Positions 1 through 64,000 of a DNA stretch of 64,000 nucleotides are shown one piece after another (the stretch's first letter is position 1; every line of letters starts with the position of its first letter). Source of the stretch: Gallionella sp. (GTDB lineage Bacteria > Pseudomonadota > Gammaproteobacteria > Burkholderiales > Gallionellaceae); the NCBI GenBank assembly GCA_028689145.1, contig JAQTWT010000003.1, positions 62,001 through 126,000 of the forward strand. The letters run 5' to 3'. The notes beneath the pieces were generated by a model, which was given only the letters and a program-made list of their open reading frames with translations, was not told the origin of the DNA and searched no databases. Both the position numbers and the translations under genes were made by a program.

Positions 1-1157
1 GAGTCTTTTTGCAAAACCCGGCCAAAGGTCTCGATCTGTTTGCGTGCTGTACTGCTCAATGTGCTATCGCTGCGTCCCGGTTGTTTGAATAATTTTCCGG
101 ATATATGCGCGTAAATGCCTTCCGGTTTGTAGCACAGTTGCGCATGATGCGCGGCCGGATGGCGTTCACCGAAACGGGCGCTGATGTCTTCGCACCAGCT
201 TTGATGCAGAAAAGTCAGCAACTCGATGCAATCATTGCTGTTGCAGTGTTCGCACAGACCGATTTGTTGCGGTGTTTGACCCTGCTGCAGCATGATCGTT
301 TTGACGCGCAGCAATTTGCTTAACGGAACCATCGCCAGATAGCGCATGCTGTCGTTGTGGGTCTCAGGCAAAGCCGCCACTTGTTTGGCGGGCTGCAAAC
401 CGCGCGTGCCGGACAAGTCTGCCGCGAGCGGCTGCGCGTCACCTTGGCTGGCGGTATAGCCGCGCTCCACGGTCAGCATGCCGCTCCATTGCGTCAGCCA
501 GCTGTCCAGCAGTTGCAGTTGCGAGCGGTTTAGCTCGGCAGGACGCGCATAGCAGGCCAGCAGGGTTTTGATATAGCTGCCGGCGCAGCTGCTGTGTGGT
601 TGTTTGGTGTTCAGCGGGTCGGGTATTTGGGTCGTTTGCCAACCCCGTTCTTCGGCGAAGGCATACAACTCATGCAGTTGTTGCCATAGTTTGGTATCAA
701 ATTCGTAGCCGGTGCGCAGATGCTCGAAAATTTCCAGCCCGCTATACATCAGACAGCGCTGGCACAGCAAGGCACCGTGCTTTTCAAGTTGTTTGTCGCC
801 GGCAATCAAAGCTTGCAGGCAGCGCTGATAGCCCAAGACCAGAGCCTGCCAGAGTTGCACGATGGCAGCGAACACGATCAATTCGTGTTCGCTCAGCGGC
901 AACGGTTTCGCGATCAGTTTTTTGGCGTAATCGTCCTGTACATAGCCGACGGTTTCGCGCAGCAGTTCCAGGGTGTGCAGGCGCTCCAGACCGCGCATCG
1001 GAAAACGGTTGAGCTGGTTGATTTGGGTGAGCAACAGGCTGTGTGCCAGCTGCAGGTTGGTTAGCTGCAACTGCCCGAGCCATAACGCGCAACCCGCCGC
1101 ATCCTTGAAATGCGGATTGGCGCGGTCGTCGGTCGGTTCGAGCGGAAGTGTAAGCAT
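1..1157 (-). CDS. Unrecognised protein, N-terminal part, cut by the left edge
   Basis: An uninterrupted reading frame runs leftward from an ATG at 1157 to the window edge, giving at least 385 residues. I checked the codon grid by hand and found no in-frame stop. The product is rich in Leu and Gln, has no clear signal peptide or membrane segment, and looks helical. Short Cys pairs are present (GALLCQRCLM around residue 140, and a C-x2-C type CEHCN near residue 295), but no catalytic signature is recognised. The last visible residues include ISGKLFKQPG, which may lead into a further C-terminal domain outside the window. The family is not identified; proteins of this look occur in Betaproteobacteria, which is recollection only. 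The small ORFs on either strand inside it are shadows. Confidence 0.72.
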   Translation of the reverse strand, partial: MLTLPLEPTDDRANPHFKDAAGCALWLGQLQLTNLQLAHSLLLTQINQLNRFPMRGLERLHTLELLRETVGYVQDDYAKKLIAKPLPLSEHELIVFAAIVQLWQALVLGYQRCLQALIAGDKQLEKHGALLCQRCLMYSGLEIFEHLRTGYEFDTKLWQQLHELYAFAEERGWQTTQIPDPLNTKQPHSSCAGSYIKTLLACYARPAELNRSQLQLLDSWLTQWSGMLTVERGYTASQGDAQPLAADLSGTRGLQPAKQVAALPETHNDSMRYLAMVPLSKLLRVKTIMLQQGQTPQQIGLCEHCNSNDCIELLTFLHQSWCEDISARFGERHPAAHHAQLCYKPEGIYAHISGKLFKQPGRSDSTLSSTARKQIETFGRVLQKD

Positions 1158-1231
1158 GGTTTTCAAGTAGGGGAGTGATTTATCACGCCCATTTGCTGTT
1201 GCAATAATCCCAGGTAATCTATTATCTACAA

Positions 1232-1336
1232 CATCCCCTCCCCCTTGCAGGGGGAGGGCTAGGGAGGGGGTAGAAACGTCTACACTTCACCACCTCTACC
1301 CCCATCCTAACCTTCCCCCTGCAAGGGGGAAGGGAC
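1232..1336. repeat. Composite GC-rich palindrome (two nested hairpins)
   Basis: Two hairpins, one made of runs of C and G around a ttgca loop at about 1234-1258 and one around a tgcaa loop at about 1313-1334, are joined by outer arms that also pair (ctagggagggggtag with ctacccccatcct). It fills most of the 236-base gap between two leftward genes. The same C/G-run design recurs at 8051-8141, so it looks like a dispersed extragenic palindrome. It could also stop transcription of the upstream gene. Confidence 0.7.
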
Positions 1337-1393
1337 AATTCGGTTCTAAGGAACCTTTTGGGGTAATAAATCAAAGCGCGATAAATTACTCAC

Positions 1394-4300
1394 CTACAGT
1401 AGAACCCTCTCAATGCCGCCGTTATTTGCCTTTGCTACATAGTCCGCCAACCAGTTCTCACCGAGCAGATACTTGGCCATTTCAACCACGATATAGTCGG
1501 GCGCGGTGTCGCAATCCTCGTTGTAGCGCGACAGCCCCTGATTACAGGCAGGGCAGGAAGTGAGTATTTTGATTTTGCCGGCATAGCCGTCGGCGCGCAG
1601 CGAGTTTACCCCTTTGCGCAGCTCCTCTTCCTTGCGGAAACGCACCTGCGTGGCAATGTGCGGCAGCGTCACGCCGAAGCTGCCCGCTTCGCCGCAGCAG
1701 CGGTCATTGAGCGGTACAGTTACGCCCATCAGCTCGCTTGCCACCTTGAGCGGCTGGTGGGTTTTCATCGGCGAGTGGCACGGGTCGTGAAGCATATAGC
1801 GCAACCCGGTGGGAGTTTGCAGTTTCACGCCTTTTTCCAGCAGGTATTCGTGGATATCCAGCAGGCGGCAGCCGGGAAAGATTTTCTCGAACTGATATTT
1901 CAGCAATTGATCCAGACAGGTGCCGCACGACACGATCACCGTCTTGATGTCGAGATAGTTCAGCGTGTTGGCCACACGGTGGAACAGCACGCGGTTGTCG
2001 GTGGTAATCCGGTTGGCTATGTCGCCTTGCCCGGAGGCATTCTGCGGATAGCCGCAGCACAGGTAACCGGGCGGCAACACGGTGATCGCACCGGCTTCGT
2101 ACAGCATCGCCTGGGTCGCCAGACTGATCTGGCTGAACAGCCGCTCTGAGCCGCAGCCGGGGAAGTAGAACACCGCATCGCTGTCTTCGCCCGATTTATC
2201 CGGGTTGCGGATCACCGGGACGGTATGTTTGTCTTCGATGTCGAGCAAGGCGCGCGCAGTTTTACTGGGCAGGTTGCCAGGCATCGGTTTATTGATGAAG
2301 TGGATCATTTTTGCATGACCCAGCGGCGCAATCAGCGGTGCTGCACCGACGGTAGCCGGCGGCCGTTTAGTCTGGCTTTGCGCCAGACCGAAATGCTTGG
2401 CAACCCGATAGCCGGTACGCTGCGCCTTGTAGCCCCACTCGATCATGGTCTTGCGCACCAGTTTGATGGCGGTCGGGTCGGTGGCATTGAGGAACAGGCC
2501 GGACGCGGTTTTCACCGGATTGAATTTGGTTTTGCCCTGCTTGCGCAGGAAATTGCGCATGGCGACCGACACATCGCCGAAATCGATATTCACCGGACAG
2601 GGCTTCAGGCAGCGGTGGCAGACCGTGCAGTGATCGGCGACATCGCAAAACTCGGCAAAGTGCCGGACGGAAACGCCGCGCCGGGTCTGTTCTTCATACA
2701 GGAACGCCTCGATCAGCAGCGAGGCGGCGAGGATTTTGTTGCGCGGAGAATACAGCAGATTGGCGCGCGGCACATGAGTGCTGCAGACCGGCTTGCACTT
2801 GCCGCAACGCAGGCATTCCTTGATCGAATCGGCGATTTCGCCCAGCTCGCTCTTCTCCATGATCAGGCTTTCCAGCTCCATCAGGTTGAAGCTGGGGGTA
2901 TAGGCGCGTTCCAGATTGCCGCCCTTGAGCAGCTTGCCTTTGTTGAAACGTCCTTCCGGATCGACCTTATACTTGTATGCGGTAAAGGGGTCGATTTCGC
3001 TTGCTTCGAGATAATCCAGTTTGGTGATGCCGATGCCGTGTTCCCCGGAAATCACGCCACCCAGCGCTTTGGCCAGCTGCATGATGCGATCCACCGCACC
3101 GTAGGCCTGTTGCAGCATGGCATAGTCATCGGAGTTCACCGGGATGTTGCTGTGCACGTTGCCGTCGCCCGCGTGCATATGCAGCGCGACGAACACGCGG
3201 CTTTTCAGCACGCTCTGGTGCAATGCGCCGCAACGCTCGAGAATCGGCTGGTAGGTGTTACCGCTGAAAATTTGGCGTAGCGGCTCGCGCACCTCGCGTT
3301 TCCACGAGGCGCGGACGCTGTGGTCTTGCAGGGCGTGGAAAACTGTTGAGTCGCGGGATTGTAGGTCGGGTTTTAACCCGACATCTCGGGCTGAAGCCCG
3401 GCCTACGACAGCATTTAGCTCAGAGCTGGGTTTGTCCAAATTGCCCCGCAGCCATTCCCAGCGCGCGCGAACTTCGGCGAGTAGTTGCTGCACCATCTGT
3501 CTGCGGTTGCCGAGCAGTTCGCTATCGCCGAGTTGCGCGTCGTCTTGGTAATACAGCGGCAGTTCGCCGGCAAAAAATTCGTCCAGCGCATCCAGTAGTT
3601 TGAGTTTGTTGTGCAGTGACAGTTCGATGTTGATACGTTCTATGCCGTCGCAATAGTCTCCCATGCGCGGCAGCGGGATCACCACATCCTCGTTGACCTT
3701 GAACGCGTTGGTATGTTTGGCGATTGCGGCGGTACGGGCGCGATCCAGCCAGAATTTATTGCGCGCCTCGGCGGACACCGCGATAAAACCCTCTCCATCG
3801 CGCAGACCGGCGAGGCGTACGATCTCAGCGGACGCTTGGTCTGCCGCGTCGGCATCGTCGCTCACCACATCGGCGATCAGCACCATCTTCGGCCGGGTGC
3901 CGCGTTTGGCTTTGGTGGCGTAGCCCACCGCTTTCAGATAGCGCTCGTCGAGATGTTCCAGTCCGGCCAGCAATGCAGGCTGGGGTTTGCCGAAATAGCC
4001 GGTTATTTCGATGATCGCGGGCACCGCATCGCGCACCTGACCGAAAAATTCCAGACACACGGTGCGGGTATGCGCATGTTTGCGGTGCAAAATGAAGCGC
4101 GCCGAAGTGATGATGCCGTCGCAGCCTTCCTTCTGGATGCCCGGCAGGCCGGACAGAAACTTGTCGGTGACATCCTTGCCCAGTCCGGCTTTGCGGAACG
4201 CGTTGCCGGGAATGGTGAGCGTTTCCGGCGCGCCATGCGGCGTTTTGCCGTCCGCCTCGAAACGGCTGATGCGAAAGCTGGCGCTGGCGGTATTGTGGAT

Positions 4301-5284
4301 TTTGCCGAGGTTGTGCTCCAGACGCTCGATATTCATCCACAGGCCGTCAGGCGTGACCATTTTCCACGATGCCAGATTGTCCAGCGCGGTGCCCCACAGC
4401 ACCGCTTTTTTGCCGCCCGCGTTCATCGACACGTTGCCGCCGATGCAGCATGCATCGGCCGAGGTCGGGTCGACCGCGAAGACCAGCTTGTTGTTCTCCG
4501 CCGCTTCCATCACGCGCCGCGTCACCACACCGGCACCGCAATGGATGGTGGCATAAGTCTCGCTCAAACCGGGCAGAACCAGATGTTCCACCGCGGAGAG
4601 GGTATCCAGCTTTTCGGTGTTGATGACCGCCGACAGTTTGTCCAGTGGCACCGCGCCGCCGGTGTAACCGGTGCCGCCGCCGCGCGGGATGATGGTCATT
4701 TTGAGTTCGATGCAGGCGCGCACCAGCGGGGCGATTTCCTGCTCGGTGTCGGGGTGCAGCACCACGAACGGGTATTCCACGCGCCAGTCGGTCGCGTCGG
4801 TGACATGGGATACGCGCGCCAGACCGTCAAACTGGATGTTGTCGCGCCGCGTGATGCGCGCCAACACGCGCAGGGCGCGAGTGCGCAACTCCAGGGTGTG
4901 TTCGAATTCGTCGGCAAACTGGTCGACTGCGGCGCTGGCCAGTTCGAGCAGGCGTTTTACTTTCAGATTGGGATTGTTGGTTTCGGTGCCTTCGGCAGCA
5001 CGGCGGCGTTCGTCAATCGCCTTCAGGCGATGGTGCAGCGCGCCGATCAAAGCCTCGCGGCGCTCGCGGTTGGCCAGCAGGTCATCCTGCAGATACGGGT
5101 TGCGCATCAGCACCCAGATGTCGCCCAGCACCTCGTACAGCATTTGCGCGGAACGGCCGGTGCGGCGCTCCTCGCGCAGCGTATTGATGATGTCCCACGC
5201 TTCCGCGCCGAGAATGCGCAGGACAATCTCGCGGTCGGATAACGAGGTGTAGTTATAGGGAATTTCGCGCAAACGTGCCGTCAT
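1394..5284 (-). CDS. Large FAD/Fe-S oxidoreductase (DUF3683, D-lactate dehydrogenase/GlcD-GlpC-like fusion)
   Basis: A 1296-residue fusion. The N-terminal ~140 residues match the DUF3683-type extension. An FAD-binding PCMH domain follows ([15 protein letters not shown] near 200, [13 protein letters not shown] near 285), then the FAD-oxidase C-terminal region with [12 protein letters not shown] and [10 protein letters not shown]. Two 4Fe-4S motifs come next ([11 protein letters not shown] and [12 protein letters not shown]), and then two CCG domains ([16 protein letters not shown] and [17 protein letters not shown]) of the kind that bind non-cubane clusters. It probably oxidises a 2-hydroxy acid such as D-lactate or glycolate and passes electrons to the quinone pool; the substrate is inferred. 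The gene stands alone. It carries an in-frame palindromic repeat (3361-3406), described separately. The long antisense ORFs over it are codon-bias shadows. Confidence 0.93.
3361..3406. repeat. REP-like palindrome inserted in frame inside the DUF3683 gene
   Basis: A 46-base palindrome: the outer arms gtaggtcggg and cccggcctac pair, and two inner hairpins (cggg-ttttaa-cccg and cggg-ctgaag-cccg) lie between them. It has the hallmarks of an extragenic palindromic element but lies within coding sequence. On the - strand it encodes about 15 residues (around 627-641, containing [14 protein letters not shown]) without breaking the frame. It sits in a segment between the FAD-oxidase domain motifs. Confidence 0.8.
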
Positions 5285-5365
5285 GGGATTCCTTTTGCAA
5301 GACGCGCATTTTACATCAAGGCATCCCGCAATGCAGCGGGCCGCTGATGCGGATAAAATGGGGCT

Positions 5366-5938
5366 ATGATGAGCAGCGCCTCAGACAATCTGACCGCGCG
5401 GGTGTTTTTTGCGCTGTGGCCGACAGCAGTAGAGCGTGCCCCGTTGGTTACCTGGCAATCACTACTGGAACGCATGTGCGGCGGACGCGCGATGCGCGGC
5501 GAGACGTTGCATGTCACGCTGGTATTTATTGGCGAAGTGCCCGTGTATCGGCTGGAAGCCTTGCAACTGGCGGCGCAGGAAGCCAGCACTGAATGTTTTG
5601 AGTTGTATTTTGACGAGGCGCGCTACTGGGGACATAACCACATTGTCTATGCCGCGCCCCGTCAGTTACCGCGGCAATTGGCACAACTGGTAGGCGCACT
5701 GGAACAGCGGTTGCGCGCGCATCGCTTCAAATTCGACAGTCATCACGCTATAGCACAAGACTATCAGCCGCATGTCACGCTGCTGCGCAACGCCCACTGG
5801 AGCGATACGCCGTTGCCCGCGATGCAGCAGGTATGCTGGCGAAGCAGTGATTTCGCGCTGGTGCAGTCGGTGCAGCGCGATGGGTTGACGGACTATCGGG
5901 TGCTGGCACGTTTCCCTTTGGCTGGCGATGGCGGATAA
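5366..5938 (+). CDS. thpR: RNA 2',3'-cyclic phosphodiesterase
   Basis: A 190-residue 2H phosphoesterase. The two HxT catalytic motifs that define the family are present as LHVTLVFIG near residue 50 and PHVTLLRN near 135. Spacing and total length match the ThpR (LigT) group. The enzyme hydrolyses 2',3'-cyclic phosphate ends of RNA to 2'-phosphates and can ligate tRNA halves in vitro. The N-terminus begins with two adjacent ATGs (5366 and 5369), either usable; FFALWP follows, as is usual for the family. It is divergent from the DUF3683 gene across an 81-base gap and lies 36 bases upstream of the CorA-type gene, probably in the same transcript. The cellular substrate is unknown for most members. 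Confidence 0.92.
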
Positions 5939-5974
5939 TCGCCATCATTGAAATCTGGTAACCGGGAAGAGCCT

Positions 5975-6925
5975 ATGCTCAATATCTTTACGCTGGAAAA
6001 CGGGCGGCTGGTCAGTATCCAGGCGGATGAGATCGCCGCGCGCAAACCGATTTGGGTAGATGCCATCGCGCCAAGCGAGGAGGAGCGCGAATGGGTGGCC
6101 AAGATTTTCTCCATTATCCTGCCGCAACCGGAGCATTTGCGCGACATCGAGGCAAGCGCACGGTTCTATGAGGAGGATAAGGAGTTGCATGTGCGCTCGG
6201 ATTTCCTGCTCGGCAAGGAAAGCGATTCGCGCAGCGTGCTGGTGGCGTTCGTGCTGGCCGACAATATTCTGTTCAGCGTGCACGACGAGGATCTGCCGGT
6301 ATTCCTGCATTTTCGCCTGCACTCGCATGGCCAGCCGGATGTCGTTGCTGACAGCCTCGATGTACTGATCGACCTATACGGCTCGGACGTAGAATTTTCC
6401 GCTGATGCGCTTGAAGAAGCCTATGCAGACCTTGGCGAGACCAGCGGCACGGTGCTGAACAAGACGCTCAGCGATAAACAGGCCGGTATCGTGCTGGCCA
6501 ACATCGCGCACGCGGAACACCTGAACGGGCGCGTGCGCCGCAACCTGATGGATACGCGCCGCGCGATCTCTTTCTTGATGCGCAGCAGGCTGCTGGCACC
6601 GGAGCAGATGGAAGAGGCGCGCCAGATCATGCAGGACATCGACTCGCTGGACGGGCATACCGCTTTCCTGTTCGACAAGATCAATTTTTTGATGAACACC
6701 ACCGTCGGTTTCATCAATATCAACCAGAACAAGATCGTGCGGCTGTTCTCGGTGGCTGCTGTGGCGTTGCTGCCGCCCACGCTGATCGCTTCCGTCTACG
6801 GGATGAATTTTAAGCACATGCCCGAGCTGGACTGGATCAACGGCTATCCGTTCGCTTTATCGCTGATGCTGACTTCCATCGTGGTGCCGTTCTGGATATT
6901 TCATCGCAAGGGATGGTTGAAATAG
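5975..6925 (+). CDS. corA: CorA-family divalent metal transporter
   Basis: A 316-residue inner-membrane channel of the CorA family, which takes up Mg2+ and in some members Co2+ or Ni2+. The long cytoplasmic N-terminal domain is followed by two C-terminal membrane helices; the pore signature GMN is present as YGMNFKHMPEL just after the first helix (LFSVAAVALLPPTLIASV). I chose the ATG at 5975 because a good ribosome-binding site (gggaagag) lies just upstream; an upstream TTG at 5948 would add nine residues with no such support. The N-terminal start MLNIFTLENGRLV also matches the family. Co-transcription with thpR is likely. Ion specificity cannot be read from the sequence. Confidence 0.92.
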   Translation: MLNIFTLENGRLVSIQADEIAARKPIWVDAIAPSEEEREWVAKIFSIILPQPEHLRDIEASARFYEEDKELHVRSDFLLGKESDSRSVLVAFVLADNILFSVHDEDLPVFLHFRLHSHGQPDVVADSLDVLIDLYGSDVEFSADALEEAYADLGETSGTVLNKTLSDKQAGIVLANIAHAEHLNGRVRRNLMDTRRAISFLMRSRLLAPEQMEEARQIMQDIDSLDGHTAFLFDKINFLMNTTVGFININQNKIVRLFSVAAVALLPPTLIASVYGMNFKHMPELDWINGYPFALSLMLTSIVVPFWIFHRKGWLK

Positions 6926-6997
6926 AGCGCGCCGCGCCTCTGCAACGTTCCAATTTATACCGGATAGCTATTGTATTCACGGTGGTAGAATTGAACC

Positions 6998-8017
6998 ATG
7001 CTCAACGAACGCGCCCAAATCCTGCTCAAGACTCTGGTGGAACGCTACATCAGCGACGGCCAGCCGGTCGGTTCGCGCGCTTTACAGCAATATTCGGGGC
7101 TGGAAGTCAGTTCAGCGACCATCCGCAACGTGATGGCCGATCTGGAAAACATCGGTTTGGTCAGCAGCCCGCATACCTCGGCGGGACGCGTTCCGACCGG
7201 CATGGCATACCGGCTGTTCATCGATACCATGCTGGTGACCAAGCCACTGGACAGCGCGCGGGTGCAACAGATGGAATATCAATTGCAGCCCGACAACCCG
7301 TCGCGCCTGATCGCGCAAGCCTCGAATATGCTTTCCGAGTTGACCCAGTTTGCCGGTGTGGTCGCCACGACCGGACGCAGCGCGATTACCGTGCGCCAGA
7401 TCGAATTCCTGCGTCTCGGCGAGAAGCGCGTGCTGCTGATCATCGTGATGCCAGACGGCGAAGTGGAAAATCGCGTGCTGTTGGTGGAGCGCGATTACAC
7501 TCAATCGCAATTGACCGAGGCGGGCAACTTCCTCAACCAGCATTACATCGGTTGCAGTTTTTCACAGATACGCGACCGGTTGCGCGGGGAGTTGCAACAG
7601 CTGCATCAGGATATGAGTGCATTGATGGCGGCTGCACTGGCGGCGGGCGATGCCGCGCAGGCCAAGCAAGCCGGAGATTATGTCATCAGCGGTGAACACA
7701 ACCTGCTGCATGTGGAAGAATTGTCCACCGACATGACCCGCTTGCGCGGGCTATTTAACTTGTTCGAGAAAAAGACCGAGCTGTTGCAACTGCTCGATGC
7801 CAGCCGCAGGGGGCAGGGCATCCATATCTTTGTCGGTGCCGAATCCGGGTTGGCCTCGCTGGATGAGTGCAGCGTGATCACCGCGCCCTATTCCGCCGAC
7901 GGGAAAGTGATTGGCACACTTGCGGTAGTCGGCCCGAAGCGCATGGACTACGAGCGGGTGATACCGATCGTGGATATTACCGCGCGCTTGCTCGGTAATG
8001 CGCTGTCGCAAAGTTAG
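6998..8017 (+). CDS. hrcA: Heat-inducible transcription repressor HrcA
   Basis: A 339-residue repressor of class I heat-shock genes (groESL, and dnaK in some species), which normally binds the CIRCE operator. An N-terminal winged helix is visible ([40 protein letters not shown]), with the conserved [11 protein letters not shown] segment near residue 58. The rest is the GAF-like dimerisation domain. Length is normal. The ATG at 6998 sits after a short 72-base gap behind corA. I see no CIRCE element (TTAGCACTC-N9-GAGTGCTAA) directly upstream, so autoregulation through a local operator is not supported here. In many Betaproteobacteria hrcA is followed by hemH or nadK, as here. Confidence 0.96.
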
Positions 8018-8050
8018 GCAAGAATATCGTGACTTTTTATTCCGTTAACG

Positions 8051-8141
8051 CACCCTCTCCCCAGCCCTCTCCCGTGAACGGGAGAGGGGGGTTGGTTCCC
8101 CTCCCCCGCAGGCGGGGGAGGGGCTAGGGGAGAGGGTTGTT
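8051..8141. repeat. Composite GC-rich palindrome between hrcA and hemH
   Basis: It is the same design as 1232-1336: two C-run/G-run hairpins (around a gtgaa loop near 8080 and a gca loop near 8110) enclosed by outer arms accctctccccagccc and ggctaggggagagggt. It fills nearly all of the gap. The arrangement suggests a dispersed extragenic palindrome, possibly also acting as a terminator or mRNA stabiliser between hrcA and hemH. Confidence 0.72.
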
Positions 8142-8159
8142 CAACCACCACCATTACTT

Positions 8160-9248
8160 ATGACCTATCAACCTGAACCATCCTTCACCCACGGCACACC
8201 GGAAAAAACCGGTGTTTTGCTGGTCAATCTGGGCACGCCGGATGCGCCCACACCGGAAGCGGTGCGCCGCTACCTGAAGGAATTTCTGGGTGATCCTCGC
8301 GTGGTGGAGATGCCGCGTGCCATCTGGTGGCTGATCCTTAACGGCATCATTCTCAATACCCGGCCGAAGAAATCCGCCGCCAAATATGCCAAGGTGTGGC
8401 TGAAAGAAGGTTCGCCGCTGCGTGTCTATACCGATAAACAAGCCACGCTGTTGCAGGGCTATCTCAGTCAGCGCACCAAAGCGCCGTTGGTGGTGAAGTA
8501 CGCGATGCGCTACGGCAACCCTTCCGTTGCACAAGTGCTGCACAGGCTCAAAGAGCAGAACTGCCAGCGTATTCTGGTCGTGCCGATGTACCCGCAATAC
8601 GCCGCCAGTACCACCGCTACGGTTTACGACAGCCTGTTCGATGAGTTGAAAAAGATGCGCAATACCCCCGCGTTGCGCTCCGTAAAGCACTTTCATGACC
8701 ATCCCGGCTACATCAAGGCGCTGGCGGGCAGCATCAGCGAATACTGGATGAAGAACGGCAGGCCGGAAAAGCTGTTGATGAGCTTTCACGGCCTGCCGGA
8801 ATACACGCTGAAAAATGGCGATCCCTACCACTGTGAATGTCACAAGACCGGACGTTTGCTGGCTCAGGAGTTGGGTTTGAAGCCGGAGCAATACGCCGTC
8901 AGCTTTCAATCGCGCTTCGGCAAGGCAGAATGGCTGCAACCCTATACCACCGCGACGCTCAAGGAGCTGGGCGGGCAAAAGCTCAAACGCATCGACGTGG
9001 TCTGCCCCGGTTTTGTCGCCGACTGTCTGGAGACACTGGAAGAAATCGCGCTAGAAGGAAAGGAAGATTTTCAGCACGCGGGGGGCGGCGAATATCATTA
9101 CATCCCCTGTCTGAATGATCGCAATGACTGGATACACGCGCTGACCGATCTGGTGCTGGACAACCTGCACGGTTGGCTGATCGAGCCGAATGCGGCGGAA
9201 CTGGAACAAAGCAGGTTGCGCGCTCTGGCACTGGGTGCAAAAAAATAG
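8160..9248 (+). CDS. hemH: Ferrochelatase
   Basis: A 362-residue ferrochelatase, the last enzyme of protohaem synthesis, inserting Fe2+ into protoporphyrin IX. The N-terminus [21 protein letters not shown] is the typical family opening; the metal-binding His lies in [10 protein letters not shown] near residue 205, and the C-terminal Glu-rich segment [16 protein letters not shown] is intact. Length is that of the bacterial enzyme, without an obvious C-terminal Fe-S cluster. The gene starts right behind a palindromic repeat after hrcA. Haem demand fits the several c-type cytochromes and the haem-type sensor in this window, which is inference. Confidence 0.97.
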
Positions 9249-9346
9249 CCGCACGGCGCGCTGCGCCTTGCGTGAAACCCTCGCTGGGTCTGATATTATG
9301 CGTATACGGGAGCGTATGAGCCGTTGTTTTTATATGAAGGTTTCCC

Positions 9347-11818
9347 ATGAATACGCGTTTCACCTATCGTGTTTTGCTGGTCGAGGACGATCCCAGTGAT
9401 GCCAATCTGGCGCGTCAGACATTGCGTGCCAGCGAGGAGTTGCTGTTTGAAATCGTCTGGGTAACCACGCTTGCCGACACGATCAAAGCTTTGCGCCAGG
9501 ACAGATTCGATGTGCTGTTGCTGGATCTTTCTCTGCCCGACTCTTCCGGATTTAAAACTGTCCATGCCATTCGCAATGAGGCGGCCGTTTTGCCGTTGAT
9601 CGTGCTAACCGGACACGACGATACCGGTTTCGCCCTGCAAACGCTCGAGGCCGGAGCGCAGGACTATTTGATCAAAGGCAGATTCGACAGCGATACTTTG
9701 GTGCGGGCCATTCGTTACTCGGTTGAACGCAAACGTCTGGCTGCAAATTTACAGCAGAGCCACGACTTGCTGCACAAGCTTTCCGATCAGGTTCCGGGGC
9801 TGATCTTTCAGCTCAAGCTTGATCAGGACGGCCATATGAGCTTTCCGTTCGCGAGCAAAGCGATGCTGGATCTTTACGGCGTATCGCCGGAGCAAGTGCG
9901 TGAGGATGCAGCTGCGGTATTTGCTTTCCAGCATCCTGAAGATGCGGCAGGTATTGCAGCATCGATACAGGAATCGGCACGAACGCTGCAGCCGTGGCAC
10001 CACCAATACCGCATTCAGCTACCTGATCAGGGCGTGCGCTGGCGCAAAGGTGATGCAAGGCCGGAAAAACAGGAAGACGGCAGCATCCTATGGCATGGAT
10101 TCGTTACCGATATCACCGAAAGCAAACTGATCGAAGCACGTCTGGAATTGGCGGCACGGGTCTTCGATACCACCGGCGAGGCCATTCTGGTGACCGATGT
10201 CGATGCCAATATCATTGCCGTCAACCCGGCTTTTTCGCATATCACCGGCTACAGCGAGGCCGAGGCGCTCGGGCAGAACCCGCGCATGCTCAAATCGGGC
10301 CGGCACGATCAGGCGTTCTATCGCGATTTCTGGAATGCGCTCATCAGCAAGGGCGAGTGGGTCGGTGAAATGTGGAACCGGCGCAAAAATGGCGAGGAAT
10401 ACGCGCAATGGGAGTCGATCAGCACTATCAGGGATGGCGCGGGCAAGATTACCCGCTACGTCTCGGTGTTTTCCGATATGAGCGAGATCAAGCGCGTGCA
10501 GGACAAGGTCGAACAGCTGGCATGGCGCGATCCGTTGACCGGATTGGCCAACCGTGCGCTGTTCCTGCGCCAGCTGGAACAGACGCTGGTGAGCGCAAAA
10601 CGGGATGGCAGTTTCACCGCAGTGCTGTTGCTCGATCTTGATCGGTTCAAGGAAATCAACGAAGCGCGCGGACTTGCGGTCGGCGATGCGTTGCTGAGAG
10701 TAGTAGCAGAGCGTGCCGGCCAGACGCTGCATACCGATGATTTGCTGGCACGCCTCGATTCGGACGAGTTTGCCGTGTTGTTGCCCAGATTGCGCGTTTC
10801 ACGCGAAATAGCCGGGCGCGAAGCGCTGGCAGTAGCGGGCAAGTTGCGTGCTGCGCTGCGCGAGGCCATCGAAATGGGGGGTGAGTTGATCCATATCGAT
10901 GCCAGTATCGGTATCGCGATCCTGCCCGATAACCAGCAGGAGACGGCTGTCGATGTGCTGCGTCAGGCTGATTTGGCAATGGCCAAGGCCAAGGCCGAAG
11001 GCCGTTCCCGTACCATGTTTTTCGAAACGGCCATGGGTGAAACGATCAAGGAACGCTTTCAGCTGGAAGCCGAATTGCGTTCGGCGATTGCGGAAAACCA
11101 ATTGCGTCTTTACCTGCAACCGCAGGTCGATGCCAAAGGCGTGCAGGTAGGAGCTGAAGCATTGGTGCGCTGGCAGCATCCCACGCGCGGCCTGACACCG
11201 CCCGGTTTATTTATTCCGCTGGCGGAAATGTCGGATATGATCGTCGCCGTGGATCGCTGGATGCTGGCGGCAGTCTGCCGCTTGCTGGCACAGCTTGATC
11301 CAGAAGGGTGTACGCTGCGTTTGTCGGTCAACATCAGTCCGCGCCATTTTCAGCAGCCCGACTTTGTCGATGAAATCAGGCATCAACTGCGTTCAAGCGG
11401 CGCAGATCCGTGCCATTTGGTGCTGGAGCTGACCGAAGGCATCGTGATCGGCGACATTGGCGACGTAATCGCCAAGATGACCGAGCTTTCGACATTGGGC
11501 ATCCACTTTTCCATCGATGACTTCGGTACCGGTTACTCCAGTCTCGCTTATATCAAGCGCCTGCCCATTCACGAGCTAAAAATCGACAAGAGCTTCATTC
11601 AGGATTGCACCACCGATCCCAACGATGCGGCTCTGGTTGAAACCATTCTGTCGATTGCGCAACATTTGCATTTTCAGGTCGTGGCAGAGGGTGTGGAGAC
11701 GCAGGCACAGGCGGATTTCCTGAATGCGCGCGGGTCGGTCATCCATCAAGGCTACTTGTATGGCAGGCCGGAACCGTTGGAACAATGGTTGCAAGGTTTG
11801 GGCCGCGAGGATAAATAG
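9347..11818 (+). CDS. Response regulator with PAS, degenerate GGDEF and intact EAL domains
   Basis: An 823-residue protein. An N-terminal receiver (VLLVEDDPSD; phosphoacceptor D60 in LLLDLSLPDSSG) is followed by two PAS domains (about 140-260 and 265-385), a GGDEF domain (about 395-560) and an EAL domain (about 570-815). The GGDEF signature is altered: residues 471-475 read DSDEF, so diguanylate cyclase activity is unlikely. The EAL domain keeps E604-A-L, ELTEG, the IDDFGTGYSS loop and VVAEGVET, so c-di-GMP hydrolysis is expected. It is the first gene of a seven-gene signalling block and its receiver closely resembles that of the GGDEF protein at 17170. The predicted role is phosphorylation-controlled c-di-GMP breakdown. 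Confidence 0.93.
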   Translation: MNTRFTYRVLLVEDDPSDANLARQTLRASEELLFEIVWVTTLADTIKALRQDRFDVLLLDLSLPDSSGFKTVHAIRNEAAVLPLIVLTGHDDTGFALQTLEAGAQDYLIKGRFDSDTLVRAIRYSVERKRLAANLQQSHDLLHKLSDQVPGLIFQLKLDQDGHMSFPFASKAMLDLYGVSPEQVREDAAAVFAFQHPEDAAGIAASIQESARTLQPWHHQYRIQLPDQGVRWRKGDARPEKQEDGSILWHGFVTDITESKLIEARLELAARVFDTTGEAILVTDVDANIIAVNPAFSHITGYSEAEALGQNPRMLKSGRHDQAFYRDFWNALISKGEWVGEMWNRRKNGEEYAQWESISTIRDGAGKITRYVSVFSDMSEIKRVQDKVEQLAWRDPLTGLANRALFLRQLEQTLVSAKRDGSFTAVLLLDLDRFKEINEARGLAVGDALLRVVAERAGQTLHTDDLLARLDSDEFAVLLPRLRVSREIAGREALAVAGKLRAALREAIEMGGELIHIDASIGIAILPDNQQETAVDVLRQADLAMAKAKAEGRSRTMFFETAMGETIKERFQLEAELRSAIAENQLRLYLQPQVDAKGVQVGAEALVRWQHPTRGLTPPGLFIPLAEMSDMIVAVDRWMLAAVCRLLAQLDPEGCTLRLSVNISPRHFQQPDFVDEIRHQLRSSGADPCHLVLELTEGIVIGDIGDVIAKMTELSTLGIHFSIDDFGTGYSSLAYIKRLPIHELKIDKSFIQDCTTDPNDAALVETILSIAQHLHFQVVAEGVETQAQADFLNARGSVIHQGYLYGRPEPLEQWLQGLGREDK

Positions 11819-11871
11819 CAGCCCGTGGACAGCCTGTCGGCGAGCGGAAGAGGCTCACAAAAGGGGGGACG

Positions 11872-14724
11872 ATGAAGCGGGTCAGTGGGCAAGTGCTGAA
11901 GATGACGACACGAGACTTCCTGCTGCGTTTGCTGGCGGGTGTGACGGTATTCAATCTGTTCACCATCGGTCTGGCATCCTGGACTATCCAGCAGCAATAT
12001 GCGTTGCATCACGAGCAGGCCGAGACCGGCACGCAAAATCTGGTACTGGCACTGCAAAGCGAATTGCAGGGGCAGATCAGGGCGAACGAGATGGCGTTGT
12101 TCGCCGTACAGGACGAGTTGTACCGGCAGCGTGCCGGCGGCAGAGTGAACGCAACAGCATTGAATGCGTATATCGAACAGGTGCGCGCTCGCGCGCAGGG
12201 GATTGATGCCATCCGCATCACCGATGCGCACGGAACGCTGCTGTACGGCACGGATGTCAAGCTGGCGGCCCGAATATCGCTGGCTGACCGGCCGCATTTC
12301 ATCCGCTTGCGCGACCATGCCGATGCGGGTCTGGTGATATCCAAACCGCAAATCAGCCGCGCCAATAATAAAGCCGTGATCGTGTTGGCGCTGCGCCTTG
12401 CGCGCGGTGATGGTTCATTCAACGGCATGGTATTTGCGGCGATTCCTTTGACGCACCTGACCGGTATATTCTCCGGCCTGGATATCGGCGAGCACGGCAT
12501 GGTGGCGATGCGCGATGACGAGTTGGCCATGGTGGCGCGCTTTCCGGAATCGCCCTTGAGAGATCTGGTAGCCGGCAGCAAAAATGTGTCGCCGGAATTG
12601 GAGCGGAAGGTGCGGGCAGGGCAGACTTCGGGCACATATCGTACCGATGCCTCGGCAGACCATATCGAGCGCACCCTTTCTTTTCGCAAGGTGGGTAATC
12701 GTCCCATTTACCTGATCGTTGGATTTGCCGGCGCGGATTATCTTGCCGCTGCCCGCATGGAAGCGAAAAAAATCACTGCTCTGGTGGCTATCTTTGCCTT
12801 GGTGACACTGATTCTGTCCGGCATGGCTTACCGCTCATGGCTGCAGCAACGCAGGCTGAACCAGTCGCTGCTGGAAAGCGAAACCCGCCTGAACGAATTG
12901 TTCGAGAACATGAGCAGCGGTGTGGCGGTTTATCGCGCGTCAGACGACGGGCAGGATTTCTTTTTTACCGGATTTAATCGTGCCGCCGAACGTTTCGACA
13001 AGGTACGCCGCGAAGACTTGCTCGGCAAGAATGTTGCCGAAGTATTCCCGGGCATTGATGAGCTGGGCTTGCTGGATGTATTCAGGCGCGTATGGCAGAC
13101 CGGGGTGACCGAGCGTTATCCCTTGTCTTTTTACCACGATGGTCGTATCTCGGGTTGGCGCGACAACTTTGTATACAAATTGCCCGGCGGCGAAATCGTG
13201 GCGATCTACGATGATGTGACCGAGCGCAAGAAGGCCGAACAAGCGCTACGCCAAAGCGAGTCGTTGTTCCGTGCCATAACGGACACTTCGCCGCTGGCCA
13301 TATATATGTCTTCCGGTCTCGAGCAGAGAGCGGAGTACATTAACCCGACCTTTATCAGACTGTTTGGTTATACGATAGACGAGGTGCCGACAGTCGCGCA
13401 TTGGTGGCCGCGCGCCTACCCGGACGAAGCTTACCGCAGGCAAGTGGCGGAGGAATGGCAGCGCAGAGTGTCACAGGCGATCGAGACACACTCCCAGATT
13501 GAACCGGTGGAAGTCGTTGTCACCTGCAAAGACGGTTCACGGAAAAATATCTCGTGGGGCTTTATCAGCATCGGTGAGCAGAACTGGGCATTCGGGCTCG
13601 ATCTGACCGAGCGCAAACAGGCCGAGCAAGCCGTGCAAATCAGTATGAAGCGGCTGAATGAAGCGCAGCGTATCGGCAAGATCGGCAATTGGGAATTGGA
13701 TCTGATGAGTGGTCGCCTGCATTGGTCGGATGAAATATTCAGGTTGTTCGGCATTGATCCGGACCAGTTTGCCGCATCGTACGAGGCATTTTTGCAGGCG
13801 ATCCATCCCGATGATCGCGAGAAGGTAAACCATGCCTATACAGATTCGCTGGAAACACGGCAGCCCTACGAGATCACACATCGCCTGCTGATGGCGGATG
13901 GCAGCATCAAGTGGGTGCACGAACGTTGCGAGACTATCTTTGACGGGCAGGGTAAAGCGTTGCGCTCCATAGGCACAATACAAGATGTCACCGAACGCAA
14001 GCTTGCCGAGGAAGCCTTGCGCCGCTCTAACGCCGACCTTGAGCGTTTCGCCTATAGTGTGTCGCACGATATGCGCCAACCCTTGCGCGCAGTCAGCGGC
14101 CATTTGCAGCTGTTGCAGCGCAGCCTGAAAGACAAACTGGATGACGAAGAGCGCGAGAACATGGATTTTGCGCTGGACGGTGCACGCAGGATGGACTCGA
14201 TGATCGTTTCACTGCTCGATTATTCGCGCGTCGGACGCAAGACGGAATCGAAAAAATGGCTGGCAAGCCAAGCGCCGCTGGATGAGGCGCTGGGTTTTCT
14301 TGCGCCGCTGATTGCGGACACACAGGCGGAGGTTAGGCTGGGCGGAGAATGGCCACAGGTATTTGCCAGCCGTGACGAATTGACCCGTCTGTTCCAGAAT
14401 CTGATCGGCAATGCCATCAAGTTTTGCGAAACCGGGCACCCGGCACTGGTCGAGATCAATTCATCGGTGCATGACGATACTTGGCGTGTGAGCGTGCGCG
14501 ACCACGGTATCGGCATTAATCCGCAACAGATCGACCGCCTGTTTCAGTTCTTCAGCCGTTTGCAGTCGCGCGCACGTTTTGAGGGGACGGGTATGGGCTT
14601 GGCGTTGTGCCGTCGTATTGTCGAGCATCATGATGGCCGCATCTGGGTAGAGTCGGAAGGCGAAGGCAAGGGGAGTACATTTGTTTTTGAGATGCCGCTT
14701 GGTCAGGGCACAGGAAAGGATTAA
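11872..14724 (+). CDS. Membrane PAS sensor histidine kinase
   Basis: A 950-residue sensor kinase. TM1 (about 20-40) and TM2 (about 300-322, ITALVAIFALVTLIL) enclose a ~260-residue periplasmic sensor, probably Cache-like from features such as DAHGTLLYGTD and FNGMVFAAIPL. Three PAS units follow (about 340-455, 460-585, 595-715), each ending in a DVTERK-type or DLTERK-type linker. The HisKA motif has H732 in YSVSHDMRQPLR, the variant seen in phytochrome-like kinases. The HATPase domain is complete (NLIGNAIKFCE, DHGIGI, GTGMGLALCRRIVE). No receiver or output domain is attached, so the partner is probably one of the response regulators next door. The ATG at 11872 is 54 bases behind the EAL gene. 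The ligand is unknown. Confidence 0.92.
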   Translation: MKRVSGQVLKMTTRDFLLRLLAGVTVFNLFTIGLASWTIQQQYALHHEQAETGTQNLVLALQSELQGQIRANEMALFAVQDELYRQRAGGRVNATALNAYIEQVRARAQGIDAIRITDAHGTLLYGTDVKLAARISLADRPHFIRLRDHADAGLVISKPQISRANNKAVIVLALRLARGDGSFNGMVFAAIPLTHLTGIFSGLDIGEHGMVAMRDDELAMVARFPESPLRDLVAGSKNVSPELERKVRAGQTSGTYRTDASADHIERTLSFRKVGNRPIYLIVGFAGADYLAAARMEAKKITALVAIFALVTLILSGMAYRSWLQQRRLNQSLLESETRLNELFENMSSGVAVYRASDDGQDFFFTGFNRAAERFDKVRREDLLGKNVAEVFPGIDELGLLDVFRRVWQTGVTERYPLSFYHDGRISGWRDNFVYKLPGGEIVAIYDDVTERKKAEQALRQSESLFRAITDTSPLAIYMSSGLEQRAEYINPTFIRLFGYTIDEVPTVAHWWPRAYPDEAYRRQVAEEWQRRVSQAIETHSQIEPVEVVVTCKDGSRKNISWGFISIGEQNWAFGLDLTERKQAEQAVQISMKRLNEAQRIGKIGNWELDLMSGRLHWSDEIFRLFGIDPDQFAASYEAFLQAIHPDDREKVNHAYTDSLETRQPYEITHRLLMADGSIKWVHERCETIFDGQGKALRSIGTIQDVTERKLAEEALRRSNADLERFAYSVSHDMRQPLRAVSGHLQLLQRSLKDKLDDEERENMDFALDGARRMDSMIVSLLDYSRVGRKTESKKWLASQAPLDEALGFLAPLIADTQAEVRLGGEWPQVFASRDELTRLFQNLIGNAIKFCETGHPALVEINSSVHDDTWRVSVRDHGIGINPQQIDRLFQFFSRLQSRARFEGTGMGLALCRRIVEHHDGRIWVESEGEGKGSTFVFEMPLGQGTGKD

Positions 14725-14732
14725 TCCAGGCT

Positions 14733-16226
14733 ATGGGCAAGACTACAACACAAAATGAAGGATCGAATTTTTCTGCGCTCTACCGTGCTACCGCAGCGGC
14801 CGTTTTGGTCTGGATAGCGAGTATTGGCGGATTTTTATTCTGGGATATACATGTCGCAAAAGAACATGCCGAAAATTTGGCGCGGCAGGAAGTAAGGGTG
14901 CGTTTTAACAAAGACATGGCGTTTCGCAGCTGGGTAACCAGCCACGGAGGAGTGTATGTGCCGGTAGACGAGCATACCCGGCCGAATCCGTATCTCAACG
15001 TACCGGAGCGCGACATCGAAACACGGTCTGGCAAAAAACTGACCCTGATGAACCCGGCCTACGTGATGCGTCAGGTGATGGTCGATTTCGCCGGGCAGTA
15101 TGGAGTTCCGGGGCATTTGACCAGCCTGAAACTGATGAATCCGGCTAATGCGCCGGATGAATGGGAGAGAGGTGCCTTGCTGCGCTTTGAACAGGGGGAG
15201 CGCGAGATCGCCGAGTTCGCCGAAATCAACGGCCAACCGTATTTGCGCCAGATCGGAGCATTTGTGGTGGAGCCGGGATGCCTGAAGTGTCACGCCGAAC
15301 AAGGGTACAAGGTGGGTGACGTGCGCGGAGGTATTTCCATCTCGGTTCCCATGCAGCCATTTCTGGATAATGTGTACCGGGATATTCGCAAGCTGCTGCT
15401 GCCGATCGGCGCAATCTGGGTATTGGGATTGGCGCTGATCCTGACGTTGATGCTGCAAGTACGGCGGCGCATTGAGGTACAGCAAGCCAGTGAGTTCTCA
15501 TTGCGCAAAAGCAGCGCCGAAATTTCGCGTGCCAATGCCGATTTGACGCGTTTCGCCGATGTGGCGGCACACCATCTGATGGAACCGACGCGGCGTCTGT
15601 CCAGTTATACACAGTTGCTGGAGCGCGGTTTGGCGGCCTATCCAGAAGTGAAAGCCGATCAGGATGTGCAGGAACCCCTGCAATATCTGCAACGCGATGC
15701 AGGCAGGCTGCGCACTCTGGTGCGGGATATCCAGCTTTATCTGGCTGCCGATCAGCCGCGCGGTGAGGTGCGGCGAGAGGATGCCAATCTGGTGCTGGCG
15801 AACGCAACGCAGAGACTGTCGGCGCAAGTTCAGCAGGCGCGTGCGGTGATTAGCGCCGAACCGTTGCCGCCGGCGATAATCGATAGCCAGCGCCTCATGG
15901 ATTTGTTTGTCATCCTGCTCGATAATGCGTTCAAGCATGGCCGCCCGTTGAATGAACAAGCCGTGCCGCAGATCGGGGTTAGCGGTGAGCGCGACGGTAC
16001 GCTGAGCCGTTATCGCGTGAGCGACACCGGGCCGGGCATCCCCGCAGAATATCGCGAGCGGGTATTCGGTATTTTTGAGACCTTGCACGGTGCCGGCGGG
16101 GGCAGTAGCGGGATCGGGCTGGCCATTGCACGCCGTATTGTGGAGAGCCGCCACGGCAAGATATGGATTGAAGATTCGGCACAGGGCGGCACCATGGTGG
16201 TGTTCGAGTTGCCTGATGGAGAGTGA
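14733..16226 (+). CDS. Haem-type (DUF3365/Tll0287-like) sensor histidine kinase
   Basis: A 497-residue membrane kinase. TM1 is at about 17-40 and TM2 at about 215-240 (LLPIGAIWVLGLALILTLML). The periplasmic part between them looks like a Tll0287-like (DUF3365) domain and contains a covalent haem motif C183-L-K-C-H187, so it probably senses redox state, oxygen or NO through a c-type haem. The cytoplasmic part has a HisKA-like helix with H280 in VAAHHLMEPTRR and an HATPase domain (LLDNAFKHGRP, DTGPGIP, GGSSGIGLAIARRIVE). It starts eight bases after the preceding kinase gene ends and its stop overlaps the start region of the next regulator, indicating tight co-expression. The Tll0287 assignment is from recollection of the family pattern. 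Confidence 0.88.
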   Translation: MGKTTTQNEGSNFSALYRATAAAVLVWIASIGGFLFWDIHVAKEHAENLARQEVRVRFNKDMAFRSWVTSHGGVYVPVDEHTRPNPYLNVPERDIETRSGKKLTLMNPAYVMRQVMVDFAGQYGVPGHLTSLKLMNPANAPDEWERGALLRFEQGEREIAEFAEINGQPYLRQIGAFVVEPGCLKCHAEQGYKVGDVRGGISISVPMQPFLDNVYRDIRKLLLPIGAIWVLGLALILTLMLQVRRRIEVQQASEFSLRKSSAEISRANADLTRFADVAAHHLMEPTRRLSSYTQLLERGLAAYPEVKADQDVQEPLQYLQRDAGRLRTLVRDIQLYLAADQPRGEVRREDANLVLANATQRLSAQVQQARAVISAEPLPPAIIDSQRLMDLFVILLDNAFKHGRPLNEQAVPQIGVSGERDGTLSRYRVSDTGPGIPAEYRERVFGIFETLHGAGGGSSGIGLAIARRIVESRHGKIWIEDSAQGGTMVVFELPDGE

Positions 16227-16228
16227 AA

Positions 16229-16675
16229 ATGACTACTGCTAATGCAAATCCTTTTGACATCCTGCTGGTAGAGGATGAACCGGCGGACGCGAATCTGGTG
16301 CGTTCCGCGCTGAAAGAGAGCAAGGTACTGTGCAACTTGCACCTTGTGCAGGATGGTGTCGACGCGCTCTCTTTTTTGCGTCGCCTGGGGCAATATCTTG
16401 ATGCACCGCAACCCGATTTGATTTTGCTTGACCTCAATATGCCGCGCATGAATGGCCGGGAGTTTCTTGCCGAGGTCAAGCAAGATCCGCTGCTGTCCGG
16501 GATACCGGTAGTGGTGCTGACCACCTCCGATGTGGAGCGCGATGTGGTGATGTCCTACAAGCTGGGAGCGGCAGGTTATATCACCAAGCCGGTAGATATG
16601 GAACAGTTCATCGATGCCATTCGTCAATTGGATAACTATTGGTTTGTAGTGGCGCGTTTGCCCAGAAAAAATTAG
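16229..16675 (+). CDS. Single-domain response regulator (Rcp1-like)
   Basis: A 148-residue stand-alone receiver. Conserved features are the acidic pair in ILLVEDEPAD, the phosphoacceptor Asp in LILLDLNMPRMNG, the switch Thr in VVLTTSD and the Lys in ITKPVDM. The LNMPRMNGREFL pattern is that of Rcp1, the partner of cyanobacterial phytochrome kinases. I prefer the ATG at 16229 (ggagag upstream) to the GTG at 16223; both overlap or abut the kinase stop. It has no output domain, so it probably works by protein contact or as a phosphorelay intermediate between the adjacent kinases and the receiver-GGDEF/EAL proteins; this is inference. Confidence 0.92.
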   Translation: MTTANANPFDILLVEDEPADANLVRSALKESKVLCNLHLVQDGVDALSFLRRLGQYLDAPQPDLILLDLNMPRMNGREFLAEVKQDPLLSGIPVVVLTTSDVERDVVMSYKLGAAGYITKPVDMEQFIDAIRQLDNYWFVVARLPRKN

Positions 16676-16723
16676 CGTGTGCATCGTGATGGTAGTGTTC
16701 GAATCGCCGGACGGAGAGTGGTC

Positions 16724-17167
16724 ATGCTGACGGAAAATGCACAGCCTTTCAATATCCTGCTGGTGGAAGACGAGCTGGCGGATGCGCATCTGGTGCGCAC
16801 GGCGATCAGGGAATGCAAGGCGCATTGCAATTTGCACCATGTCGTGGACGGTCTGGAAGCGCTGGCCTTTTTAAGGCGCGAAGGGGATCGCTATGGCAGC
16901 CAGCCCGATCTGATCCTGCTGGATCTCAATATGCCGCGCATGAATGGCCGTGAATTTCTCGCCGCCGTAAAGGCCGACCAGAGCCTGGCAAGCATCCCGG
17001 TGGTGGTGCTCACTACCTCGGATGCGGAACGTGATGTTGCGACCGTATATAAGCTGGGGGCTGCAGGATTTGTAACCAAGCCGGTGGACATGCGGGAATT
17101 CATCGAGGCCATGGAAAATTTGCTGGGTTACTGGCTGACATTGACGCGCTTGCCCAAGAGGGAATAA
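16724..17167 (+). CDS. Single-domain response regulator (Rcp1-like), paralogue of the preceding gene
   Basis: A 147-residue receiver very similar to the gene directly upstream: the same ILLVEDE opening, the same LILLDLNMPRMNGREFLA block, TTSD and VTKPVDM. The two look like a tandem duplication that has since diverged, mainly in the first third and at the C-terminus. The ATG at 16724 gives a protein aligned with its paralogue; the upstream in-frame GTG at 16679 would add 15 residues with no homologous counterpart. Two Rcp1-like regulators beside two kinases suggest one partner each, which remains to be shown. Confidence 0.9.
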   Translation: MLTENAQPFNILLVEDELADAHLVRTAIRECKAHCNLHHVVDGLEALAFLRREGDRYGSQPDLILLDLNMPRMNGREFLAAVKADQSLASIPVVVLTTSDAERDVATVYKLGAAGFVTKPVDMREFIEAMENLLGYWLTLTRLPKRE

Positions 17168-17169
17168 TC

Positions 17170-19233
17170 ATGCTGCAACGTGTAAATTGCCGGATTTTGT
17201 TGGTTGAAGACGATGAGAGTGATGCGCATCTGCTGCGCCAGTTGCTGAAGAATGCGGCGAATTCCAGCTTTGAGATCGCTTGGGTGAAAAGCCTCAGCGA
17301 TGCGCAACAGCATTTGCGCGAGAACGTGCCAGACGTGGTTCTGCTTGATTTGACGCTGCCTGATTCCAGCGGGTTGGACACGGTTCATGCCGGACGCACG
17401 GCCGCAGGTGCTTTGCCGCTTATCGTGCTGACCGGGCATGACGATGCCGAATTTGCGCTGCAGACACTGGAGGCAGGCGCGCAGGATTATCTGGTTAAAG
17501 GCGCTTTCGAGGCCGACGATCTGATTCGCACGATTCGGTATGCCATCAGTCGTGCCAAGCTGGAACAGCGCTTGTACGAGGCGGAGGAACGCTGGCGTTT
17601 CGCGCTGGAAGGTGCCGGCGACGGCGTGTGGGACTGGAATATTCAGACTGACGAGATCGAGTTTTCCAAGCGCCTGAGAGATATGCTGCGCTGCGATGCG
17701 GACGAGATGGAACAACATTTCAATGAATGGAAAAGCCGGGTTCACCCGGAAGATTTGCCGCGCGTGGCGACGGATATGCAGGAGTATCTTGACGGTAAAT
17801 CTTCGAGCTACCAGAACGAACACCGCTTGCACATCAAGAATGACGGATGGAAATGGACGTTGCATCGCGGTATGGTGGTCAGCCGTAACGCGGAGGGCAA
17901 ACCGCTGCGCATGATCGGCACCTACGCCGACATCGAAAGGCTCAAACGTGCCGAACAGGAGTTGCAAAGAAGCGAGGCATTTTTGAAGCAAACCCAGCAG
18001 ATCAGCCAGATCGGCGGATGGGAATATGACACCGCCACACAGCATTTGCGCTGGACGGAAGAGACCTATCGAATCCATGAGTTGCCCGGCGATTACAATC
18101 CGAACGATGTATCGGGTGCCATCAGATTTTACGCGCCGCTGGATCAGGCGATTATCGAGCGGGCGTTCAAGAGGGTGGTTGAGTTTGGCGAACCCTATGA
18201 TCTGGAATTGCAACTGGTCGGAGCCAAGGGAACGCGCAAGTGGATAAGAACCACCGGGCAGGCAGAACGTATTGGCAACAAGATCACGCGAGTCTTCGGC
18301 AGCATCAAGGACATCACCGAGCGCAAGCAAGCCGAAGAAATGATGCGGCTCTCCGAGACGGTATTCAATGCGGTGGATGAAGCCATTCTGGTAAGCGATG
18401 TGGATAACCGTGTCATTGCTGTTAATCCGGCTTTTACCCGGGTGACTGGGTATACGCCGGAAGAGGTGATAGGCGGTAACCCGCGCATCTTGTCGAGCGG
18501 CAGGCATGATGCCGAGTTCTACCGCGAAATGTGGCAGCAACTGGCCAGCCATGGGAGCTGGAACGGCGAGATCTGGAACCGGCGCAAAAATGGCGAGTTG
18601 TACGTCGAGTGGAGTTCCATCAAGCAGGTGCGCGATGCGCATGGCAAACTGACCCACTATGTTGCGGCGTTTTCCGACATCACCGCACGCAAGGCAGGCG
18701 AAGAGAGCATCCGTCATCAGGCGCAATACGACGCGCTCACCGATCTGCCGAATCGTTTGCTGTTGTTCGACCGTATGCGGCAGGCTCTCGCGCAGGCCAA
18801 GCGCGACAAAACGCGCGTCGCCCTGATGTATATCGATCTGGATAAATTCAAGCCGATCAACGATAACCTGGGGCATGCGGTAGGCGACCAACTGTTGCAA
18901 GAGGTGGCGGAACGTATGCAAGGCTGCATGCGCGCGGTGGATACCGTGGCACGCATCGGCGGCGACGAGTTTGTGGTGTTATTGCCCAGCATTGAGGATG
19001 AACAGGATGCGCTGACCGTGGCGGAAAAAATCCGTTTTGCACTGAACCAGCCGTTCGCGATCGCCGGACAGTCGTTGAATATTTCATCCAGCACCGGCAT
19101 CGCGATCTATCCGGAACATGGTTCAAACGAGGATGAATTGACCGGCAATGCCGACATCGCGATGTACCACGCCAAGCAGAGCGGGCGCAACAATGTGAAA
19201 TTATTTCAGAAAGAAATGCGCTCAAGCGATTAA
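17170..19233 (+). CDS. Response regulator with three PAS domains and an intact GGDEF domain
   Basis: A 687-residue protein. The N-terminal receiver (ILLVEDDESDAHLLRQ, LLDLTLPDSSG) closely resembles that of the EAL protein at 9347. Three PAS units follow (about 135-260, 265-385, 390-510), each closing with a D-I-T/E-R-K type linker, and then a C-terminal GGDEF domain (about 520-680) with an intact GGDEF at residues 597-601 and the DxD-like MYIDLDKFKPIND. It should be a diguanylate cyclase. No EAL domain follows. Together with the degenerate-GGDEF/EAL protein it forms an opposed pair for c-di-GMP turnover within one gene cluster. The start at 17170 is two bases behind the previous stop. Confidence 0.93.
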   Translation: MLQRVNCRILLVEDDESDAHLLRQLLKNAANSSFEIAWVKSLSDAQQHLRENVPDVVLLDLTLPDSSGLDTVHAGRTAAGALPLIVLTGHDDAEFALQTLEAGAQDYLVKGAFEADDLIRTIRYAISRAKLEQRLYEAEERWRFALEGAGDGVWDWNIQTDEIEFSKRLRDMLRCDADEMEQHFNEWKSRVHPEDLPRVATDMQEYLDGKSSSYQNEHRLHIKNDGWKWTLHRGMVVSRNAEGKPLRMIGTYADIERLKRAEQELQRSEAFLKQTQQISQIGGWEYDTATQHLRWTEETYRIHELPGDYNPNDVSGAIRFYAPLDQAIIERAFKRVVEFGEPYDLELQLVGAKGTRKWIRTTGQAERIGNKITRVFGSIKDITERKQAEEMMRLSETVFNAVDEAILVSDVDNRVIAVNPAFTRVTGYTPEEVIGGNPRILSSGRHDAEFYREMWQQLASHGSWNGEIWNRRKNGELYVEWSSIKQVRDAHGKLTHYVAAFSDITARKAGEESIRHQAQYDALTDLPNRLLLFDRMRQALAQAKRDKTRVALMYIDLDKFKPINDNLGHAVGDQLLQEVAERMQGCMRAVDTVARIGGDEFVVLLPSIEDEQDALTVAEKIRFALNQPFAIAGQSLNISSSTGIAIYPEHGSNEDELTGNADIAMYHAKQSGRNNVKLFQKEMRSSD

Positions 19234-19424
19234 CCGCTACCCATGCCTGTGCGGATCACTGCCAGTCAGCCGGTGGAGTACGGATAAAATCAAACACGAT
19301 TGCGAGGCATGCACGGCGCACTGATGTAGAATTACCCTAGCTTGGCGCTTGGGTAATATCCGGCAAAGCGCTGCACAATGCATTAAGCGGCAACCACCTC
19401 CATTGACCCCTGATCTGTTTAACC

Positions 19425-21758
19425 ATGCCAGGACAGCTAATCGGCCGTTTTGAAATTCTGAGTGAGCTCGGCAGGGGCGGGCAGGGTGCCGTGTATCTTG
19501 CGCATGATCCGCAGCTCGACCGGCAGGTCGCCATCAAGACATTGCTTAAACTGGGCCATAAAACCGAGCAGCTGACCCACGAGGCGCGCATTGTCAGCAA
19601 ACTGCAGCACCCCAATATAATCACCCTGTACGATTACGGCGAATATCAGGGCGCTCCGTATCTGGTTTATGCCTACGTCGAGGGGAAAACCCTTGCGCAA
19701 GTGCTAAAGCAGGAAAAGTCCCTGCCGTTTGCGCTGGCTGCAGAAATAACCTGCGGCGCACTGGAGGGGCTCGCTTGCGCGCATGCGCAGGGTATCTCGC
19801 ACCTCGATATGAAGCCGGCCAATATCATGATCGCCAAGAACGGCACGCCGATGGTGATGGATTTCGGGCTGGCGACCACGACCGGCGACCACGATCAGAC
19901 CATCGCCTCACCCCTGAGCGGCTCACCGCGCTATGTAGCCCCCGAGATCATTTCCGGGCAACACGGTGATTTTCTGTCGGATATCTATGCGATCGGCACG
20001 GTGCTCTACGAGATGGTGACCGGGAAATTCGCGGTTGATGGCGATAACATGTACGAGGTTTTGAACCGCGCTGCGCACGGGCAAATCGTTGCGCCTTCCT
20101 CGCACAATGCGCGGATCGATGCAAAGCTGGAGGAGATCATTCTCAAGGCGGCTGCAAAAAATCCCGGTGAGCGCTACTTGAGCGCTGACGCGATGAAGCA
20201 TGATTTGCAAAACTATCTCAACGAAACGCGCCATGCGGCCACTGATTTCCTGCTGCATCGCATGCGCAGCAAGCCGGATTTCCCCGCGTTGTCCGGCGTT
20301 ATTTCGGAAATAAATCAGATCGTGGCATCGGAAACTGCCAGCACCAGCCGGCTGGCCGGCGCTATCCTGCAAGATCTCGCCCTGACCAATAAATTGCTGA
20401 AACTGGTGAATGGTGCCTCTTACGGGCAGTTTGGCGGTGCCATCAATACCATTTCAAAAGCTGTCGTGATTCTGGGTTTTGAAACGGTGCGCAACATTGC
20501 GATGACACTGATCATGCTGGAATTCCTGCAAAACAAGGAGATGGCGGCAAGGCTTAAGGAAGAGATAATCAACGCGGTGTTCTCCGGTGTGGTTGCCGCG
20601 CAATTGTGCCGCCGGTACGGAGCCAAGGATGCCGAGGAGGTGCAGGTCTGCTCCATGTTCCACAATCTGGGCAGAATGCTGTCGATCTTCTATTTTTTCG
20701 AGGAGAGCCAGGAGGTGAACCGCCTGATGAAGCAAGGCGAAGGCGAGGAGGAGGCTTCGGCGCGGATACTTGGCGTTCCATATTCTGAACTGGGGTTGAG
20801 CGTGGCGCGCAACTGGAATTTTCCGCCCCGCCTGATTGCCGGTATACGCAAGTTATCCGGCGAAAAAATCAGGCCCGCGCAAGACGTGCAGGATAATCTG
20901 GCGATAACGGTCAATCTCGCCGACGAATTGTGCGATATCGCCGGTGCAGACGACATACAGCACAAGCCGCAAGTTTTGGGCAATCTGGTGGCGCGTTACG
21001 AAGGCGCATATAAAATATCCGAACAGGAATTGGCCGCTGCAATTAATGCCGGGCTGAATGAAATGACCGAACGCTCCGGCATGCTGGGCATTAATACCGC
21101 CGCAAGCGCGCTGCTAAACCGGGTAAAGCAGTGGAATGGACATTCGCTGCCACCCGGCCTCACAAAGAAACAGGATGTGCCGGACGGCATGACCGGACTG
21201 GACCAGGCAGTGACGCAGAAAGACGGTGCTGCCGAACATATGCTTGATTCCGATGCGATACTCAGCGCCGGCATACAGGACGTGACGAACTCCATGATGG
21301 GCAACTTCAAGCTTAACGACGTGTTGCAGATGATCCTGGAAACAATCTACCGCGGGATGGGATTCAACCGTGCACTGATCATGGTGCGAAGCAACAAGCA
21401 GGCAGCCATGGTTGCGCGCTTTGGATTTGGCCCGGGCATCAACGAGGTAATACCGAACTTCCGTTTCCCGTTGAATTTCGTGCCGGATGTATTCCATCTG
21501 TCGATCGAAAAGGGGCTGGATATTATGATTGCGGACATTTACTCGCTCAAAATCTCCGACAAGATTCCGGGCTGGTATAGAGATGTGGTCTATGCACCCT
21601 GTTTCATTTTGCTGCCGCTGATGCTCAACGGCAAAGCAATCGGCATGTTTTATGCCGACATGTCCGAAGCCAACAGCCTTAAGATATCGCGCCAGCAACT
21701 ATCGCTATTGCGCACACTGCGCAATCAGGCTGTGCTGGCCATCCGGCAAAATACTTAG
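19425..21758 (+). CDS. Ser/Thr protein kinase fused to HDOD and GAF domains
   Basis: A 777-residue cytoplasmic protein. Residues 1-265 are a Hanks-type kinase: glycine loop GRGGQGAVY, ATP-anchoring K38 in VAIKT, a catalytic loop with D128 in SHLDMKPANIM, and D146-F-G. The usual HRD Arg is Leu (H126-L-D), so it is a non-RD kinase. Residues ~275-480 are an HDOD domain (LTNKLLKLVNGASYG, FHNLGRMLSIFYFF), used in c-di-GMP and stress signalling assemblies. The C-terminal ~170 residues resemble a GAF domain. No membrane helix is seen. It ends the signalling block after a 191-base gap, so it may have its own promoter. Substrate and ligand are unknown. Confidence 0.9.
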   Translation: MPGQLIGRFEILSELGRGGQGAVYLAHDPQLDRQVAIKTLLKLGHKTEQLTHEARIVSKLQHPNIITLYDYGEYQGAPYLVYAYVEGKTLAQVLKQEKSLPFALAAEITCGALEGLACAHAQGISHLDMKPANIMIAKNGTPMVMDFGLATTTGDHDQTIASPLSGSPRYVAPEIISGQHGDFLSDIYAIGTVLYEMVTGKFAVDGDNMYEVLNRAAHGQIVAPSSHNARIDAKLEEIILKAAAKNPGERYLSADAMKHDLQNYLNETRHAATDFLLHRMRSKPDFPALSGVISEINQIVASETASTSRLAGAILQDLALTNKLLKLVNGASYGQFGGAINTISKAVVILGFETVRNIAMTLIMLEFLQNKEMAARLKEEIINAVFSGVVAAQLCRRYGAKDAEEVQVCSMFHNLGRMLSIFYFFEESQEVNRLMKQGEGEEEASARILGVPYSELGLSVARNWNFPPRLIAGIRKLSGEKIRPAQDVQDNLAITVNLADELCDIAGADDIQHKPQVLGNLVARYEGAYKISEQELAAAINAGLNEMTERSGMLGINTAASALLNRVKQWNGHSLPPGLTKKQDVPDGMTGLDQAVTQKDGAAEHMLDSDAILSAGIQDVTNSMMGNFKLNDVLQMILETIYRGMGFNRALIMVRSNKQAAMVARFGFGPGINEVIPNFRFPLNFVPDVFHLSIEKGLDIMIADIYSLKISDKIPGWYRDVVYAPCFILLPLMLNGKAIGMFYADMSEANSLKISRQQLSLLRTLRNQAVLAIRQNT

Positions 21759-21781
21759 CGTCGTTATTTCCGGCTGGTTGC

Positions 21782-21867
21782 ATTCAACCCAAATAATCCA
21801 TTAGGCCGTCATACCGGCCTTCGCCGGTATGACGCAATGTTTTTCTAATGAACTATCTGGGTTCAAC
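21782..21867. repeat. Nested palindromic element downstream of the kinase-HDOD gene
   Basis: A perfect hairpin gtcataccggc-cttc-gccggtatgac at about 21808-21833 is nested inside imperfect outer arms (21782-21804 and 21845-21867, about 18 of 23 positions pairing, with ttcaaccca and tgggttcaa at the ends). It lies between two convergent genes. The outer arms and the GTCAT..ATGAC core make it look like a small mobile palindrome rather than a simple terminator, though it may terminate both genes. Confidence 0.68.
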
Positions 21868-21906
21868 GCAATCTGCCAGTCGTCGCGATAATGTCATATC
21901 AGTGAA

Positions 21907-22452
21907 TTACAGCTTGATGAAATGCTCGCGGTAGTGGCGCAGTTCCTGAATGGATTCGTAGATATCGGCCAGCGCCTCATGCTTGCCGTGTTTTTTCATA
22001 CCTTGCATGACTGATGGTTTCCAGCGTTTGGCGAGTTCCTTGACGGTGCTCACATCGAGGTTGCGGTAGTGGAAGTAGGCCTCGAATTTTGGCATCCAAC
22101 GCGCCAGAAAACGCCGGTCCTGACAAACCGAGTTGCCGCACATCGGCGAGATGCCGGTTGGCACATATTCCCTGAGAAATTCGATCATCTGCGCTTCAAC
22201 CTCGGCTTCGTTCAATACCGAAGCTTTTACCTTTTCGATCAGGCCGGACTTGCCGTGGGTGGATTTGTTCCATGCATCCATGCCGTCCAGCACGCTGTCG
22301 GGCTGGTGTACCACCAGCACCGGCGCTTCGGCGACCGTCTCCAGATTGCCGTCGGTGATGACAATGGCGGCCTCGATCACGCGGTCGGTGTCCGGGTTAA
22401 GTCCGGTCATTTCCAAGTCTATCCAGATAAGATTGTTTTGATTTTGTGCCAT
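21907..22452 (-). CDS. orn: Oligoribonuclease
   Basis: A 181-residue DEDDh 3'-5' exonuclease that finishes RNA decay by degrading dinucleotides, including pGpG from c-di-GMP breakdown. Its signatures are [20 protein letters not shown] (first D-E pair), [13 protein letters not shown] (second Asp) and the C-terminal H-x4-D region [20 protein letters not shown]. Length is exactly that of the family. It is divergent from the M48 peptidase gene across an 82-base gap. Its nearness to a c-di-GMP signalling cluster is worth noting because Orn clears the pGpG made by EAL enzymes, but that may be coincidence. Confidence 0.97.
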
Positions 22453-22534
22453 AATTGGTGCGCCTTAACATGATCTGCAAGGTGCGTATTGTGGCATAAC
22501 TGCACCCCCACGAAAAACTGAATCAACACTCCCA

Positions 22535-23779
22535 ATGACTGCGACACAATTTACTTTCATCTTCATCGCCGCACTATTGCTGACCACGCTTGCCAAAGTG
22601 TGGCTGGCGCGCCGCCACTTGGCCTACATCGCCGCGCATCGCGGTGCAGTGCCGCAGACGTTTCGCGAGAAGATACAGCTTGCCGAACACCAGAAGGCCG
22701 CCGACTACACGTCGGCCAAGACACGTTTTGGTATGCTCGGCATACTGTTCGATGCCGCACTGCTGCTGGCGTTTACGCTGGCTGGCGGGATTCAGCTGAT
22801 CGCCGATGTCTGCAATGGCTGGTTTGGTTCCCCTCTGGTGCAGGGGATGGCGACCATCGTTGCCGTGCTGCTGCTCTCGTCGCTGCTGGAAACCCCGTTC
22901 AGCCTGTACCGCACCTTTGTCATCGAGGCGCGTTTCGGTTTCAATAAAATGACCCCCGCGCTGTATCTGAGCGATGTGCTGAAAAGCCTGCTGCTCGGCG
23001 CGGTTATCGGCTTGCCGTTGCTGTTCGGCGTGCTGTGGCTGATGGAGCGTATGGGCACTTACTGGTGGCTGTATGTGTGGCTGGCGTGGATGGCGTTCAA
23101 TTTGCTTATCCTGTTCATCTATCCGTCTTTCATCGCGCCGCTGTTCAACAAGTTTACGCCGCTGCAGGACGAGGCGATGAAAGCGCGCATCGAAGCATTG
23201 CTCGATAAATGCGGCTTTGCCGCAAAGGGTTTGTTCGTGATGGATGGCTCGAAGCGCAGCTCGCACGGCAACGCCTACTTCACCGGCTTCGGCAAGACCA
23301 AACGCATCGTATTTTTCGACACGTTGCTGGAGCGGCTGAGCGGCGAGGAAGTCGAAGCGGTGCTGGCGCACGAACTCGGACACTTCAAACATCGCCATGT
23401 GTTAAAACGTATCGTGTCAACCTTTGCCATGAGTCTGGGCTTCCTGTGGCTGCTCGGCCAGTTGATGCAGACCGCGTGGTTTTATCAGGGGCTGGGTGTC
23501 AATACGCCTTCCACCGCGCTTGCGCTGCTGCTGTTCTTTATGATCCTGCCGATCTTCAGTTTTATGTTGCATCCGCTGCTGGCGGCTTATTCGCGCAAAC
23601 ACGAGTTTGAGGCCGATGCTTATGCCGCCAAACAAACCGCCGCGACCGATCTGGCGAATGCGCTGGTGAAAATGTATCAGGATAATGCCGCCACTTTGAC
23701 TCCCGATCCGCTATATTCCGCGTTCTACGATTCGCATCCGCCTGCGGCGGTGCGCATCGCCCGTCTTAAAATACAGTGA
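22535..23779 (+). CDS. M48 family zinc metallopeptidase (CAAX protease/Ste24-like)
   Basis: A 414-residue integral membrane peptidase. The zinc motif HELGH lies in VEAVLAHELGHFKHRH (about residue 280), with the downstream Glu in HEFEADAYA. An N-terminal Ste24-type domain has several membrane helices (TFIFIAALLLTTLAKVWLA, AALLLAFTLAGGIQLIA, LLLGAVIGLPLLFGVLWL), and two more follow the active site. Bacterial members probably take part in membrane protein quality control; the physiological substrate is not known. The small cytochrome c gene begins 10 bases after its stop, followed by phhB and rsgA, so it heads a compact operon-like run. Confidence 0.93.
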   Translation: MTATQFTFIFIAALLLTTLAKVWLARRHLAYIAAHRGAVPQTFREKIQLAEHQKAADYTSAKTRFGMLGILFDAALLLAFTLAGGIQLIADVCNGWFGSPLVQGMATIVAVLLLSSLLETPFSLYRTFVIEARFGFNKMTPALYLSDVLKSLLLGAVIGLPLLFGVLWLMERMGTYWWLYVWLAWMAFNLLILFIYPSFIAPLFNKFTPLQDEAMKARIEALLDKCGFAAKGLFVMDGSKRSSHGNAYFTGFGKTKRIVFFDTLLERLSGEEVEAVLAHELGHFKHRHVLKRIVSTFAMSLGFLWLLGQLMQTAWFYQGLGVNTPSTALALLLFFMILPIFSFMLHPLLAAYSRKHEFEADAYAAKQTAATDLANALVKMYQDNAATLTPDPLYSAFYDSHPPAAVRIARLKIQ

Positions 23780-23789
23780 GGAGAAAACC

Positions 23790-24095
23790 ATGAAATCGAT
23801 AATCGGACTAATGATGTTGTGTGCCACCACGGTAACCTTGGCCAACCCTTTTCCGGACGGCAATGCGCAGACCGGGCAGAAATTGTTCGAGCAATACAAA
23901 TGCAACCGTTGCCATGCGGCGATGCTGGGGGGCGACGGCAGCGCAATTTTCACCCGCGCGGATCGCAAAGTGCATAACGCCACCGAACTGGTCGAACAAA
24001 TGGAGGCATGCAGCGGCAATATCGGCGCAAACCTTACGCCGCAGGACAAGCAGCATCTTGGCGCGTATCTGAACCGTTATTACAACCTGAAATAA
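23790..24095 (+). CDS. Small periplasmic class I cytochrome c
   Basis: A 101-residue protein with a signal peptide (MKSIIGLMMLCATTVTLANP) and one haem motif CNRCH. The mature part is about 80 residues, as in small monohaem cytochromes. A Met at EQMEACSG could be the sixth ligand, but the assignment is not certain. It lies 10 bases after the M48 peptidase gene and 10 bases before phhB. The electron partner cannot be told from sequence; small cytochromes of this kind usually shuttle electrons in the periplasm. Confidence 0.9.
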   Translation: MKSIIGLMMLCATTVTLANPFPDGNAQTGQKLFEQYKCNRCHAAMLGGDGSAIFTRADRKVHNATELVEQMEACSGNIGANLTPQDKQHLGAYLNRYYNLK

Positions 24096-24105
24096 GGGGG
24101 ATGCC

Positions 24106-24444
24106 ATGAGTAACGTATGCGATCTCACCGGCAAGCAGTGCAAACCCTGCGAAGGGGGCGTGCCGCCCCTGACCAGTTTGCAGGCCGACGAATTGATGCT
24201 GCAACTCGAAGGATGGCAGCGTTTCGATCACCTGATCGGCAAGACCTACCGCTTCAAGGACTATTACCATACCATGGCTTTCGTGAATGCCATCGCATGG
24301 ATGTCGCACCGCGAGAACCATCATCCGGAACTCACGGTCGGCTACAACAGTTGCCAAGTTGAATACACCACCCACGCTATCCACGGCTTGTCGGAAAACG
24401 ACTTCATCTGCGCCGCAAAGGTGGATGCCCTGTTTAAACTTTGA
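24106..24444 (+). CDS. phhB: 4a-hydroxytetrahydrobiopterin dehydratase (pterin-4a-carbinolamine dehydratase)
   Basis: A 112-residue protein with the family signature HHPE followed by the conserved TH (ENHHPELTVGYN..VEYTTHAIHGLSENDFICAAK). The enzyme dehydrates 4a-carbinolamine tetrahydropterin; in bacteria lacking phenylalanine hydroxylase it can act in molybdopterin metabolism or as an accessory factor. No phenylalanine hydroxylase gene is in the window. The N-terminus contains a Cys pair (DLTGKQCKPCEGG), common in family members from Betaproteobacteria. Its end overlaps the TTG start of rsgA. Confidence 0.94.
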   Translation: MSNVCDLTGKQCKPCEGGVPPLTSLQADELMLQLEGWQRFDHLIGKTYRFKDYYHTMAFVNAIAWMSHRENHHPELTVGYNSCQVEYTTHAIHGLSENDFICAAKVDALFKL

Positions 24445-25325
24445 GCGAAGTTCTGCACGGACAGGTTGTTGCCGCATTTGGCCGCCAGTATCTGGCGCGT
24501 CTCGCGGACGGCAGCGAACTCGCCTGTTTGACGCGCGGCAAGAAGAGCGAGGTGGTGTGCGGCGACCGTGTGGAAATCAAAATCACCGGGGATGCCTCCG
24601 CCAATAGCGACGCGCAAGGTGTGATTGAACGCATCGAACCGCGCCGTTCGTTGTTGCACCGTTCCGATGCATTCCGCGAAAAGCTGATTGCCGCGAATGT
24701 CACGCAAGTCATCGTGGTGGTGGCAGCCGAACCGTCGTTCGACGACGGCTTGATGGCACGCTGTCTGGTCGCGGCGCAAGATCAGGGGCTGGAAGCGCTG
24801 ATCGTGCTGAACAAATGCGATCTGTCCGATGCGGCCGCCGCCGCGCGCAAACGGCTGAAACCCTATCGCGCCATCGGTTATCGCGTGCTGGAGCTCAGTG
24901 CCAGACAAGACGTGTCGCAACTGCGACCGCTGTTGCAAGACCATACCAGCGTACTGGTCGGCCAATCCGGCATGGGCAAATCCACCCTGATCAACGCGCT
25001 GTTACCCGATGCTCAGGCGGCCACGCGCGAAATTTCCGCCGCGCTGGACTCCGGCAAACACACCACCACCCATGCGCGGCTGTACCGGCTAGACGACAGC
25101 AGCTGTCTGATCGATTGTCCCGGCGTGCAGGCTTTCGGCCTGCACCACCTGAGCTTTGGCGGGATAGAAGAAGGTTTCGTCGAGTTTGCCAAGTATCGCG
25201 GCCAGTGCCGTTTCTACGATTGCCGCCACCTGCATGAGCCGGGTTGCGCGCTGCGCAATGCGGCGAATGCCGGAGAAATCGACGCGCGCAGACTGGAGCT
25301 GTTTCAGCAAATTACCGCGAAGTAG
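24441..25325 (+). CDS. rsgA: Ribosome small-subunit-dependent GTPase A
   Basis: A 294-residue circularly permuted GTPase that helps mature the 30S subunit. The order of motifs is permuted as expected: G4 (VLNKCDL) precedes G1 (GQSGMGKSTLIN) and G3 (DCPG). An N-terminal OB fold leads, and a C-terminal zinc-binding segment CRFYDCRHLHEPGC is present. Translation seems to begin at a TTG at 24441 overlapping the phhB stop; no better start is available before the OB fold. In many Proteobacteria rsgA follows the M48 peptidase, orn and phhB, matching this neighbourhood. Confidence 0.95.
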   Translation: MSEVLHGQVVAAFGRQYLARLADGSELACLTRGKKSEVVCGDRVEIKITGDASANSDAQGVIERIEPRRSLLHRSDAFREKLIAANVTQVIVVVAAEPSFDDGLMARCLVAAQDQGLEALIVLNKCDLSDAAAAARKRLKPYRAIGYRVLELSARQDVSQLRPLLQDHTSVLVGQSGMGKSTLINALLPDAQAATREISAALDSGKHTTTHARLYRLDDSSCLIDCPGVQAFGLHHLSFGGIEEGFVEFAKYRGQCRFYDCRHLHEPGCALRNAANAGEIDARRLELFQQITAK

Positions 25326-25355
25326 GCGAGCATAGGACAGCTTGACTGTACCGGC

Positions 25356-26015
25356 TCATTTTATGAACGGCGGTAGCCGCCCCGCCAGCGCTTCCAGGAG
25401 TTTAAGCTCGTCGTCATGGTGATCCTGCATCATGGCGGGCTGAATGCTTCCCGTACCGCCTGAGGTAATGTAAACAGGTTGATCGTGGTGCGCCGACTTC
25501 ATTCGTATCGGATCTTTCAGCTGTGTCGGGAGAGTGATTTCCGCTTCGCCGTAGCACAGGCATAAGTACGTCCTGTCGGATTCGGCCACGATGTGGCAGG
25601 CGGTGCCGCGTATGCCGATGGTGGCATGGGCAGTCTTTAGACTTTTATCGCCCGTACCAAACACCGACAGGATATGGCCGCTCACCACGCGCATGAAATC
25701 AGTGAAGGTTTCGGTACCGAATGACACCGTGCTGGATTCACGCTGCAGGAAGGCGTTAGAGCCGATGACGTAGATAGCTTCCGCGCCCTTTGCAGTGGTA
25801 ACGGTCTGCCCGGGTTTGACCGTGTTTCCCTTGTACGCACGATGCCCGTTCACGCTAACCCCGCCGGTGACGGAAATCATCCCCTGTTTCAGGTCGAACG
25901 AATTGGCGGCGAGCGCCTGCTGCACCAGCCCCAGCATTCCGCAACTGTGCAGCAATCCGGCTGCCGCTATTTTTTTCAGTAATTCGCGCCGTTCAAGCGA
26001 AGTTGTTTCGGTCAT
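25356..26015 (-). CDS. FecR-domain protein with a twin-arginine signal
   Basis: A 219-residue exported protein. The N-terminus ERRELLKKIAAAGLLHS reads as a Tat signal, ending near a QALA cleavage site. A FecR-type beta-rich domain follows (GVSVNGHRAYKGNTVKPG, AIYVIGSNAFLQRESSTVSFG and GIRGTACHIVAESD). It lacks the N-terminal cytoplasmic segment and the TonB-signalling context of true FecR anti-sigma regulators; stand-alone FecR proteins are often surface or adhesion-related. No sigma or receptor gene is adjacent. Function unknown. It is convergent with rsgA. Confidence 0.82.
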   Translation of the reverse strand: MTETTSLERRELLKKIAAAGLLHSCGMLGLVQQALAANSFDLKQGMISVTGGVSVNGHRAYKGNTVKPGQTVTTAKGAEAIYVIGSNAFLQRESSTVSFGTETFTDFMRVVSGHILSVFGTGDKSLKTAHATIGIRGTACHIVAESDRTYLCLCYGEAEITLPTQLKDPIRMKSAHHDQPVYITSGGTGSIQPAMMQDHHDDELKLLEALAGRLPPFIK

Positions 26016-26160
26016 GACAAATATTCCTCAAAAATATGCGGCAAGGCACGGACGTAATGTTGGGTCAGGCGGTAAACAGACAGGTTACCAGTCTTCCGGC
26101 GTTGGCGGGGATCACAAACGTTGAGAAACTGATGGCTCTTAATATTGCGGGGTTCCGAGA

Positions 26161-26790
26161 TTATTGATAGAGCGCAGGAAATTTTACGCGCAATTGTTTC
26201 AGCTTTGGCATGTCGTGAAAAACGATATAGGGCTGGTAAGGATGCAGCGCCAGATAGTTCTGATGATAACTTTCGGCAGGGTAAAACCGTGGCAGAGGAA
26301 CGACCTGCGTGACGATGGGTGCGGGAAAAGTGCGCGCGGCGGTGAGTTGGCCGATATAGCTTTGCGCGATGCGCTGCTGTTCGGCGCTGGTGTAAAAGAT
26401 CGCCGAACGGTATTGGCTGCCGACATCCGGGCCCTGATAGTTGAGTTGGGTGGGGTTATGCGCCACGCTGAAGAACACTTGCAGCAACTGCTGGTAGGAA
26501 ACCCGCGCCGGATCGAAACGGACACGCACCGCTTCGGCATGTCCGGTATCGCCGTTGCCGACTTGTTCGTAATGCGCCGTATCCGCGCTGCCGCCTGCAT
26601 AGCCCGATACCACTTCGGACACGCCTTTGACGTGTTTGAACACCGCGTCCACGCCCCAGAAACAACCTCCCGCAAATACCGCTGTTTGTTCGGCCGGTGC
26701 CGCGTTGGCGTTTGATAGTGCGGTCAGGGCGAGCATGAAGAAAATGCCGCCGTTTACCAGATAATTAAAGATAAGTTTGATCGTTGCCAT
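26161..26790 (-). CDS. msrA: Exported peptide methionine-S-sulfoxide reductase
   Basis: A 209-residue MsrA with the catalytic GCFWG (AGGCFWGVDAVF near residue 44) and the conserved GYAGG, GHAEAVRV and YHQNYL segments. A hydrophobic N-terminal stretch (LVNGGIFFMLALTALSNANAA) marks it as periplasmic. I chose the ATG at 26790, which has aaggagt upstream; an upstream ATG at 26811 overlaps the dipZ stop and lacks such a site. It begins 17 bases after dipZ, so the two are co-transcribed. It reduces Met-S-sulfoxide in exported proteins; electrons probably come from the DipZ thioredoxin domain. Confidence 0.93.
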   Translation of the reverse strand: MATIKLIFNYLVNGGIFFMLALTALSNANAAPAEQTAVFAGGCFWGVDAVFKHVKGVSEVVSGYAGGSADTAHYEQVGNGDTGHAEAVRVRFDPARVSYQQLLQVFFSVAHNPTQLNYQGPDVGSQYRSAIFYTSAEQQRIAQSYIGQLTAARTFPAPIVTQVVPLPRFYPAESYHQNYLALHPYQPYIVFHDMPKLKQLRVKFPALYQ

Positions 26791-26807
26791 GACAGGACTC
26801 CTTGTAA

Positions 26808-28508
26808 TCAACCGAAAGTAAAGGCAAATGCCTCCGCTCCGGCATCCGGAAATTCGATGCGGAAAGTGCGGCCAGTGATCTTGCTAGTTTGCCGGATAAG
26901 CTGGTACAGCCGCTGTTCGCGGATCAGGCCGTTGCCTTGCGCGTCAACATCCGCACCGTGATCCGCGCCGGGGGGTGCGCCGTCCAGAGTGACTCTGAAA
27001 CGAAGCGGCTGGTTGTTGCGCGCCCCCATCACCAGATGCAGGTCGCGTCCCTGAAAGTGGTAACTGATTGCCCCGCCGGAGGCTTTCAGCGCCGCGGATT
27101 CGGGGGATACCAGCCACTTGCCGCTGAATGCCCACTGGTTAAGTTCGAGTGCTCGGGGCGCGCTGTATTGCATCGCTGAATCTTGATGGATAGGCTCGGG
27201 CGAAGCCAGATTCTCCTGGCGCGCATAACCCAGATAGGTCTCCGGCGAGCGCTCCGCATCCGCGGCGGCTGCCGTTGCGCCGGTTCCCGCCACCTGCACG
27301 GTTTTATCGGACATGGCCAGCTTGCCGTGATGCGCTTCCCTGAGCAGTGCCTGAATCATCCGCTCGGTTTCCTGATAAGCGCCTTCGCCGAAATGCTGAT
27401 GGCGAATCTTGCCGTTGGCATCGACCAGATAATGCGCGGGCCAGTAGTTGTTGCGGAAGGCGTTCCAGATGGCGTATTGGTTGTCCATCGCCACCGGATA
27501 GGTGATGCCCAGATCGCGGATCGCCTGTTCGACATTGCGCCGGTCCTTTTCAAAGGCAAATTCCGGCGCGTGGATGCCGATGATGACCAGGCCCTGGTCG
27601 CGATACTTTTCATGCCATGCTTTCAGGTAGGGCAGGGTGCGCAAGCAGTTGATGCACGAGTAAGTCCAGAAATCCACCAGCACCACCTTGCCGCGCAGCA
27701 TCTCGTTGTTCAGCGGCGGCGAGTTCAGCCACAGCGTCGCGCCGCTCAAGGGCGGCATCGCGGGCGGCTCGGCAACGAGGATCGCGCCGGACGGTTGTTC
27801 CAGCTGTTCGAGCAGTTTCTGCTCGGTGGCGGCGGTGTTTAAAAAATCAAACTGTGACAGGAAGCGTGTATCCCAGCCCAGCGCGATGACGACTACACCC
27901 GCCACCACAGCCGCACCCAGAGCGCGGCGCAGCCATTCCTCGGCACCCAGGCCGCGCTTCATCAGGCTGAATACCCGACCACCGGCCAGCAGTGCCACGC
28001 CCAGCGAGGTTGCGGCACCGGCGGCAAACACCAGCAGCAACAGCGCGCTGTAAAGGTTTGCACCGTTCAAGGCGGCACCGGCCAATACCAGTCCGAGGAT
28101 CGGCCCGGCGCAGGGTGCCCACAAAAAGCCGACGGCCACGCCCAGCAGCAGCGAGCCTTTCACGCTGCCCTGCTGGTCGGCGCGTTGTTGCAAACGTCCG
28201 CCCAACGTGACGAACGGGCGCATCAGGCGTTCCGCCAGAGCGGGGGAAATCAGCGCCAAACCCAGCACCAGCAGCAGAGCCATCGCCGCATAGCGGCCAT
28301 ACTGGTTGGCCTCGACCAGCCAAGCCCCGCCTACCGCCGCCAAGCTGGCCAGCAGCGTGAAAGTGGCTGCCATGCCCAGCAGAATCGGCAGTCCGCTACG
28401 GCGAAACGACTGGTCGGAACGGGCAAAGATGAAAGGCAACACCGGCAGCACACAGGGACTGAAGATGGTAAGCAAACCGCCGATATAGGCCAGAAAAATA
28501 ATTAACAT
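26808..28508 (-). CDS. dipZ: DipZ-like transmembrane thiol-redox protein (CcdA/DsbD-like membrane domain plus periplasmic thioredoxin)
   Basis: A 566-residue protein. The N-terminal ~235 residues form a CcdA-type six-helix domain with Cys in IFSPCVLPVLPF and WAPCAGPILG. A periplasmic thioredoxin/TlpA-like domain follows, with the WTYSCINCLRTLP active site, and then a C-terminal beta domain typical of DipZ (WAFSGKWLVSPESAAL). It should carry reducing power from cytoplasmic thioredoxin to the periplasm. The ATG at 28508 starts the first helix; the longer ORF begins upstream within a repeat. Placed between msrB and msrA, it is the obvious electron supplier for both reductases, which is inference from context and the known chemistry. 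Confidence 0.92.
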   Translation of the reverse strand: MLIIFLAYIGGLLTIFSPCVLPVLPFIFARSDQSFRRSGLPILLGMAATFTLLASLAAVGGAWLVEANQYGRYAAMALLLVLGLALISPALAERLMRPFVTLGGRLQQRADQQGSVKGSLLLGVAVGFLWAPCAGPILGLVLAGAALNGANLYSALLLLVFAAGAATSLGVALLAGGRVFSLMKRGLGAEEWLRRALGAAVVAGVVVIALGWDTRFLSQFDFLNTAATEQKLLEQLEQPSGAILVAEPPAMPPLSGATLWLNSPPLNNEMLRGKVVLVDFWTYSCINCLRTLPYLKAWHEKYRDQGLVIIGIHAPEFAFEKDRRNVEQAIRDLGITYPVAMDNQYAIWNAFRNNYWPAHYLVDANGKIRHQHFGEGAYQETERMIQALLREAHHGKLAMSDKTVQVAGTGATAAAADAERSPETYLGYARQENLASPEPIHQDSAMQYSAPRALELNQWAFSGKWLVSPESAALKASGGAISYHFQGRDLHLVMGARNNQPLRFRVTLDGAPPGADHGADVDAQGNGLIREQRLYQLIRQTSKITGRTFRIEFPDAGAEAFAFTFG

Positions 28509-28518
28509 GAGGAACTCC

Positions 28519-28589
28519 GTAGGGGCGTATGGCAATACGCCCGCTGCATTATTCACACAAGACGAGGGCGTATTGCCATACGCCCCTAC
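28519..28589. repeat. Palindrome of the GTAGGGGCG family between msrB and dipZ
   Basis: Two 24-base arms (28519-28542 and 28566-28589) pair perfectly around a 23-base loop; the ends read gtaggggcg and cgcccctac. The right arm contains the cta triplet at 28586-28588 that forms the TAG stop codon of msrB, and the left arm ends 11 bases before the dipZ start. Confidence 0.82.
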
Positions 28590-29119
28590 GCGGGTACAAA
28601 GCGTAGCGCCACGGTGTTCATGCAATAACGCAAACCGGTCGGTTTCGGGCCGTCATTAAACACATGGCCCAGATGCGCATCGCATAACGCGCATTGCACC
28701 TCGGTGCGTGTCATACCGAACAGATAATCGGTTTTTTCGCGAACATTTTCGGCGGCAATCGGCTGCCAGAAACTCGGCCAGCCGGTTCCCGAATCGAACT
28801 TGGTACGCGCATCAAACAGCGCGTTGCCGCAGCATACGCAGCGATACAGTCCGGGGTCGTGCCGGTCGTAACCGGGCTGCGAAAAAGCACGCTCGGTACC
28901 CTGTTCGCGGGTCACCTGATAGGCCAGCGGCGATAGCACCCTGCGCCATTCGGCATCTTTGCTTACCTTGACCAGCGTGGCGCGTCCCAGCGCTTTGCCG
29001 TTATCGGTAAATTGCATGATGGTTACTTTGTCGTTGCCGGATGTTGTGCCGGCGAACGAACGCGTGGCACAAGCTGCGGCGATACCGGATAAGGCCAATA
29101 AAAATTGTCTGCGCTGCAT
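28586..29119 (-). CDS. msrB: Exported peptide methionine-R-sulfoxide reductase
   Basis: A 177-residue MsrB with an RR-containing export signal (MQRRQFLLALSGIAAACA). The two zinc Cys pairs are present (RCVCCGNALF and VQCALCDAHLGHV), as is the GTGWPSFWQPI block. The catalytic Cys lies in GLRYCMNTVALRF; the usual next-but-one residues N-S are N-T here. Its stop codon lies within a palindromic repeat, so the last residues (FVPA) may have been reshaped by that insertion. It is the upstream partner of dipZ and msrA on the same strand, forming a periplasmic methionine repair system. Confidence 0.93.
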   Translation of the reverse strand: MQRRQFLLALSGIAAACATRSFAGTTSGNDKVTIMQFTDNGKALGRATLVKVSKDAEWRRVLSPLAYQVTREQGTERAFSQPGYDRHDPGLYRCVCCGNALFDARTKFDSGTGWPSFWQPIAAENVREKTDYLFGMTRTEVQCALCDAHLGHVFNDGPKPTGLRYCMNTVALRFVPA

Positions 29120-29161
29120 GATATTTTTCTCCAGCTAGTACCCTGTAACACCTGTTTTTTC

Positions 29162-29261
29162 GTAGGTTGGGTTAGCGGTTTCATCGCGTAACCCAACAGT
29201 CTTGAAGATCACTTGCTTGGTTATGTTGGGTTACGGCATACACCCGCCTAACCCAACCTGC
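29162..29261. repeat. Nested palindrome of the GTAGGTTGGGTTA type
   Basis: Outer arms gtaggttgggttagcgg and ccgcctaacccaacctgc enclose inner arms gcgtaacccaac and gttgggttacgg. It occupies the gap between the MXKDX-repeat gene and msrB and is a typical dispersed extragenic palindrome. I cannot tell if it terminates transcription there. Confidence 0.75.
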
Positions 29262-29271
29262 AAAACTGTTG

Positions 29272-29550
29272 TTACATCCCCTGGTCTTTTGACATCGAGT
29301 CCTGCTTTTTCATGGCATCCTGCTTTTTGGGGTCTTTCTTCATGGCATCGTTGTGCATGTGCTTCTTGTGGGGCATGGGTTTCTTTTCGCCCATCGTGTC
29401 TTTTTCCATTGAATCTTTACTCATGGCGTTCTTGCTCATGGCATCTTTGTGCATGGAACCTTTGTCCATGTGCATGGCCTCCTGGGCAAATGCGAGGCTG
29501 CCTGCCGTTGCCAAACAGAACGAGAGCAATAGGGAAGAAAGTTTGTTCAT
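29272..29550 (-). CDS. Pentapeptide MXKDX-repeat secreted protein
   Basis: A 92-residue protein with a signal peptide (MNKLSSLLLSFCLATAGSLAFA) and a mature part built from imperfect five-residue repeats of the form M-x-K-D-x or M-x-K-x-x (DKGSM, HKDAM, SKNAM, SKDSM). It is therefore almost entirely Met, Lys, Asp, Ser and His. This matches the known penta_MXKDX repeat family of unknown function. A Met- and His-rich exported peptide next to methionine sulfoxide reductases could act as a sacrificial oxidant sink or a metal binder; that is speculation. The ATG at 29550 has an aaggaga site; a longer upstream start was rejected. An ECF-type promoter lies 94-119 bases upstream. Confidence 0.88.
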   Translation of the reverse strand: MNKLSSLLLSFCLATAGSLAFAQEAMHMDKGSMHKDAMSKNAMSKDSMEKDTMGEKKPMPHKKHMHNDAMKKDPKKQDAMKKQDSMSKDQGM

Positions 29551-29643
29551 TGGAATCTCCTTGGGTAAGTAAATAAATGGCATCATCGCAAATGGTTTGG
29601 TATCGTAAAAAAACAGCCATTACCAGACCTCCGCGTAAGTGGA

Positions 29644-29669
29644 TTCGTGCGGGTAATGAAAAAGGTTAC
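29644..29669 (-). promoter_or_regulatory. Candidate ECF sigma factor promoter (GTAACC-N16-CGAA)
   Basis: On the - strand, GTAACC at 29669-29664 is followed by exactly 16 bases and CGAA at 29647-29644, the -35/-10 shape expected for ECF sigma factors with an AAC-type -35. It points toward the MXKDX gene and, behind it, msrB-dipZ-msrA, all on the same strand. It lies in the divergent gap in front of the ECF sigma gene itself, which makes it a likely target of that sigma factor. Confidence 0.6.
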
Positions 29670-29700
29670 AGGGAACCTCCAAAAATTTTACGGGGCACGG

Positions 29701-30240
29701 GTGACAGATAAAACCGGCAATTTTGCAGCGTTGATGAGGCAGGCTCAGAGCGGAGACCAGCGCGCCTACGCCGAGCTGCTGCGTGAAACTTCGCGCTTGC
29801 TGCGCCCGTTTCTGGCGAAACGCCTCAGCTTCAGCAGCGAGGTGGACGACCTGCTGCAGGAAATATTGATCTCCATACATAAGGCGCGGCATACCTACGA
29901 CTGCATTCGTCCTTACAAGCCCTGGGTATATGCCATTGCCAAGTTCCGCTTGCAGGATTATTTACGCGCGCATTATTCCGACCAGTTGCTCCTGGCTGTT
30001 GATTTCGACGAGCTGGAAGAAAGTTTGCCGGATCATGTAACCGAAACTGACTTCAGTTACGAATCTATCAGCGGGGAAGTGCAAAAACTTCCGGAAAAGC
30101 AGGTGACCATCCTGCGGCTGATGCATCAGGAGGGTTATACCGCCAAAGAAGTGGCTGAAAAACTGGGCATGAACGAGTCTGCGGTGAAGGTGGCAGCGCA
30201 CCGCGCCTACAAAGTATTGAGGGAAAAACTGGAAAGATAA
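29701..30240 (+). CDS. ECF-type RNA polymerase sigma factor
   Basis: A 179-residue sigma factor. Region 2 covers AYAELLRETSRLLRPFLAKR..VDDLLQEILISIHKARHTYD..PWVYAIAKFRLQDYLR; region 4 (LPEKQVTILRLMHQEGYTAKEVAEKLGMNESAVKVAAHRAYKVLRE) holds the helix-turn-helix. No ECF-long extension is present. I prefer the GTG at 29701 because the protein then begins with the family-typical T-D-x-x-G-x-F-A-A-L-M; upstream starts at 29647 or 29656 would run the coding region across the divergent promoter. It overlaps the next gene (TAATG), a DUF1109/NrsF anti-sigma protein. Together they form a SigF/NrsF-type pair, known in Caulobacter to answer metal or oxidative stress. Confidence 0.92.
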   Translation: MTDKTGNFAALMRQAQSGDQRAYAELLRETSRLLRPFLAKRLSFSSEVDDLLQEILISIHKARHTYDCIRPYKPWVYAIAKFRLQDYLRAHYSDQLLLAVDFDELEESLPDHVTETDFSYESISGEVQKLPEKQVTILRLMHQEGYTAKEVAEKLGMNESAVKVAAHRAYKVLREKLER

Positions 30241-30875
30241 TGGCAAATATTGACGAGCTGATCGACGGGCTGGCACAGGATGCTGCGGCAGTAAAACCGG
30301 CACCGCACCCATTTAAGCTGAGCATCAAATGGATGGGATGGGCAATGGCTTATCTCATCATCGCGCTTGCGCTTTCCGGCCTGCGCCCGGATTTGCTGCT
30401 AAAGCTGCATGAGCCATTGTTTGCCGCCGAGATCGCGGCGCTGGCCGGCATCCTGGCGGCCACATCAGTCAGCGCCGCCTTGCTGTCGTTTCCCGATCTG
30501 CACCAGAAGCGCGGCATGGCCTTCGCGCCGGTAATTGCGTTCGCGCTGTTGCTGCCGGTCATTTTTATTGCGTGGCATGCCGATAATCCGCCGGCACCGT
30601 TACCAGTGCACAGTTTTGAATGCACACTATGTATCACGCTGGTGGCGCTATTGCCTGCAGCATGGATTTTTTACGCGATGCGAAAATTCGCCAGCACCCA
30701 TTATCACTGGGCGGGCAGCATCGCGCTGCTGTCCGCCTTTAGTGTCGGGGCGTTGTGGCTGAGGCTGCATGAGGAGAACGACTCGATCATGCATGTCGTC
30801 GAGTGGCATTACCTGCCCATGATCGTTTTCGGGATCGCCGGCTGGTGGCTGGGCAAGAAAATCTTGAAGTGGTGA
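30240..30875 (+). CDS. nrsF: NrsF-like membrane anti-sigma factor (DUF1109)
   Basis: A 211-residue protein with six predicted membrane helices after a short cytoplasmic N-terminus (MANIDELIDGLAQDAAAVKPAPHP), the architecture of DUF1109/NrsF. The N-terminal segment and a Cys pair in HSFECTLCITL (family members carry conserved Cys pairs reported to matter for sensing) are visible. NrsF proteins hold a cognate ECF sigma factor at the membrane and release it under stress. The ATG overlaps the sigma stop codon, supporting translational coupling. The 89 bases downstream hold no recognisable element. Confidence 0.9.
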   Translation: MANIDELIDGLAQDAAAVKPAPHPFKLSIKWMGWAMAYLIIALALSGLRPDLLLKLHEPLFAAEIAALAGILAATSVSAALLSFPDLHQKRGMAFAPVIAFALLLPVIFIAWHADNPPAPLPVHSFECTLCITLVALLPAAWIFYAMRKFASTHYHWAGSIALLSAFSVGALWLRLHEENDSIMHVVEWHYLPMIVFGIAGWWLGKKILKW

Positions 30876-30964
30876 CGCTGTATTTTGCCGACCCGTGCTA
30901 CGCAAGCGGTAAGGTTGTGTGCTATCTTTCGGGTCATGTGAATCGTTAACGCTTTCCCGATACC

Positions 30965-32005
30965 ATGAGCCTGTTCGCCCTGATCGCCGCGCTGTTGCTG
31001 GAACAGCTCCATCCGCTGTCCTCGCGTAAATACCTGCACGGCTGGCTGTCCGGCTACGTCGATTTCTTTCAGCAGCACTTCAATGCCGGACAGCACAAAC
31101 ACGGCAAGATCGCATGGCTGCTGGCGGTGCTGCCGCTGGTGCTGGGGGTGGCGCTACTGTCCTGGCTGTTGTATCACGCGCATCCGGTATTTGCCTGGGC
31201 CTTCAACGTGCTGGTGTTGTATCTCACCATGGGCTTCCGCAGATTCAGCCATTATTTCACCGACATCCATCACGCGTTGCGCGACGGCAAGCTGGACGAA
31301 GCACGCGGGTTGCTGGCCAAATGGCGCGGTATTCCGTCGCATGAACTGAATGCCGAGGAGGTGGCGCGTGTCACCATCGAGGAGGCGCTGATTGCCTCGC
31401 ATCGCAACGTGTTCGGCGTAATCGTATGGTTCGTGTTGTTCAGTGTGGGCGGACTGGGCGGCGCGGCGGGTGCATTGTTGTACCGTCTCGGGCAATTTTT
31501 GCGCAAACGCTGGGGCGGCGAGGACGACACGGTGTGGCGCGACATCCCGCTGGCTGAGCGCTTGCCTCATGCGCGTTCCCGCAGCCGTTCATCCGCTCCG
31601 GTGATGTACCGAGGCAGCGAAGAAGACGAGGCGGAACTGCGCGAGTTCGGCGGTTTCGCGCGACAGGTGTTCTATCTGCTGGAATGGCTGCCGGTGCGCA
31701 TGACCGCGCTGACCTTCGCCATCGTCGGCGACTTCGAGGATACCGTGTATTGCTGGCGCACCCAGGCGGCCAGCTGGCCGGACAGCGAAACCGGAATACT
31801 GTTGGCCAGCGGTGCCGGAGCGCTGGGCGTGCGCCTCGGCATGGCGATACCGCAAGGCGGCTTGCCGTTCGACAGGGCCGAACTGGGCGTGGGCGACGAG
31901 GCCGATGCCGACTTCATGCGCAGCACCATCGGGCTGGTGTGGCGTTCGGTGGTGTTCTGGCTGATTTTGTTGTTGCTGCTGACATTGGCGAGTTTGCTGG
32001 GGTAG
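30965..32005 (+). CDS. CobD/CbiB-family membrane protein
   Basis: A 346-residue integral membrane protein. Family-typical segments include the N-terminal LIAALLLEQLHPLS, the block GFRRFSHYFTDIHHALRDGKLDEAR, the EEALIASHRNVFGVIVWF motif (cf. EAS.NxxDGxxAP in CbiB) and several hydrophobic helices including a C-terminal one. True CobD/CbiB makes adenosylcobinamide phosphate in B12 synthesis, but betaproteobacterial members of this subgroup often stand apart from cob genes, as here, so the activity is uncertain. A relation to AmpE-like proteins is also possible. A short hairpin (32011-32031) follows the stop. Confidence 0.8.
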   Translation: MSLFALIAALLLEQLHPLSSRKYLHGWLSGYVDFFQQHFNAGQHKHGKIAWLLAVLPLVLGVALLSWLLYHAHPVFAWAFNVLVLYLTMGFRRFSHYFTDIHHALRDGKLDEARGLLAKWRGIPSHELNAEEVARVTIEEALIASHRNVFGVIVWFVLFSVGGLGGAAGALLYRLGQFLRKRWGGEDDTVWRDIPLAERLPHARSRSRSSAPVMYRGSEEDEAELREFGGFARQVFYLLEWLPVRMTALTFAIVGDFEDTVYCWRTQAASWPDSETGILLASGAGALGVRLGMAIPQGGLPFDRAELGVGDEADADFMRSTIGLVWRSVVFWLILLLLLTLASLLG

Positions 32006-32010
32006 CGCGG

Positions 32011-32031
32011 CTGTATTACATCGTAATACAG
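32011..32031. terminator. Short perfect hairpin after the CobD/CbiB-like gene
   Basis: ctgtattac-atc-gtaatacag pairs over nine bases directly after the stop at 32005. There is no T-run behind it, so action as an intrinsic terminator is doubtful. Confidence 0.35.
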
Positions 32032-32090
32032 AGTTTGAATCATGATGCATGTTTGTTAGTCCATAGAAAATATAAAGATCGCGCTGCCTG

Positions 32091-33686
32091 ATGCTGTTCA
32101 ACTCCTACGGCTTCATTTTCCTGTACCTGCCCGCCGTGCTGCTGGGATTCTTCTGGCTGGCGCGGATCAGCCATGCCTTTGCCGCCGGATGGCTGGCGCT
32201 GGCCTCACTGTTCTTCTACGGCTACTGGAATCCGGCCTATGTCGGGCTGCTGCTAGGCTCGATCATCTGCAACTATGCGTTCGGACTGTGGATCGGCAAA
32301 ATCAGGATCGGGGAGCGAGGGCCGAGGAGCGAAGAACCAGAGAATGAGGGACAGCAGAAGCGCAAAAAACAACTGCTCACTTTCGCCATTGCCGCCAACC
32401 TGCTGCTGCTGGGCTACTACAAATACGCCAACTTTTTTGTCGGCAGCATCAACGGGATCGCAGGCACGCAGTGGAGCCTCGGCGAAATCATCCTGCCGCT
32501 GGGCATCTCGTTCTTCACCTTCACCCAGATCGCCTATCTGGTCGATACCTATCAGGGCAAGGTCAAGGAATACAACTTTGTCCACTACCTGCTGTTCGTC
32601 ACCTACTTCCCGCACCTGATCGCCGGCCCGGTACTGCACCACCGGGAAATGATGCCGCAGTTTGCACTCGCCTCCACCTACCGCTTCAGCTACGAGAACC
32701 TGTCGGTAGGCCTGACCATCTTCTTCATCGGCCTGTTCAAAAAAGTCATCCTCGCCGACGGTCTGGCGGTTTACGTCGGGCCGGTATTCGCCGCACCCGC
32801 CGCCGGGGTCGATCTGACCTTCATCGACGCATGGGGCGGCGCGCTGTGCTACACCCTGCAACTGTATTTCGACTTCTCCGGCTACTCGGACATGGCGATC
32901 GGCCTGTCCCGGATGTTTGGCGTGACGCTGCCGCTGAACTTCCACTCGCCGTACAAGTCGGCCAACATCATCGAATTCTGGCGGCGCTGGCACATGACCC
33001 TGTCGCGCTTCCTGCGCGACTATCTGTATATCCCGCTCGGCGGCAACCGCTACGGCACGCCGCGCCGCTACCTAAACCTGATGGCCACCATGCTGCTCGG
33101 CGGACTGTGGCACGGTGCGGGCTGGACGTTCGTGATATGGGGCGCACTGCATGGCCTGTATCTGGTGGTCAATCACGGCTGGCACAGCTTGCGCAGGATG
33201 GTCGGGCAAAACCCTGCAATGCCATTGTCCAAGCCGCTGCATATGCTGGCGGTGTTGTTCACCTTTCTTGCGGTGGCGGCGGCATGGGTGGTATTCCGCG
33301 CCGACAATCTCGACACCGCCACGGCAATGCTCAAGGCGATGGCGGGTATGAACGGCTTGGTGCTGCCGGATGCATGGCTGGCAAAATGGGGCGGGGCAGG
33401 GCAGTGGCTGGCGCAACAGGGCGTGTCGTTCGGCGCGACCAACGGCCTGATCATGGGCGGGGCGATCAACTGGATCTGGATCTCGCTGCTTGTCGTGTGG
33501 CTTGCGCCCAACACCCAGCAGATCATGGCATCCTACAAACCGGCGCTGGATGTGCCCGAGGGCGGCAAGGTAAGACGATTATTGTGGAATCCGTCTCAAG
33601 TTTGGTTGGCCGCAAGTGTGTTCTGCTCTGTATTTGCAACTATTTCTATTTCCAAGTTTTCTGAGTTTATTTATTTTCAGTTTTGA
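32091..33686 (+). CDS. MBOAT family membrane O-acyltransferase (AlgI/DltB-like)
   Basis: A 531-residue multi-pass membrane protein. It has the MBOAT signature region NIIEFWRRWHMTLSRFLRDYLYIPLGGNRYG and the catalytic His in LLGGLWHGAGWTFVIWGALHG near residue 340. Such enzymes pass acetyl or other acyl groups across the membrane to modify alginate, cellulose, peptidoglycan or teichoic acids. The next gene overlaps by its start and encodes an SGNH-like partner, the usual two-part arrangement. No polysaccharide synthase genes are nearby, so the acceptor is unknown. A charged segment IRIGERGPRSEEPENEG around residues 75-90 looks longer than usual between helices and may derive from an inserted repeat. 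Confidence 0.92.
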   Translation: MLFNSYGFIFLYLPAVLLGFFWLARISHAFAAGWLALASLFFYGYWNPAYVGLLLGSIICNYAFGLWIGKIRIGERGPRSEEPENEGQQKRKKQLLTFAIAANLLLLGYYKYANFFVGSINGIAGTQWSLGEIILPLGISFFTFTQIAYLVDTYQGKVKEYNFVHYLLFVTYFPHLIAGPVLHHREMMPQFALASTYRFSYENLSVGLTIFFIGLFKKVILADGLAVYVGPVFAAPAAGVDLTFIDAWGGALCYTLQLYFDFSGYSDMAIGLSRMFGVTLPLNFHSPYKSANIIEFWRRWHMTLSRFLRDYLYIPLGGNRYGTPRRYLNLMATMLLGGLWHGAGWTFVIWGALHGLYLVVNHGWHSLRRMVGQNPAMPLSKPLHMLAVLFTFLAVAAAWVVFRADNLDTATAMLKAMAGMNGLVLPDAWLAKWGGAGQWLAQQGVSFGATNGLIMGGAINWIWISLLVVWLAPNTQQIMASYKPALDVPEGGKVRRLLWNPSQVWLAASVFCSVFATISISKFSEFIYFQF

Positions 33687-33697
33687 TCAATCAATAT

Positions 33698-34846
33698 ATG
33701 ACACTTAAAAAGTTCGCTATTAAGTTTCTTTGCGGATATTTTTTTCTGCTTGCTTTGATTGGAATATTCAATCGTGTTGTTGATCCGTCTTGGTATTACC
33801 GCGATATAGAAATTAAAGGCTTTAATGCTATAAAACCAGAGTTTAGATCTTTTGAGCGAGATATCAAACCGGCTCTGCTGATGCGTGATCAAGTAGAAGC
33901 GATTATTCTGGGCAGTTCGTATTCAGAAATTGGATTTAACCCTACCAACGTTAATTTCACCGATCAGGGTCGTTTAAAAAGTATGAATTTTGCATTTGCA
34001 ATGGCATCGTGGGAAAAGGTGCAGTGCGACTTTGAATTTGCCTTGGACAATGCGCCTATAAAACGCGCCTTGGTAGGTTTTCATCCAGGAAGCCTGCCTA
34101 TTGCCAATTGTGCGAAAGATTTTGCATCATTGGGGCAGTTAAATACCATAGACTTGCTATTGAACTACTCTGTGCTTGAATATTCTGTTAAGACTATTCA
34201 AAAACAGCAAGCCCAAGCTGTTACTCATACGCCAGAAGGAATGTATTTCTACAATCGTTGGTTGAAATATATCTTCCTTGCTCGAGATGATTTGCGAAAT
34301 CAGCTATCAGTATGCGCAAAAACTGGAAAGACAAATAAATTCTCGGATACTTTGGATTCTGAAAGCGAACTGGATTTAAGTGGATTGCAGCGCATGATTG
34401 AATCGGCCAGAGCGCATGGTGTCGAGCTTGTGTTATTCGCTTATCCACAACATGCTTATTCTTTGGAATTGGAAATGCAATGTGGCGAGCATAAAAAAAA
34501 GTGGCAGGCCATGAAGAAAATCGCTGCGTTACTTGATGCGGAATCTGCCAAGCATGTACGCGCGTGGCATTTTTATAGCTATAACGACGTGACGGCCGAT
34601 TCTATTTTAAGGGGAGCCAATTATTGGCAAGATACTAAACACTTTAATTTTGAAGTAGGCAATATGATGCTGGCAGATATGTTTAACGAAACCGCCAACA
34701 AACCAGTACTTGGAAAACCGCTGACTTCAAACAACATTCAAACCGACTATCAAGAATTATTGCTGGAGCGAGCCGAGTATCAATTGCGGCATCCAGAATT
34801 TAGCGCTGCACTGTTAGAAATAATCAACTTGGAACAAGTCCCGTGA
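33698..34846 (+). CDS. SGNH-hydrolase-like membrane-anchored protein, partner of the MBOAT acyltransferase
   Basis: A 382-residue protein with one N-terminal membrane anchor (KFLCGYFFLLALIGIFN). An SGNH-like block I is seen in AIILGSSYSEIGFNP and a block V-type D-x-x-H in WQDTKHFNF, as in AlgX/AlgJ-type or DltD-like acyl transfer partners. The start at 33698 (ATG) is preferred to the TTG at 33683, which lies four bases inside the MBOAT gene. Base composition is clearly more A+T-rich than the neighbours (many aaa, att and gaa codons), suggesting a different origin or relaxed selection. I cannot name a family with certainty. Confidence 0.72.
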   Translation: MTLKKFAIKFLCGYFFLLALIGIFNRVVDPSWYYRDIEIKGFNAIKPEFRSFERDIKPALLMRDQVEAIILGSSYSEIGFNPTNVNFTDQGRLKSMNFAFAMASWEKVQCDFEFALDNAPIKRALVGFHPGSLPIANCAKDFASLGQLNTIDLLLNYSVLEYSVKTIQKQQAQAVTHTPEGMYFYNRWLKYIFLARDDLRNQLSVCAKTGKTNKFSDTLDSESELDLSGLQRMIESARAHGVELVLFAYPQHAYSLELEMQCGEHKKKWQAMKKIAALLDAESAKHVRAWHFYSYNDVTADSILRGANYWQDTKHFNFEVGNMMLADMFNETANKPVLGKPLTSNNIQTDYQELLLERAEYQLRHPEFSAALLEIINLEQVP

Positions 34847-34859
34847 ACCATAACTAGGC

Positions 34860-34983
34860 CGCAGAGCGGAAGCATAAGTAAGCCGAAAGTAGGCTGAATG
34901 AGGCAGTTGTTGGCGAGTTGCTGGAAGCATAACGTGGCCGCTGTAATTCGGAAGCATATCCGAGCCGAAACGGAATATTTATG
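34860..34983 (+). repeat. Imperfect direct repeat behind the SGNH-like gene
   Basis: Two copies of a roughly 37-base unit can be aligned: one with ggccgcagag-cggaagcata and a second with ggccgctgta-ttcggaagca, both continuing into a-gccgaaa. They occupy the 234-base gap before the hemerythrin gene. No coding potential is seen. Its nature is unknown; a decayed mobile fragment is possible. Confidence 0.4.
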
Positions 34984-35080
34984 GTTCCAGTCACAGAATA
35001 ACCCGTATGCATATTGATTTATCAATGTAGTTCTACTTCAGGGTGCGAATCCGTTTTGTGAAATTTACACTTGCAAAATA

Positions 35081-35509
35081 TCAACACGATTCTTGATAAG
35101 TTTGGCATCCAGCGTTTTTTGATTTCATCGCGATAAATCCGGCGGTGACGAAGTCCATAGTGCTTACATGATTGACGAACCAGTTGCCCACGGCGCGCTC
35201 CAGCCACTCGCGTAATGTTTCGTTGTCGTGAGTTTGCTTCCAGTCACCGATCCGTGCGGACATCTCCGCCAATACGTTGTCATGTTCGCCTTTGTGCATG
35301 GGGTAGGCAAAGAAGAGTGTCTCCTGCATGAGCCGCTCTTCTTCTGCGAAATGATGGCGGGTGTGCTCCAGTAATTGGTCGAGCAGGGTATTGATCGCGG
35401 CAGTATCGGATGGCGCGGACAGCAGGTCGAGCAGCTTGCCGCGCAGATCGATGAATTCGGCATGGTCGCGGTTCATGAAATCGAGTGCGACTTGTGGGTA
35501 ATTCAGCAT
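35081..35509 (-). CDS. Bacteriohemerythrin
   Basis: A 142-residue four-helix diiron protein that binds O2 reversibly. The ligand pattern is visible: an early His in MNRDHAEFIDL, H-x3-H/E in HTRHHFAEEERLM, H-x4-H in HKGEHDNVL, and the final H-x4-D in NHVSTMDF. Length is normal for stand-alone bacteriohemerythrin. A role in oxygen delivery to oxidases or oxygen sensing is known for the family and would suit a microaerophilic organism. The C-terminal tail is unusually Cys-containing (GCQTYQESC). It is transcribed leftward, away from leuS. Confidence 0.93.
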   Translation of the reverse strand: MLNYPQVALDFMNRDHAEFIDLRGKLLDLLSAPSDTAAINTLLDQLLEHTRHHFAEEERLMQETLFFAYPMHKGEHDNVLAEMSARIGDWKQTHDNETLREWLERAVGNWFVNHVSTMDFVTAGFIAMKSKNAGCQTYQESC

Positions 35510-35618
35510 ATGCGTTCTTGTGTTCTTTGTGTATCAATGGGTTATGTCGCGGTATGATCCGCGTCAGGTGCGGATTCTACGCGGACTTTGTGCGCTCAAC
35601 ACATGGGCGGTTAAACAT

Positions 35619-38574
<2,956 letters not shown>

Positions 38575-38583
38575 GTTTGTTGC

Positions 38584-38753
38584 GTAGGGGCGGGTCTAAG
38601 ACCCGCCCTTTGGATTGGAATTATATAGTTGGCTATTATCGTACCGTTCGCACTGAGGTATCAAAGGGCATTTTAGCGCAAGCAGGGCTTCGATACCTCA
38701 GCCCGAACGGATTTTTAATGGATGACTCGGGAAGGTCTGAGACCTTCCCCTAC
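38584..38753. repeat. Cluster of three palindromes between leuS and lptE
   Basis: Three units lie side by side. The first, 38584-38609, is gtaggggcgggtct-aag-acccgccct. The second, 38644-38710, has arms ccgttcg..gaggtatc and gatacctcag..cgaacgg around a 30-base centre. The third, 38729-38753, is gggaaggtct-ga-gaccttccc, ending in ctac. The first and third share the gtagggg/cccctac ends of the family also seen at 28519 and 44987, as if a palindrome had been split by insertion of the second. Confidence 0.7.
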
Positions 38754-38784
38754 AGTTGATCTCTATAAGGTTTGGGGAGAAATC

Positions 38785-39270
38785 ATGCGCGTACTTATAT
38801 TATTGATGTCCTTGTTGCTGACCGCTTGCGGTTTCCATTTACGCGGTCAGGCGGGGATGCCGTTTGATACGCTGTATCTGGATGCAGCCAATTCCGGCAC
38901 GCCGTTCATCGCCGATTTGCGCCGCAATCTGGAAGCCAACAAGGTGAAGCTGGTGAACTCTGCCGAGCAGGCCGATGTGGTGCTGAATATTGTTTTTGAA
39001 ATGCCGGAGAAGCAGATTTTGACGCTGGGCGGCAGCGGACGCGTGAATGAATTTACCCTGCGCTACCGCGTTTCATTGCGTGCCTACGACCTCAAGGGGC
39101 AGGAATGGATACCCGCCGAGGAAATGTCGCTGCGCCGGGATTTCGTTTATGACGAAACCAGAGTGCTCGCCAAAGAGGCCGAGGAGATAACGCTTTACCA
39201 AAGCATGCGCTCCGATATGGTGCAGCAGATCGTGCGCCGCCTGAGCCGCGCCAAACCCCAGCCGCAGTAA
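38785..39270 (+). CDS. lptE: LPS-assembly lipoprotein LptE
   Basis: A 161-residue outer-membrane lipoprotein. The signal peptide MRVLILLMSLLLTAC ends in an LTAC lipobox; the mature start GFHLRGQAGMPFDTLYL is typical for LptE. LptE plugs the LptD barrel and helps insert lipopolysaccharide. I chose the ATG at 38785 (a ggggag site upstream) because the earlier in-frame ATG at 38722 lies within a palindromic repeat. The gene is followed within two bases by holA, and leuS-lptE-holA is a conserved proteobacterial order. Confidence 0.95.
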   Translation: MRVLILLMSLLLTACGFHLRGQAGMPFDTLYLDAANSGTPFIADLRRNLEANKVKLVNSAEQADVVLNIVFEMPEKQILTLGGSGRVNEFTLRYRVSLRAYDLKGQEWIPAEEMSLRRDFVYDETRVLAKEAEEITLYQSMRSDMVQQIVRRLSRAKPQPQ

Positions 39271-39272
39271 TC

Positions 39273-40274
39273 ATGCCGATCAGCAGCGAAGAACTGCCGC
39301 GTCATCTCGCCTCTGGGCTCAAGCCGCTGTACGTGGTGTACGGCGATGCCTTGCTGCTGGCGGTCGAGGCGGCGGACAGTATCCGCGCAGCGGCCAAGGC
39401 TGCCGGGTATGCCGAGCGCGAAACGTTTGTCGCCGAGCAGCATTTCAAATGGGGCGAATTGCGCAACAGCGCGCAAAGCCTGTCGCTGTTCGCCGAACGC
39501 AAGGTCATCGACCTGCGCATCCCGTCCGGCAAGCCCGGCACGGAAGGCGGGCAGGCGTTGCAGGATTATGTGGCCAATATGAGCCCGGATATCCTGACGC
39601 TGATTTCATTGCCGAAAATGGACTGGACCGCGCAGAAAAGCCAGTGGTTCGGCGCGCTGGAGCGGCACGGCGTGATGGTCTCCGCCGACGATGTGCCGCG
39701 CAACGCGCTGCCGCGCTGGATCGCCGGGCGGATGAATCGGCAGCAACAAACCGTCGACGAGGCCACGCTGGAATTTCTGGCAGACCGTTGCGAGGGCAAT
39801 ATGCTCGCGGCGTTTCAGGAAATTCAGAAGCTCGCGTTGCTGTTTCCGTCCGGAAAATTGTCTTTTGAGCAGGTCAAGGACGCGGTGATGGACGTGGCGC
39901 GCTACGACATATTCAAACTGTCGGAAGCCATGCTGAGTGGTAACGCGGCGCGTTTTGCGCGTATTCTCGACGGCCTGCGTGCCGAGGGGACTGCTACCGT
40001 GCTGGTGTTGTGGGCAATCAGCGAGGATATCCGCACGCTGGGCAAGGTGCTGCAGGCGGCGCAACGCGGCGGCAATCTGGGCAATGCCCTGCGCGACATG
40101 CGGGTGCGCAAAGACAAGCAGGGATTGATCGAGAACGCGGCACGGCGCCTGAAGTTCCCGCATATCGAGCGCGCCATGCAGCAGGCCGCGCGGCTGGACA
40201 AGACCATCAAAGGCCTGCGCCAGGGCGATGTGTGGGACGAATTGCTGCAACTCGGGTTGAGATTCGCCAAATGA
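39273..40274 (+). CDS. holA: DNA polymerase III subunit delta
   Basis: A 333-residue clamp-loader subunit that opens the beta clamp. The N-terminal RecQ-like AAA+ fold starts with LKPLYVVYGDALLLAVEAADSIR, and LTLISLPKMDWTAQKS and GRMNRQQQTVDEATLEFLADRCEGNM are standard family segments; the C-terminal collar follows. No Walker A is expected in delta. Its stop overlaps the cutA start (ATGA). Conserved placement behind lptE supports the call. Confidence 0.96.
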   Translation: MPISSEELPRHLASGLKPLYVVYGDALLLAVEAADSIRAAAKAAGYAERETFVAEQHFKWGELRNSAQSLSLFAERKVIDLRIPSGKPGTEGGQALQDYVANMSPDILTLISLPKMDWTAQKSQWFGALERHGVMVSADDVPRNALPRWIAGRMNRQQQTVDEATLEFLADRCEGNMLAAFQEIQKLALLFPSGKLSFEQVKDAVMDVARYDIFKLSEAMLSGNAARFARILDGLRAEGTATVLVLWAISEDIRTLGKVLQAAQRGGNLGNALRDMRVRKDKQGLIENAARRLKFPHIERAMQQAARLDKTIKGLRQGDVWDELLQLGLRFAK

Positions 40275-40612
40275 ACGCTGCCATGAACGACGTTCTGTTG
40301 GTGATCACCAATCTGCCGGATGAGCAGGCCGCCGGACTGCTGGCGCAACGGCTGATCGGGGAGCGGGTTGCGGCCTGCGTGAACCAGCTGGCCGCCTGCC
40401 GCTCGACGTACCGCTGGCAGGGCAAGGTGGAAACGGCCAGCGAAGTGCCGTTGCTGATCAAAACCACGCGGGCTGCCTATCCGCGCCTCGAACAATTGAT
40501 CCGCGAGATACACCCGTACGAACTTCCGGAAATCATTGCTGTCCCTGTAACAACCGGGCTGCCCGCCTATCTCGACTGGGTCATGCAGGAAACCAGCATT
40601 TTCAAGGAATAA
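40271..40612 (+). CDS. cutA: Divalent-cation tolerance protein CutA
   Basis: A 113-residue trimeric CutA1 protein. Family pattern: VLLVITNLPDEQAAGLLAQRLI, VAACVNQL, the STYRWQGKVE block, LLIKTT and the C-terminal HPYELPEIIAVPV..YLDWV. It is linked to copper and other metal tolerance in E. coli, probably indirectly; the biochemical role is still unclear. The ATG at 40271 overlaps the holA stop; the longer ORF upstream in this frame is a holA shadow. dsbD follows by four bases, an order also known from other Proteobacteria (cutA-dsbD). Confidence 0.95.
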   Translation: MNAAMNDVLLVITNLPDEQAAGLLAQRLIGERVAACVNQLAACRSTYRWQGKVETASEVPLLIKTTRAAYPRLEQLIREIHPYELPEIIAVPVTTGLPAYLDWVMQETSIFKE

Positions 40613-40615
40613 CCG

Positions 40616-42442
40616 ATGCGTTCTATTTTGTTTGCTTTGTTGTTCATTGCCGCACCTTTCGCGCATGCCGGTTTCCTCGACAGTATGGGGGGCGGCAAAC
40701 AGACCGCCTTCCTGTCGCCTGATCAGGCGTTCGGCGTGCAAGTCACGGTGCGCGATGCCACTACCCTGCAGGCCAACATCAAGGTGACTCCCGGCTATTA
40801 TCTGTATCGCAACAAGATCAGCTTTACCGGCAAGGACGCTACGGTCAAGATCGCGTCGGTAGTGTTGCCCAAAGGCGAAATGAAGCAGGACCCCAATTTT
40901 GGCAACGTAGAGGTGTTTCACAGTTCGTTCCAGGCCGAGATTACTTTGGACAGAGTTCGCGCCGAGGCCGGTGAGATTACCCTGAACGTCTTCTATCAGG
41001 GATGCAGCGAACAGGGTTTGTGCTATCCGCCGATCGAAAAAGCGCTGCAAATCAGCCTGCCGGATGCCAAGACCGGCTTGCGTACGCCGCCGGTGATCGG
41101 CGAAGCGCCGCCCCCTTCGGACATTACCCCGCTTCCCGCTGTACCCGTTACCGAGACTTCGCAAATCGCCGAGCTGTTTCAGGGCGGTAGTTTCTGGCTG
41201 ATCGTTTCGTTCTTCTTCGGCGCGGGATTGCTGCTGGCATTCACGCCGTGCGTGTTCCCGATGATCCCGATCCTGTCCGGCATCATCGTCGGGCGCGGCC
41301 ACAAGATCACCCATGCGCACGCCTTCATTCTGTCGCTGGCTTATGTGCTGGGCATGGCGATTACCTATGCGGCGGCCGGGGTGGCGGCGGGCTTTTCCGG
41401 CAACCTGATTTCCAACGCGCTGCAAACGCCCTGGGTGTTGGGCAGTTTCTCCGCGCTGTTCGTGCTGCTGTCGCTGTCGATGTTCGGCTTTTATGAACTG
41501 CAATTGCCGAGCGCGTTGCAAAGCAAGCTGACCGACACCAGCAACCGGCTGCACGGCGGGCATCTGTCCGGCGTGTTTGCGATGGGCGCGTTGTCCGCCA
41601 TCATCATGGGGCCGTGCGTGGCCGCGCCGCTGGCCGGTGCCTTGCTGTATATCGGCCAAACGCACGATGCGGTGCTGGGCGGGGTCGCGCTGTTCGCGCT
41701 GGCGCTCGGCATGGGCGCGCCGCTGCTGCTGATCGGCACTTCGGCGGGGGTATTGCTGCCCAAGGCGGGCGCGTGGATGGAATCGGTCAAACGCTTCTTC
41801 GGCATGATGATGCTGGCGCTGGCGATCTGGATCGTTCAGCCGCTGCTGCCGATTGGCGTGCAAATGCTGCTGTGGGCTGCGCTGCTGATCTTTTCGGGAA
41901 TTTACCTGCGAGCGCTGGATGCGCTGCCGCACAACGCCAATAAATGGCACAAGTTGCGCAAAAGTCTCGGTTTGCTGGTACTGCTGCTGGGTATCGCCTA
42001 TCTGATCGGCGCGGTGTCCGGTGCGCGCGACCTGATGAGCCCGCTTGGCGCGATCGGCAAAGCAGGGGGGGAACAGCCCGCCACGCTGCAATTTTCCCGT
42101 GTAAAGGACATTGCCGAAATAGAACAGCGCGTGGCACAGGCGCGCGGGCAGATCGTGATGCTGGATTTTTATGCCGATTGGTGCACCTCTTGCAAGGAGA
42201 TGGAGCGTTTTACCTTCTCCAATCCTGCCGTGCAGGCCAAACTCAAACCGGTATTGCTGTTGCAAGCCGATGTGACCGCCTTCAGCGCAAGCGACAAGGA
42301 AATGCTGCAACACTATGGGGTGTTTGGCCCGCCGGTTATTTTGTTTTTCAATTCAGATGGCAAAGAATTAAGTGATTTTCGTGTGACCGGCTATCAGGAT
42401 GCAACGCAGTTCCTGCAATCGCTGCAAGCTGCTGGAATATAA
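40616..42442 (+). CDS. dsbD: Thiol:disulfide interchange protein DsbD
   Basis: A 608-residue membrane reductant carrier. A signal peptide precedes the periplasmic alpha domain (residues ~20-170, with the Cys pair in YQGCSEQGLCYPP). An eight-helix beta domain follows, with Cys in FTPCVFPMIP and MGPCVAAPLAG, and the C-terminal gamma thioredoxin domain has WCTSCKEMERF. It transfers electrons from cytoplasmic thioredoxin to periplasmic DsbC, CcmG and similar acceptors. The window also has DipZ, a second protein with the same chemistry; the two probably serve different acceptors. Length and domain order are normal. Confidence 0.96.
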   Translation: MRSILFALLFIAAPFAHAGFLDSMGGGKQTAFLSPDQAFGVQVTVRDATTLQANIKVTPGYYLYRNKISFTGKDATVKIASVVLPKGEMKQDPNFGNVEVFHSSFQAEITLDRVRAEAGEITLNVFYQGCSEQGLCYPPIEKALQISLPDAKTGLRTPPVIGEAPPPSDITPLPAVPVTETSQIAELFQGGSFWLIVSFFFGAGLLLAFTPCVFPMIPILSGIIVGRGHKITHAHAFILSLAYVLGMAITYAAAGVAAGFSGNLISNALQTPWVLGSFSALFVLLSLSMFGFYELQLPSALQSKLTDTSNRLHGGHLSGVFAMGALSAIIMGPCVAAPLAGALLYIGQTHDAVLGGVALFALALGMGAPLLLIGTSAGVLLPKAGAWMESVKRFFGMMMLALAIWIVQPLLPIGVQMLLWAALLIFSGIYLRALDALPHNANKWHKLRKSLGLLVLLLGIAYLIGAVSGARDLMSPLGAIGKAGGEQPATLQFSRVKDIAEIEQRVAQARGQIVMLDFYADWCTSCKEMERFTFSNPAVQAKLKPVLLLQADVTAFSASDKEMLQHYGVFGPPVILFFNSDGKELSDFRVTGYQDATQFLQSLQAAGI

Positions 42443-42531
42443 CGTTTTTTGCGTATCTTCGCCAAAACACTAGACAATTTACCCTAATTTGCGGCAAACT
42501 GCAGGTGTGGAAATAAGCCTAGCCATAAATA

Positions 42532-42999
42532 ATGAGCCAATCAAGTTCTGCTAAAAGCATCCTTGTCCTGCACGGCCCCAACCTGAACCTGCTCGGCAGT
42601 CGTGAGCCAGATGTGTATGGTCGTGTCACGTTAGACGAAATTAATGCGCGTTTGACAACATTAGCGGGCGCAAATGGTGCCAAGGTGTGCTGTTTTCAGA
42701 GCAATGCCGAAGCGGAGCTGGTGGAACGGGTGCAGCAGGCGCGTGCCGACGGCACACAGTTTATCGTCATCAATCCGGCGGCGTTCACCCATACCAGCGT
42801 CGCTTTGCGCGACGCGCTGGCGGCAGTTGCCATCCCTTTCATCGAAGTGCATCTTTCCAATGTATTCGCGCGGGAAGCGTTCCGCAAAGAATCGTTTTTT
42901 TCCGATCTCGCCGTTGGCGTGATCAGCGGTCTGGGCGCGGCAGGCTACGAATTCGCCGTGCAATTCGCACTAACGGGCATGGCAAGCCGCCACCCCTGA
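42532..42999 (+). CDS. aroQ: 3-dehydroquinate dehydratase, type II
   Basis: A 155-residue enzyme of the shikimate pathway. The characteristic [17 protein letters not shown] opens the protein, followed by the conserved [32 protein letters not shown] (with catalytic His) and [17 protein letters not shown]. It forms a dodecamer in other species. The gene precedes accB and accC, a widespread order. An 89-base gap after dsbD probably holds the operon promoter. Confidence 0.97.
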
Positions 43000-43029
43000 T
43001 AATGAAACTCGCCATGCCCGTTTCCCCCT

Positions 43030-43096
43030 ATCCAACTTTCCCCCGCAAGCGGGAGAAAGAGCAAACGAATCGCTACGCGAGTTTCACGTTCAACCA
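43030..43096. repeat. Copy A of a shared repeat (also at 58793)
   Basis: It contains a C-run hairpin (tttcccccgcaagcgggagaaa) followed by gagcaaacgaatcgct-acgcgagttt. The same sequence, in reverse orientation and with one difference, is found at 58793-58892. It fills most of the gap between aroQ and accB and ends 30 bases before accB. Confidence 0.7.
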
Positions 43097-43127
43097 TAAA
43101 AATAAAGCTTAACTTTAGGAGGTCATC

Positions 43128-43577
43128 ATGGATTTACGCAAACTCAAGACATTGATTGAGTTAGTAGAAGCTTCCGGCATCGCCGAACTGGAAATCAGCG
43201 AGGGCGAAGAACGCGTCCGCATCATCCGCACGTCGGCCGCCGTGGTGCCAACCTATGCGCCGGCACCGCAGCAACCCGTTACAGCGGCAGCGCCACAAGC
43301 CGTTGCACCGGCTGCTGAACCGGTCAAACCTGCCGTGGCAGATGGACATGTGGTCAAATCGCCGATGGTCGGCACGTTCTATCGTTCGGCATCGCCGGGC
43401 TCCAAGGCATTTGTGGATGTCGGCCAATCCGTCAACAGCGGCGACACATTGTGCATCATCGAGGCAATGAAGCTGCTGAACGAGATCGAGGCGGACAGCA
43501 GCGGCATCATCAAGGCGATTCTGGTTGAGAACGGCCAGCCCGTGGAGTTCGGGCAACCGTTGTTTATCATCGGTTAA
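43128..43577 (+). CDS. accB: Acetyl-CoA carboxylase biotin carboxyl carrier protein
   Basis: A 149-residue BCCP. The N-terminal part [27 protein letters not shown] is family-typical, followed by an Ala/Pro/Gln-rich flexible linker (about residues 45-70) and the C-terminal biotinyl domain with biotinylated Lys in IEAMKLLN. It carries biotin between the carboxylase and transferase halves of acetyl-CoA carboxylase, the first step of fatty acid synthesis. An excellent ribosome site (aggagg) precedes the start. accC lies 50 bases downstream. Confidence 0.98.
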
Positions 43578-43627
43578 TCCTGCCGTAGCGTGAATCTCAC
43601 GCTGTACTCAAGTTCGGAGCCAATACC

Positions 43628-44983
43628 ATGTTTGAGAAAATATTAATTGCAAACCGCGGGGAAATCGCCTTGCGTATCCAGCGCGCCTGCCGCGAAATGG
43701 GTATCAAGACCGTCGTGGTACATTCCGAAGCGGATGCGGATGCCAAGTATGTGAAGCTGGCCGACGAGTCGGTGTGCATCGGCCCGGCACCGTCCGCGCA
43801 AAGCTACCTGAATATCCCCGCCATCATCAGCGCGGCGGAAGTTACCGACGCGCAGGCGATACATCCCGGTTACGGCTTCCTGTCCGAGAATGCCGATTTT
43901 TCCGAGCGTGTCGAAAAGTGCGGCTTTGTATTCATCGGCCCGCGCGCCGAAACCATCCGGCTGATGGGTGACAAGGTGAGCGCCAAGATCGCGATGAAAA
44001 AAGCCGGTGTGCCCTGTGTGCCGGGCGTGGAAGGCGCGTTGCCGGACAATCCTGCCGATATCATCAAGATCGCGCGCAGCATCGGCTATCCGGTCATTAT
44101 CAAGGCATCCGGCGGCGGCGGCGGACGCGGCATGCGCGTGGTGCATACCGAAGCCGCGCTGTTGAACGCGGTCACCATGACCAAAACCGAAGCGCAGGCG
44201 GCCTTCAACAACCCCATGGTGTACATGGAAAAGTTTCTGGAAAATCCGCGCCATATCGAGTTTCAGGTGCTGGCCGACCAGCACGGCAACGCGGTTTATC
44301 TGGGCGAACGCGATTGTTCGATGCAGCGCCGCCACCAGAAGATCATCGAGGAAGCGCCGGCACCGCTGCTTAACGCCCGTCTGCGCAACAAGATCGGCGA
44401 ACGCTGCGCCGAAGCCTGCCGCAAGATCGGCTATCGCGGTGCGGGAACCTTCGAATTCCTGTTTGAAAACGATGAATTTTTCTTCATTGAAATGAATACC
44501 CGTGTGCAGGTGGAGCATCCCGTCACGGAAATGATCACCGGTATCGACATCGTGCAGCAGCAAATCCGCATCGCCGCCGGTGAAAAACTGGCATTCAAGC
44601 AGCGCGATATCCAGTTCAAGGGGCATGCCATCGAATGCCGCATCAACGCCGAACACCCCTATAAATTCACCCCGTCGCCGGGATGTATCACCTCCTGGCA
44701 TGCGCCGGGTGGCCCCGGCATCCGCGTGGATTCCCACGCCTACAACAACTACTTCGTGCCGCCGCATTACGATTCGATGATTGGCAAGATCATCGCCTAC
44801 GGCGACACGCGCGACCAGGCGATGGCGCGGATGCGTACCGCCTTGTCCGAAATGTGGGTGGAAGGTATCGACACCAACATCGCGCTGCATCGCGAGCTGC
44901 TGCAGGACGCGGCATTTGTGAGCGGCGGTACCAGCATCCATTATCTGGAAGAGCGCTTGGCCGAACGCACCAAAGCGAAATAA
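43628..44983 (+). CDS. accC: Acetyl-CoA carboxylase biotin carboxylase subunit
   Basis: A 451-residue ATP-grasp enzyme that carboxylates biotin on AccB. Conserved segments: [20 protein letters not shown], the glycine loop [24 protein letters not shown]-type ([13 protein letters not shown]) and [14 protein letters not shown]. Length is normal. It is followed by a strong inverted repeat (44987-45058) and then prmA; accB-accC-prmA is a conserved proteobacterial order. Confidence 0.98.
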
Positions 44984-44986
44984 CCC

Positions 44987-45058
44987 TGTAGGGGCGAGAT
45001 TCATCGCGCCCTGTTTTTTCATGAACCAGAAAAGGGCGCGATGAATCTCGCCCCTACA
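44987..45058. repeat. Perfect 26-base inverted repeat of the GTAGGGGCG family
   Basis: Arms at 44987-45012 and 45033-45058 pair perfectly over 26 bases around a 20-base loop that contains a T-run. The ends read tgtaggggcga and tcgcccctaca, as in the elements at 28519 and 38584. Lying between accC and prmA it may stop or attenuate transcription. Confidence 0.85.
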
Positions 45059-45075
45059 ATAACGAAATGAAATAG

Positions 45076-45969
45076 ATGCCTTGGCTGACTCTCGTCGTTG
45101 ACACCGATGCACAACACGCTGAGGTTTTGAGCGAGGCGTTGCTGGATCTCGGCGCGCTGTCGGTGGATTTGCTGGATGCCGATGCCGATACACCGGACGA
45201 ACAGGCGATCTTCGGCGAACCGGGCGAACCGCCGCCCGGTGTCTGGCAACACAACCGCGTCAGCGCATTGTTCGACGACGACAAGGATGTGGCCGCGATC
45301 CTGCAGCGCGCCGCAAAAAATATCGGCCTGAAAGACCTTCCCGAATACCGCATCGAAACGCTGGCCGACAACGACTGGGTGCGCCTCACCCAGTCGCAGT
45401 TCGAGCCGATTCCGATCTCGCCGCGGCTATGGATCGTGCCGACCTGGCACACGCCCAGCGACCCGAGCGCCATCAACATTGTGCTCGACCCCGGTCTGGC
45501 ATTCGGCACCGGCAGCCACCCCACCACGCGGCTATGCCTGCGCTGGCTGGACAACAACCTGCAGGGCGGCGAAGCGGTGCTGGATTACGGCTGCGGTTCC
45601 GGCATCCTCGCCATCGCCGCGCTTAAGCTGGGGGCTGCACGCGCCGTCGGTGTTGATGTAGACTCGCAGGCAGTGCTCGCCAGTCGCGATAACGCTGCCG
45701 CCAACCGGGTCGAAAATGTACTTTTCTATCTGCCCAACGATGCTCCCAAAGCCAGTTATGATCTGGTGGTGGCCAACATCCTGACCAACCCGCTGCGCAT
45801 GCTCGCCCCGCTGCTGGCGAATGCGACGCGGCAAGGCGGGCAGATCGTGCTGTCCGGCATACTTGAGGAACAGGCGCAAGACGTGATGAGCATCTACCAA
45901 CAATGGTTCGACCTGAATCCCCCGATCTTCGAGGAGGGTTGGTCATGCCTGTCGGGACGCAAACACTGA
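45076..45969 (+). CDS. prmA: Ribosomal protein L11 methyltransferase
   Basis: A 297-residue SAM-dependent methyltransferase that trimethylates L11. The SAM site is DYGCGSGILAIAALKLGA; the catalytic NxxxxPL-type motif is VVANILTNPLRML. The N-terminal substrate-recognition domain (PWLTLVVDTDAQHAEVLSEALLDLGALSVDL) is complete, and GLAFGTGSHPTTRLCL is diagnostic. The ATG follows a palindromic repeat by 17 bases. The next gene starts one base after the stop. Confidence 0.97.
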   Translation: MPWLTLVVDTDAQHAEVLSEALLDLGALSVDLLDADADTPDEQAIFGEPGEPPPGVWQHNRVSALFDDDKDVAAILQRAAKNIGLKDLPEYRIETLADNDWVRLTQSQFEPIPISPRLWIVPTWHTPSDPSAINIVLDPGLAFGTGSHPTTRLCLRWLDNNLQGGEAVLDYGCGSGILAIAALKLGAARAVGVDVDSQAVLASRDNAAANRVENVLFYLPNDAPKASYDLVVANILTNPLRMLAPLLANATRQGGQIVLSGILEEQAQDVMSIYQQWFDLNPPIFEEGWSCLSGRKH

Positions 45970-45970
45970 C

Positions 45971-46978
45971 ATGAACGGGACGACCCTCTGCCCCCACTGC
46001 AACACCCGCTTCAAGATTGCCGGGGAACAACTGGAAGCGCATCACGGTATGGTGCGCTGCGGCAGTTGCCTGAAACCTTTCGATGCGCGTCCCGGTTTTA
46101 TCCCGGATCAACCCGGCCCGCAGGCCGGCGAGCCGCAATTGACCGGAGCGATGCCTCTCGTTGCGGAAGCAGTGCCTGTTGAAGCGGGATTGCCGGTTGA
46201 GAAGGCCGCGGCTGCCGAGGCAACAACTATTGCCGATAAGCCTGAGACTGTTGATGCAAGCGTATTGCCCGAAGCGGCTGTAGCGGAAACCGCCGGTGTT
46301 ATTCAAAACGAACCACCGCAAGCAGCGCATGGGGAAATGCTCGATTTCAGCCAGCCGGAAGTTGTCGCCGTCGAGCCCGAGGCGGATGTCCTGCCCGTCG
46401 CACAGTCTGGTGAAAATGCCGGATTGCAACCGGGCACGCTGGCCGAACAGGTCGCCATTGTGCAGGACGAGGAGGGCGACGCACCGAAACCCGGCTTTCC
46501 CAATCTGGATTGGATAGTAGGTTCGGCGCTGCTGGTTCTGCTGCTGTTTCTGCAGGCCGCGTATTTTTTCCGTATCGAGCTGGCTGCCGGCACACCCGGT
46601 CTGAAGCCGGTGCTCACTTCCTATGCCAAAGCGTTCGGAGCTAGTGTGCCATTGCCGCAGGATGCCAGCCTGATGAGCATCGAGTCATCCGATCTCGAGG
46701 CAGATTCCGCGATTGAAAACCGCATCATCCTGAATGTGCTGTTGCGCAACCGCGCCACTTACGCGCAAGCATTCCCCAATCTGGAACTCACCCTCAACGA
46801 CACCCAGGACAAACCGCTGGCGCGCCGCACCCTCGTGCCGAAAGATTATTTGCCCCGAACGGAAAACGAAAAAACCGGCCTGCCGCCCAGTCGCGAGCTC
46901 ATCATCAAACTGCCGCTCGGCATCGCTGACCTAAAGCCGACCGGGTACCGTTTGGCGCTGCATTATCCGAAACAGTAG
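45971..46978 (+). CDS. Zinc-ribbon and DUF3426 membrane protein
   Basis: A 335-residue protein. The N-terminus has an MJ0042-type zinc ribbon (TLCPHCNTRFKIAGEQL..GMVRCGSCLKPFDA). A long Ala/Glu/Val-rich acidic linker (about 60-165) leads to one membrane helix (DWIVGSALLVLLLFLQAAYFF) and a C-terminal DUF3426 domain (NRIILNVLLRNRATYAQAFPNLELTL..RTLVPKDYL). The arrangement is common next to prmA in Betaproteobacteria. The function is unknown; a membrane-anchored regulatory or assembly role has been guessed from its domain layout only. Confidence 0.88.
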   Translation: MNGTTLCPHCNTRFKIAGEQLEAHHGMVRCGSCLKPFDARPGFIPDQPGPQAGEPQLTGAMPLVAEAVPVEAGLPVEKAAAAEATTIADKPETVDASVLPEAAVAETAGVIQNEPPQAAHGEMLDFSQPEVVAVEPEADVLPVAQSGENAGLQPGTLAEQVAIVQDEEGDAPKPGFPNLDWIVGSALLVLLLFLQAAYFFRIELAAGTPGLKPVLTSYAKAFGASVPLPQDASLMSIESSDLEADSAIENRIILNVLLRNRATYAQAFPNLELTLNDTQDKPLARRTLVPKDYLPRTENEKTGLPPSRELIIKLPLGIADLKPTGYRLALHYPKQ

Positions 46979-47009
46979 CGGCTACCAGACTGAAAAACCT
47001 GATTCAATT

Positions 47010-47122
47010 CGCAGATTACACAGATTTACGCCGATTTCCGGACAATTACAATTGTGACAATTCTCAACCAGAGTATTTCGACAACCCTTTGTTGAATCTT
47101 GCGTAATCTGTGTAATCTGCGG
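47010..47122. repeat. Inverted repeat of CGCAGATTACACAGATT type
   Basis: Arms at about 47010-47031 and 47101-47122 (cgcagattacacaga with tctgtgtaatctgcg) enclose about 70 bases that include a shorter pair, acaattacaattgtgaca. It lies between the convergent DUF3426 and plsY genes. Confidence 0.7.
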
Positions 47123-47140
47123 ACAAACGCTTTTTGAGGG

Positions 47141-47749
47141 TCAAGCCGTCCCGCGCTTGCCGATCTTGGTTTCCGTGCCATCCTTCAGGTTCTGGATATT
47201 CTTCTTGTGCCGCCACACCAGCAGCAGCGAGATGATACTGGAAGCGAGCATCCACTCCGGCGGCAGGCCAAGCAACGCGATATAGATCGGCGCGAGGGCC
47301 GCGGCCAGCAGGGCGGCCAGCGACGAGTAGCGGAACGCCCAAGCCACCAGCAGCCAGGTCAGCAGCACACCCAGCCCCACCGCAATATTCATCGCCAGCA
47401 GCACGCCGAACGCCGTCGCCACCCCCTTGCCGCCTTGAAAGCGCAGGAATACCGGAAACAGGTGGCCGAGAAATACCGCCAGCGCCACCAGCGCGATCAG
47501 CAGTGCGCCTTGCGCGTCGCGCGTGGCGAAATGCATCGCCACGAACACCGCCAGCCAGCCCTTGCTCGCATCACCCAGCAGCGTCAACACCGCCGCCGCC
47601 TTTTTGCCGCTACGCAGCACATTGGTTGCGCCGGGATTGCCGGAACCGTAGCTGCGCGGATCGGGCAGTCCGAACGCCTTGCTCATCAACACCGCGAACG
47701 AAACCGAACCCAACAGATAGGCGGCGAATACAAAAATCAGGGTCATCAT
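47141..47749 (-). CDS. plsY: Glycerol-3-phosphate acyltransferase PlsY
   Basis: A 202-residue membrane enzyme that acylates glycerol 3-phosphate from acyl-phosphate, starting phospholipid synthesis. Motif 1 is [12 protein letters not shown] near residue 40, motif 2 is [10 protein letters not shown] and motif 3 appears in the C-terminal region (GLPPEWML). Five to six membrane helices are predicted. I chose the ATG at 47749, where the first helix begins; the longer ORF adds 19 polar residues. The C-terminal KIGKRGTA tail is longer than in E. coli. It is divergent from folB. Confidence 0.95.
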
Positions 47750-47904
47750 CTGAAATACCTTAAAATGCGAGCGGCGGATTTTACTCGAATGCTCCAAAAC
47801 CGCCAAAACAAACTACCGAACCATTCCGTTCGCCCTGATGCTTCGACAAGCTCAGCACAGGGTAGCAAAGCGTATCAAGGGCAAACGGCACAACAGGCTA
47901 TTAC

Positions 47905-48261
47905 ATGGACATCATCTTTCTGCGCGAACTCAAGGTCACTACGCTGATCGGCATCTACGAATGGGAAAAGCGCGTGCCGCAAAACCTGCAACTCGACCTC
48001 GACATCGCGCTGCCCGACAGCCGCGCCTGCCAGACCGACAACATCGGCGACGCGCTGGACTACGCCGAAGTCGCGCAACACATCCAGACCGTCCTGAGCG
48101 AGGGGCACTTCTCGCTGCTGGAAACCCTCGCCGAACACATCGCGCAGATTATCCTCAAGGACTTCAGAGCCCCGTGGGTCAAGGTCAGTGTCGCCAAGCT
48201 GCAGGCGATCCGCAATTGCAAGATGGTGGGGATCAGTATTGAACGGGGGCAGGTGAAATAA
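47905..48261 (+). CDS. folB: Dihydroneopterin aldolase
   Basis: A 118-residue enzyme of folate synthesis that converts dihydroneopterin to 6-hydroxymethyl-dihydropterin and glycolaldehyde. Conserved features: DIIFLRELKVTTLIGIYEWE with catalytic Glu, the DLDIALPDSRAC block, DYAEVAQHIQ, and VKVSVAKLQAI with the catalytic Lys. It has normal length. It is divergent from plsY, the arrangement found in many Proteobacteria. A hairpin at 48399-48419 lies downstream. Confidence 0.96.
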   Translation: MDIIFLRELKVTTLIGIYEWEKRVPQNLQLDLDIALPDSRACQTDNIGDALDYAEVAQHIQTVLSEGHFSLLETLAEHIAQIILKDFRAPWVKVSVAKLQAIRNCKMVGISIERGQVK

Positions 48262-48398
48262 AGGTTGCTTGGTTGCTGCTAGTGATCTGGCCAAGTGATG
48301 TTTGAAGCCCCTTCGCCTTGCTAACCAGCTTATTCAGATTGCTATGCCGAAGGGTAAGCCTACCGGCATCTGCGCCGGGCGGCTATAGCGCATTATAC

Positions 48399-48419
48399 AA
48401 GGCCTGCTCTGCAGGCCTT
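48399..48419 (+). terminator. Candidate intrinsic terminator downstream of folB
   Basis: A perfect nine-base stem, aaggcctgc-tct-gcaggcctt, is followed by gtgtttatt. The T-content behind it is modest. It is 138 bases after the folB stop and could end that transcript. Confidence 0.5.
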
Positions 48420-48441
48420 GTGTTTATTGGCTTGCAGAGAT

Positions 48442-48519
48442 GTAGGATGGGTGGAGCGCAGCGATACCCATCATTTTTCAAGATAGGCGATGGGTATCGC
48501 GTTGCTCAACCCATCCTAC
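48442..48519. repeat. Palindrome of the GTAGGATGGGT type
   Basis: Arms gtaggatgggtggagcgca (48442 onward) and tgctcaacccatcctac (ending 48519) pair with a few mismatches; the stem continues with gcgatacccatc and gatgggtatcgc around a 16-base centre. It lies directly after the cytochrome c'-like gene stop on its - strand side. The unit resembles a widely dispersed proteobacterial palindrome. Confidence 0.72.
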
Positions 48520-48522
48520 CCG

Positions 48523-48987
48523 TTAATTCGCCGCCTTGATCTGCCACGCTGAATGACAGGCAACACATTTCGCCATCGTAGCGGAAGTCATCTTCAGCAA
48601 CTCTGGCACCGCCGCGCCGCCTTCTGCTGCTTGGGCGATTGCGTCCATGTCGTGGTGCAAGCCCATGCCCAGCTGCTTGAATTCGACCGGCAGCTTGGTC
48701 ATCAGCGCCGGATTGAGATCCGCCGCACCGGCCATGCCGACGCTGCGGGCAGCCTTGGCGATGCGCGGCACATCATCTTGGTTCGCGGCTTCCAATATCC
48801 CCTGTACCGCGACCAGCAGCCCGCGCATCTCGGACAGCACCAGGTCTCGTTCGGCGGCCTGCAACACCACCGCAGTTCGGCCGTCGCTTCCGGTAGTCGT
48901 GTTGCCGCGCACGAAGAACCACGCAAAGACGGCGACCGTGACGACCCACAGCAGCAGGGCAGTTAAAGCGAGTTTGTTCGATTTCAT
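48523..48987 (-). CDS. Exported cytochrome c'-like protein
   Basis: A 154-residue protein with an N-terminal membrane or signal helix (LALTALLLWVVTVAVFAWFFV) and a C-terminal haem site CVACHSAW, the position typical of class II cytochromes (cytochrome c'). The intervening ~100 residues look all-helical. Cytochromes c' bind NO or CO and protect against nitrosative stress; some relatives are electron carriers. No Lys/Arg before the haem Cys that would be fully diagnostic is noted (it reads MAKCVACH, so a Lys is present). Single gene, function inferred. Confidence 0.83.
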   Translation of the reverse strand: MKSNKLALTALLLWVVTVAVFAWFFVRGNTTTGSDGRTAVVLQAAERDLVLSEMRGLLVAVQGILEAANQDDVPRIAKAARSVGMAGAADLNPALMTKLPVEFKQLGMGLHHDMDAIAQAAEGGAAVPELLKMTSATMAKCVACHSAWQIKAAN

Positions 48988-49120
48988 GGGAGAAATTTAT
49001 TGAATGCGGGAACGGCAAGATAGACGGGGTTGGTGACTCTGTCTGTGCTAAAAATCACCAAGGGTAGAGGAGGGGCTACATCTGTTGCTCATAGTAATCT
49101 GAGCCTGCCACCTTTAATTT

Positions 49121-49645
49121 TCAGGGTAATGGTAGATCATTTCTTTTCTCAACTACGAAGTGCTCTGTGTTCTTTAACACGCGGAGCAATTCAGTTTGAA
49201 CCTCACGCTGAAAATCAAGTTGGTCAACGTGACCCTGCGGAATGTAGAACTTATCAAGGTCGGTTTGCTTCAGATTGGAATAATGCAAATCTGCCGCCAT
49301 CGCCGTTAGGAGTTCAATCCATGTGTGATTTCTCTCCTCTCCGGGAGGATGAGATAGCAGAGCGTAATACTTGTGCCAGAGAGCTACAACGGTAGTGTTA
49401 TCGGAAAAAACAACGTCAATGGTATTCAATGCTTGAGCCATGCTTTGTGAAATAACCAAACCCTTTCTATCACCCATGAGAGTTAGGAACAGTCTGTGTT
49501 TCTCGGCGGCGCGATCTTTACGGGACTGGAACCAGAATGTAAAGATGACACCTGCCAGCGGGCCAAGAAAGATAGCCAGCGCTGTAACCCAAAGCTGGAG
49601 TTTGGCAACATCGAGATTGGCTAAGGCAATTTGTTCAGGTGTCAT
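49121..49645 (-). CDS. Unknown membrane-anchored protein (possible DUF6680)
   Basis: A 174-residue protein with one N-terminal membrane helix (KLQLWVTALAIFLGPLAGVIFTFWF) followed by a cytoplasmic domain with DRKGLVISQSMAQALNTIDVVF and LWHKYYALL. The ATG at 49645 is preferred because the longer frame upstream has no plausible start context and its extra N-terminus is not hydrophobic. Resemblance to the DUF6680 family is recollection and unverified. The AT content is a little higher than nearby housekeeping genes. It lies behind gyrB on the same strand with a 131-base gap, so it could be a recent insertion in the origin block. Confidence 0.68.
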   Translation of the reverse strand: MTPEQIALANLDVAKLQLWVTALAIFLGPLAGVIFTFWFQSRKDRAAEKHRLFLTLMGDRKGLVISQSMAQALNTIDVVFSDNTTVVALWHKYYALLSHPPGEERNHTWIELLTAMAADLHYSNLKQTDLDKFYIPQGHVDQLDFQREVQTELLRVLKNTEHFVVEKRNDLPLP

Positions 49646-49776
49646 AGTAATAAACCCTAACGTAATGCAGACACCGATTCGGTATCTATCCTGCAAAATA
49701 GCCGGATACCCTCTATCCCATATTGGCAATCAACCAGTCGGGGGCGATGAAACGGTTAACGGAAATACACCGCCAA

Positions 49777-52239
<2,463 letters not shown>

Positions 52240-52240
52240 A

Positions 52241-53347
52241 TTAAATGCGCATCGGCATGACAACGTAGCGGAATTCCTGGTTGTCCGGGGTGGTCATCAG
52301 GATGCTGCTGTTCGGGTCGCCGAATGAGAAGGTGGCGGTGCTGCTGCTGATGTTGTTCAGCCCGTCCATCAGGTAATTGACGTTGAAGCCGATATCCAGC
52401 GCCTCGCCGTGGTAGTCGGTCTCGATCTCTTCCTGCGCCTCTTCCTGTTCGCTGTTGCTGCTGATGATGCTGAGATTCTTCTCGGTCAGCACGAAACGCA
52501 CGCCGCGGAATTTCTCGTTGGACAGGATCGCGACGCGCTGCAGGGATTGCTGCATCGCGGCCCGTTCCATGTTGAGGTGGTTGTCGTATTTGGGTATGAC
52601 GCGCTCGTAGTCGGGGAATTTCCCCTCGATCACCTTGGTGGTCAGGGTGATGCCGGAGAAGCTGGCCTTGACCTGCTGCTGCGAGAATTCCAGATCGACC
52701 GGGTCGTCGCTGTCCGCCAGCAGTTTGGACAACTCCACCACCGCTTTGCGCGGCAGGATGATTTCTTGCTTGTCGTAGTTGCCTTCGATGGTTCCGGCGT
52801 TATATGCCAGACGGTGCCCGTCGGTGGCCACCACCTTGAGCTGGTTGCCTTCGACGATCAGCAGCACGCCGTTCAGGTAATAGCGCACGTCCTGTTGCGC
52901 CATGGCGTATTGCACCGAGAACAGCAGGGCCTTCAGGGCTTTTTGCGCCAGCGTAATCTTTTTGGCATTTTCCAGCTGGTTGCTCAGTTTGGGGAAATCC
53001 TGTGCCGGCAGGGTCTGCAGGCTGAAGCGGCTTTTGTTGGCTTTCAGTTGCGCCTTGTTTTCCTTGGTGTCGATGCTGAGCTTGCTCTGTTCCGGCAGTA
53101 CCCGCAGGATCTCCTGCAATTTTTTGCCGCCGACGGTAATGGATTCGGTTGTTCCGCTTCCGGAGCCGGTATCGATCGTGGTGGTGATCTGTATTTCCAG
53201 ATCGGTTGCGGTGAAACGTATTTTGCCGTCCTGTTTTTCGATCAGGACATTCGACAATATCGGCAGGGTCTGTTTTCTTTCGACAATGCCGATAACCACT
53301 TGCAGGGGTTTAAGTATGGTTTCTTTATCTACTTGTTCAATAAACAT
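52241..53347 (-). CDS. dnaN: DNA polymerase III sliding clamp (beta subunit)
   Basis: A 368-residue ring subunit that tethers the polymerase. Family segments: VVGIVERKQTLPILSNVLIE, the YYLNGVLLIVEGNQLKVVATDGHRLAY block, and the C-terminal PDNQEFRYVVMPMRI ending in the standard MPMR-x pattern. Length is normal. It lies between dnaA and gyrB in the conserved order and on the same strand. A gap of 199 bases to dnaA carries DnaA boxes. Confidence 0.98.
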   Translation of the reverse strand: MFIEQVDKETILKPLQVVIGIVERKQTLPILSNVLIEKQDGKIRFTATDLEIQITTTIDTGSGSGTTESITVGGKKLQEILRVLPEQSKLSIDTKENKAQLKANKSRFSLQTLPAQDFPKLSNQLENAKKITLAQKALKALLFSVQYAMAQQDVRYYLNGVLLIVEGNQLKVVATDGHRLAYNAGTIEGNYDKQEIILPRKAVVELSKLLADSDDPVDLEFSQQQVKASFSGITLTTKVIEGKFPDYERVIPKYDNHLNMERAAMQQSLQRVAILSNEKFRGVRFVLTEKNLSIISSNSEQEEAQEEIETDYHGEALDIGFNVNYLMDGLNNISSSTATFSFGDPNSSILMTTPDNQEFRYVVMPMRI

Positions 53348-53546
53348 AATATAAATCCTTAATAACAGCTAATAGAGCTGATTCAATTGTGTTAGTAACT
53401 CAAAAAAACCTTTTTATACATCTAGATAAATAACATTCAAACACAGAGAATTGCTGTTGATAACCGAGCCGGGTAATGTGGATAACTTATGCGCTTTGCC
53501 TAAGTGCAGCGGTTATCCACATTTTGCGCACATCGGATTCACCGTG
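53348..53546. other. Candidate oriC between dnaN and dnaA
   Basis: The gap contains two perfect DnaA boxes: TGTGGATAA at 53477-53485 (TTATCCACA on the - strand) and TTATCCACA at 53513-53521. It also has a further degenerate ttgataacc and an AT-rich stretch (about 53348-53460) that could unwind. The other candidate is the dnaA-rpmH gap. A GC-skew inflection would decide; I could not compute it. Confidence 0.5.
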
Positions 53547-54908
53547 TTATCCCCGTAAAGTTTGCAGTAACATTTTGTAATCGGCATCAATCGAAGTGTC
53601 CGATGCTCTGAGATTCACTATCGTTTTACAAGCGTGTATGACTGTCGAATGGTCTTTTCCACCGAATGCGGTACCAATTTCAGGCAGGCTCATGGTCGTC
53701 AATTCGCGGGCCAGCGACATGGCCGTTTGTCTTGGCCGGGTCAGGTTGCGGGTGCGTTTTTTCGACAGCAAATCGGCCATCTTGATATGGTAGTAGTCGG
53801 CAACAGTCTTTTGTATATTATCAATTGAAATTTGCCGGCTTTGCGCGATAAGAATGTCTTTTAGGGCCTCTTTCGCGGTTTCAACCGTAATCGAGCGGCA
53901 GTGGAATTTGACATAGGCTTCGACGCGCTTCAACGCGCCTTCGAGTTCGCGGACGTTGGAATTAACGTGCTTGGCGATAAAAAACGCCACTCCTTCGTCA
54001 AGGGTATAACCGCCCAGATTGGCTTTTTTCAGCAGGATGGCGACGCGCATCTCCAGTTCGGGCGGTTCTATGGCGACCGTCAGACCCCAGCCGAAACGCG
54101 ACACCAGACGGCTGTCCAACCCGGCAATTTCTTTCGGGAAGGTGTCGCTGGTCATGATGACCTGTTTGTGCGAATCAATCAGCGTATTGAACGCGTAAAA
54201 GAATTCTTCCTGGGTTTTGGTCTTGCCGGCAAAAAACTGGATATCGTCGATCAGCAGGATATCGAGCGAGTGGTAATACTGCTTGAATTCCTCGAATTTG
54301 TTTGATTGGTAAGCACGCACTACATCGGAAACATAGCGTTCTGCGTGCATGTAGCAAATCTTCGCCTGCGGGGTATTGACCTTAATCTGGTTGCCGATAG
54401 CCTGGATCAGATGGGTTTTGCCCAACCCCACGCCGCCGTAGATAAACAGCGGGTTGTAGGATGCCCCCGGCAATTCTGCGACTTGGGTGGCCGCCGCGAA
54501 AGCGAGCTGGTTGGCTTTGCCGATTACAAAGTTATCGAAGGTCAGGTTCGGGTTGATCTTTCCGTAGCTGCGGAATGATGTCTCGACTTTTGGTTTGCCG
54601 ACCGGAGCAGGTACCGGAACGGCGCTTTTCTGGGGTGTCGCTTCGGGCGGTTTGTCGGCGGCATCCGGTTCCAGCACACGGAACTCAAAAGTCGGAACCT
54701 GCGAGTAGCTGAGACTCGCCTGGCGGCTGATTTCCGGCAGGAAGCGCTCCTGAACCAGTTTCAGGGTAAAGCTGTTCGGCGCGGTGAGCACCAGCGATCC
54801 GCCCTCGTTTTTGAGCAGCAGCGGTTTTATCCACGAGTTGAATTGTTGCGGCGGCAGGCTCTTTTCAAACGAGCGCAGGCATGAGTCCCAAAAAGAAATA
54901 TCCTGCAT
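53547..54908 (-). CDS. dnaA: Chromosomal replication initiator DnaA
   Basis: A 453-residue initiator. Domain I (SFWDSCLRSFEKSLPPQQFNSWI) is followed by a Pro/Ala-rich linker, then the AAA+ domain with Walker A GGVGLGKTHLIQ and Walker B DILLIDDIQFF, and the domain IV signature FGGKDHSTVIHACKTI near the C-terminus. It binds TTATCCACA boxes and opens the origin. It is divergent from rpmH across a 159-base gap containing one perfect DnaA box (54979-54987), suggesting autoregulation. Confidence 0.98.
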   Translation of the reverse strand: MQDISFWDSCLRSFEKSLPPQQFNSWIKPLLLKNEGGSLVLTAPNSFTLKLVQERFLPEISRQASLSYSQVPTFEFRVLEPDAADKPPEATPQKSAVPVPAPVGKPKVETSFRSYGKINPNLTFDNFVIGKANQLAFAAATQVAELPGASYNPLFIYGGVGLGKTHLIQAIGNQIKVNTPQAKICYMHAERYVSDVVRAYQSNKFEEFKQYYHSLDILLIDDIQFFAGKTKTQEEFFYAFNTLIDSHKQVIMTSDTFPKEIAGLDSRLVSRFGWGLTVAIEPPELEMRVAILLKKANLGGYTLDEGVAFFIAKHVNSNVRELEGALKRVEAYVKFHCRSITVETAKEALKDILIAQSRQISIDNIQKTVADYYHIKMADLLSKKRTRNLTRPRQTAMSLARELTTMSLPEIGTAFGGKDHSTVIHACKTIVNLRASDTSIDADYKMLLQTLRG

Positions 54909-55067
54909 GGTTGCGTGGGTATGGGGAGCGGTTCTTGGATAATAAAAAGTTGCGGCATTCTACAGCGCAAGATAAAACTTATCCACATGCAAAAAAGTAA
55001 AATCTGCTTGACAGGTGCGCCATAAGGCTTTGTAATACCGCGTTTTACGAATTGCCTAGGAAAAAAC
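54909..55067. other. dnaA-rpmH divergent gap with one DnaA box (second oriC candidate)
   Basis: A perfect DnaA box TTATCCACA lies at 54979-54987. The genes diverge here, as expected if replication forks leave from this point. Only one perfect box is seen, fewer than in the dnaN-dnaA gap, so the region may serve mainly for dnaA autoregulation. Confidence 0.4.
55008..55036 (+). promoter_or_regulatory. Sigma-70 promoter for rpmH-rnpA
   Basis: TTGACA at 55008-55013, exactly 17 bases, then TGTAAT at 55031-55036. It lies 31 bases before the rpmH start, a near-consensus layout for a strongly expressed ribosomal protein gene. Confidence 0.8.
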
Positions 55068-55202
55068 ATGAAACGTACATACCAACCCTCAGTAGTAAAG
55101 AGAAAGCGCACCCACGGCTTTCTGGTGCGCATGAAAACGCGCGGTGGCCGCGCTGTCCTTAATGCACGCCGCGCCAAGGGTCGTGCAAAACTCGCGGTAT
55201 AG
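55068..55202 (+). CDS. rpmH: 50S ribosomal protein L34
   Basis: A 44-residue, very basic protein: MKRTYQPS at the start, HGFLVRM and [15 protein letters not shown] are the family signature. It is too short for a usual ORF cutoff but unmistakable. It is preceded by a near-consensus promoter. rnpA begins inside its last codons. Confidence 0.99.
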
Positions 55203-55554
55203 TATCCCCGCCAGATTTACAGCCGCGCACCGGTTGTTGCGCGAAGACGGCTTTGCCCATGTCTTGCGCGCCGAAAGTGTCGCTGATGAACACTTCAAGA
55301 TATTTTTTTCCCGGAATGGCGGTCAAAATGCCAGACTTGGGATAATCGCGAGCAAAAAAACGCTACCCGGTGCAGTGGATAGGAATCGCGCCAAACGGGC
55401 GATTCGCGAGGTGTTTCGCCGGCATGCCATCAAAATTTGCAGGGTGGATGTGGTGGTGATGGTAAGGCGCGGCTATCGGCAACAGCGCGTTGCGCGGGGT
55501 GACAATTTGGAAACGCTGTTTAGCAGAGTGGAAAACAGATGCGCAGGATTGTGA
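55183..55554 (+). CDS. rnpA: Ribonuclease P protein component
   Basis: About 123 residues if the GTG at 55183 is used, overlapping the end of rpmH by 20 bases as in many bacteria. No ATG lies in a suitable place; the reading begins with [18 protein letters not shown], matching the family opening. The RNP signature region is [29 protein letters not shown]. The protein helps the RNase P RNA mature tRNA 5' ends. yidD overlaps its end by 16 bases. Confidence 0.93.
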
Positions 55555-55748
55555 TCGGGCTGATACACGGCTACCAATATTTGATCAGTCCGCTTAGCCC
55601 GCCGACCTGCAGATTTACTCCGACCTGCTCCCATTACGCCTGCGAAGTAATGGCGAAGCACGGCATAATAAAGGGCGGTATGCTCAGTATCAGGCGATTG
55701 CTGCGCTGCAATCCCTGGAATCCCGGCGGATACGACCCCGCTCCCTAA
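55539..55748 (+). CDS. yidD: Membrane protein insertion efficiency factor YidD
   Basis: A 69-residue membrane-associated protein. Signature: [31 protein letters not shown], with three Cys, then [18 protein letters not shown]. It assists YidC-dependent insertion. The gene overlaps rnpA and precedes yidC by 14 bases, as expected. Confidence 0.96.
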
Positions 55749-55762
55749 CATCAGGCTCAATC

Positions 55763-57430
55763 ATGGACACACAAAGACTTTTCCTGTTTTTAATTTTTTC
55801 GTTTTCATTGGTGCTGGTTTGGGACGGTTGGCAGCGTTATCAACATCCGGAACAGTTTGCCCAGCCAAGCGCGGCGACTAGCGATGCGTTACCCAAGCCA
55901 CAGACATTGCCGGCAGTAGCCGGACAGACGGTAACGCCGCCGGCATCGGCGCAGGCCGGTATTGCCCAGCAGCCTGTTCAACCGGTCGTGGCCAAGACGA
56001 TACGCGTCAAGACCGATACCATCGAGGCGGAAATCAGCAGCATCGGCGGCGATATCAGCCGTCTGGCATTGCTGAAACACCCTGACGGTGTGGACAAGAA
56101 TAAGCCTTTGGTGCTGTTTGAGCGCGGCGCGGGAACCCATAATTACGTCGCGCAAAGCGGATTGTTGGGCGTGGGTTTACCCAACCATAACAGCGCGTTT
56201 GTTGCCGAGCAGGAACGTTATGAACTTTCCGGAAGTGCCGACCGGTTGCAGATACGCTTGACCGCGGAGGGAAGCTCCGCCCTGAAAGTGGTCAAGATAC
56301 TGACTTTCCACAAAGGCAGTTATCTGGTCGATGTCGGCTATGAACTGGAAAACACCGGCTCTCAGGCAGTGACGGCCAGCAGCTATTTCCAGCTGGTTCG
56401 CGATAGCGCGGCACTGGCCGGCAGTTCGATGTTTTTGCCCACCTATGTCGGCGCGGCGGTTTACACCGATAAGGCAAAATTTCAGAAGGTGGAATTCTCG
56501 GCAATCGAAAAGGGCAAGACGGAATATCCCAAACAGGCTGACGACGGCTGGATCGGTATGTTGCAGCAGTATTTTGTCGCGGCATGGCTGCCCCATGAAA
56601 AGACCGGCCGTGAATACTTTTCGCGCAAACTGGACGGTGATTCGTATTCGGTCGGTGTAATTCTGCCGGCGCAGGCGATTGCGCCCGGCCAGAAAGTGCT
56701 GACGGGCAGCGCGCTTTATGTCGGTCCGGCGCAAACCAGTCTGGATGAAATCGCACCCGGTCTGGGTTTGACGGTGGATTACGGCTGGCTGACGGTTCTT
56801 TCCGCCCCGTTGTTCTGGATCATGTCGCTGTTTAACGACTGGACGCATAACTGGGGTATCGCCATCATCCTGCTGACCGTGCTGATCAAGCTGCTGTTTT
56901 TCCCGCTGTCGGCGGCAAGTTACCGTTCCATGGCCAAGATGCGCCTGGTGGCTCCGAAGCTGGAAAAACTCAAGGAGCAATGCGGCGACGATCGTCAAAA
57001 GCTGAACCAGGCCATGATGGAGCTGTACAAGACCGAGAAAATCAACCCGCTGGGCGGATGTTTGCCGGTGCTGGTTCAGATCCCGGTGTTTATCGCTTTG
57101 TACTGGGCAATTCTGGCGAGCGTCGAAATGCGCTATGCGCCGTTCTTCGGCTGGATAACCGATTTGTCGGCGGTTGATCCGTATTACGTCCTGCCGCTGA
57201 TCATGGGGGCGAGCATGATTATCCAGATGCGTCTCAATCCGACACCGACCGATCCGCTGCAGGCCAAGATCATGCAGATTATGCCGATCGCTTTCAGCGC
57301 AATTTTCTTCTTCTTCCCCGCCGGACTGGTGTTGTATTCGATCGTGAACAACCTTCTTTCCATCGGCCAGCAGTGGTATATCACCAAGTCTGCCGAGGAC
57401 GAGAGCAAAGGTGTTGCTGTCAAACGCTGA
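55763..57430 (+). CDS. yidC: Membrane protein insertase YidC
   Basis: A 555-residue insertase of the inner membrane. The N-terminal helix ([18 protein letters not shown]) is followed by a large periplasmic domain with an Ala/Pro/Gln-rich linker, then the conserved five-helix core starting at [24 protein letters not shown], with [19 protein letters not shown] and the last helices near [18 protein letters not shown]. The length is that of Gram-negative YidC. Its end overlaps the start of mnmE by 20 bases. Confidence 0.98.
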
Positions 57431-58757
57431 TACTATCGCCGCGATCGCCACCGCACAGGGGCGCGGCGGGATCGGGGTGGTAAGGGTCTCCGGGCGAAAT
57501 ATCGAAACACTGGCGCGCGCGATTCTGGGCAAACTGCCCGCCGTGCGGCACGTCAGCTACGGCAATTTTTTGGACCAAAACGGCGACACTCTGGATCAGG
57601 GTGTCGCTTTGTTTTTTGCGGCACCGCATTCCTATACCGGCGAGGATGTGCTCGAACTGCAGGGGCACGGCGGAACCGCGGTGCTGCAGCTGGTGCTGCA
57701 GCGCTGTCTTGATCTGGGCGCGCGGCTGGCGCAACCCGGCGAATTTACGCGCCGCGCTTTCCTGAATGGCAAGCTTGATCTGGCGCAGGCGGAGAGCGTC
57801 GCCGACCTGATTGACGCAAACTCAACCGAGGCGGCGCGCAGCGCGATGCGCTCGCTGCGCGGGGAGTTTTCCGCGGCTATTCACGGTATGGTCGACGAGC
57901 TGATCTACCTGCGTATGCTGGTCGAGGCGATGCTGGATTTCCCCGAAGAAGATCTGGACAGCGTTGATACGCAACACCGCAATGCGTTGCTGGACAGCGT
58001 CCGCTCGCGCTTGCGGCACACGCTGGACAGCGCAAAACAGGGCAGCCTGTTGCGCGAGGGCGCGCATGTGGTGATTGCCGGGCAGCCGAATGTCGGCAAG
58101 TCCAGCCTGCTGAACCGTCTGGCCGGCGAGGAAGTGGCGCTGGTCAGCGACATCCCCGGCACCACCCGCGACGTGATCCGCCAGGCGATCCAGATTCGCG
58201 GCGTGCCGTTGCATATTTTGGATACCGCCGGGCTGCGCGAATCCGATGATGCTGTGGAGAATATGGGCATCGCACGCGCGCACCAGACTATGCACCGTGC
58301 CGATCTGATCCTGTTATTGCTGGATGCGGTCAAAGGCCTGACGGCGCAGGACGAAGCGATTCTGGCCGGATTGCCGGCGGATATTCCAAGATTGCTGGTG
58401 TTCAACAAGACCGACCTACCGGATGCCGGTGTACCGGTCGGCGCTTCCGCAGCCTTTCCGTCGGTGCGGGTATCCGCCAAAACTGGCGAAGGGATAGAAG
58501 CGCTGCGCGGCAAGCTGCTGGAAGCGGTTGGCTGGCATGCCCAGGAAAGCGGCGCCTTCATGGCGCGCGAACGTCATGTGCGCGCCTTGGTATTGGCACA
58601 AACCCATCTGGCTCAAGCGCAAACTCAGCTCGGCAACGCCGAGCTGTTCGCCGAGGAGCTGCGTCTGGCACAACACGCGCTGAACGAAATCACCGGGGAA
58701 TTCACTTCGGACGATTTGCTCGGCGAGATTTTCAGCCGATTCTGTATCGGAAAATAA
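57411..58757 (+). CDS. mnmE: tRNA uridine-5-carboxymethylaminomethyl modification GTPase
   Basis: A 448-residue GTPase that, with MnmG, modifies U34 of certain tRNAs. N-terminal folate-binding-like domain: [22 protein letters not shown]; the G domain has [27 protein letters not shown] and NKTDL; the C-terminal catalytic Cys motif is CIGK. The start is a GTG at 57411 (or TTG at 57414) inside the yidC end; no ATG fits. A parS site follows 10 bases after the stop. Confidence 0.97.
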
Positions 58758-58766
58758 TCCCGAACC

Positions 58767-58782
58767 TGTTTCACGTGAAACA
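58767..58782. other. parS: parS site, perfect consensus
   Basis: TGTTTCACGTGAAACA is the 16-base perfect palindrome bound by ParB/Spo0J proteins across bacteria. It lies between mnmE and mnmG, about 3.6 kb before parB. Confidence 0.96.
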
Positions 58783-58792
58783 ATCCGGCTAA

Positions 58793-58892
58793 CGTAAAAC
58801 TCGCGCAGCGATTCGTTTGCTCGGCTTCGCCCCCCCCCGCTTCGCTCTCCCCGCTTCGCTCTCCCCGCTTCGCTCTCCCCGCTTGCGGGATA
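58793..58892. repeat. Copy B of the shared repeat, expanded by 14-base tandem units
   Basis: Reverse-orientation copy of the element at 43030-43096 (aaactcgcgcagcgattcgt against acgaatcgctacgcgagttt). Within it, 58835-58876 holds three perfect units of ccccgcttcgctct plus part of a fourth, preceded by nine Cs. The expansion is absent from copy A. Confidence 0.75.
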
Positions 58893-59054
58893 ACCAGCGA
58901 CTTGGCTGCGGTTGTTTGCAGTCTAGTCGAATGGCTAGTTGTCCCATCAGAGGGTTGGGGAGAGGGGCAGGCACGGCGATTATCTTTAATCATGCCTGTT
59001 GGGATTCCGCAAACGCTGCTGTATGATGCGCGTCCATTCAAGAATAGCGGCAAC

Positions 59055-60956
59055 ATGAACTTTCCCGAATCCTTTGATGTGATCGTGGTGGGCGGCGGCC
59101 ATGCAGGCACAGAAGCTGCTCTGGCCAGCGCGCGCGCGGGTTGCAAGACTTTGCTGCTCAGCCATAACATCGAGACACTCGGGCAGATGTCGTGCAATCC
59201 GTCAATCGGCGGAATCGGCAAGGGGCATCTGGTCAAGGAGGTGGATGCACTGGGCGGAGCGATGGCGGCGGCGACCGACGAGGGCGGCATCCAGTTTCGC
59301 ATTCTGAACTCCAGCAAAGGCCCGGCGGTGCGCGCGACCCGCGCGCAGGCTGACCGCATCCTGTACAAACAGGCGATCCGCAGCCGGCTGGAAAACCAGC
59401 CCAACCTGTGGCTGTTCCAGCAGGCGGTGGACGACTTGCTGGTTGAGCAGGATAGGGTGTGCGGGGTGGTCACGCAACTGGGCCTGCGCTTCGGCGCGAA
59501 AGCGGTGGTGCTGACCGCCGGTACGTTTTTATCCGGGCTGATTCATGTCGGGCAGGCCAACTATCCGGCGGGGCGTGCCGGAGACCCCCCATCGATCAGT
59601 CTGGCGCGGCGCTTGCGCGAGCTGAACTTGCCGGCGGGGCGGCTGAAAACCGGCACGCCGCCGCGCATCGACGGGCGCAGCATCGATTATTCACAGTTGC
59701 AGGAGCAGCCGGGCGACAATCCGGCACCGGTGTTCTCGTTTATGGGTAATGCCGCGCAACATCCGCGGCAGTTGCCGTGCTGGATTACCGAAACCAATTC
59801 GCGCACCCACGACATTATCCGCGGCGGGTTGGATCGCTCGCCGCTGTTTACCGGGGTGATCGAGGGGGTTGGGCCGCGCTATTGCCCGTCTATCGAGGAC
59901 AAGATCACGCGTTTTGCCGGCAAGGATTCGCACCAGATATTCCTTGAGCCGGAGGGGCTGACCACCCATGAAATATATCCCAACGGCATTTCCACCAGTT
60001 TGCCGTTCGATGTGCAACTGGCCTTGGTGCGCTCCATCAAGGGGCTGGAGAACGCGCATATCCTGCGCCCCGGCTATGCGATCGAATACGATTATTTCGA
60101 CCCGCGCGGGCTGAAAAGCTCGCTGGAAACCAAGGCGTTTCACGGGCTGTTTTTCGCCGGGCAGATCAACGGCACGACCGGCTACGAGGAAGCCGCCGCG
60201 CAAGGGCTGTTGGCCGGACTGAATGCCGCGCTGCAGGCGAGCGGGCGCGAGGCTTGGTGTCCGCGCCGCGACGAGGCCTATCTGGGCGTGCTGGTGGACG
60301 ACCTGATCACCCGCGGCGTTTCAGAACCATACCGCATGTTTACCAGCCGCGCCGAATACCGTTTGCAATTGCGCGAGGACAACGCCGATCTGCGGCTGAC
60401 CGAAATCGGGCGCAAGCTGGGTATCGTGGACGACGCGCGCTGGCAGGCGTTCGAGCAAAAGCGCGAGGCCATTGCGCGCGAACAGGAGCGGTTGCGCGGC
60501 ACCTGGGTGAATCCGCGCAACCTGCCTGCGGAGGACGCGATGCGTGTGCTGGGCAAGCCGGTCGAGCGCGAATATTCGCTGCACGAACTGCTGCGCCGTC
60601 CGGATGTGAACTATGCCAGCCTGCTAACTTTGCCCGGCGCGGGTGTCGGGGTGAGCGATGAAAAGGTCGCCGAGCAGGTGGAAACACAGGCGAAATACCA
60701 CGGCTATATCGAGCGGCAGCGCGACGAGATCGGGCGCAACGAGCAATACGAAACGCTGGGGTTGCCGGAAGACATGGATTATCGCGAGGTGCGCGGGCTG
60801 TCCATCGAGGTGCAGCAGAAGCTCAACCAGCACCGGCCCGAGACGGTCGGGCAGGCGGCGCGCATCTCCGGGATTACCCCGGCGGCGATTTCCCTGTTGC
60901 TGGTGCATATCAAGCGCGGCTTTCGCGACGGCCAGCCGGCACAGAAATGCGCATGA
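59055..60956 (+). CDS. mnmG: tRNA uridine-5-carboxymethylaminomethyl modification enzyme MnmG
   Basis: A 633-residue FAD enzyme, partner of MnmE. FAD-binding motif [17 protein letters not shown]; the conserved [33 protein letters not shown] and [25 protein letters not shown] segments are all present. I start it at the ATG at 59055, from which [15 protein letters not shown] is family-typical; the longer ORF runs up into the repeat and is not coding. rsmG overlaps its end by 10 bases. Confidence 0.98.
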
Positions 60957-61588
60957 GTTTGGCGCGGGAATTGCGGGACGGTATCGCGCAGCTTGGGATT
61001 GCGCTGGACGCGGAGGCGCAGGACAGGCTGCTGGATTATCTGGCGTTGCTGCACAAGTGGAACAAGGTTTACAACCTGACCGCGATTCGCGATCAACAGC
61101 AGATGGTGAGTAATCACTTGCTCGACAGCCTTTCGGTGCTGCCGCATTTGTGGGCGGGGCGGTGGCTGGATGTGGGCTGCGGTGGCGGTATGCCGGGGCT
61201 GGTATTGGCAGTCGCGCAACCGGACTGGCAGTTCACTTTGCTGGATAGCAACAGCAAGAAAACCGGTTTTGTTCAGCAGGCTGCCATTGAACTTGGGTTG
61301 AGTAATGTGAGTGTTCACTGCGGACGTGTGGAAGATTGGCAAACTGATGAGCGGTTTGACGGAATCATTTCGCGGGCATTTAGCGAGTTGGGTGAGTTTT
61401 TGCGCAGCACCCGTCACCTCATCGCGCCGCAGGGCCGGTGGGCAGCGATGAAGGGTGAGCCGCAGCAGGAGTTGGCAGGGGTGCCGGACGGATGCCGGGT
61501 CGAGAAAATTGTGCAGTTGTGTGTTCCGGGCTTGGCTGCGGCACGCAGTCTGGTAATTGCAACATGTGATGGGGGCAGGGCAATATGA
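60947..61588 (+). CDS. rsmG: 16S rRNA (guanine527-N7)-methyltransferase RsmG
   Basis: A 213-residue SAM-dependent methyltransferase. It has [11 protein letters not shown] near the start and the SAM motif [16 protein letters not shown], then [15 protein letters not shown]. It methylates G527 of 16S rRNA. Start codons at 60947 and 60953 are both possible inside mnmG. parA overlaps the stop (ATGA). Confidence 0.96.
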
Positions 61589-62367
61589 CGAAAATACTAG
61601 CCATAACCAACCAGAAGGGCGGGGTGGGAAAGACCACTACCACCGTGAATTTGGCCGCCAGTCTCGCGGCAGCCAAACAGCGGGTGCTGCTGATCGACCT
61701 CGACCCGCAGGGCAACGCCACGATGGGCAGCGGTATAGATAAGCGCGATGTGCAGGCCAGCGTCTATGACGTGCTGCTGGGCGGCAAAACGATCAGCGAG
61801 GCGCGGGTAACATCGGAAGCGGGGAAATACGATGTGCTACCGGCTAACCGTGATCTGGCAGGCGCGGAGGTCGAGCTGGTCGATCTGGAGTATCGGGAAA
61901 CGCGGTTGCGCGATGCGTTGCATATGGTCGCTACGGAATATGACTATGTGCTGATCGATTGTCCGCCAGCACTGAATTTGCTGACCCTGAACGGCTTGTG
62001 TGCGGCCAAATCGGTGATGATACCCATGCAGTGCGAGTATTACGCGCTGGAAGGATTGAGCGATTTGGTGAACACCATCCGCAAAGTGCGCGCCAATCTC
62101 AACCCGGAGCTGGAGATTGAAGGACTGTTGCGCACCATGTTTGATCCGCGCAACACGCTGGCGCAACAGGTCTCGGATCAATTGAAGGAGCACTTTGGCG
62201 ACAAGGTTTACCGCACCGTGATTCCGCGCAATGTGCGCCTGGCGGAAGCGCCGAGCTTTGGCGTGCCGGCGCTGTATCACGACAAATTGTCCAAGGGAAC
62301 ACAGGCTTATCTGGCTTTGGCCGGAGAATTATTGAATAACGCAGCCCGTCCGGCTGCATCGGCATAA
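61585..62367 (+). CDS. parA: Chromosome partitioning ATPase ParA
   Basis: A 260-residue Soj/ParA ATPase. The deviant Walker A is NQKGGVGKTTTTVNLAASL, Walker A' region LLIDLDPQGNATMG, and Walker B VLIDCPPALNLL. It moves ParB-bound origins apart. Its short N-terminus is typical of chromosomal (type Ib-like) ParA without a DNA-binding HTH. parB follows 11 bases later. Confidence 0.97.
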   Translation: MTKILAITNQKGGVGKTTTTVNLAASLAAAKQRVLLIDLDPQGNATMGSGIDKRDVQASVYDVLLGGKTISEARVTSEAGKYDVLPANRDLAGAEVELVDLEYRETRLRDALHMVATEYDYVLIDCPPALNLLTLNGLCAAKSVMIPMQCEYYALEGLSDLVNTIRKVRANLNPELEIEGLLRTMFDPRNTLAQQVSDQLKEHFGDKVYRTVIPRNVRLAEAPSFGVPALYHDKLSKGTQAYLALAGELLNNAARPAASA

Positions 62368-62378
62368 ATGGAGCGGTT

Positions 62379-63242
62379 ATGGCAACGAAGCTAAACAAGG
62401 GGTTGGGGCGAGGACTGGACGCATTGCTGTCCGGCGGCAAGAGCGAAAAAGACGAGGCGATGCGCGAGTTGAACGTCGCGCTGCTCAAACCGGGCAAGTA
62501 CCAGCCGCGTTCGCATATGGACGAGACATCGCTGAACGAGCTGGCGGCTTCGATCAAGGCGCAGGGAATCATGCAGCCGATTCTGGTGCGACAGCTCGCC
62601 GACAGCAGCTACGAGATTATCGCCGGCGAGCGGCGCTGGCGCGCCGCGCAGCTGGCGGGGTTGAGCCATGTGCCGGTGCTGGTGCGCAGCGTCCCGGACA
62701 ATACCGCGCTGGCGATGGCACTGATTGAGAACATCCAGCGCGAGAACCTGAACCCGCTGGAAGAGGCGATCGGTATCCAGCGCCTGATCGACGAATTCAA
62801 GATGACCCATCAGGTCGCAGCCGAGGCGGTGGGCCGTTCGCGCAGCGCGGCCAGCAACCTGTTGCGGCTGCTTAAGTTGCCGCAGGCGGTGCAGGATATG
62901 CTGATGGAGAACAAGCTGGATATGGGGCATGCGCGCGCGCTGTTGTCGCTGGACAACGCACAGCAGGTATTGCTGGCCAACAAGATTGTGCTGGAAGGCC
63001 TTTCCGTGCGCGAGGCGGAGAAGCTGGTGCAAAAACAAACCGGCGAGCCGGAGCAGGGGCAGCCGAAGAAAGTGCACAAGCTCAACCGCGATACCCAGCG
63101 GCTGCAGGAAGAAATGAGTGCGTGTCTCGGCGTGCATGTCGAAATCAGGCCGGGCGGCAAGGGTGGCGGCAAACTGATCATTGAATATGCCAACCATGAC
63201 CAGCTCGATGAATTCATCGGCAAGCTCAAAAAAGGCGCATAA
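62379..63242 (+). CDS. parB: Chromosome partitioning protein ParB
   Basis: A 287-residue centromere-binding CTPase. N-terminal LNKGLGRGLDALL is the ParA-interaction segment; the CTP-binding motif region is IIAGERRWRAAQLAGL with ENIQRENLNPLEEA; the HTH lies in MTHQVAAEAVGRSRSAASNLLRLL; the C-terminal dimer domain ends with IGKLKKGA. It should bind the two parS sites at 52224 and 58767. Confidence 0.97.
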   Translation: MATKLNKGLGRGLDALLSGGKSEKDEAMRELNVALLKPGKYQPRSHMDETSLNELAASIKAQGIMQPILVRQLADSSYEIIAGERRWRAAQLAGLSHVPVLVRSVPDNTALAMALIENIQRENLNPLEEAIGIQRLIDEFKMTHQVAAEAVGRSRSAASNLLRLLKLPQAVQDMLMENKLDMGHARALLSLDNAQQVLLANKIVLEGLSVREAEKLVQKQTGEPEQGQPKKVHKLNRDTQRLQEEMSACLGVHVEIRPGGKGGGKLIIEYANHDQLDEFIGKLKKGA

Positions 63243-63245
63243 AAA

Positions 63246-63749
63246 TTGAGTGAAGATGCGGGTGACACACCGCAACAATGTTTGACACCCGCGGAAAACG
63301 CCGCTATCATCGCCGCGCTTTACGCTGCCGAAGCCAGAGAAAAGCGCGCGGCGCGCCAAATAGTCGGGCTGCAGGTTGCGATTACACTGGTAGTTGCGGG
63401 TATCGCGGTCGGTTTTGGCAGTACGGCGCAAATTGCGCTGGCGGTGCTTGGTGGTGGCATGATTTCAGTCCTCAATAGTGCGTTGCTGGCATGGAGGATG
63501 TCCCGGGCTGCGGTGCATTCAGCACGTGGCGAGCATTCTCGGGATGCGAACTATCAGTTGCGGCTCATGTATTTTTATACCGCCGAAAGATTTTTAGTAG
63601 TTATCGTGTTGCTTGGTTTTTGTATGGCGGCACTGAAGTTACCGCCACTCGCTTTGATGGGTGGTTTTGTGATGGGGCAGGCGGTACTGTTGCTGTCCCG
63701 GTTAATTTTGAGCAGGTTTAAGACTGAAATAGTGACTAAAAATGTCTAG
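63246..63749 (+). CDS. atpI: ATP synthase subunit I
   Basis: A 167-residue membrane protein with three to four helices (about 38-57, 62-81, 112-132 and 137-155), preceded by a charged N-terminus. It occupies the atpI place directly before atpB and shows the typical [18 protein letters not shown] segment. It helps assemble the c-ring and may affect Mg2+ supply. The start appears to be TTG at 63246, three bases after the parB stop. The atpB start overlaps its stop by eight bases. Confidence 0.88.
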
Positions 63750-64000
63750 CGAAGCGCATACATCAGCGGAATATATCAAGCATCACTTGCAGAATTTGAC
63801 ATACGGCCAATTGCCCGATGGTAGCTGGGGTGTTGCGCATAGTGCGGAAGAAGCCAAAGCGATGGGTTTTTGGGCGCTCAATCTGGACACGTTCATCATG
63901 TCCCTGTTGTTGGGTGCTATTTTCATGTTGGTGTTCCGCAGCGTCGCCAAGAATATCAGCACCGGAACGCCAAGCGGTTTGCAGAATTTCTGCGAATGGG
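63742..64000 (+). CDS. atpB: ATP synthase F0 subunit a, N-terminal part cut by the right edge
   Basis: The first 86 residues of subunit a. The N-terminus [28 protein letters not shown] is typical of betaproteobacterial AtpB, and the first membrane helix ([19 protein letters not shown]) is visible. It begins at the ATG at 63742, overlapping the atpI end. The rest, including the essential Arg in the proton path, lies outside. It starts the ATP synthase operon. Confidence 0.93.

Follow-up and report, generated by a model that had tools for sequence, protein, structure and literature searches.

In a window of 64,000 nucleotides of Gallionella sp. DNA (the whole stretch analyzed, to which all positions refer), we found a locus that is probably an envelope methionine-repair unit controlled by an ECF16-type SigF/NrsF pair. 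Genes for a MXKDX peptide, MsrB, DipZ and MsrA run leftward from a GTAACC-N16-CGAA site, and the ECF sigma/NrsF pair runs rightward; these six genes and their directions, proposed in an earlier sequence-only reading, were borne out by profile matches and ORF coordinates. Layout and promoter are found again in relatives, and the sensor appears to be the new part of a unit whose general design is known from other bacteria. In the resting state, the membrane protein NrsF would keep the sigma factor bound, until a stress on the envelope alters NrsF and the freed sigma factor starts transcription from the GTAACC-N16-CGAA site; the signal is most likely an oxidant able to form methionine sulfoxide (hypochlorite, peroxide), possibly copper. 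By analogy with studied relatives, from which this sigma control is also drawn, the exported MXKDX peptide, rich in methionine, would act as a sacrificial sink, MsrA and MsrB would reduce each stereoisomer of methionine sulfoxide, and DipZ would pass them electrons from cytoplasmic thioredoxin.

Genes of the locus

The MXKDX (MrpX-like) gene at 29272..29550 on the minus strand (TIGR02953, 55.4 bits against a cut-off of 41) encodes a secreted Met-rich peptide, the mature form of which, with cleavage placed by eye, has 70 amino acids including 13 Met and 5 His, no Cys and no aromatic residues; against a background Met frequency of 2.5%, this Met count has P = 2e-8. MsrB (28586..29119, minus strand; PF01641 at 166 bits, TIGR00357 above cut-off) has a twin-arginine-like N-terminal signal, QRRQFLL, and CxxC pairs; its SGTGWPSF stretch has no Cys at that place, and we take Cys166, in the C-terminal RYC, to be the catalytic-type residue, the cysteine roles being presumed. 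DipZ (26808..28508, minus strand) combines Pfam DsbD_TM, thioredoxin-like and PF17991 C-terminal domains, with two cysteines (19, 133) in the DsbD-type membrane domain and CINC at 285-288 in the thioredoxin-like domain; the ATG at 28508 is a more likely start than the upstream TTG of the ORF list. MsrA (26161..26811, minus strand; PF01625 at 200 bits against a cut-off of 23.7, TIGR00401 above cut-off) has one cysteine and probably starts with the ATG at 26790; it and MsrB both appear to be missing the customary second cysteine. N-terminal export signals recognized by eye, together with the twin-arginine pattern, make an envelope placement of MsrA and MsrB likely; a second MsrA and a second MsrB are encoded elsewhere in the genome, unlinked to the locus.

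On the plus strand, the SigF/ECF16-like sigma gene (29647..30240; Sigma-70 regions 2 and 4) and the gene for an E-type NrsF anti-sigma factor directly downstream (30240..30875; PF06532 at 143.6 bits, cut-off 26.8) meet at 30240. A sigma gene beginning at 29647 would overlap the promoter motif, which makes a later start, e.g. the GTG at 29701, the likelier one.

A FecR-domain protein (25356..26015, minus strand), absent from the sequence-only reading, is probably a further member of the unit. Its N-terminus looks twin-arginine-like by eye, its alignment has an invariant CxC (C152, C154) and HHD, and homologues sit within the operon at six relatives' loci. Of the 20 top-scoring FecR-like matches across 158 genomes, comparison by hand places 15 next to NrsF or SigF, seven of these being the query's own members; the independent matches divide into 8 of 13 linked and 5 of 13 not. 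The Pfam FecR match is below cut-off for the window's protein (E 0.022) and weak in all seven members, and a search for a solved structural relative gave 0 matches.

MsrB-DipZ-MsrA occupies the place held by YedY/YedZ in other such loci. No YedY/MsrP-type molybdoenzyme with its cytochrome lies within the locus, and NF003767 found no MsrP/YedY at E 0.001 in the organism's own genome (96.7% complete), while the same model matches the relatives' YedY1-type proteins at E 1e-18 to 1e-20. Genes of the bufferin unit (DUF2282 precursor, MNIO enzyme, DUF2063, DoxX) were found in many sister loci; none of the 20 genes at 20001-40000 of the window bears such a label.

Promoter conservation and gene linkage

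The promoter ahead of the leftward operon lies at 29644..29669, an exact minus-strand match with a spacer of exactly 16 that points toward the leftward genes, as had been read from the letters, and it agrees with the ECF16 target consensus tGTAACc-N16-CGAA in the excerpt of PMC3420878. With spacers of 15-17, the motif occurs twice in the 64-kb window against 0.13 expected; the second match (30037-30063, spacer 17) falls within the sigma gene, probably by chance. Eight matches occur in the whole genome, and only that at 29644-29669 is continued by the T run known from relatives. Comparison across relatives, which the sequence-only reading had suggested, shows the motif recurring before their target genes: 71 NrsF loci contain 90 exact matches, 61 of them on the same strand and -60 to 350 bp before a MXKDX, Msr, DipZ, YedZ1, bufferin or sigF gene, and the two scrambled patterns used as controls matched 0 and 4 times, never ahead of a gene. 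Before sigF, no exact motif was found in the window or in its family's fetched loci, a difference from Brucella and Bradyrhizobium that speaks against the proposed reading.

Co-location of MXKDX, msr and NrsF genes in related genomes, the other comparison suggested at that stage, was also found. A methionine sulfoxide reductase lies within 5 kb of 32 of the 37 NrsF genes with MXKDX there, vs 15 of the 117 without (10 of the 154 NrsF genes were drawn via MXKDX or likeness to the window's), and a tree-aware sign test of the MXKDX-Msr linkage gave a median p of 0.016 (range 0.002-0.29). From outside the order, 80 NrsF stretches were taken in (one, G893, belongs to the same order) and six partial or weak ones omitted; L030, on the same contig as L018, was omitted from the counts. 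In the window's family, NrsF occurs in 58 of 158 genomes and a believable MXKDX gene stands beside the sigma pair in 12 of these 58, two of 14 matches (G011 and G078, whose frames are 801 and 1146 aa long) having been judged spurious; the peptide is optional in this family, which also weighs against the proposed reading. Neighborhoods were read at 35 of the family's 60 NrsF places. Twenty further family loci were chosen at NrsF places where the genome had given no MXKDX match, eight of them for a nearby FecR-like match, so that the values of 1/20 for MXKDX and 8/20 for FecR-like genes are not frequencies. A mutually exclusive use of DipZ and YedY modules was also considered, and was not significant over 10 pairs (on average 1.6 opposite, 0.2 the same way and 8.3 with no difference).

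Sensor residues and candidate signals

In a census of 174 NrsF proteins, a set that over-represents the window's family, Cys128 is invariant, and at position 178, the published 'sensing' site, 106 have Cys, 57 have Glu and 11 have His, counting as His two rows in which Pro reflects a one-column shift against the His rows. Two conserved cysteines are known from Caulobacter (C131/C181) and OsrA (C129/C179); the window's NrsF, a member of the Glu clade, keeps Cys128 (codon at 30621) and has Glu178 (30771) at the second position, followed by His185 (30792) and His190 (30807) and preceded by His124 (30609). E-type proteins share His185 (57/57), His190 (56/57) and His124 (56/57), near the predicted periplasmic face. 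As the second cysteine is absent in 68 of 174 PF06532 members, we do not take it as defining the Pfam family; with the equivalog model NF042994 AntiSigF_NrsF, the window's protein scored 45.5 bits, below the required 300. Its hydropathy is compatible with six membrane helices, and a low-confidence model from four sequences (mean pLDDT 52, too low for reading distances) has six long helices; a search for a solved structural relative gave 0 matches at E 0.1. A keyword search of open-licence literature, which does not search by meaning, found no description of the E-type, and this is no proof of absence.

The sequence-only reading had the sigma factor sense envelope oxidation and switch on the set. 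Common sigma control is supported by the motif before the relatives' target genes, but sensing of oxidation as in characterized NrsF proteins is not, because the counterpart of OsrA C179, required for release and response under H2O2 in the excerpt of PMC3420878, is Glu178 here. A metal-thiolate site is possible from the residues present, and we tentatively consider two sensor designs, one with two cysteines and one with Glu, or His in a neighboring group, at the second position, in which Cys128, Glu178, His185, His190 and perhaps His124 would form the site, its oxidation or metal occupancy releasing sigma. The tree behind these comparisons came from a quick search with trait columns excluded and without the 12 of 154 NrsF genes that have no paired sigma. 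The counts joining His190 to a non-Cys178 are owed mostly to one clade (36 of 142 rows, SH-aLRT 99), and the tree-aware test, with three independent pairs, cannot become significant; the co-occurrence of E-type NrsF and Msr (17/27 vs 11/117 among 144 NrsF-drawn genes) comes from one clade, and we give it no weight as independent evidence.

Copper as a signal had not been weighed in the sequence-only reading. Copper competes with oxidants as the candidate signal, and it is conceivable, if rather unlikely, that a soft metal, copper above all, is sensed instead of an oxidant: NrsF would bind it through Cys128, Glu178, His185, His190 and perhaps His124 and release sigma, the Met/His-rich peptide would buffer periplasmic Cu(I), and the Msr enzymes would mend collateral damage. 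All residues found at position 178 are possible metal ligands, and the E-type fixes the three histidines; however, fixation of this Glu/His set is limited to one clade and is therefore also explained by shared descent, and no structure shows these residues meeting (model pLDDT 52). In the set, bufferin-type operons too are preceded by the same sigma/anti-sigma pair and motif, bufferin genes occur in 9 of the 20 further, selected loci of the family, and bufferins are reported to chelate copper (excerpt of PMC12452194), but the window's own locus has no bufferin gene. In Caulobacter, copper induces the SigF regulon and loss of sigF leaves the cells copper-sensitive (excerpt of PMC8224329), whereas Brucella BcrS answers to HOCl and Bradyrhizobium EcfF to H2O2.

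A constitutive envelope-maintenance operon made up of the repair genes, with the sigma pair controlling the MXKDX gene alone or something else, is in our view improbable. The 152-bp gap between MXKDX and msrB contains nested inverted repeats, between msrB and dipZ a perfect inverted repeat of 25 bp has a terminator-like score on the minus strand, and msrB has its own motif in L022 and L073, implying that MXKDX and msrB need not share a transcript; moreover, among the 15 additional MsrB-bearing loci of the family, seven (L204, L207, L210, L211, L213, L214, L215) have no exact motif before msrB. Yet in several loci without MXKDX the motif precedes msrB, dipZ or the FecR-like gene (L083, L087, L202, L203, L208, L216), and, as weak evidence, sigma-70-like promoters number 0 in 26000-30960 against 2.5 expected in shuffles. 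Common control by the sigma pair is the reading retained here.

Known systems and implications

The sigF/nrsF/mrpX/yedY1/yedZ1 system of Azospira suillum PS was reportedly described by Melnyk in mBio in 2015; a hypochlorite response of its NrsF is reported. As excerpted in PMC4623255 and PMC8315932, this set resembles the window in having an ECF sigma and NrsF next to the gene for a Met-rich peptide, as well as periplasmic methionine sulfoxide reduction, and differs in its reductase, YedYZ (molybdoenzyme and cytochrome) instead of MsrA, MsrB and DipZ; of the traits of the MrpX/YedYZ hypochlorite-scavenging system, which is further marked by induction with hypochlorite and by a peptide that undergoes oxidation and re-reduction, the window has the MXKDX peptide beside sigF/nrsF, without the YedY/MsrP molybdoenzyme. 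In Propionivibrio militaris MP and Dechlorobacter hydrogenophilus LT-1, the perchlorate reduction islands have sigF/nrsF/mrpX as in the window, and msrA and msrB, with a predicted periplasmic location, are 'also' present (excerpt of PMC4623255); dipZ, dsbD and thioredoxin have 0 occurrences in the main text of that paper, whereas the window has DipZ.

In Brucella melitensis, bcrS/abcS acts with bcrXQP under HOCl, and, in the excerpt of PMC8315932, the sigma/anti-sigma pair lies beside a MXKDX operon and the bcrX promoter starts with GTAACCTTTTTC, like the window's promoter; unlike the window, it has a MsrQ/MsrP-type reductase, both anti-sigma cysteines (C129 and C179) and a motif before the sigma gene itself. 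Bradyrhizobium japonicum EcfF/OsrA is an ECF16 pair co-controlling, under H2O2, Msr genes, a DsbD-like membrane protein and a periplasmic thioredoxin, and its authors propose the DsbD-like protein and the thioredoxin as electron source; its regulon genes are, however, scattered genome-wide, the excerpt of PMC3420878 names no MXKDX, and OsrA has two cysteines where the window's NrsF has Glu178 as the second. ECF sigma factors also control Msr (MsrAB) in Haemophilus (RpoE2) and Neisseria (Ecf/SigE), but the anti-sigma differs, a 67-aa cytoplasmic protein in Haemophilus, and no NrsF is named in the excerpts of PMC7907618 and PMC3420878.

The excerpted work on Caulobacter, Bradyrhizobium and Brucella treats the two cysteines of NrsF-type proteins as the switch. 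With Glu or His at the second position in 68 of 174 NrsF proteins, the question of oxidant or metal becomes testable through natural variants, beyond mutants. If the second design is true, one sensor would serve for copper and hypochlorite, which would explain the sigma pair before both bufferin and methionine-repair operons. The unit widens the known design, in that one sigma type is joined to a repair module that is either molybdenum-based (YedYZ) or thiol-based (MsrB-DipZ-MsrA), and cells without molybdenum-based repair could thus run the same defence.

Composition and linkage of the sigma/NrsF unit

The window comes from a draft genome of 2.74 Mb, in which it is part of contig C19; its close relatives with names, three in number, are uncultured Nitrosomonadales and Betaproteobacteria. 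The reading-frame listing and domain profiles place the genes for the MXKDX peptide (29272..29550), MsrB (28586..29119), DipZ (26808..28508) and MsrA (26161..26811) leftward, and those for the ECF sigma factor (29647..30240) and the anti-sigma NrsF (30240..30875) rightward. By eye, MsrA, MsrB and the MXKDX peptide have export-signal-like N-termini; that of MsrB is twin-arginine-like, and a strict pattern for this signal matches 19 of the 36 MsrB frames in the fetched NrsF loci. A perfect 25-bp inverted repeat (28518-28590, arms 23 bp apart) lies between dipZ and msrB, overlapping the msrB end, and no further copies were found in the window at ≤3 mismatches.

NrsF was present in 58 of the 158 Gallionellaceae genomes scanned, and an MXKDX match in 14, eight of them over the cut-off. 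Two of the 14 looked spurious; the remaining 12 all adjoin the sigma gene or sigma pair, so that approximately 12 of the 58 NrsF genomes carry the peptide. Twenty further NrsF loci of the family, hand-picked from genomes without an MXKDX match, contained MsrB (15), DipZ (15), MsrA (12), bufferin (MNIO-type) genes (9), MXKDX (1) and a FecR-like protein (8, selected for). Based on these counts in the 58 genomes and 20 loci, the sigma pair is usually accompanied in the family by MsrB-DipZ-MsrA, and the Met-rich peptide is an add-on.

MXKDX lay within 5 kb of 37 of 154 NrsF genes. MsrA/B or the molybdoenzyme-type repair proteins YedY/Z were also near in 32 of these 37, compared with 15 of the 117 without MXKDX, the former figure being biased upward because 10 of the 154 had been selected through MXKDX or for their similarity to the window; a tree-aware sign test of the linkage gave a median p of 0.016 (range 0.002-0.29 over 200 pairings of 15 pairs). 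The co-location of peptide and repair genes, which the sequence-only reading had proposed looking for in related genomes, is seen there. One fetched locus (L016:3095-7684) holds the MsrA-DipZ-MsrB and YedZ1-YedY1 modules together with MXKDX and the sigma pair.

A FecR-domain protein (25356-26015) following msrA probably belongs to the unit as well. In the loci of relatives, its homologue separates the peptide gene from msrB four times and msrA from msrB twice; at two additional loci it comes after bufferin genes. Among the strongest 20 hits in the 158 genomes, compared by hand, NrsF is no more than 5 kb away for 14, and one more neighbours a sigma gene where its contig ends; seven of these 15 are members of the query itself, and hits outside the query are linked in 8 of 13 cases and unlinked in 5. 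FecR-like matches are common generally, with some match in 121 of the 158 genomes. CxC and HHD are among the invariant residues of the alignment, and our guess is a periplasmic metal- or redox-binding partner.

Promoter motif and regulon

A pattern search of the window located GTAACC-N16-CGAA at 29644-29669 on the minus strand, identical to the published ECF16 consensus (PMC3420878). The 991 kb of sequence covering 71 NrsF loci gave 90 exact matches to the motif, positioned upstream of the MXKDX gene (18), the sigma gene (17), bufferin genes (12), msrB (5), msrA (4), yedZ1 (3), dipZ (2), nrsF (2) and other genes (12), with no called gene in range for 15. Two scrambled control patterns gave 0 and 4 matches in the same loci, none upstream of any gene. 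The motif, put forward from the window alone, recurs at many NrsF loci; the sigma/NrsF and methionine-repair unit is real, conserved and was correctly described.

In its own genome, the pattern occurs eight times and the reversed control twice. A T run (GTAACCTTTTT), common to many relatives, follows only the window's copy, and the regulon may for this reason consist of the window operon alone; the seven other sites, examined solely for reading frames across them, are spanned by frames of 131 to 686 aa. A second motif-like match with a spacer of 17 (30037-30063), within the sigma gene and upstream of nrsF, is probably due to chance. Nested inverted repeats between msrB and the MXKDX gene (29158-29265; cores GTTGGGTTA/TAACCCAAC) themselves contain GTAACCC, so a search for the motif has to include its -10 element.

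At L016, yedZ1 and MXKDX are each preceded by the exact motif and msrB by none. At another fetched locus, L069 (8749-9075), a precursor of an HvfA-like oxazolone/thioamide metallophore (NF050137, over cut-off) and an MNIO gene lie beside SigF/NrsF, the precursor cluster standing behind an exact motif; this type of cluster also occurs in L070 (with motif), L063, L082 and L085.

Cysteines of the repair enzymes and of NrsF

The window MsrA contains only one cysteine, which is also true of 40 of the 45 readable MsrA frames of fetched loci (46 found). In MsrB of these loci, the usual place of the second cysteine holds Thr in 44 of 51 frames and Cys in 1, with 6 unreadable. Both enzymes therefore look like one-cysteine types. 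DipZ carries a thioredoxin motif, CINC, besides two cysteines in its membrane domain. Lacking a second cysteine, the Msr enzymes could not form the usual internal disulfide, and by our inference direct reduction of the sulfenic acid would fall to DipZ. The genome encodes another MsrA and another MsrB, both unlinked to this locus; that MsrA retains a further cysteine and may be exported too, since a hydrophobic stretch opens its frame.

NrsF-type proteins in the published work have two conserved cysteines (PMC3420878, PMC3511200). OsrA requires C179 for its release by H2O2 and C129 to hold the sigma factor (PMC3420878); in Caulobacter NrsF, changing either cysteine or both affects basal repression, and single-cysteine mutants still respond, from which the authors argued against an internal disulfide (PMC3511200). 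Unlike these proteins, the window NrsF is without the sensing cysteine. Cys128 is present in all 174 NrsF genes read. At position 178, 106 of them have Cys, 57 Glu, 9 His and 2 Pro, the Pro rows reflecting a one-column shift against His. Glu-type proteins carry His185 and His154 in 57 of 57, and His190 and His124 in 56 of 57. The window protein also has Cys131, absent from two relatives (L029 and L030). Our reading of hydropathy would put residues 124, 128, 178, 185 and 190 on or close to the periplasmic side of the membrane, and 154 on the cytoplasmic side.

In tree rows, His190 accompanies non-Cys178 in 45 of 46 and non-His190 accompanies Cys178 in 89 of 96. The Glu type forms one clade (36 of 142 rows), so that common descent accounts for the residue pattern no less than repeated evolution does, and an independent-pairs test is powerless; for both reasons, a metal site in Glu-type NrsF is proposed here only as a hypothesis. 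HOCl, H2O2, chromate, cadmium and copper are among the inducers described for the ECF16-type sigma group (PMC8315932, PMC3511200, PMC3420878, PMC8224329).

The suggestion that the sigma factor senses envelope oxidation and switches on the repair set comes close to the behaviour shown in studied relatives, except that the sensing cysteine is naturally missing from the window NrsF. It is this natural absence that deserves a second look.
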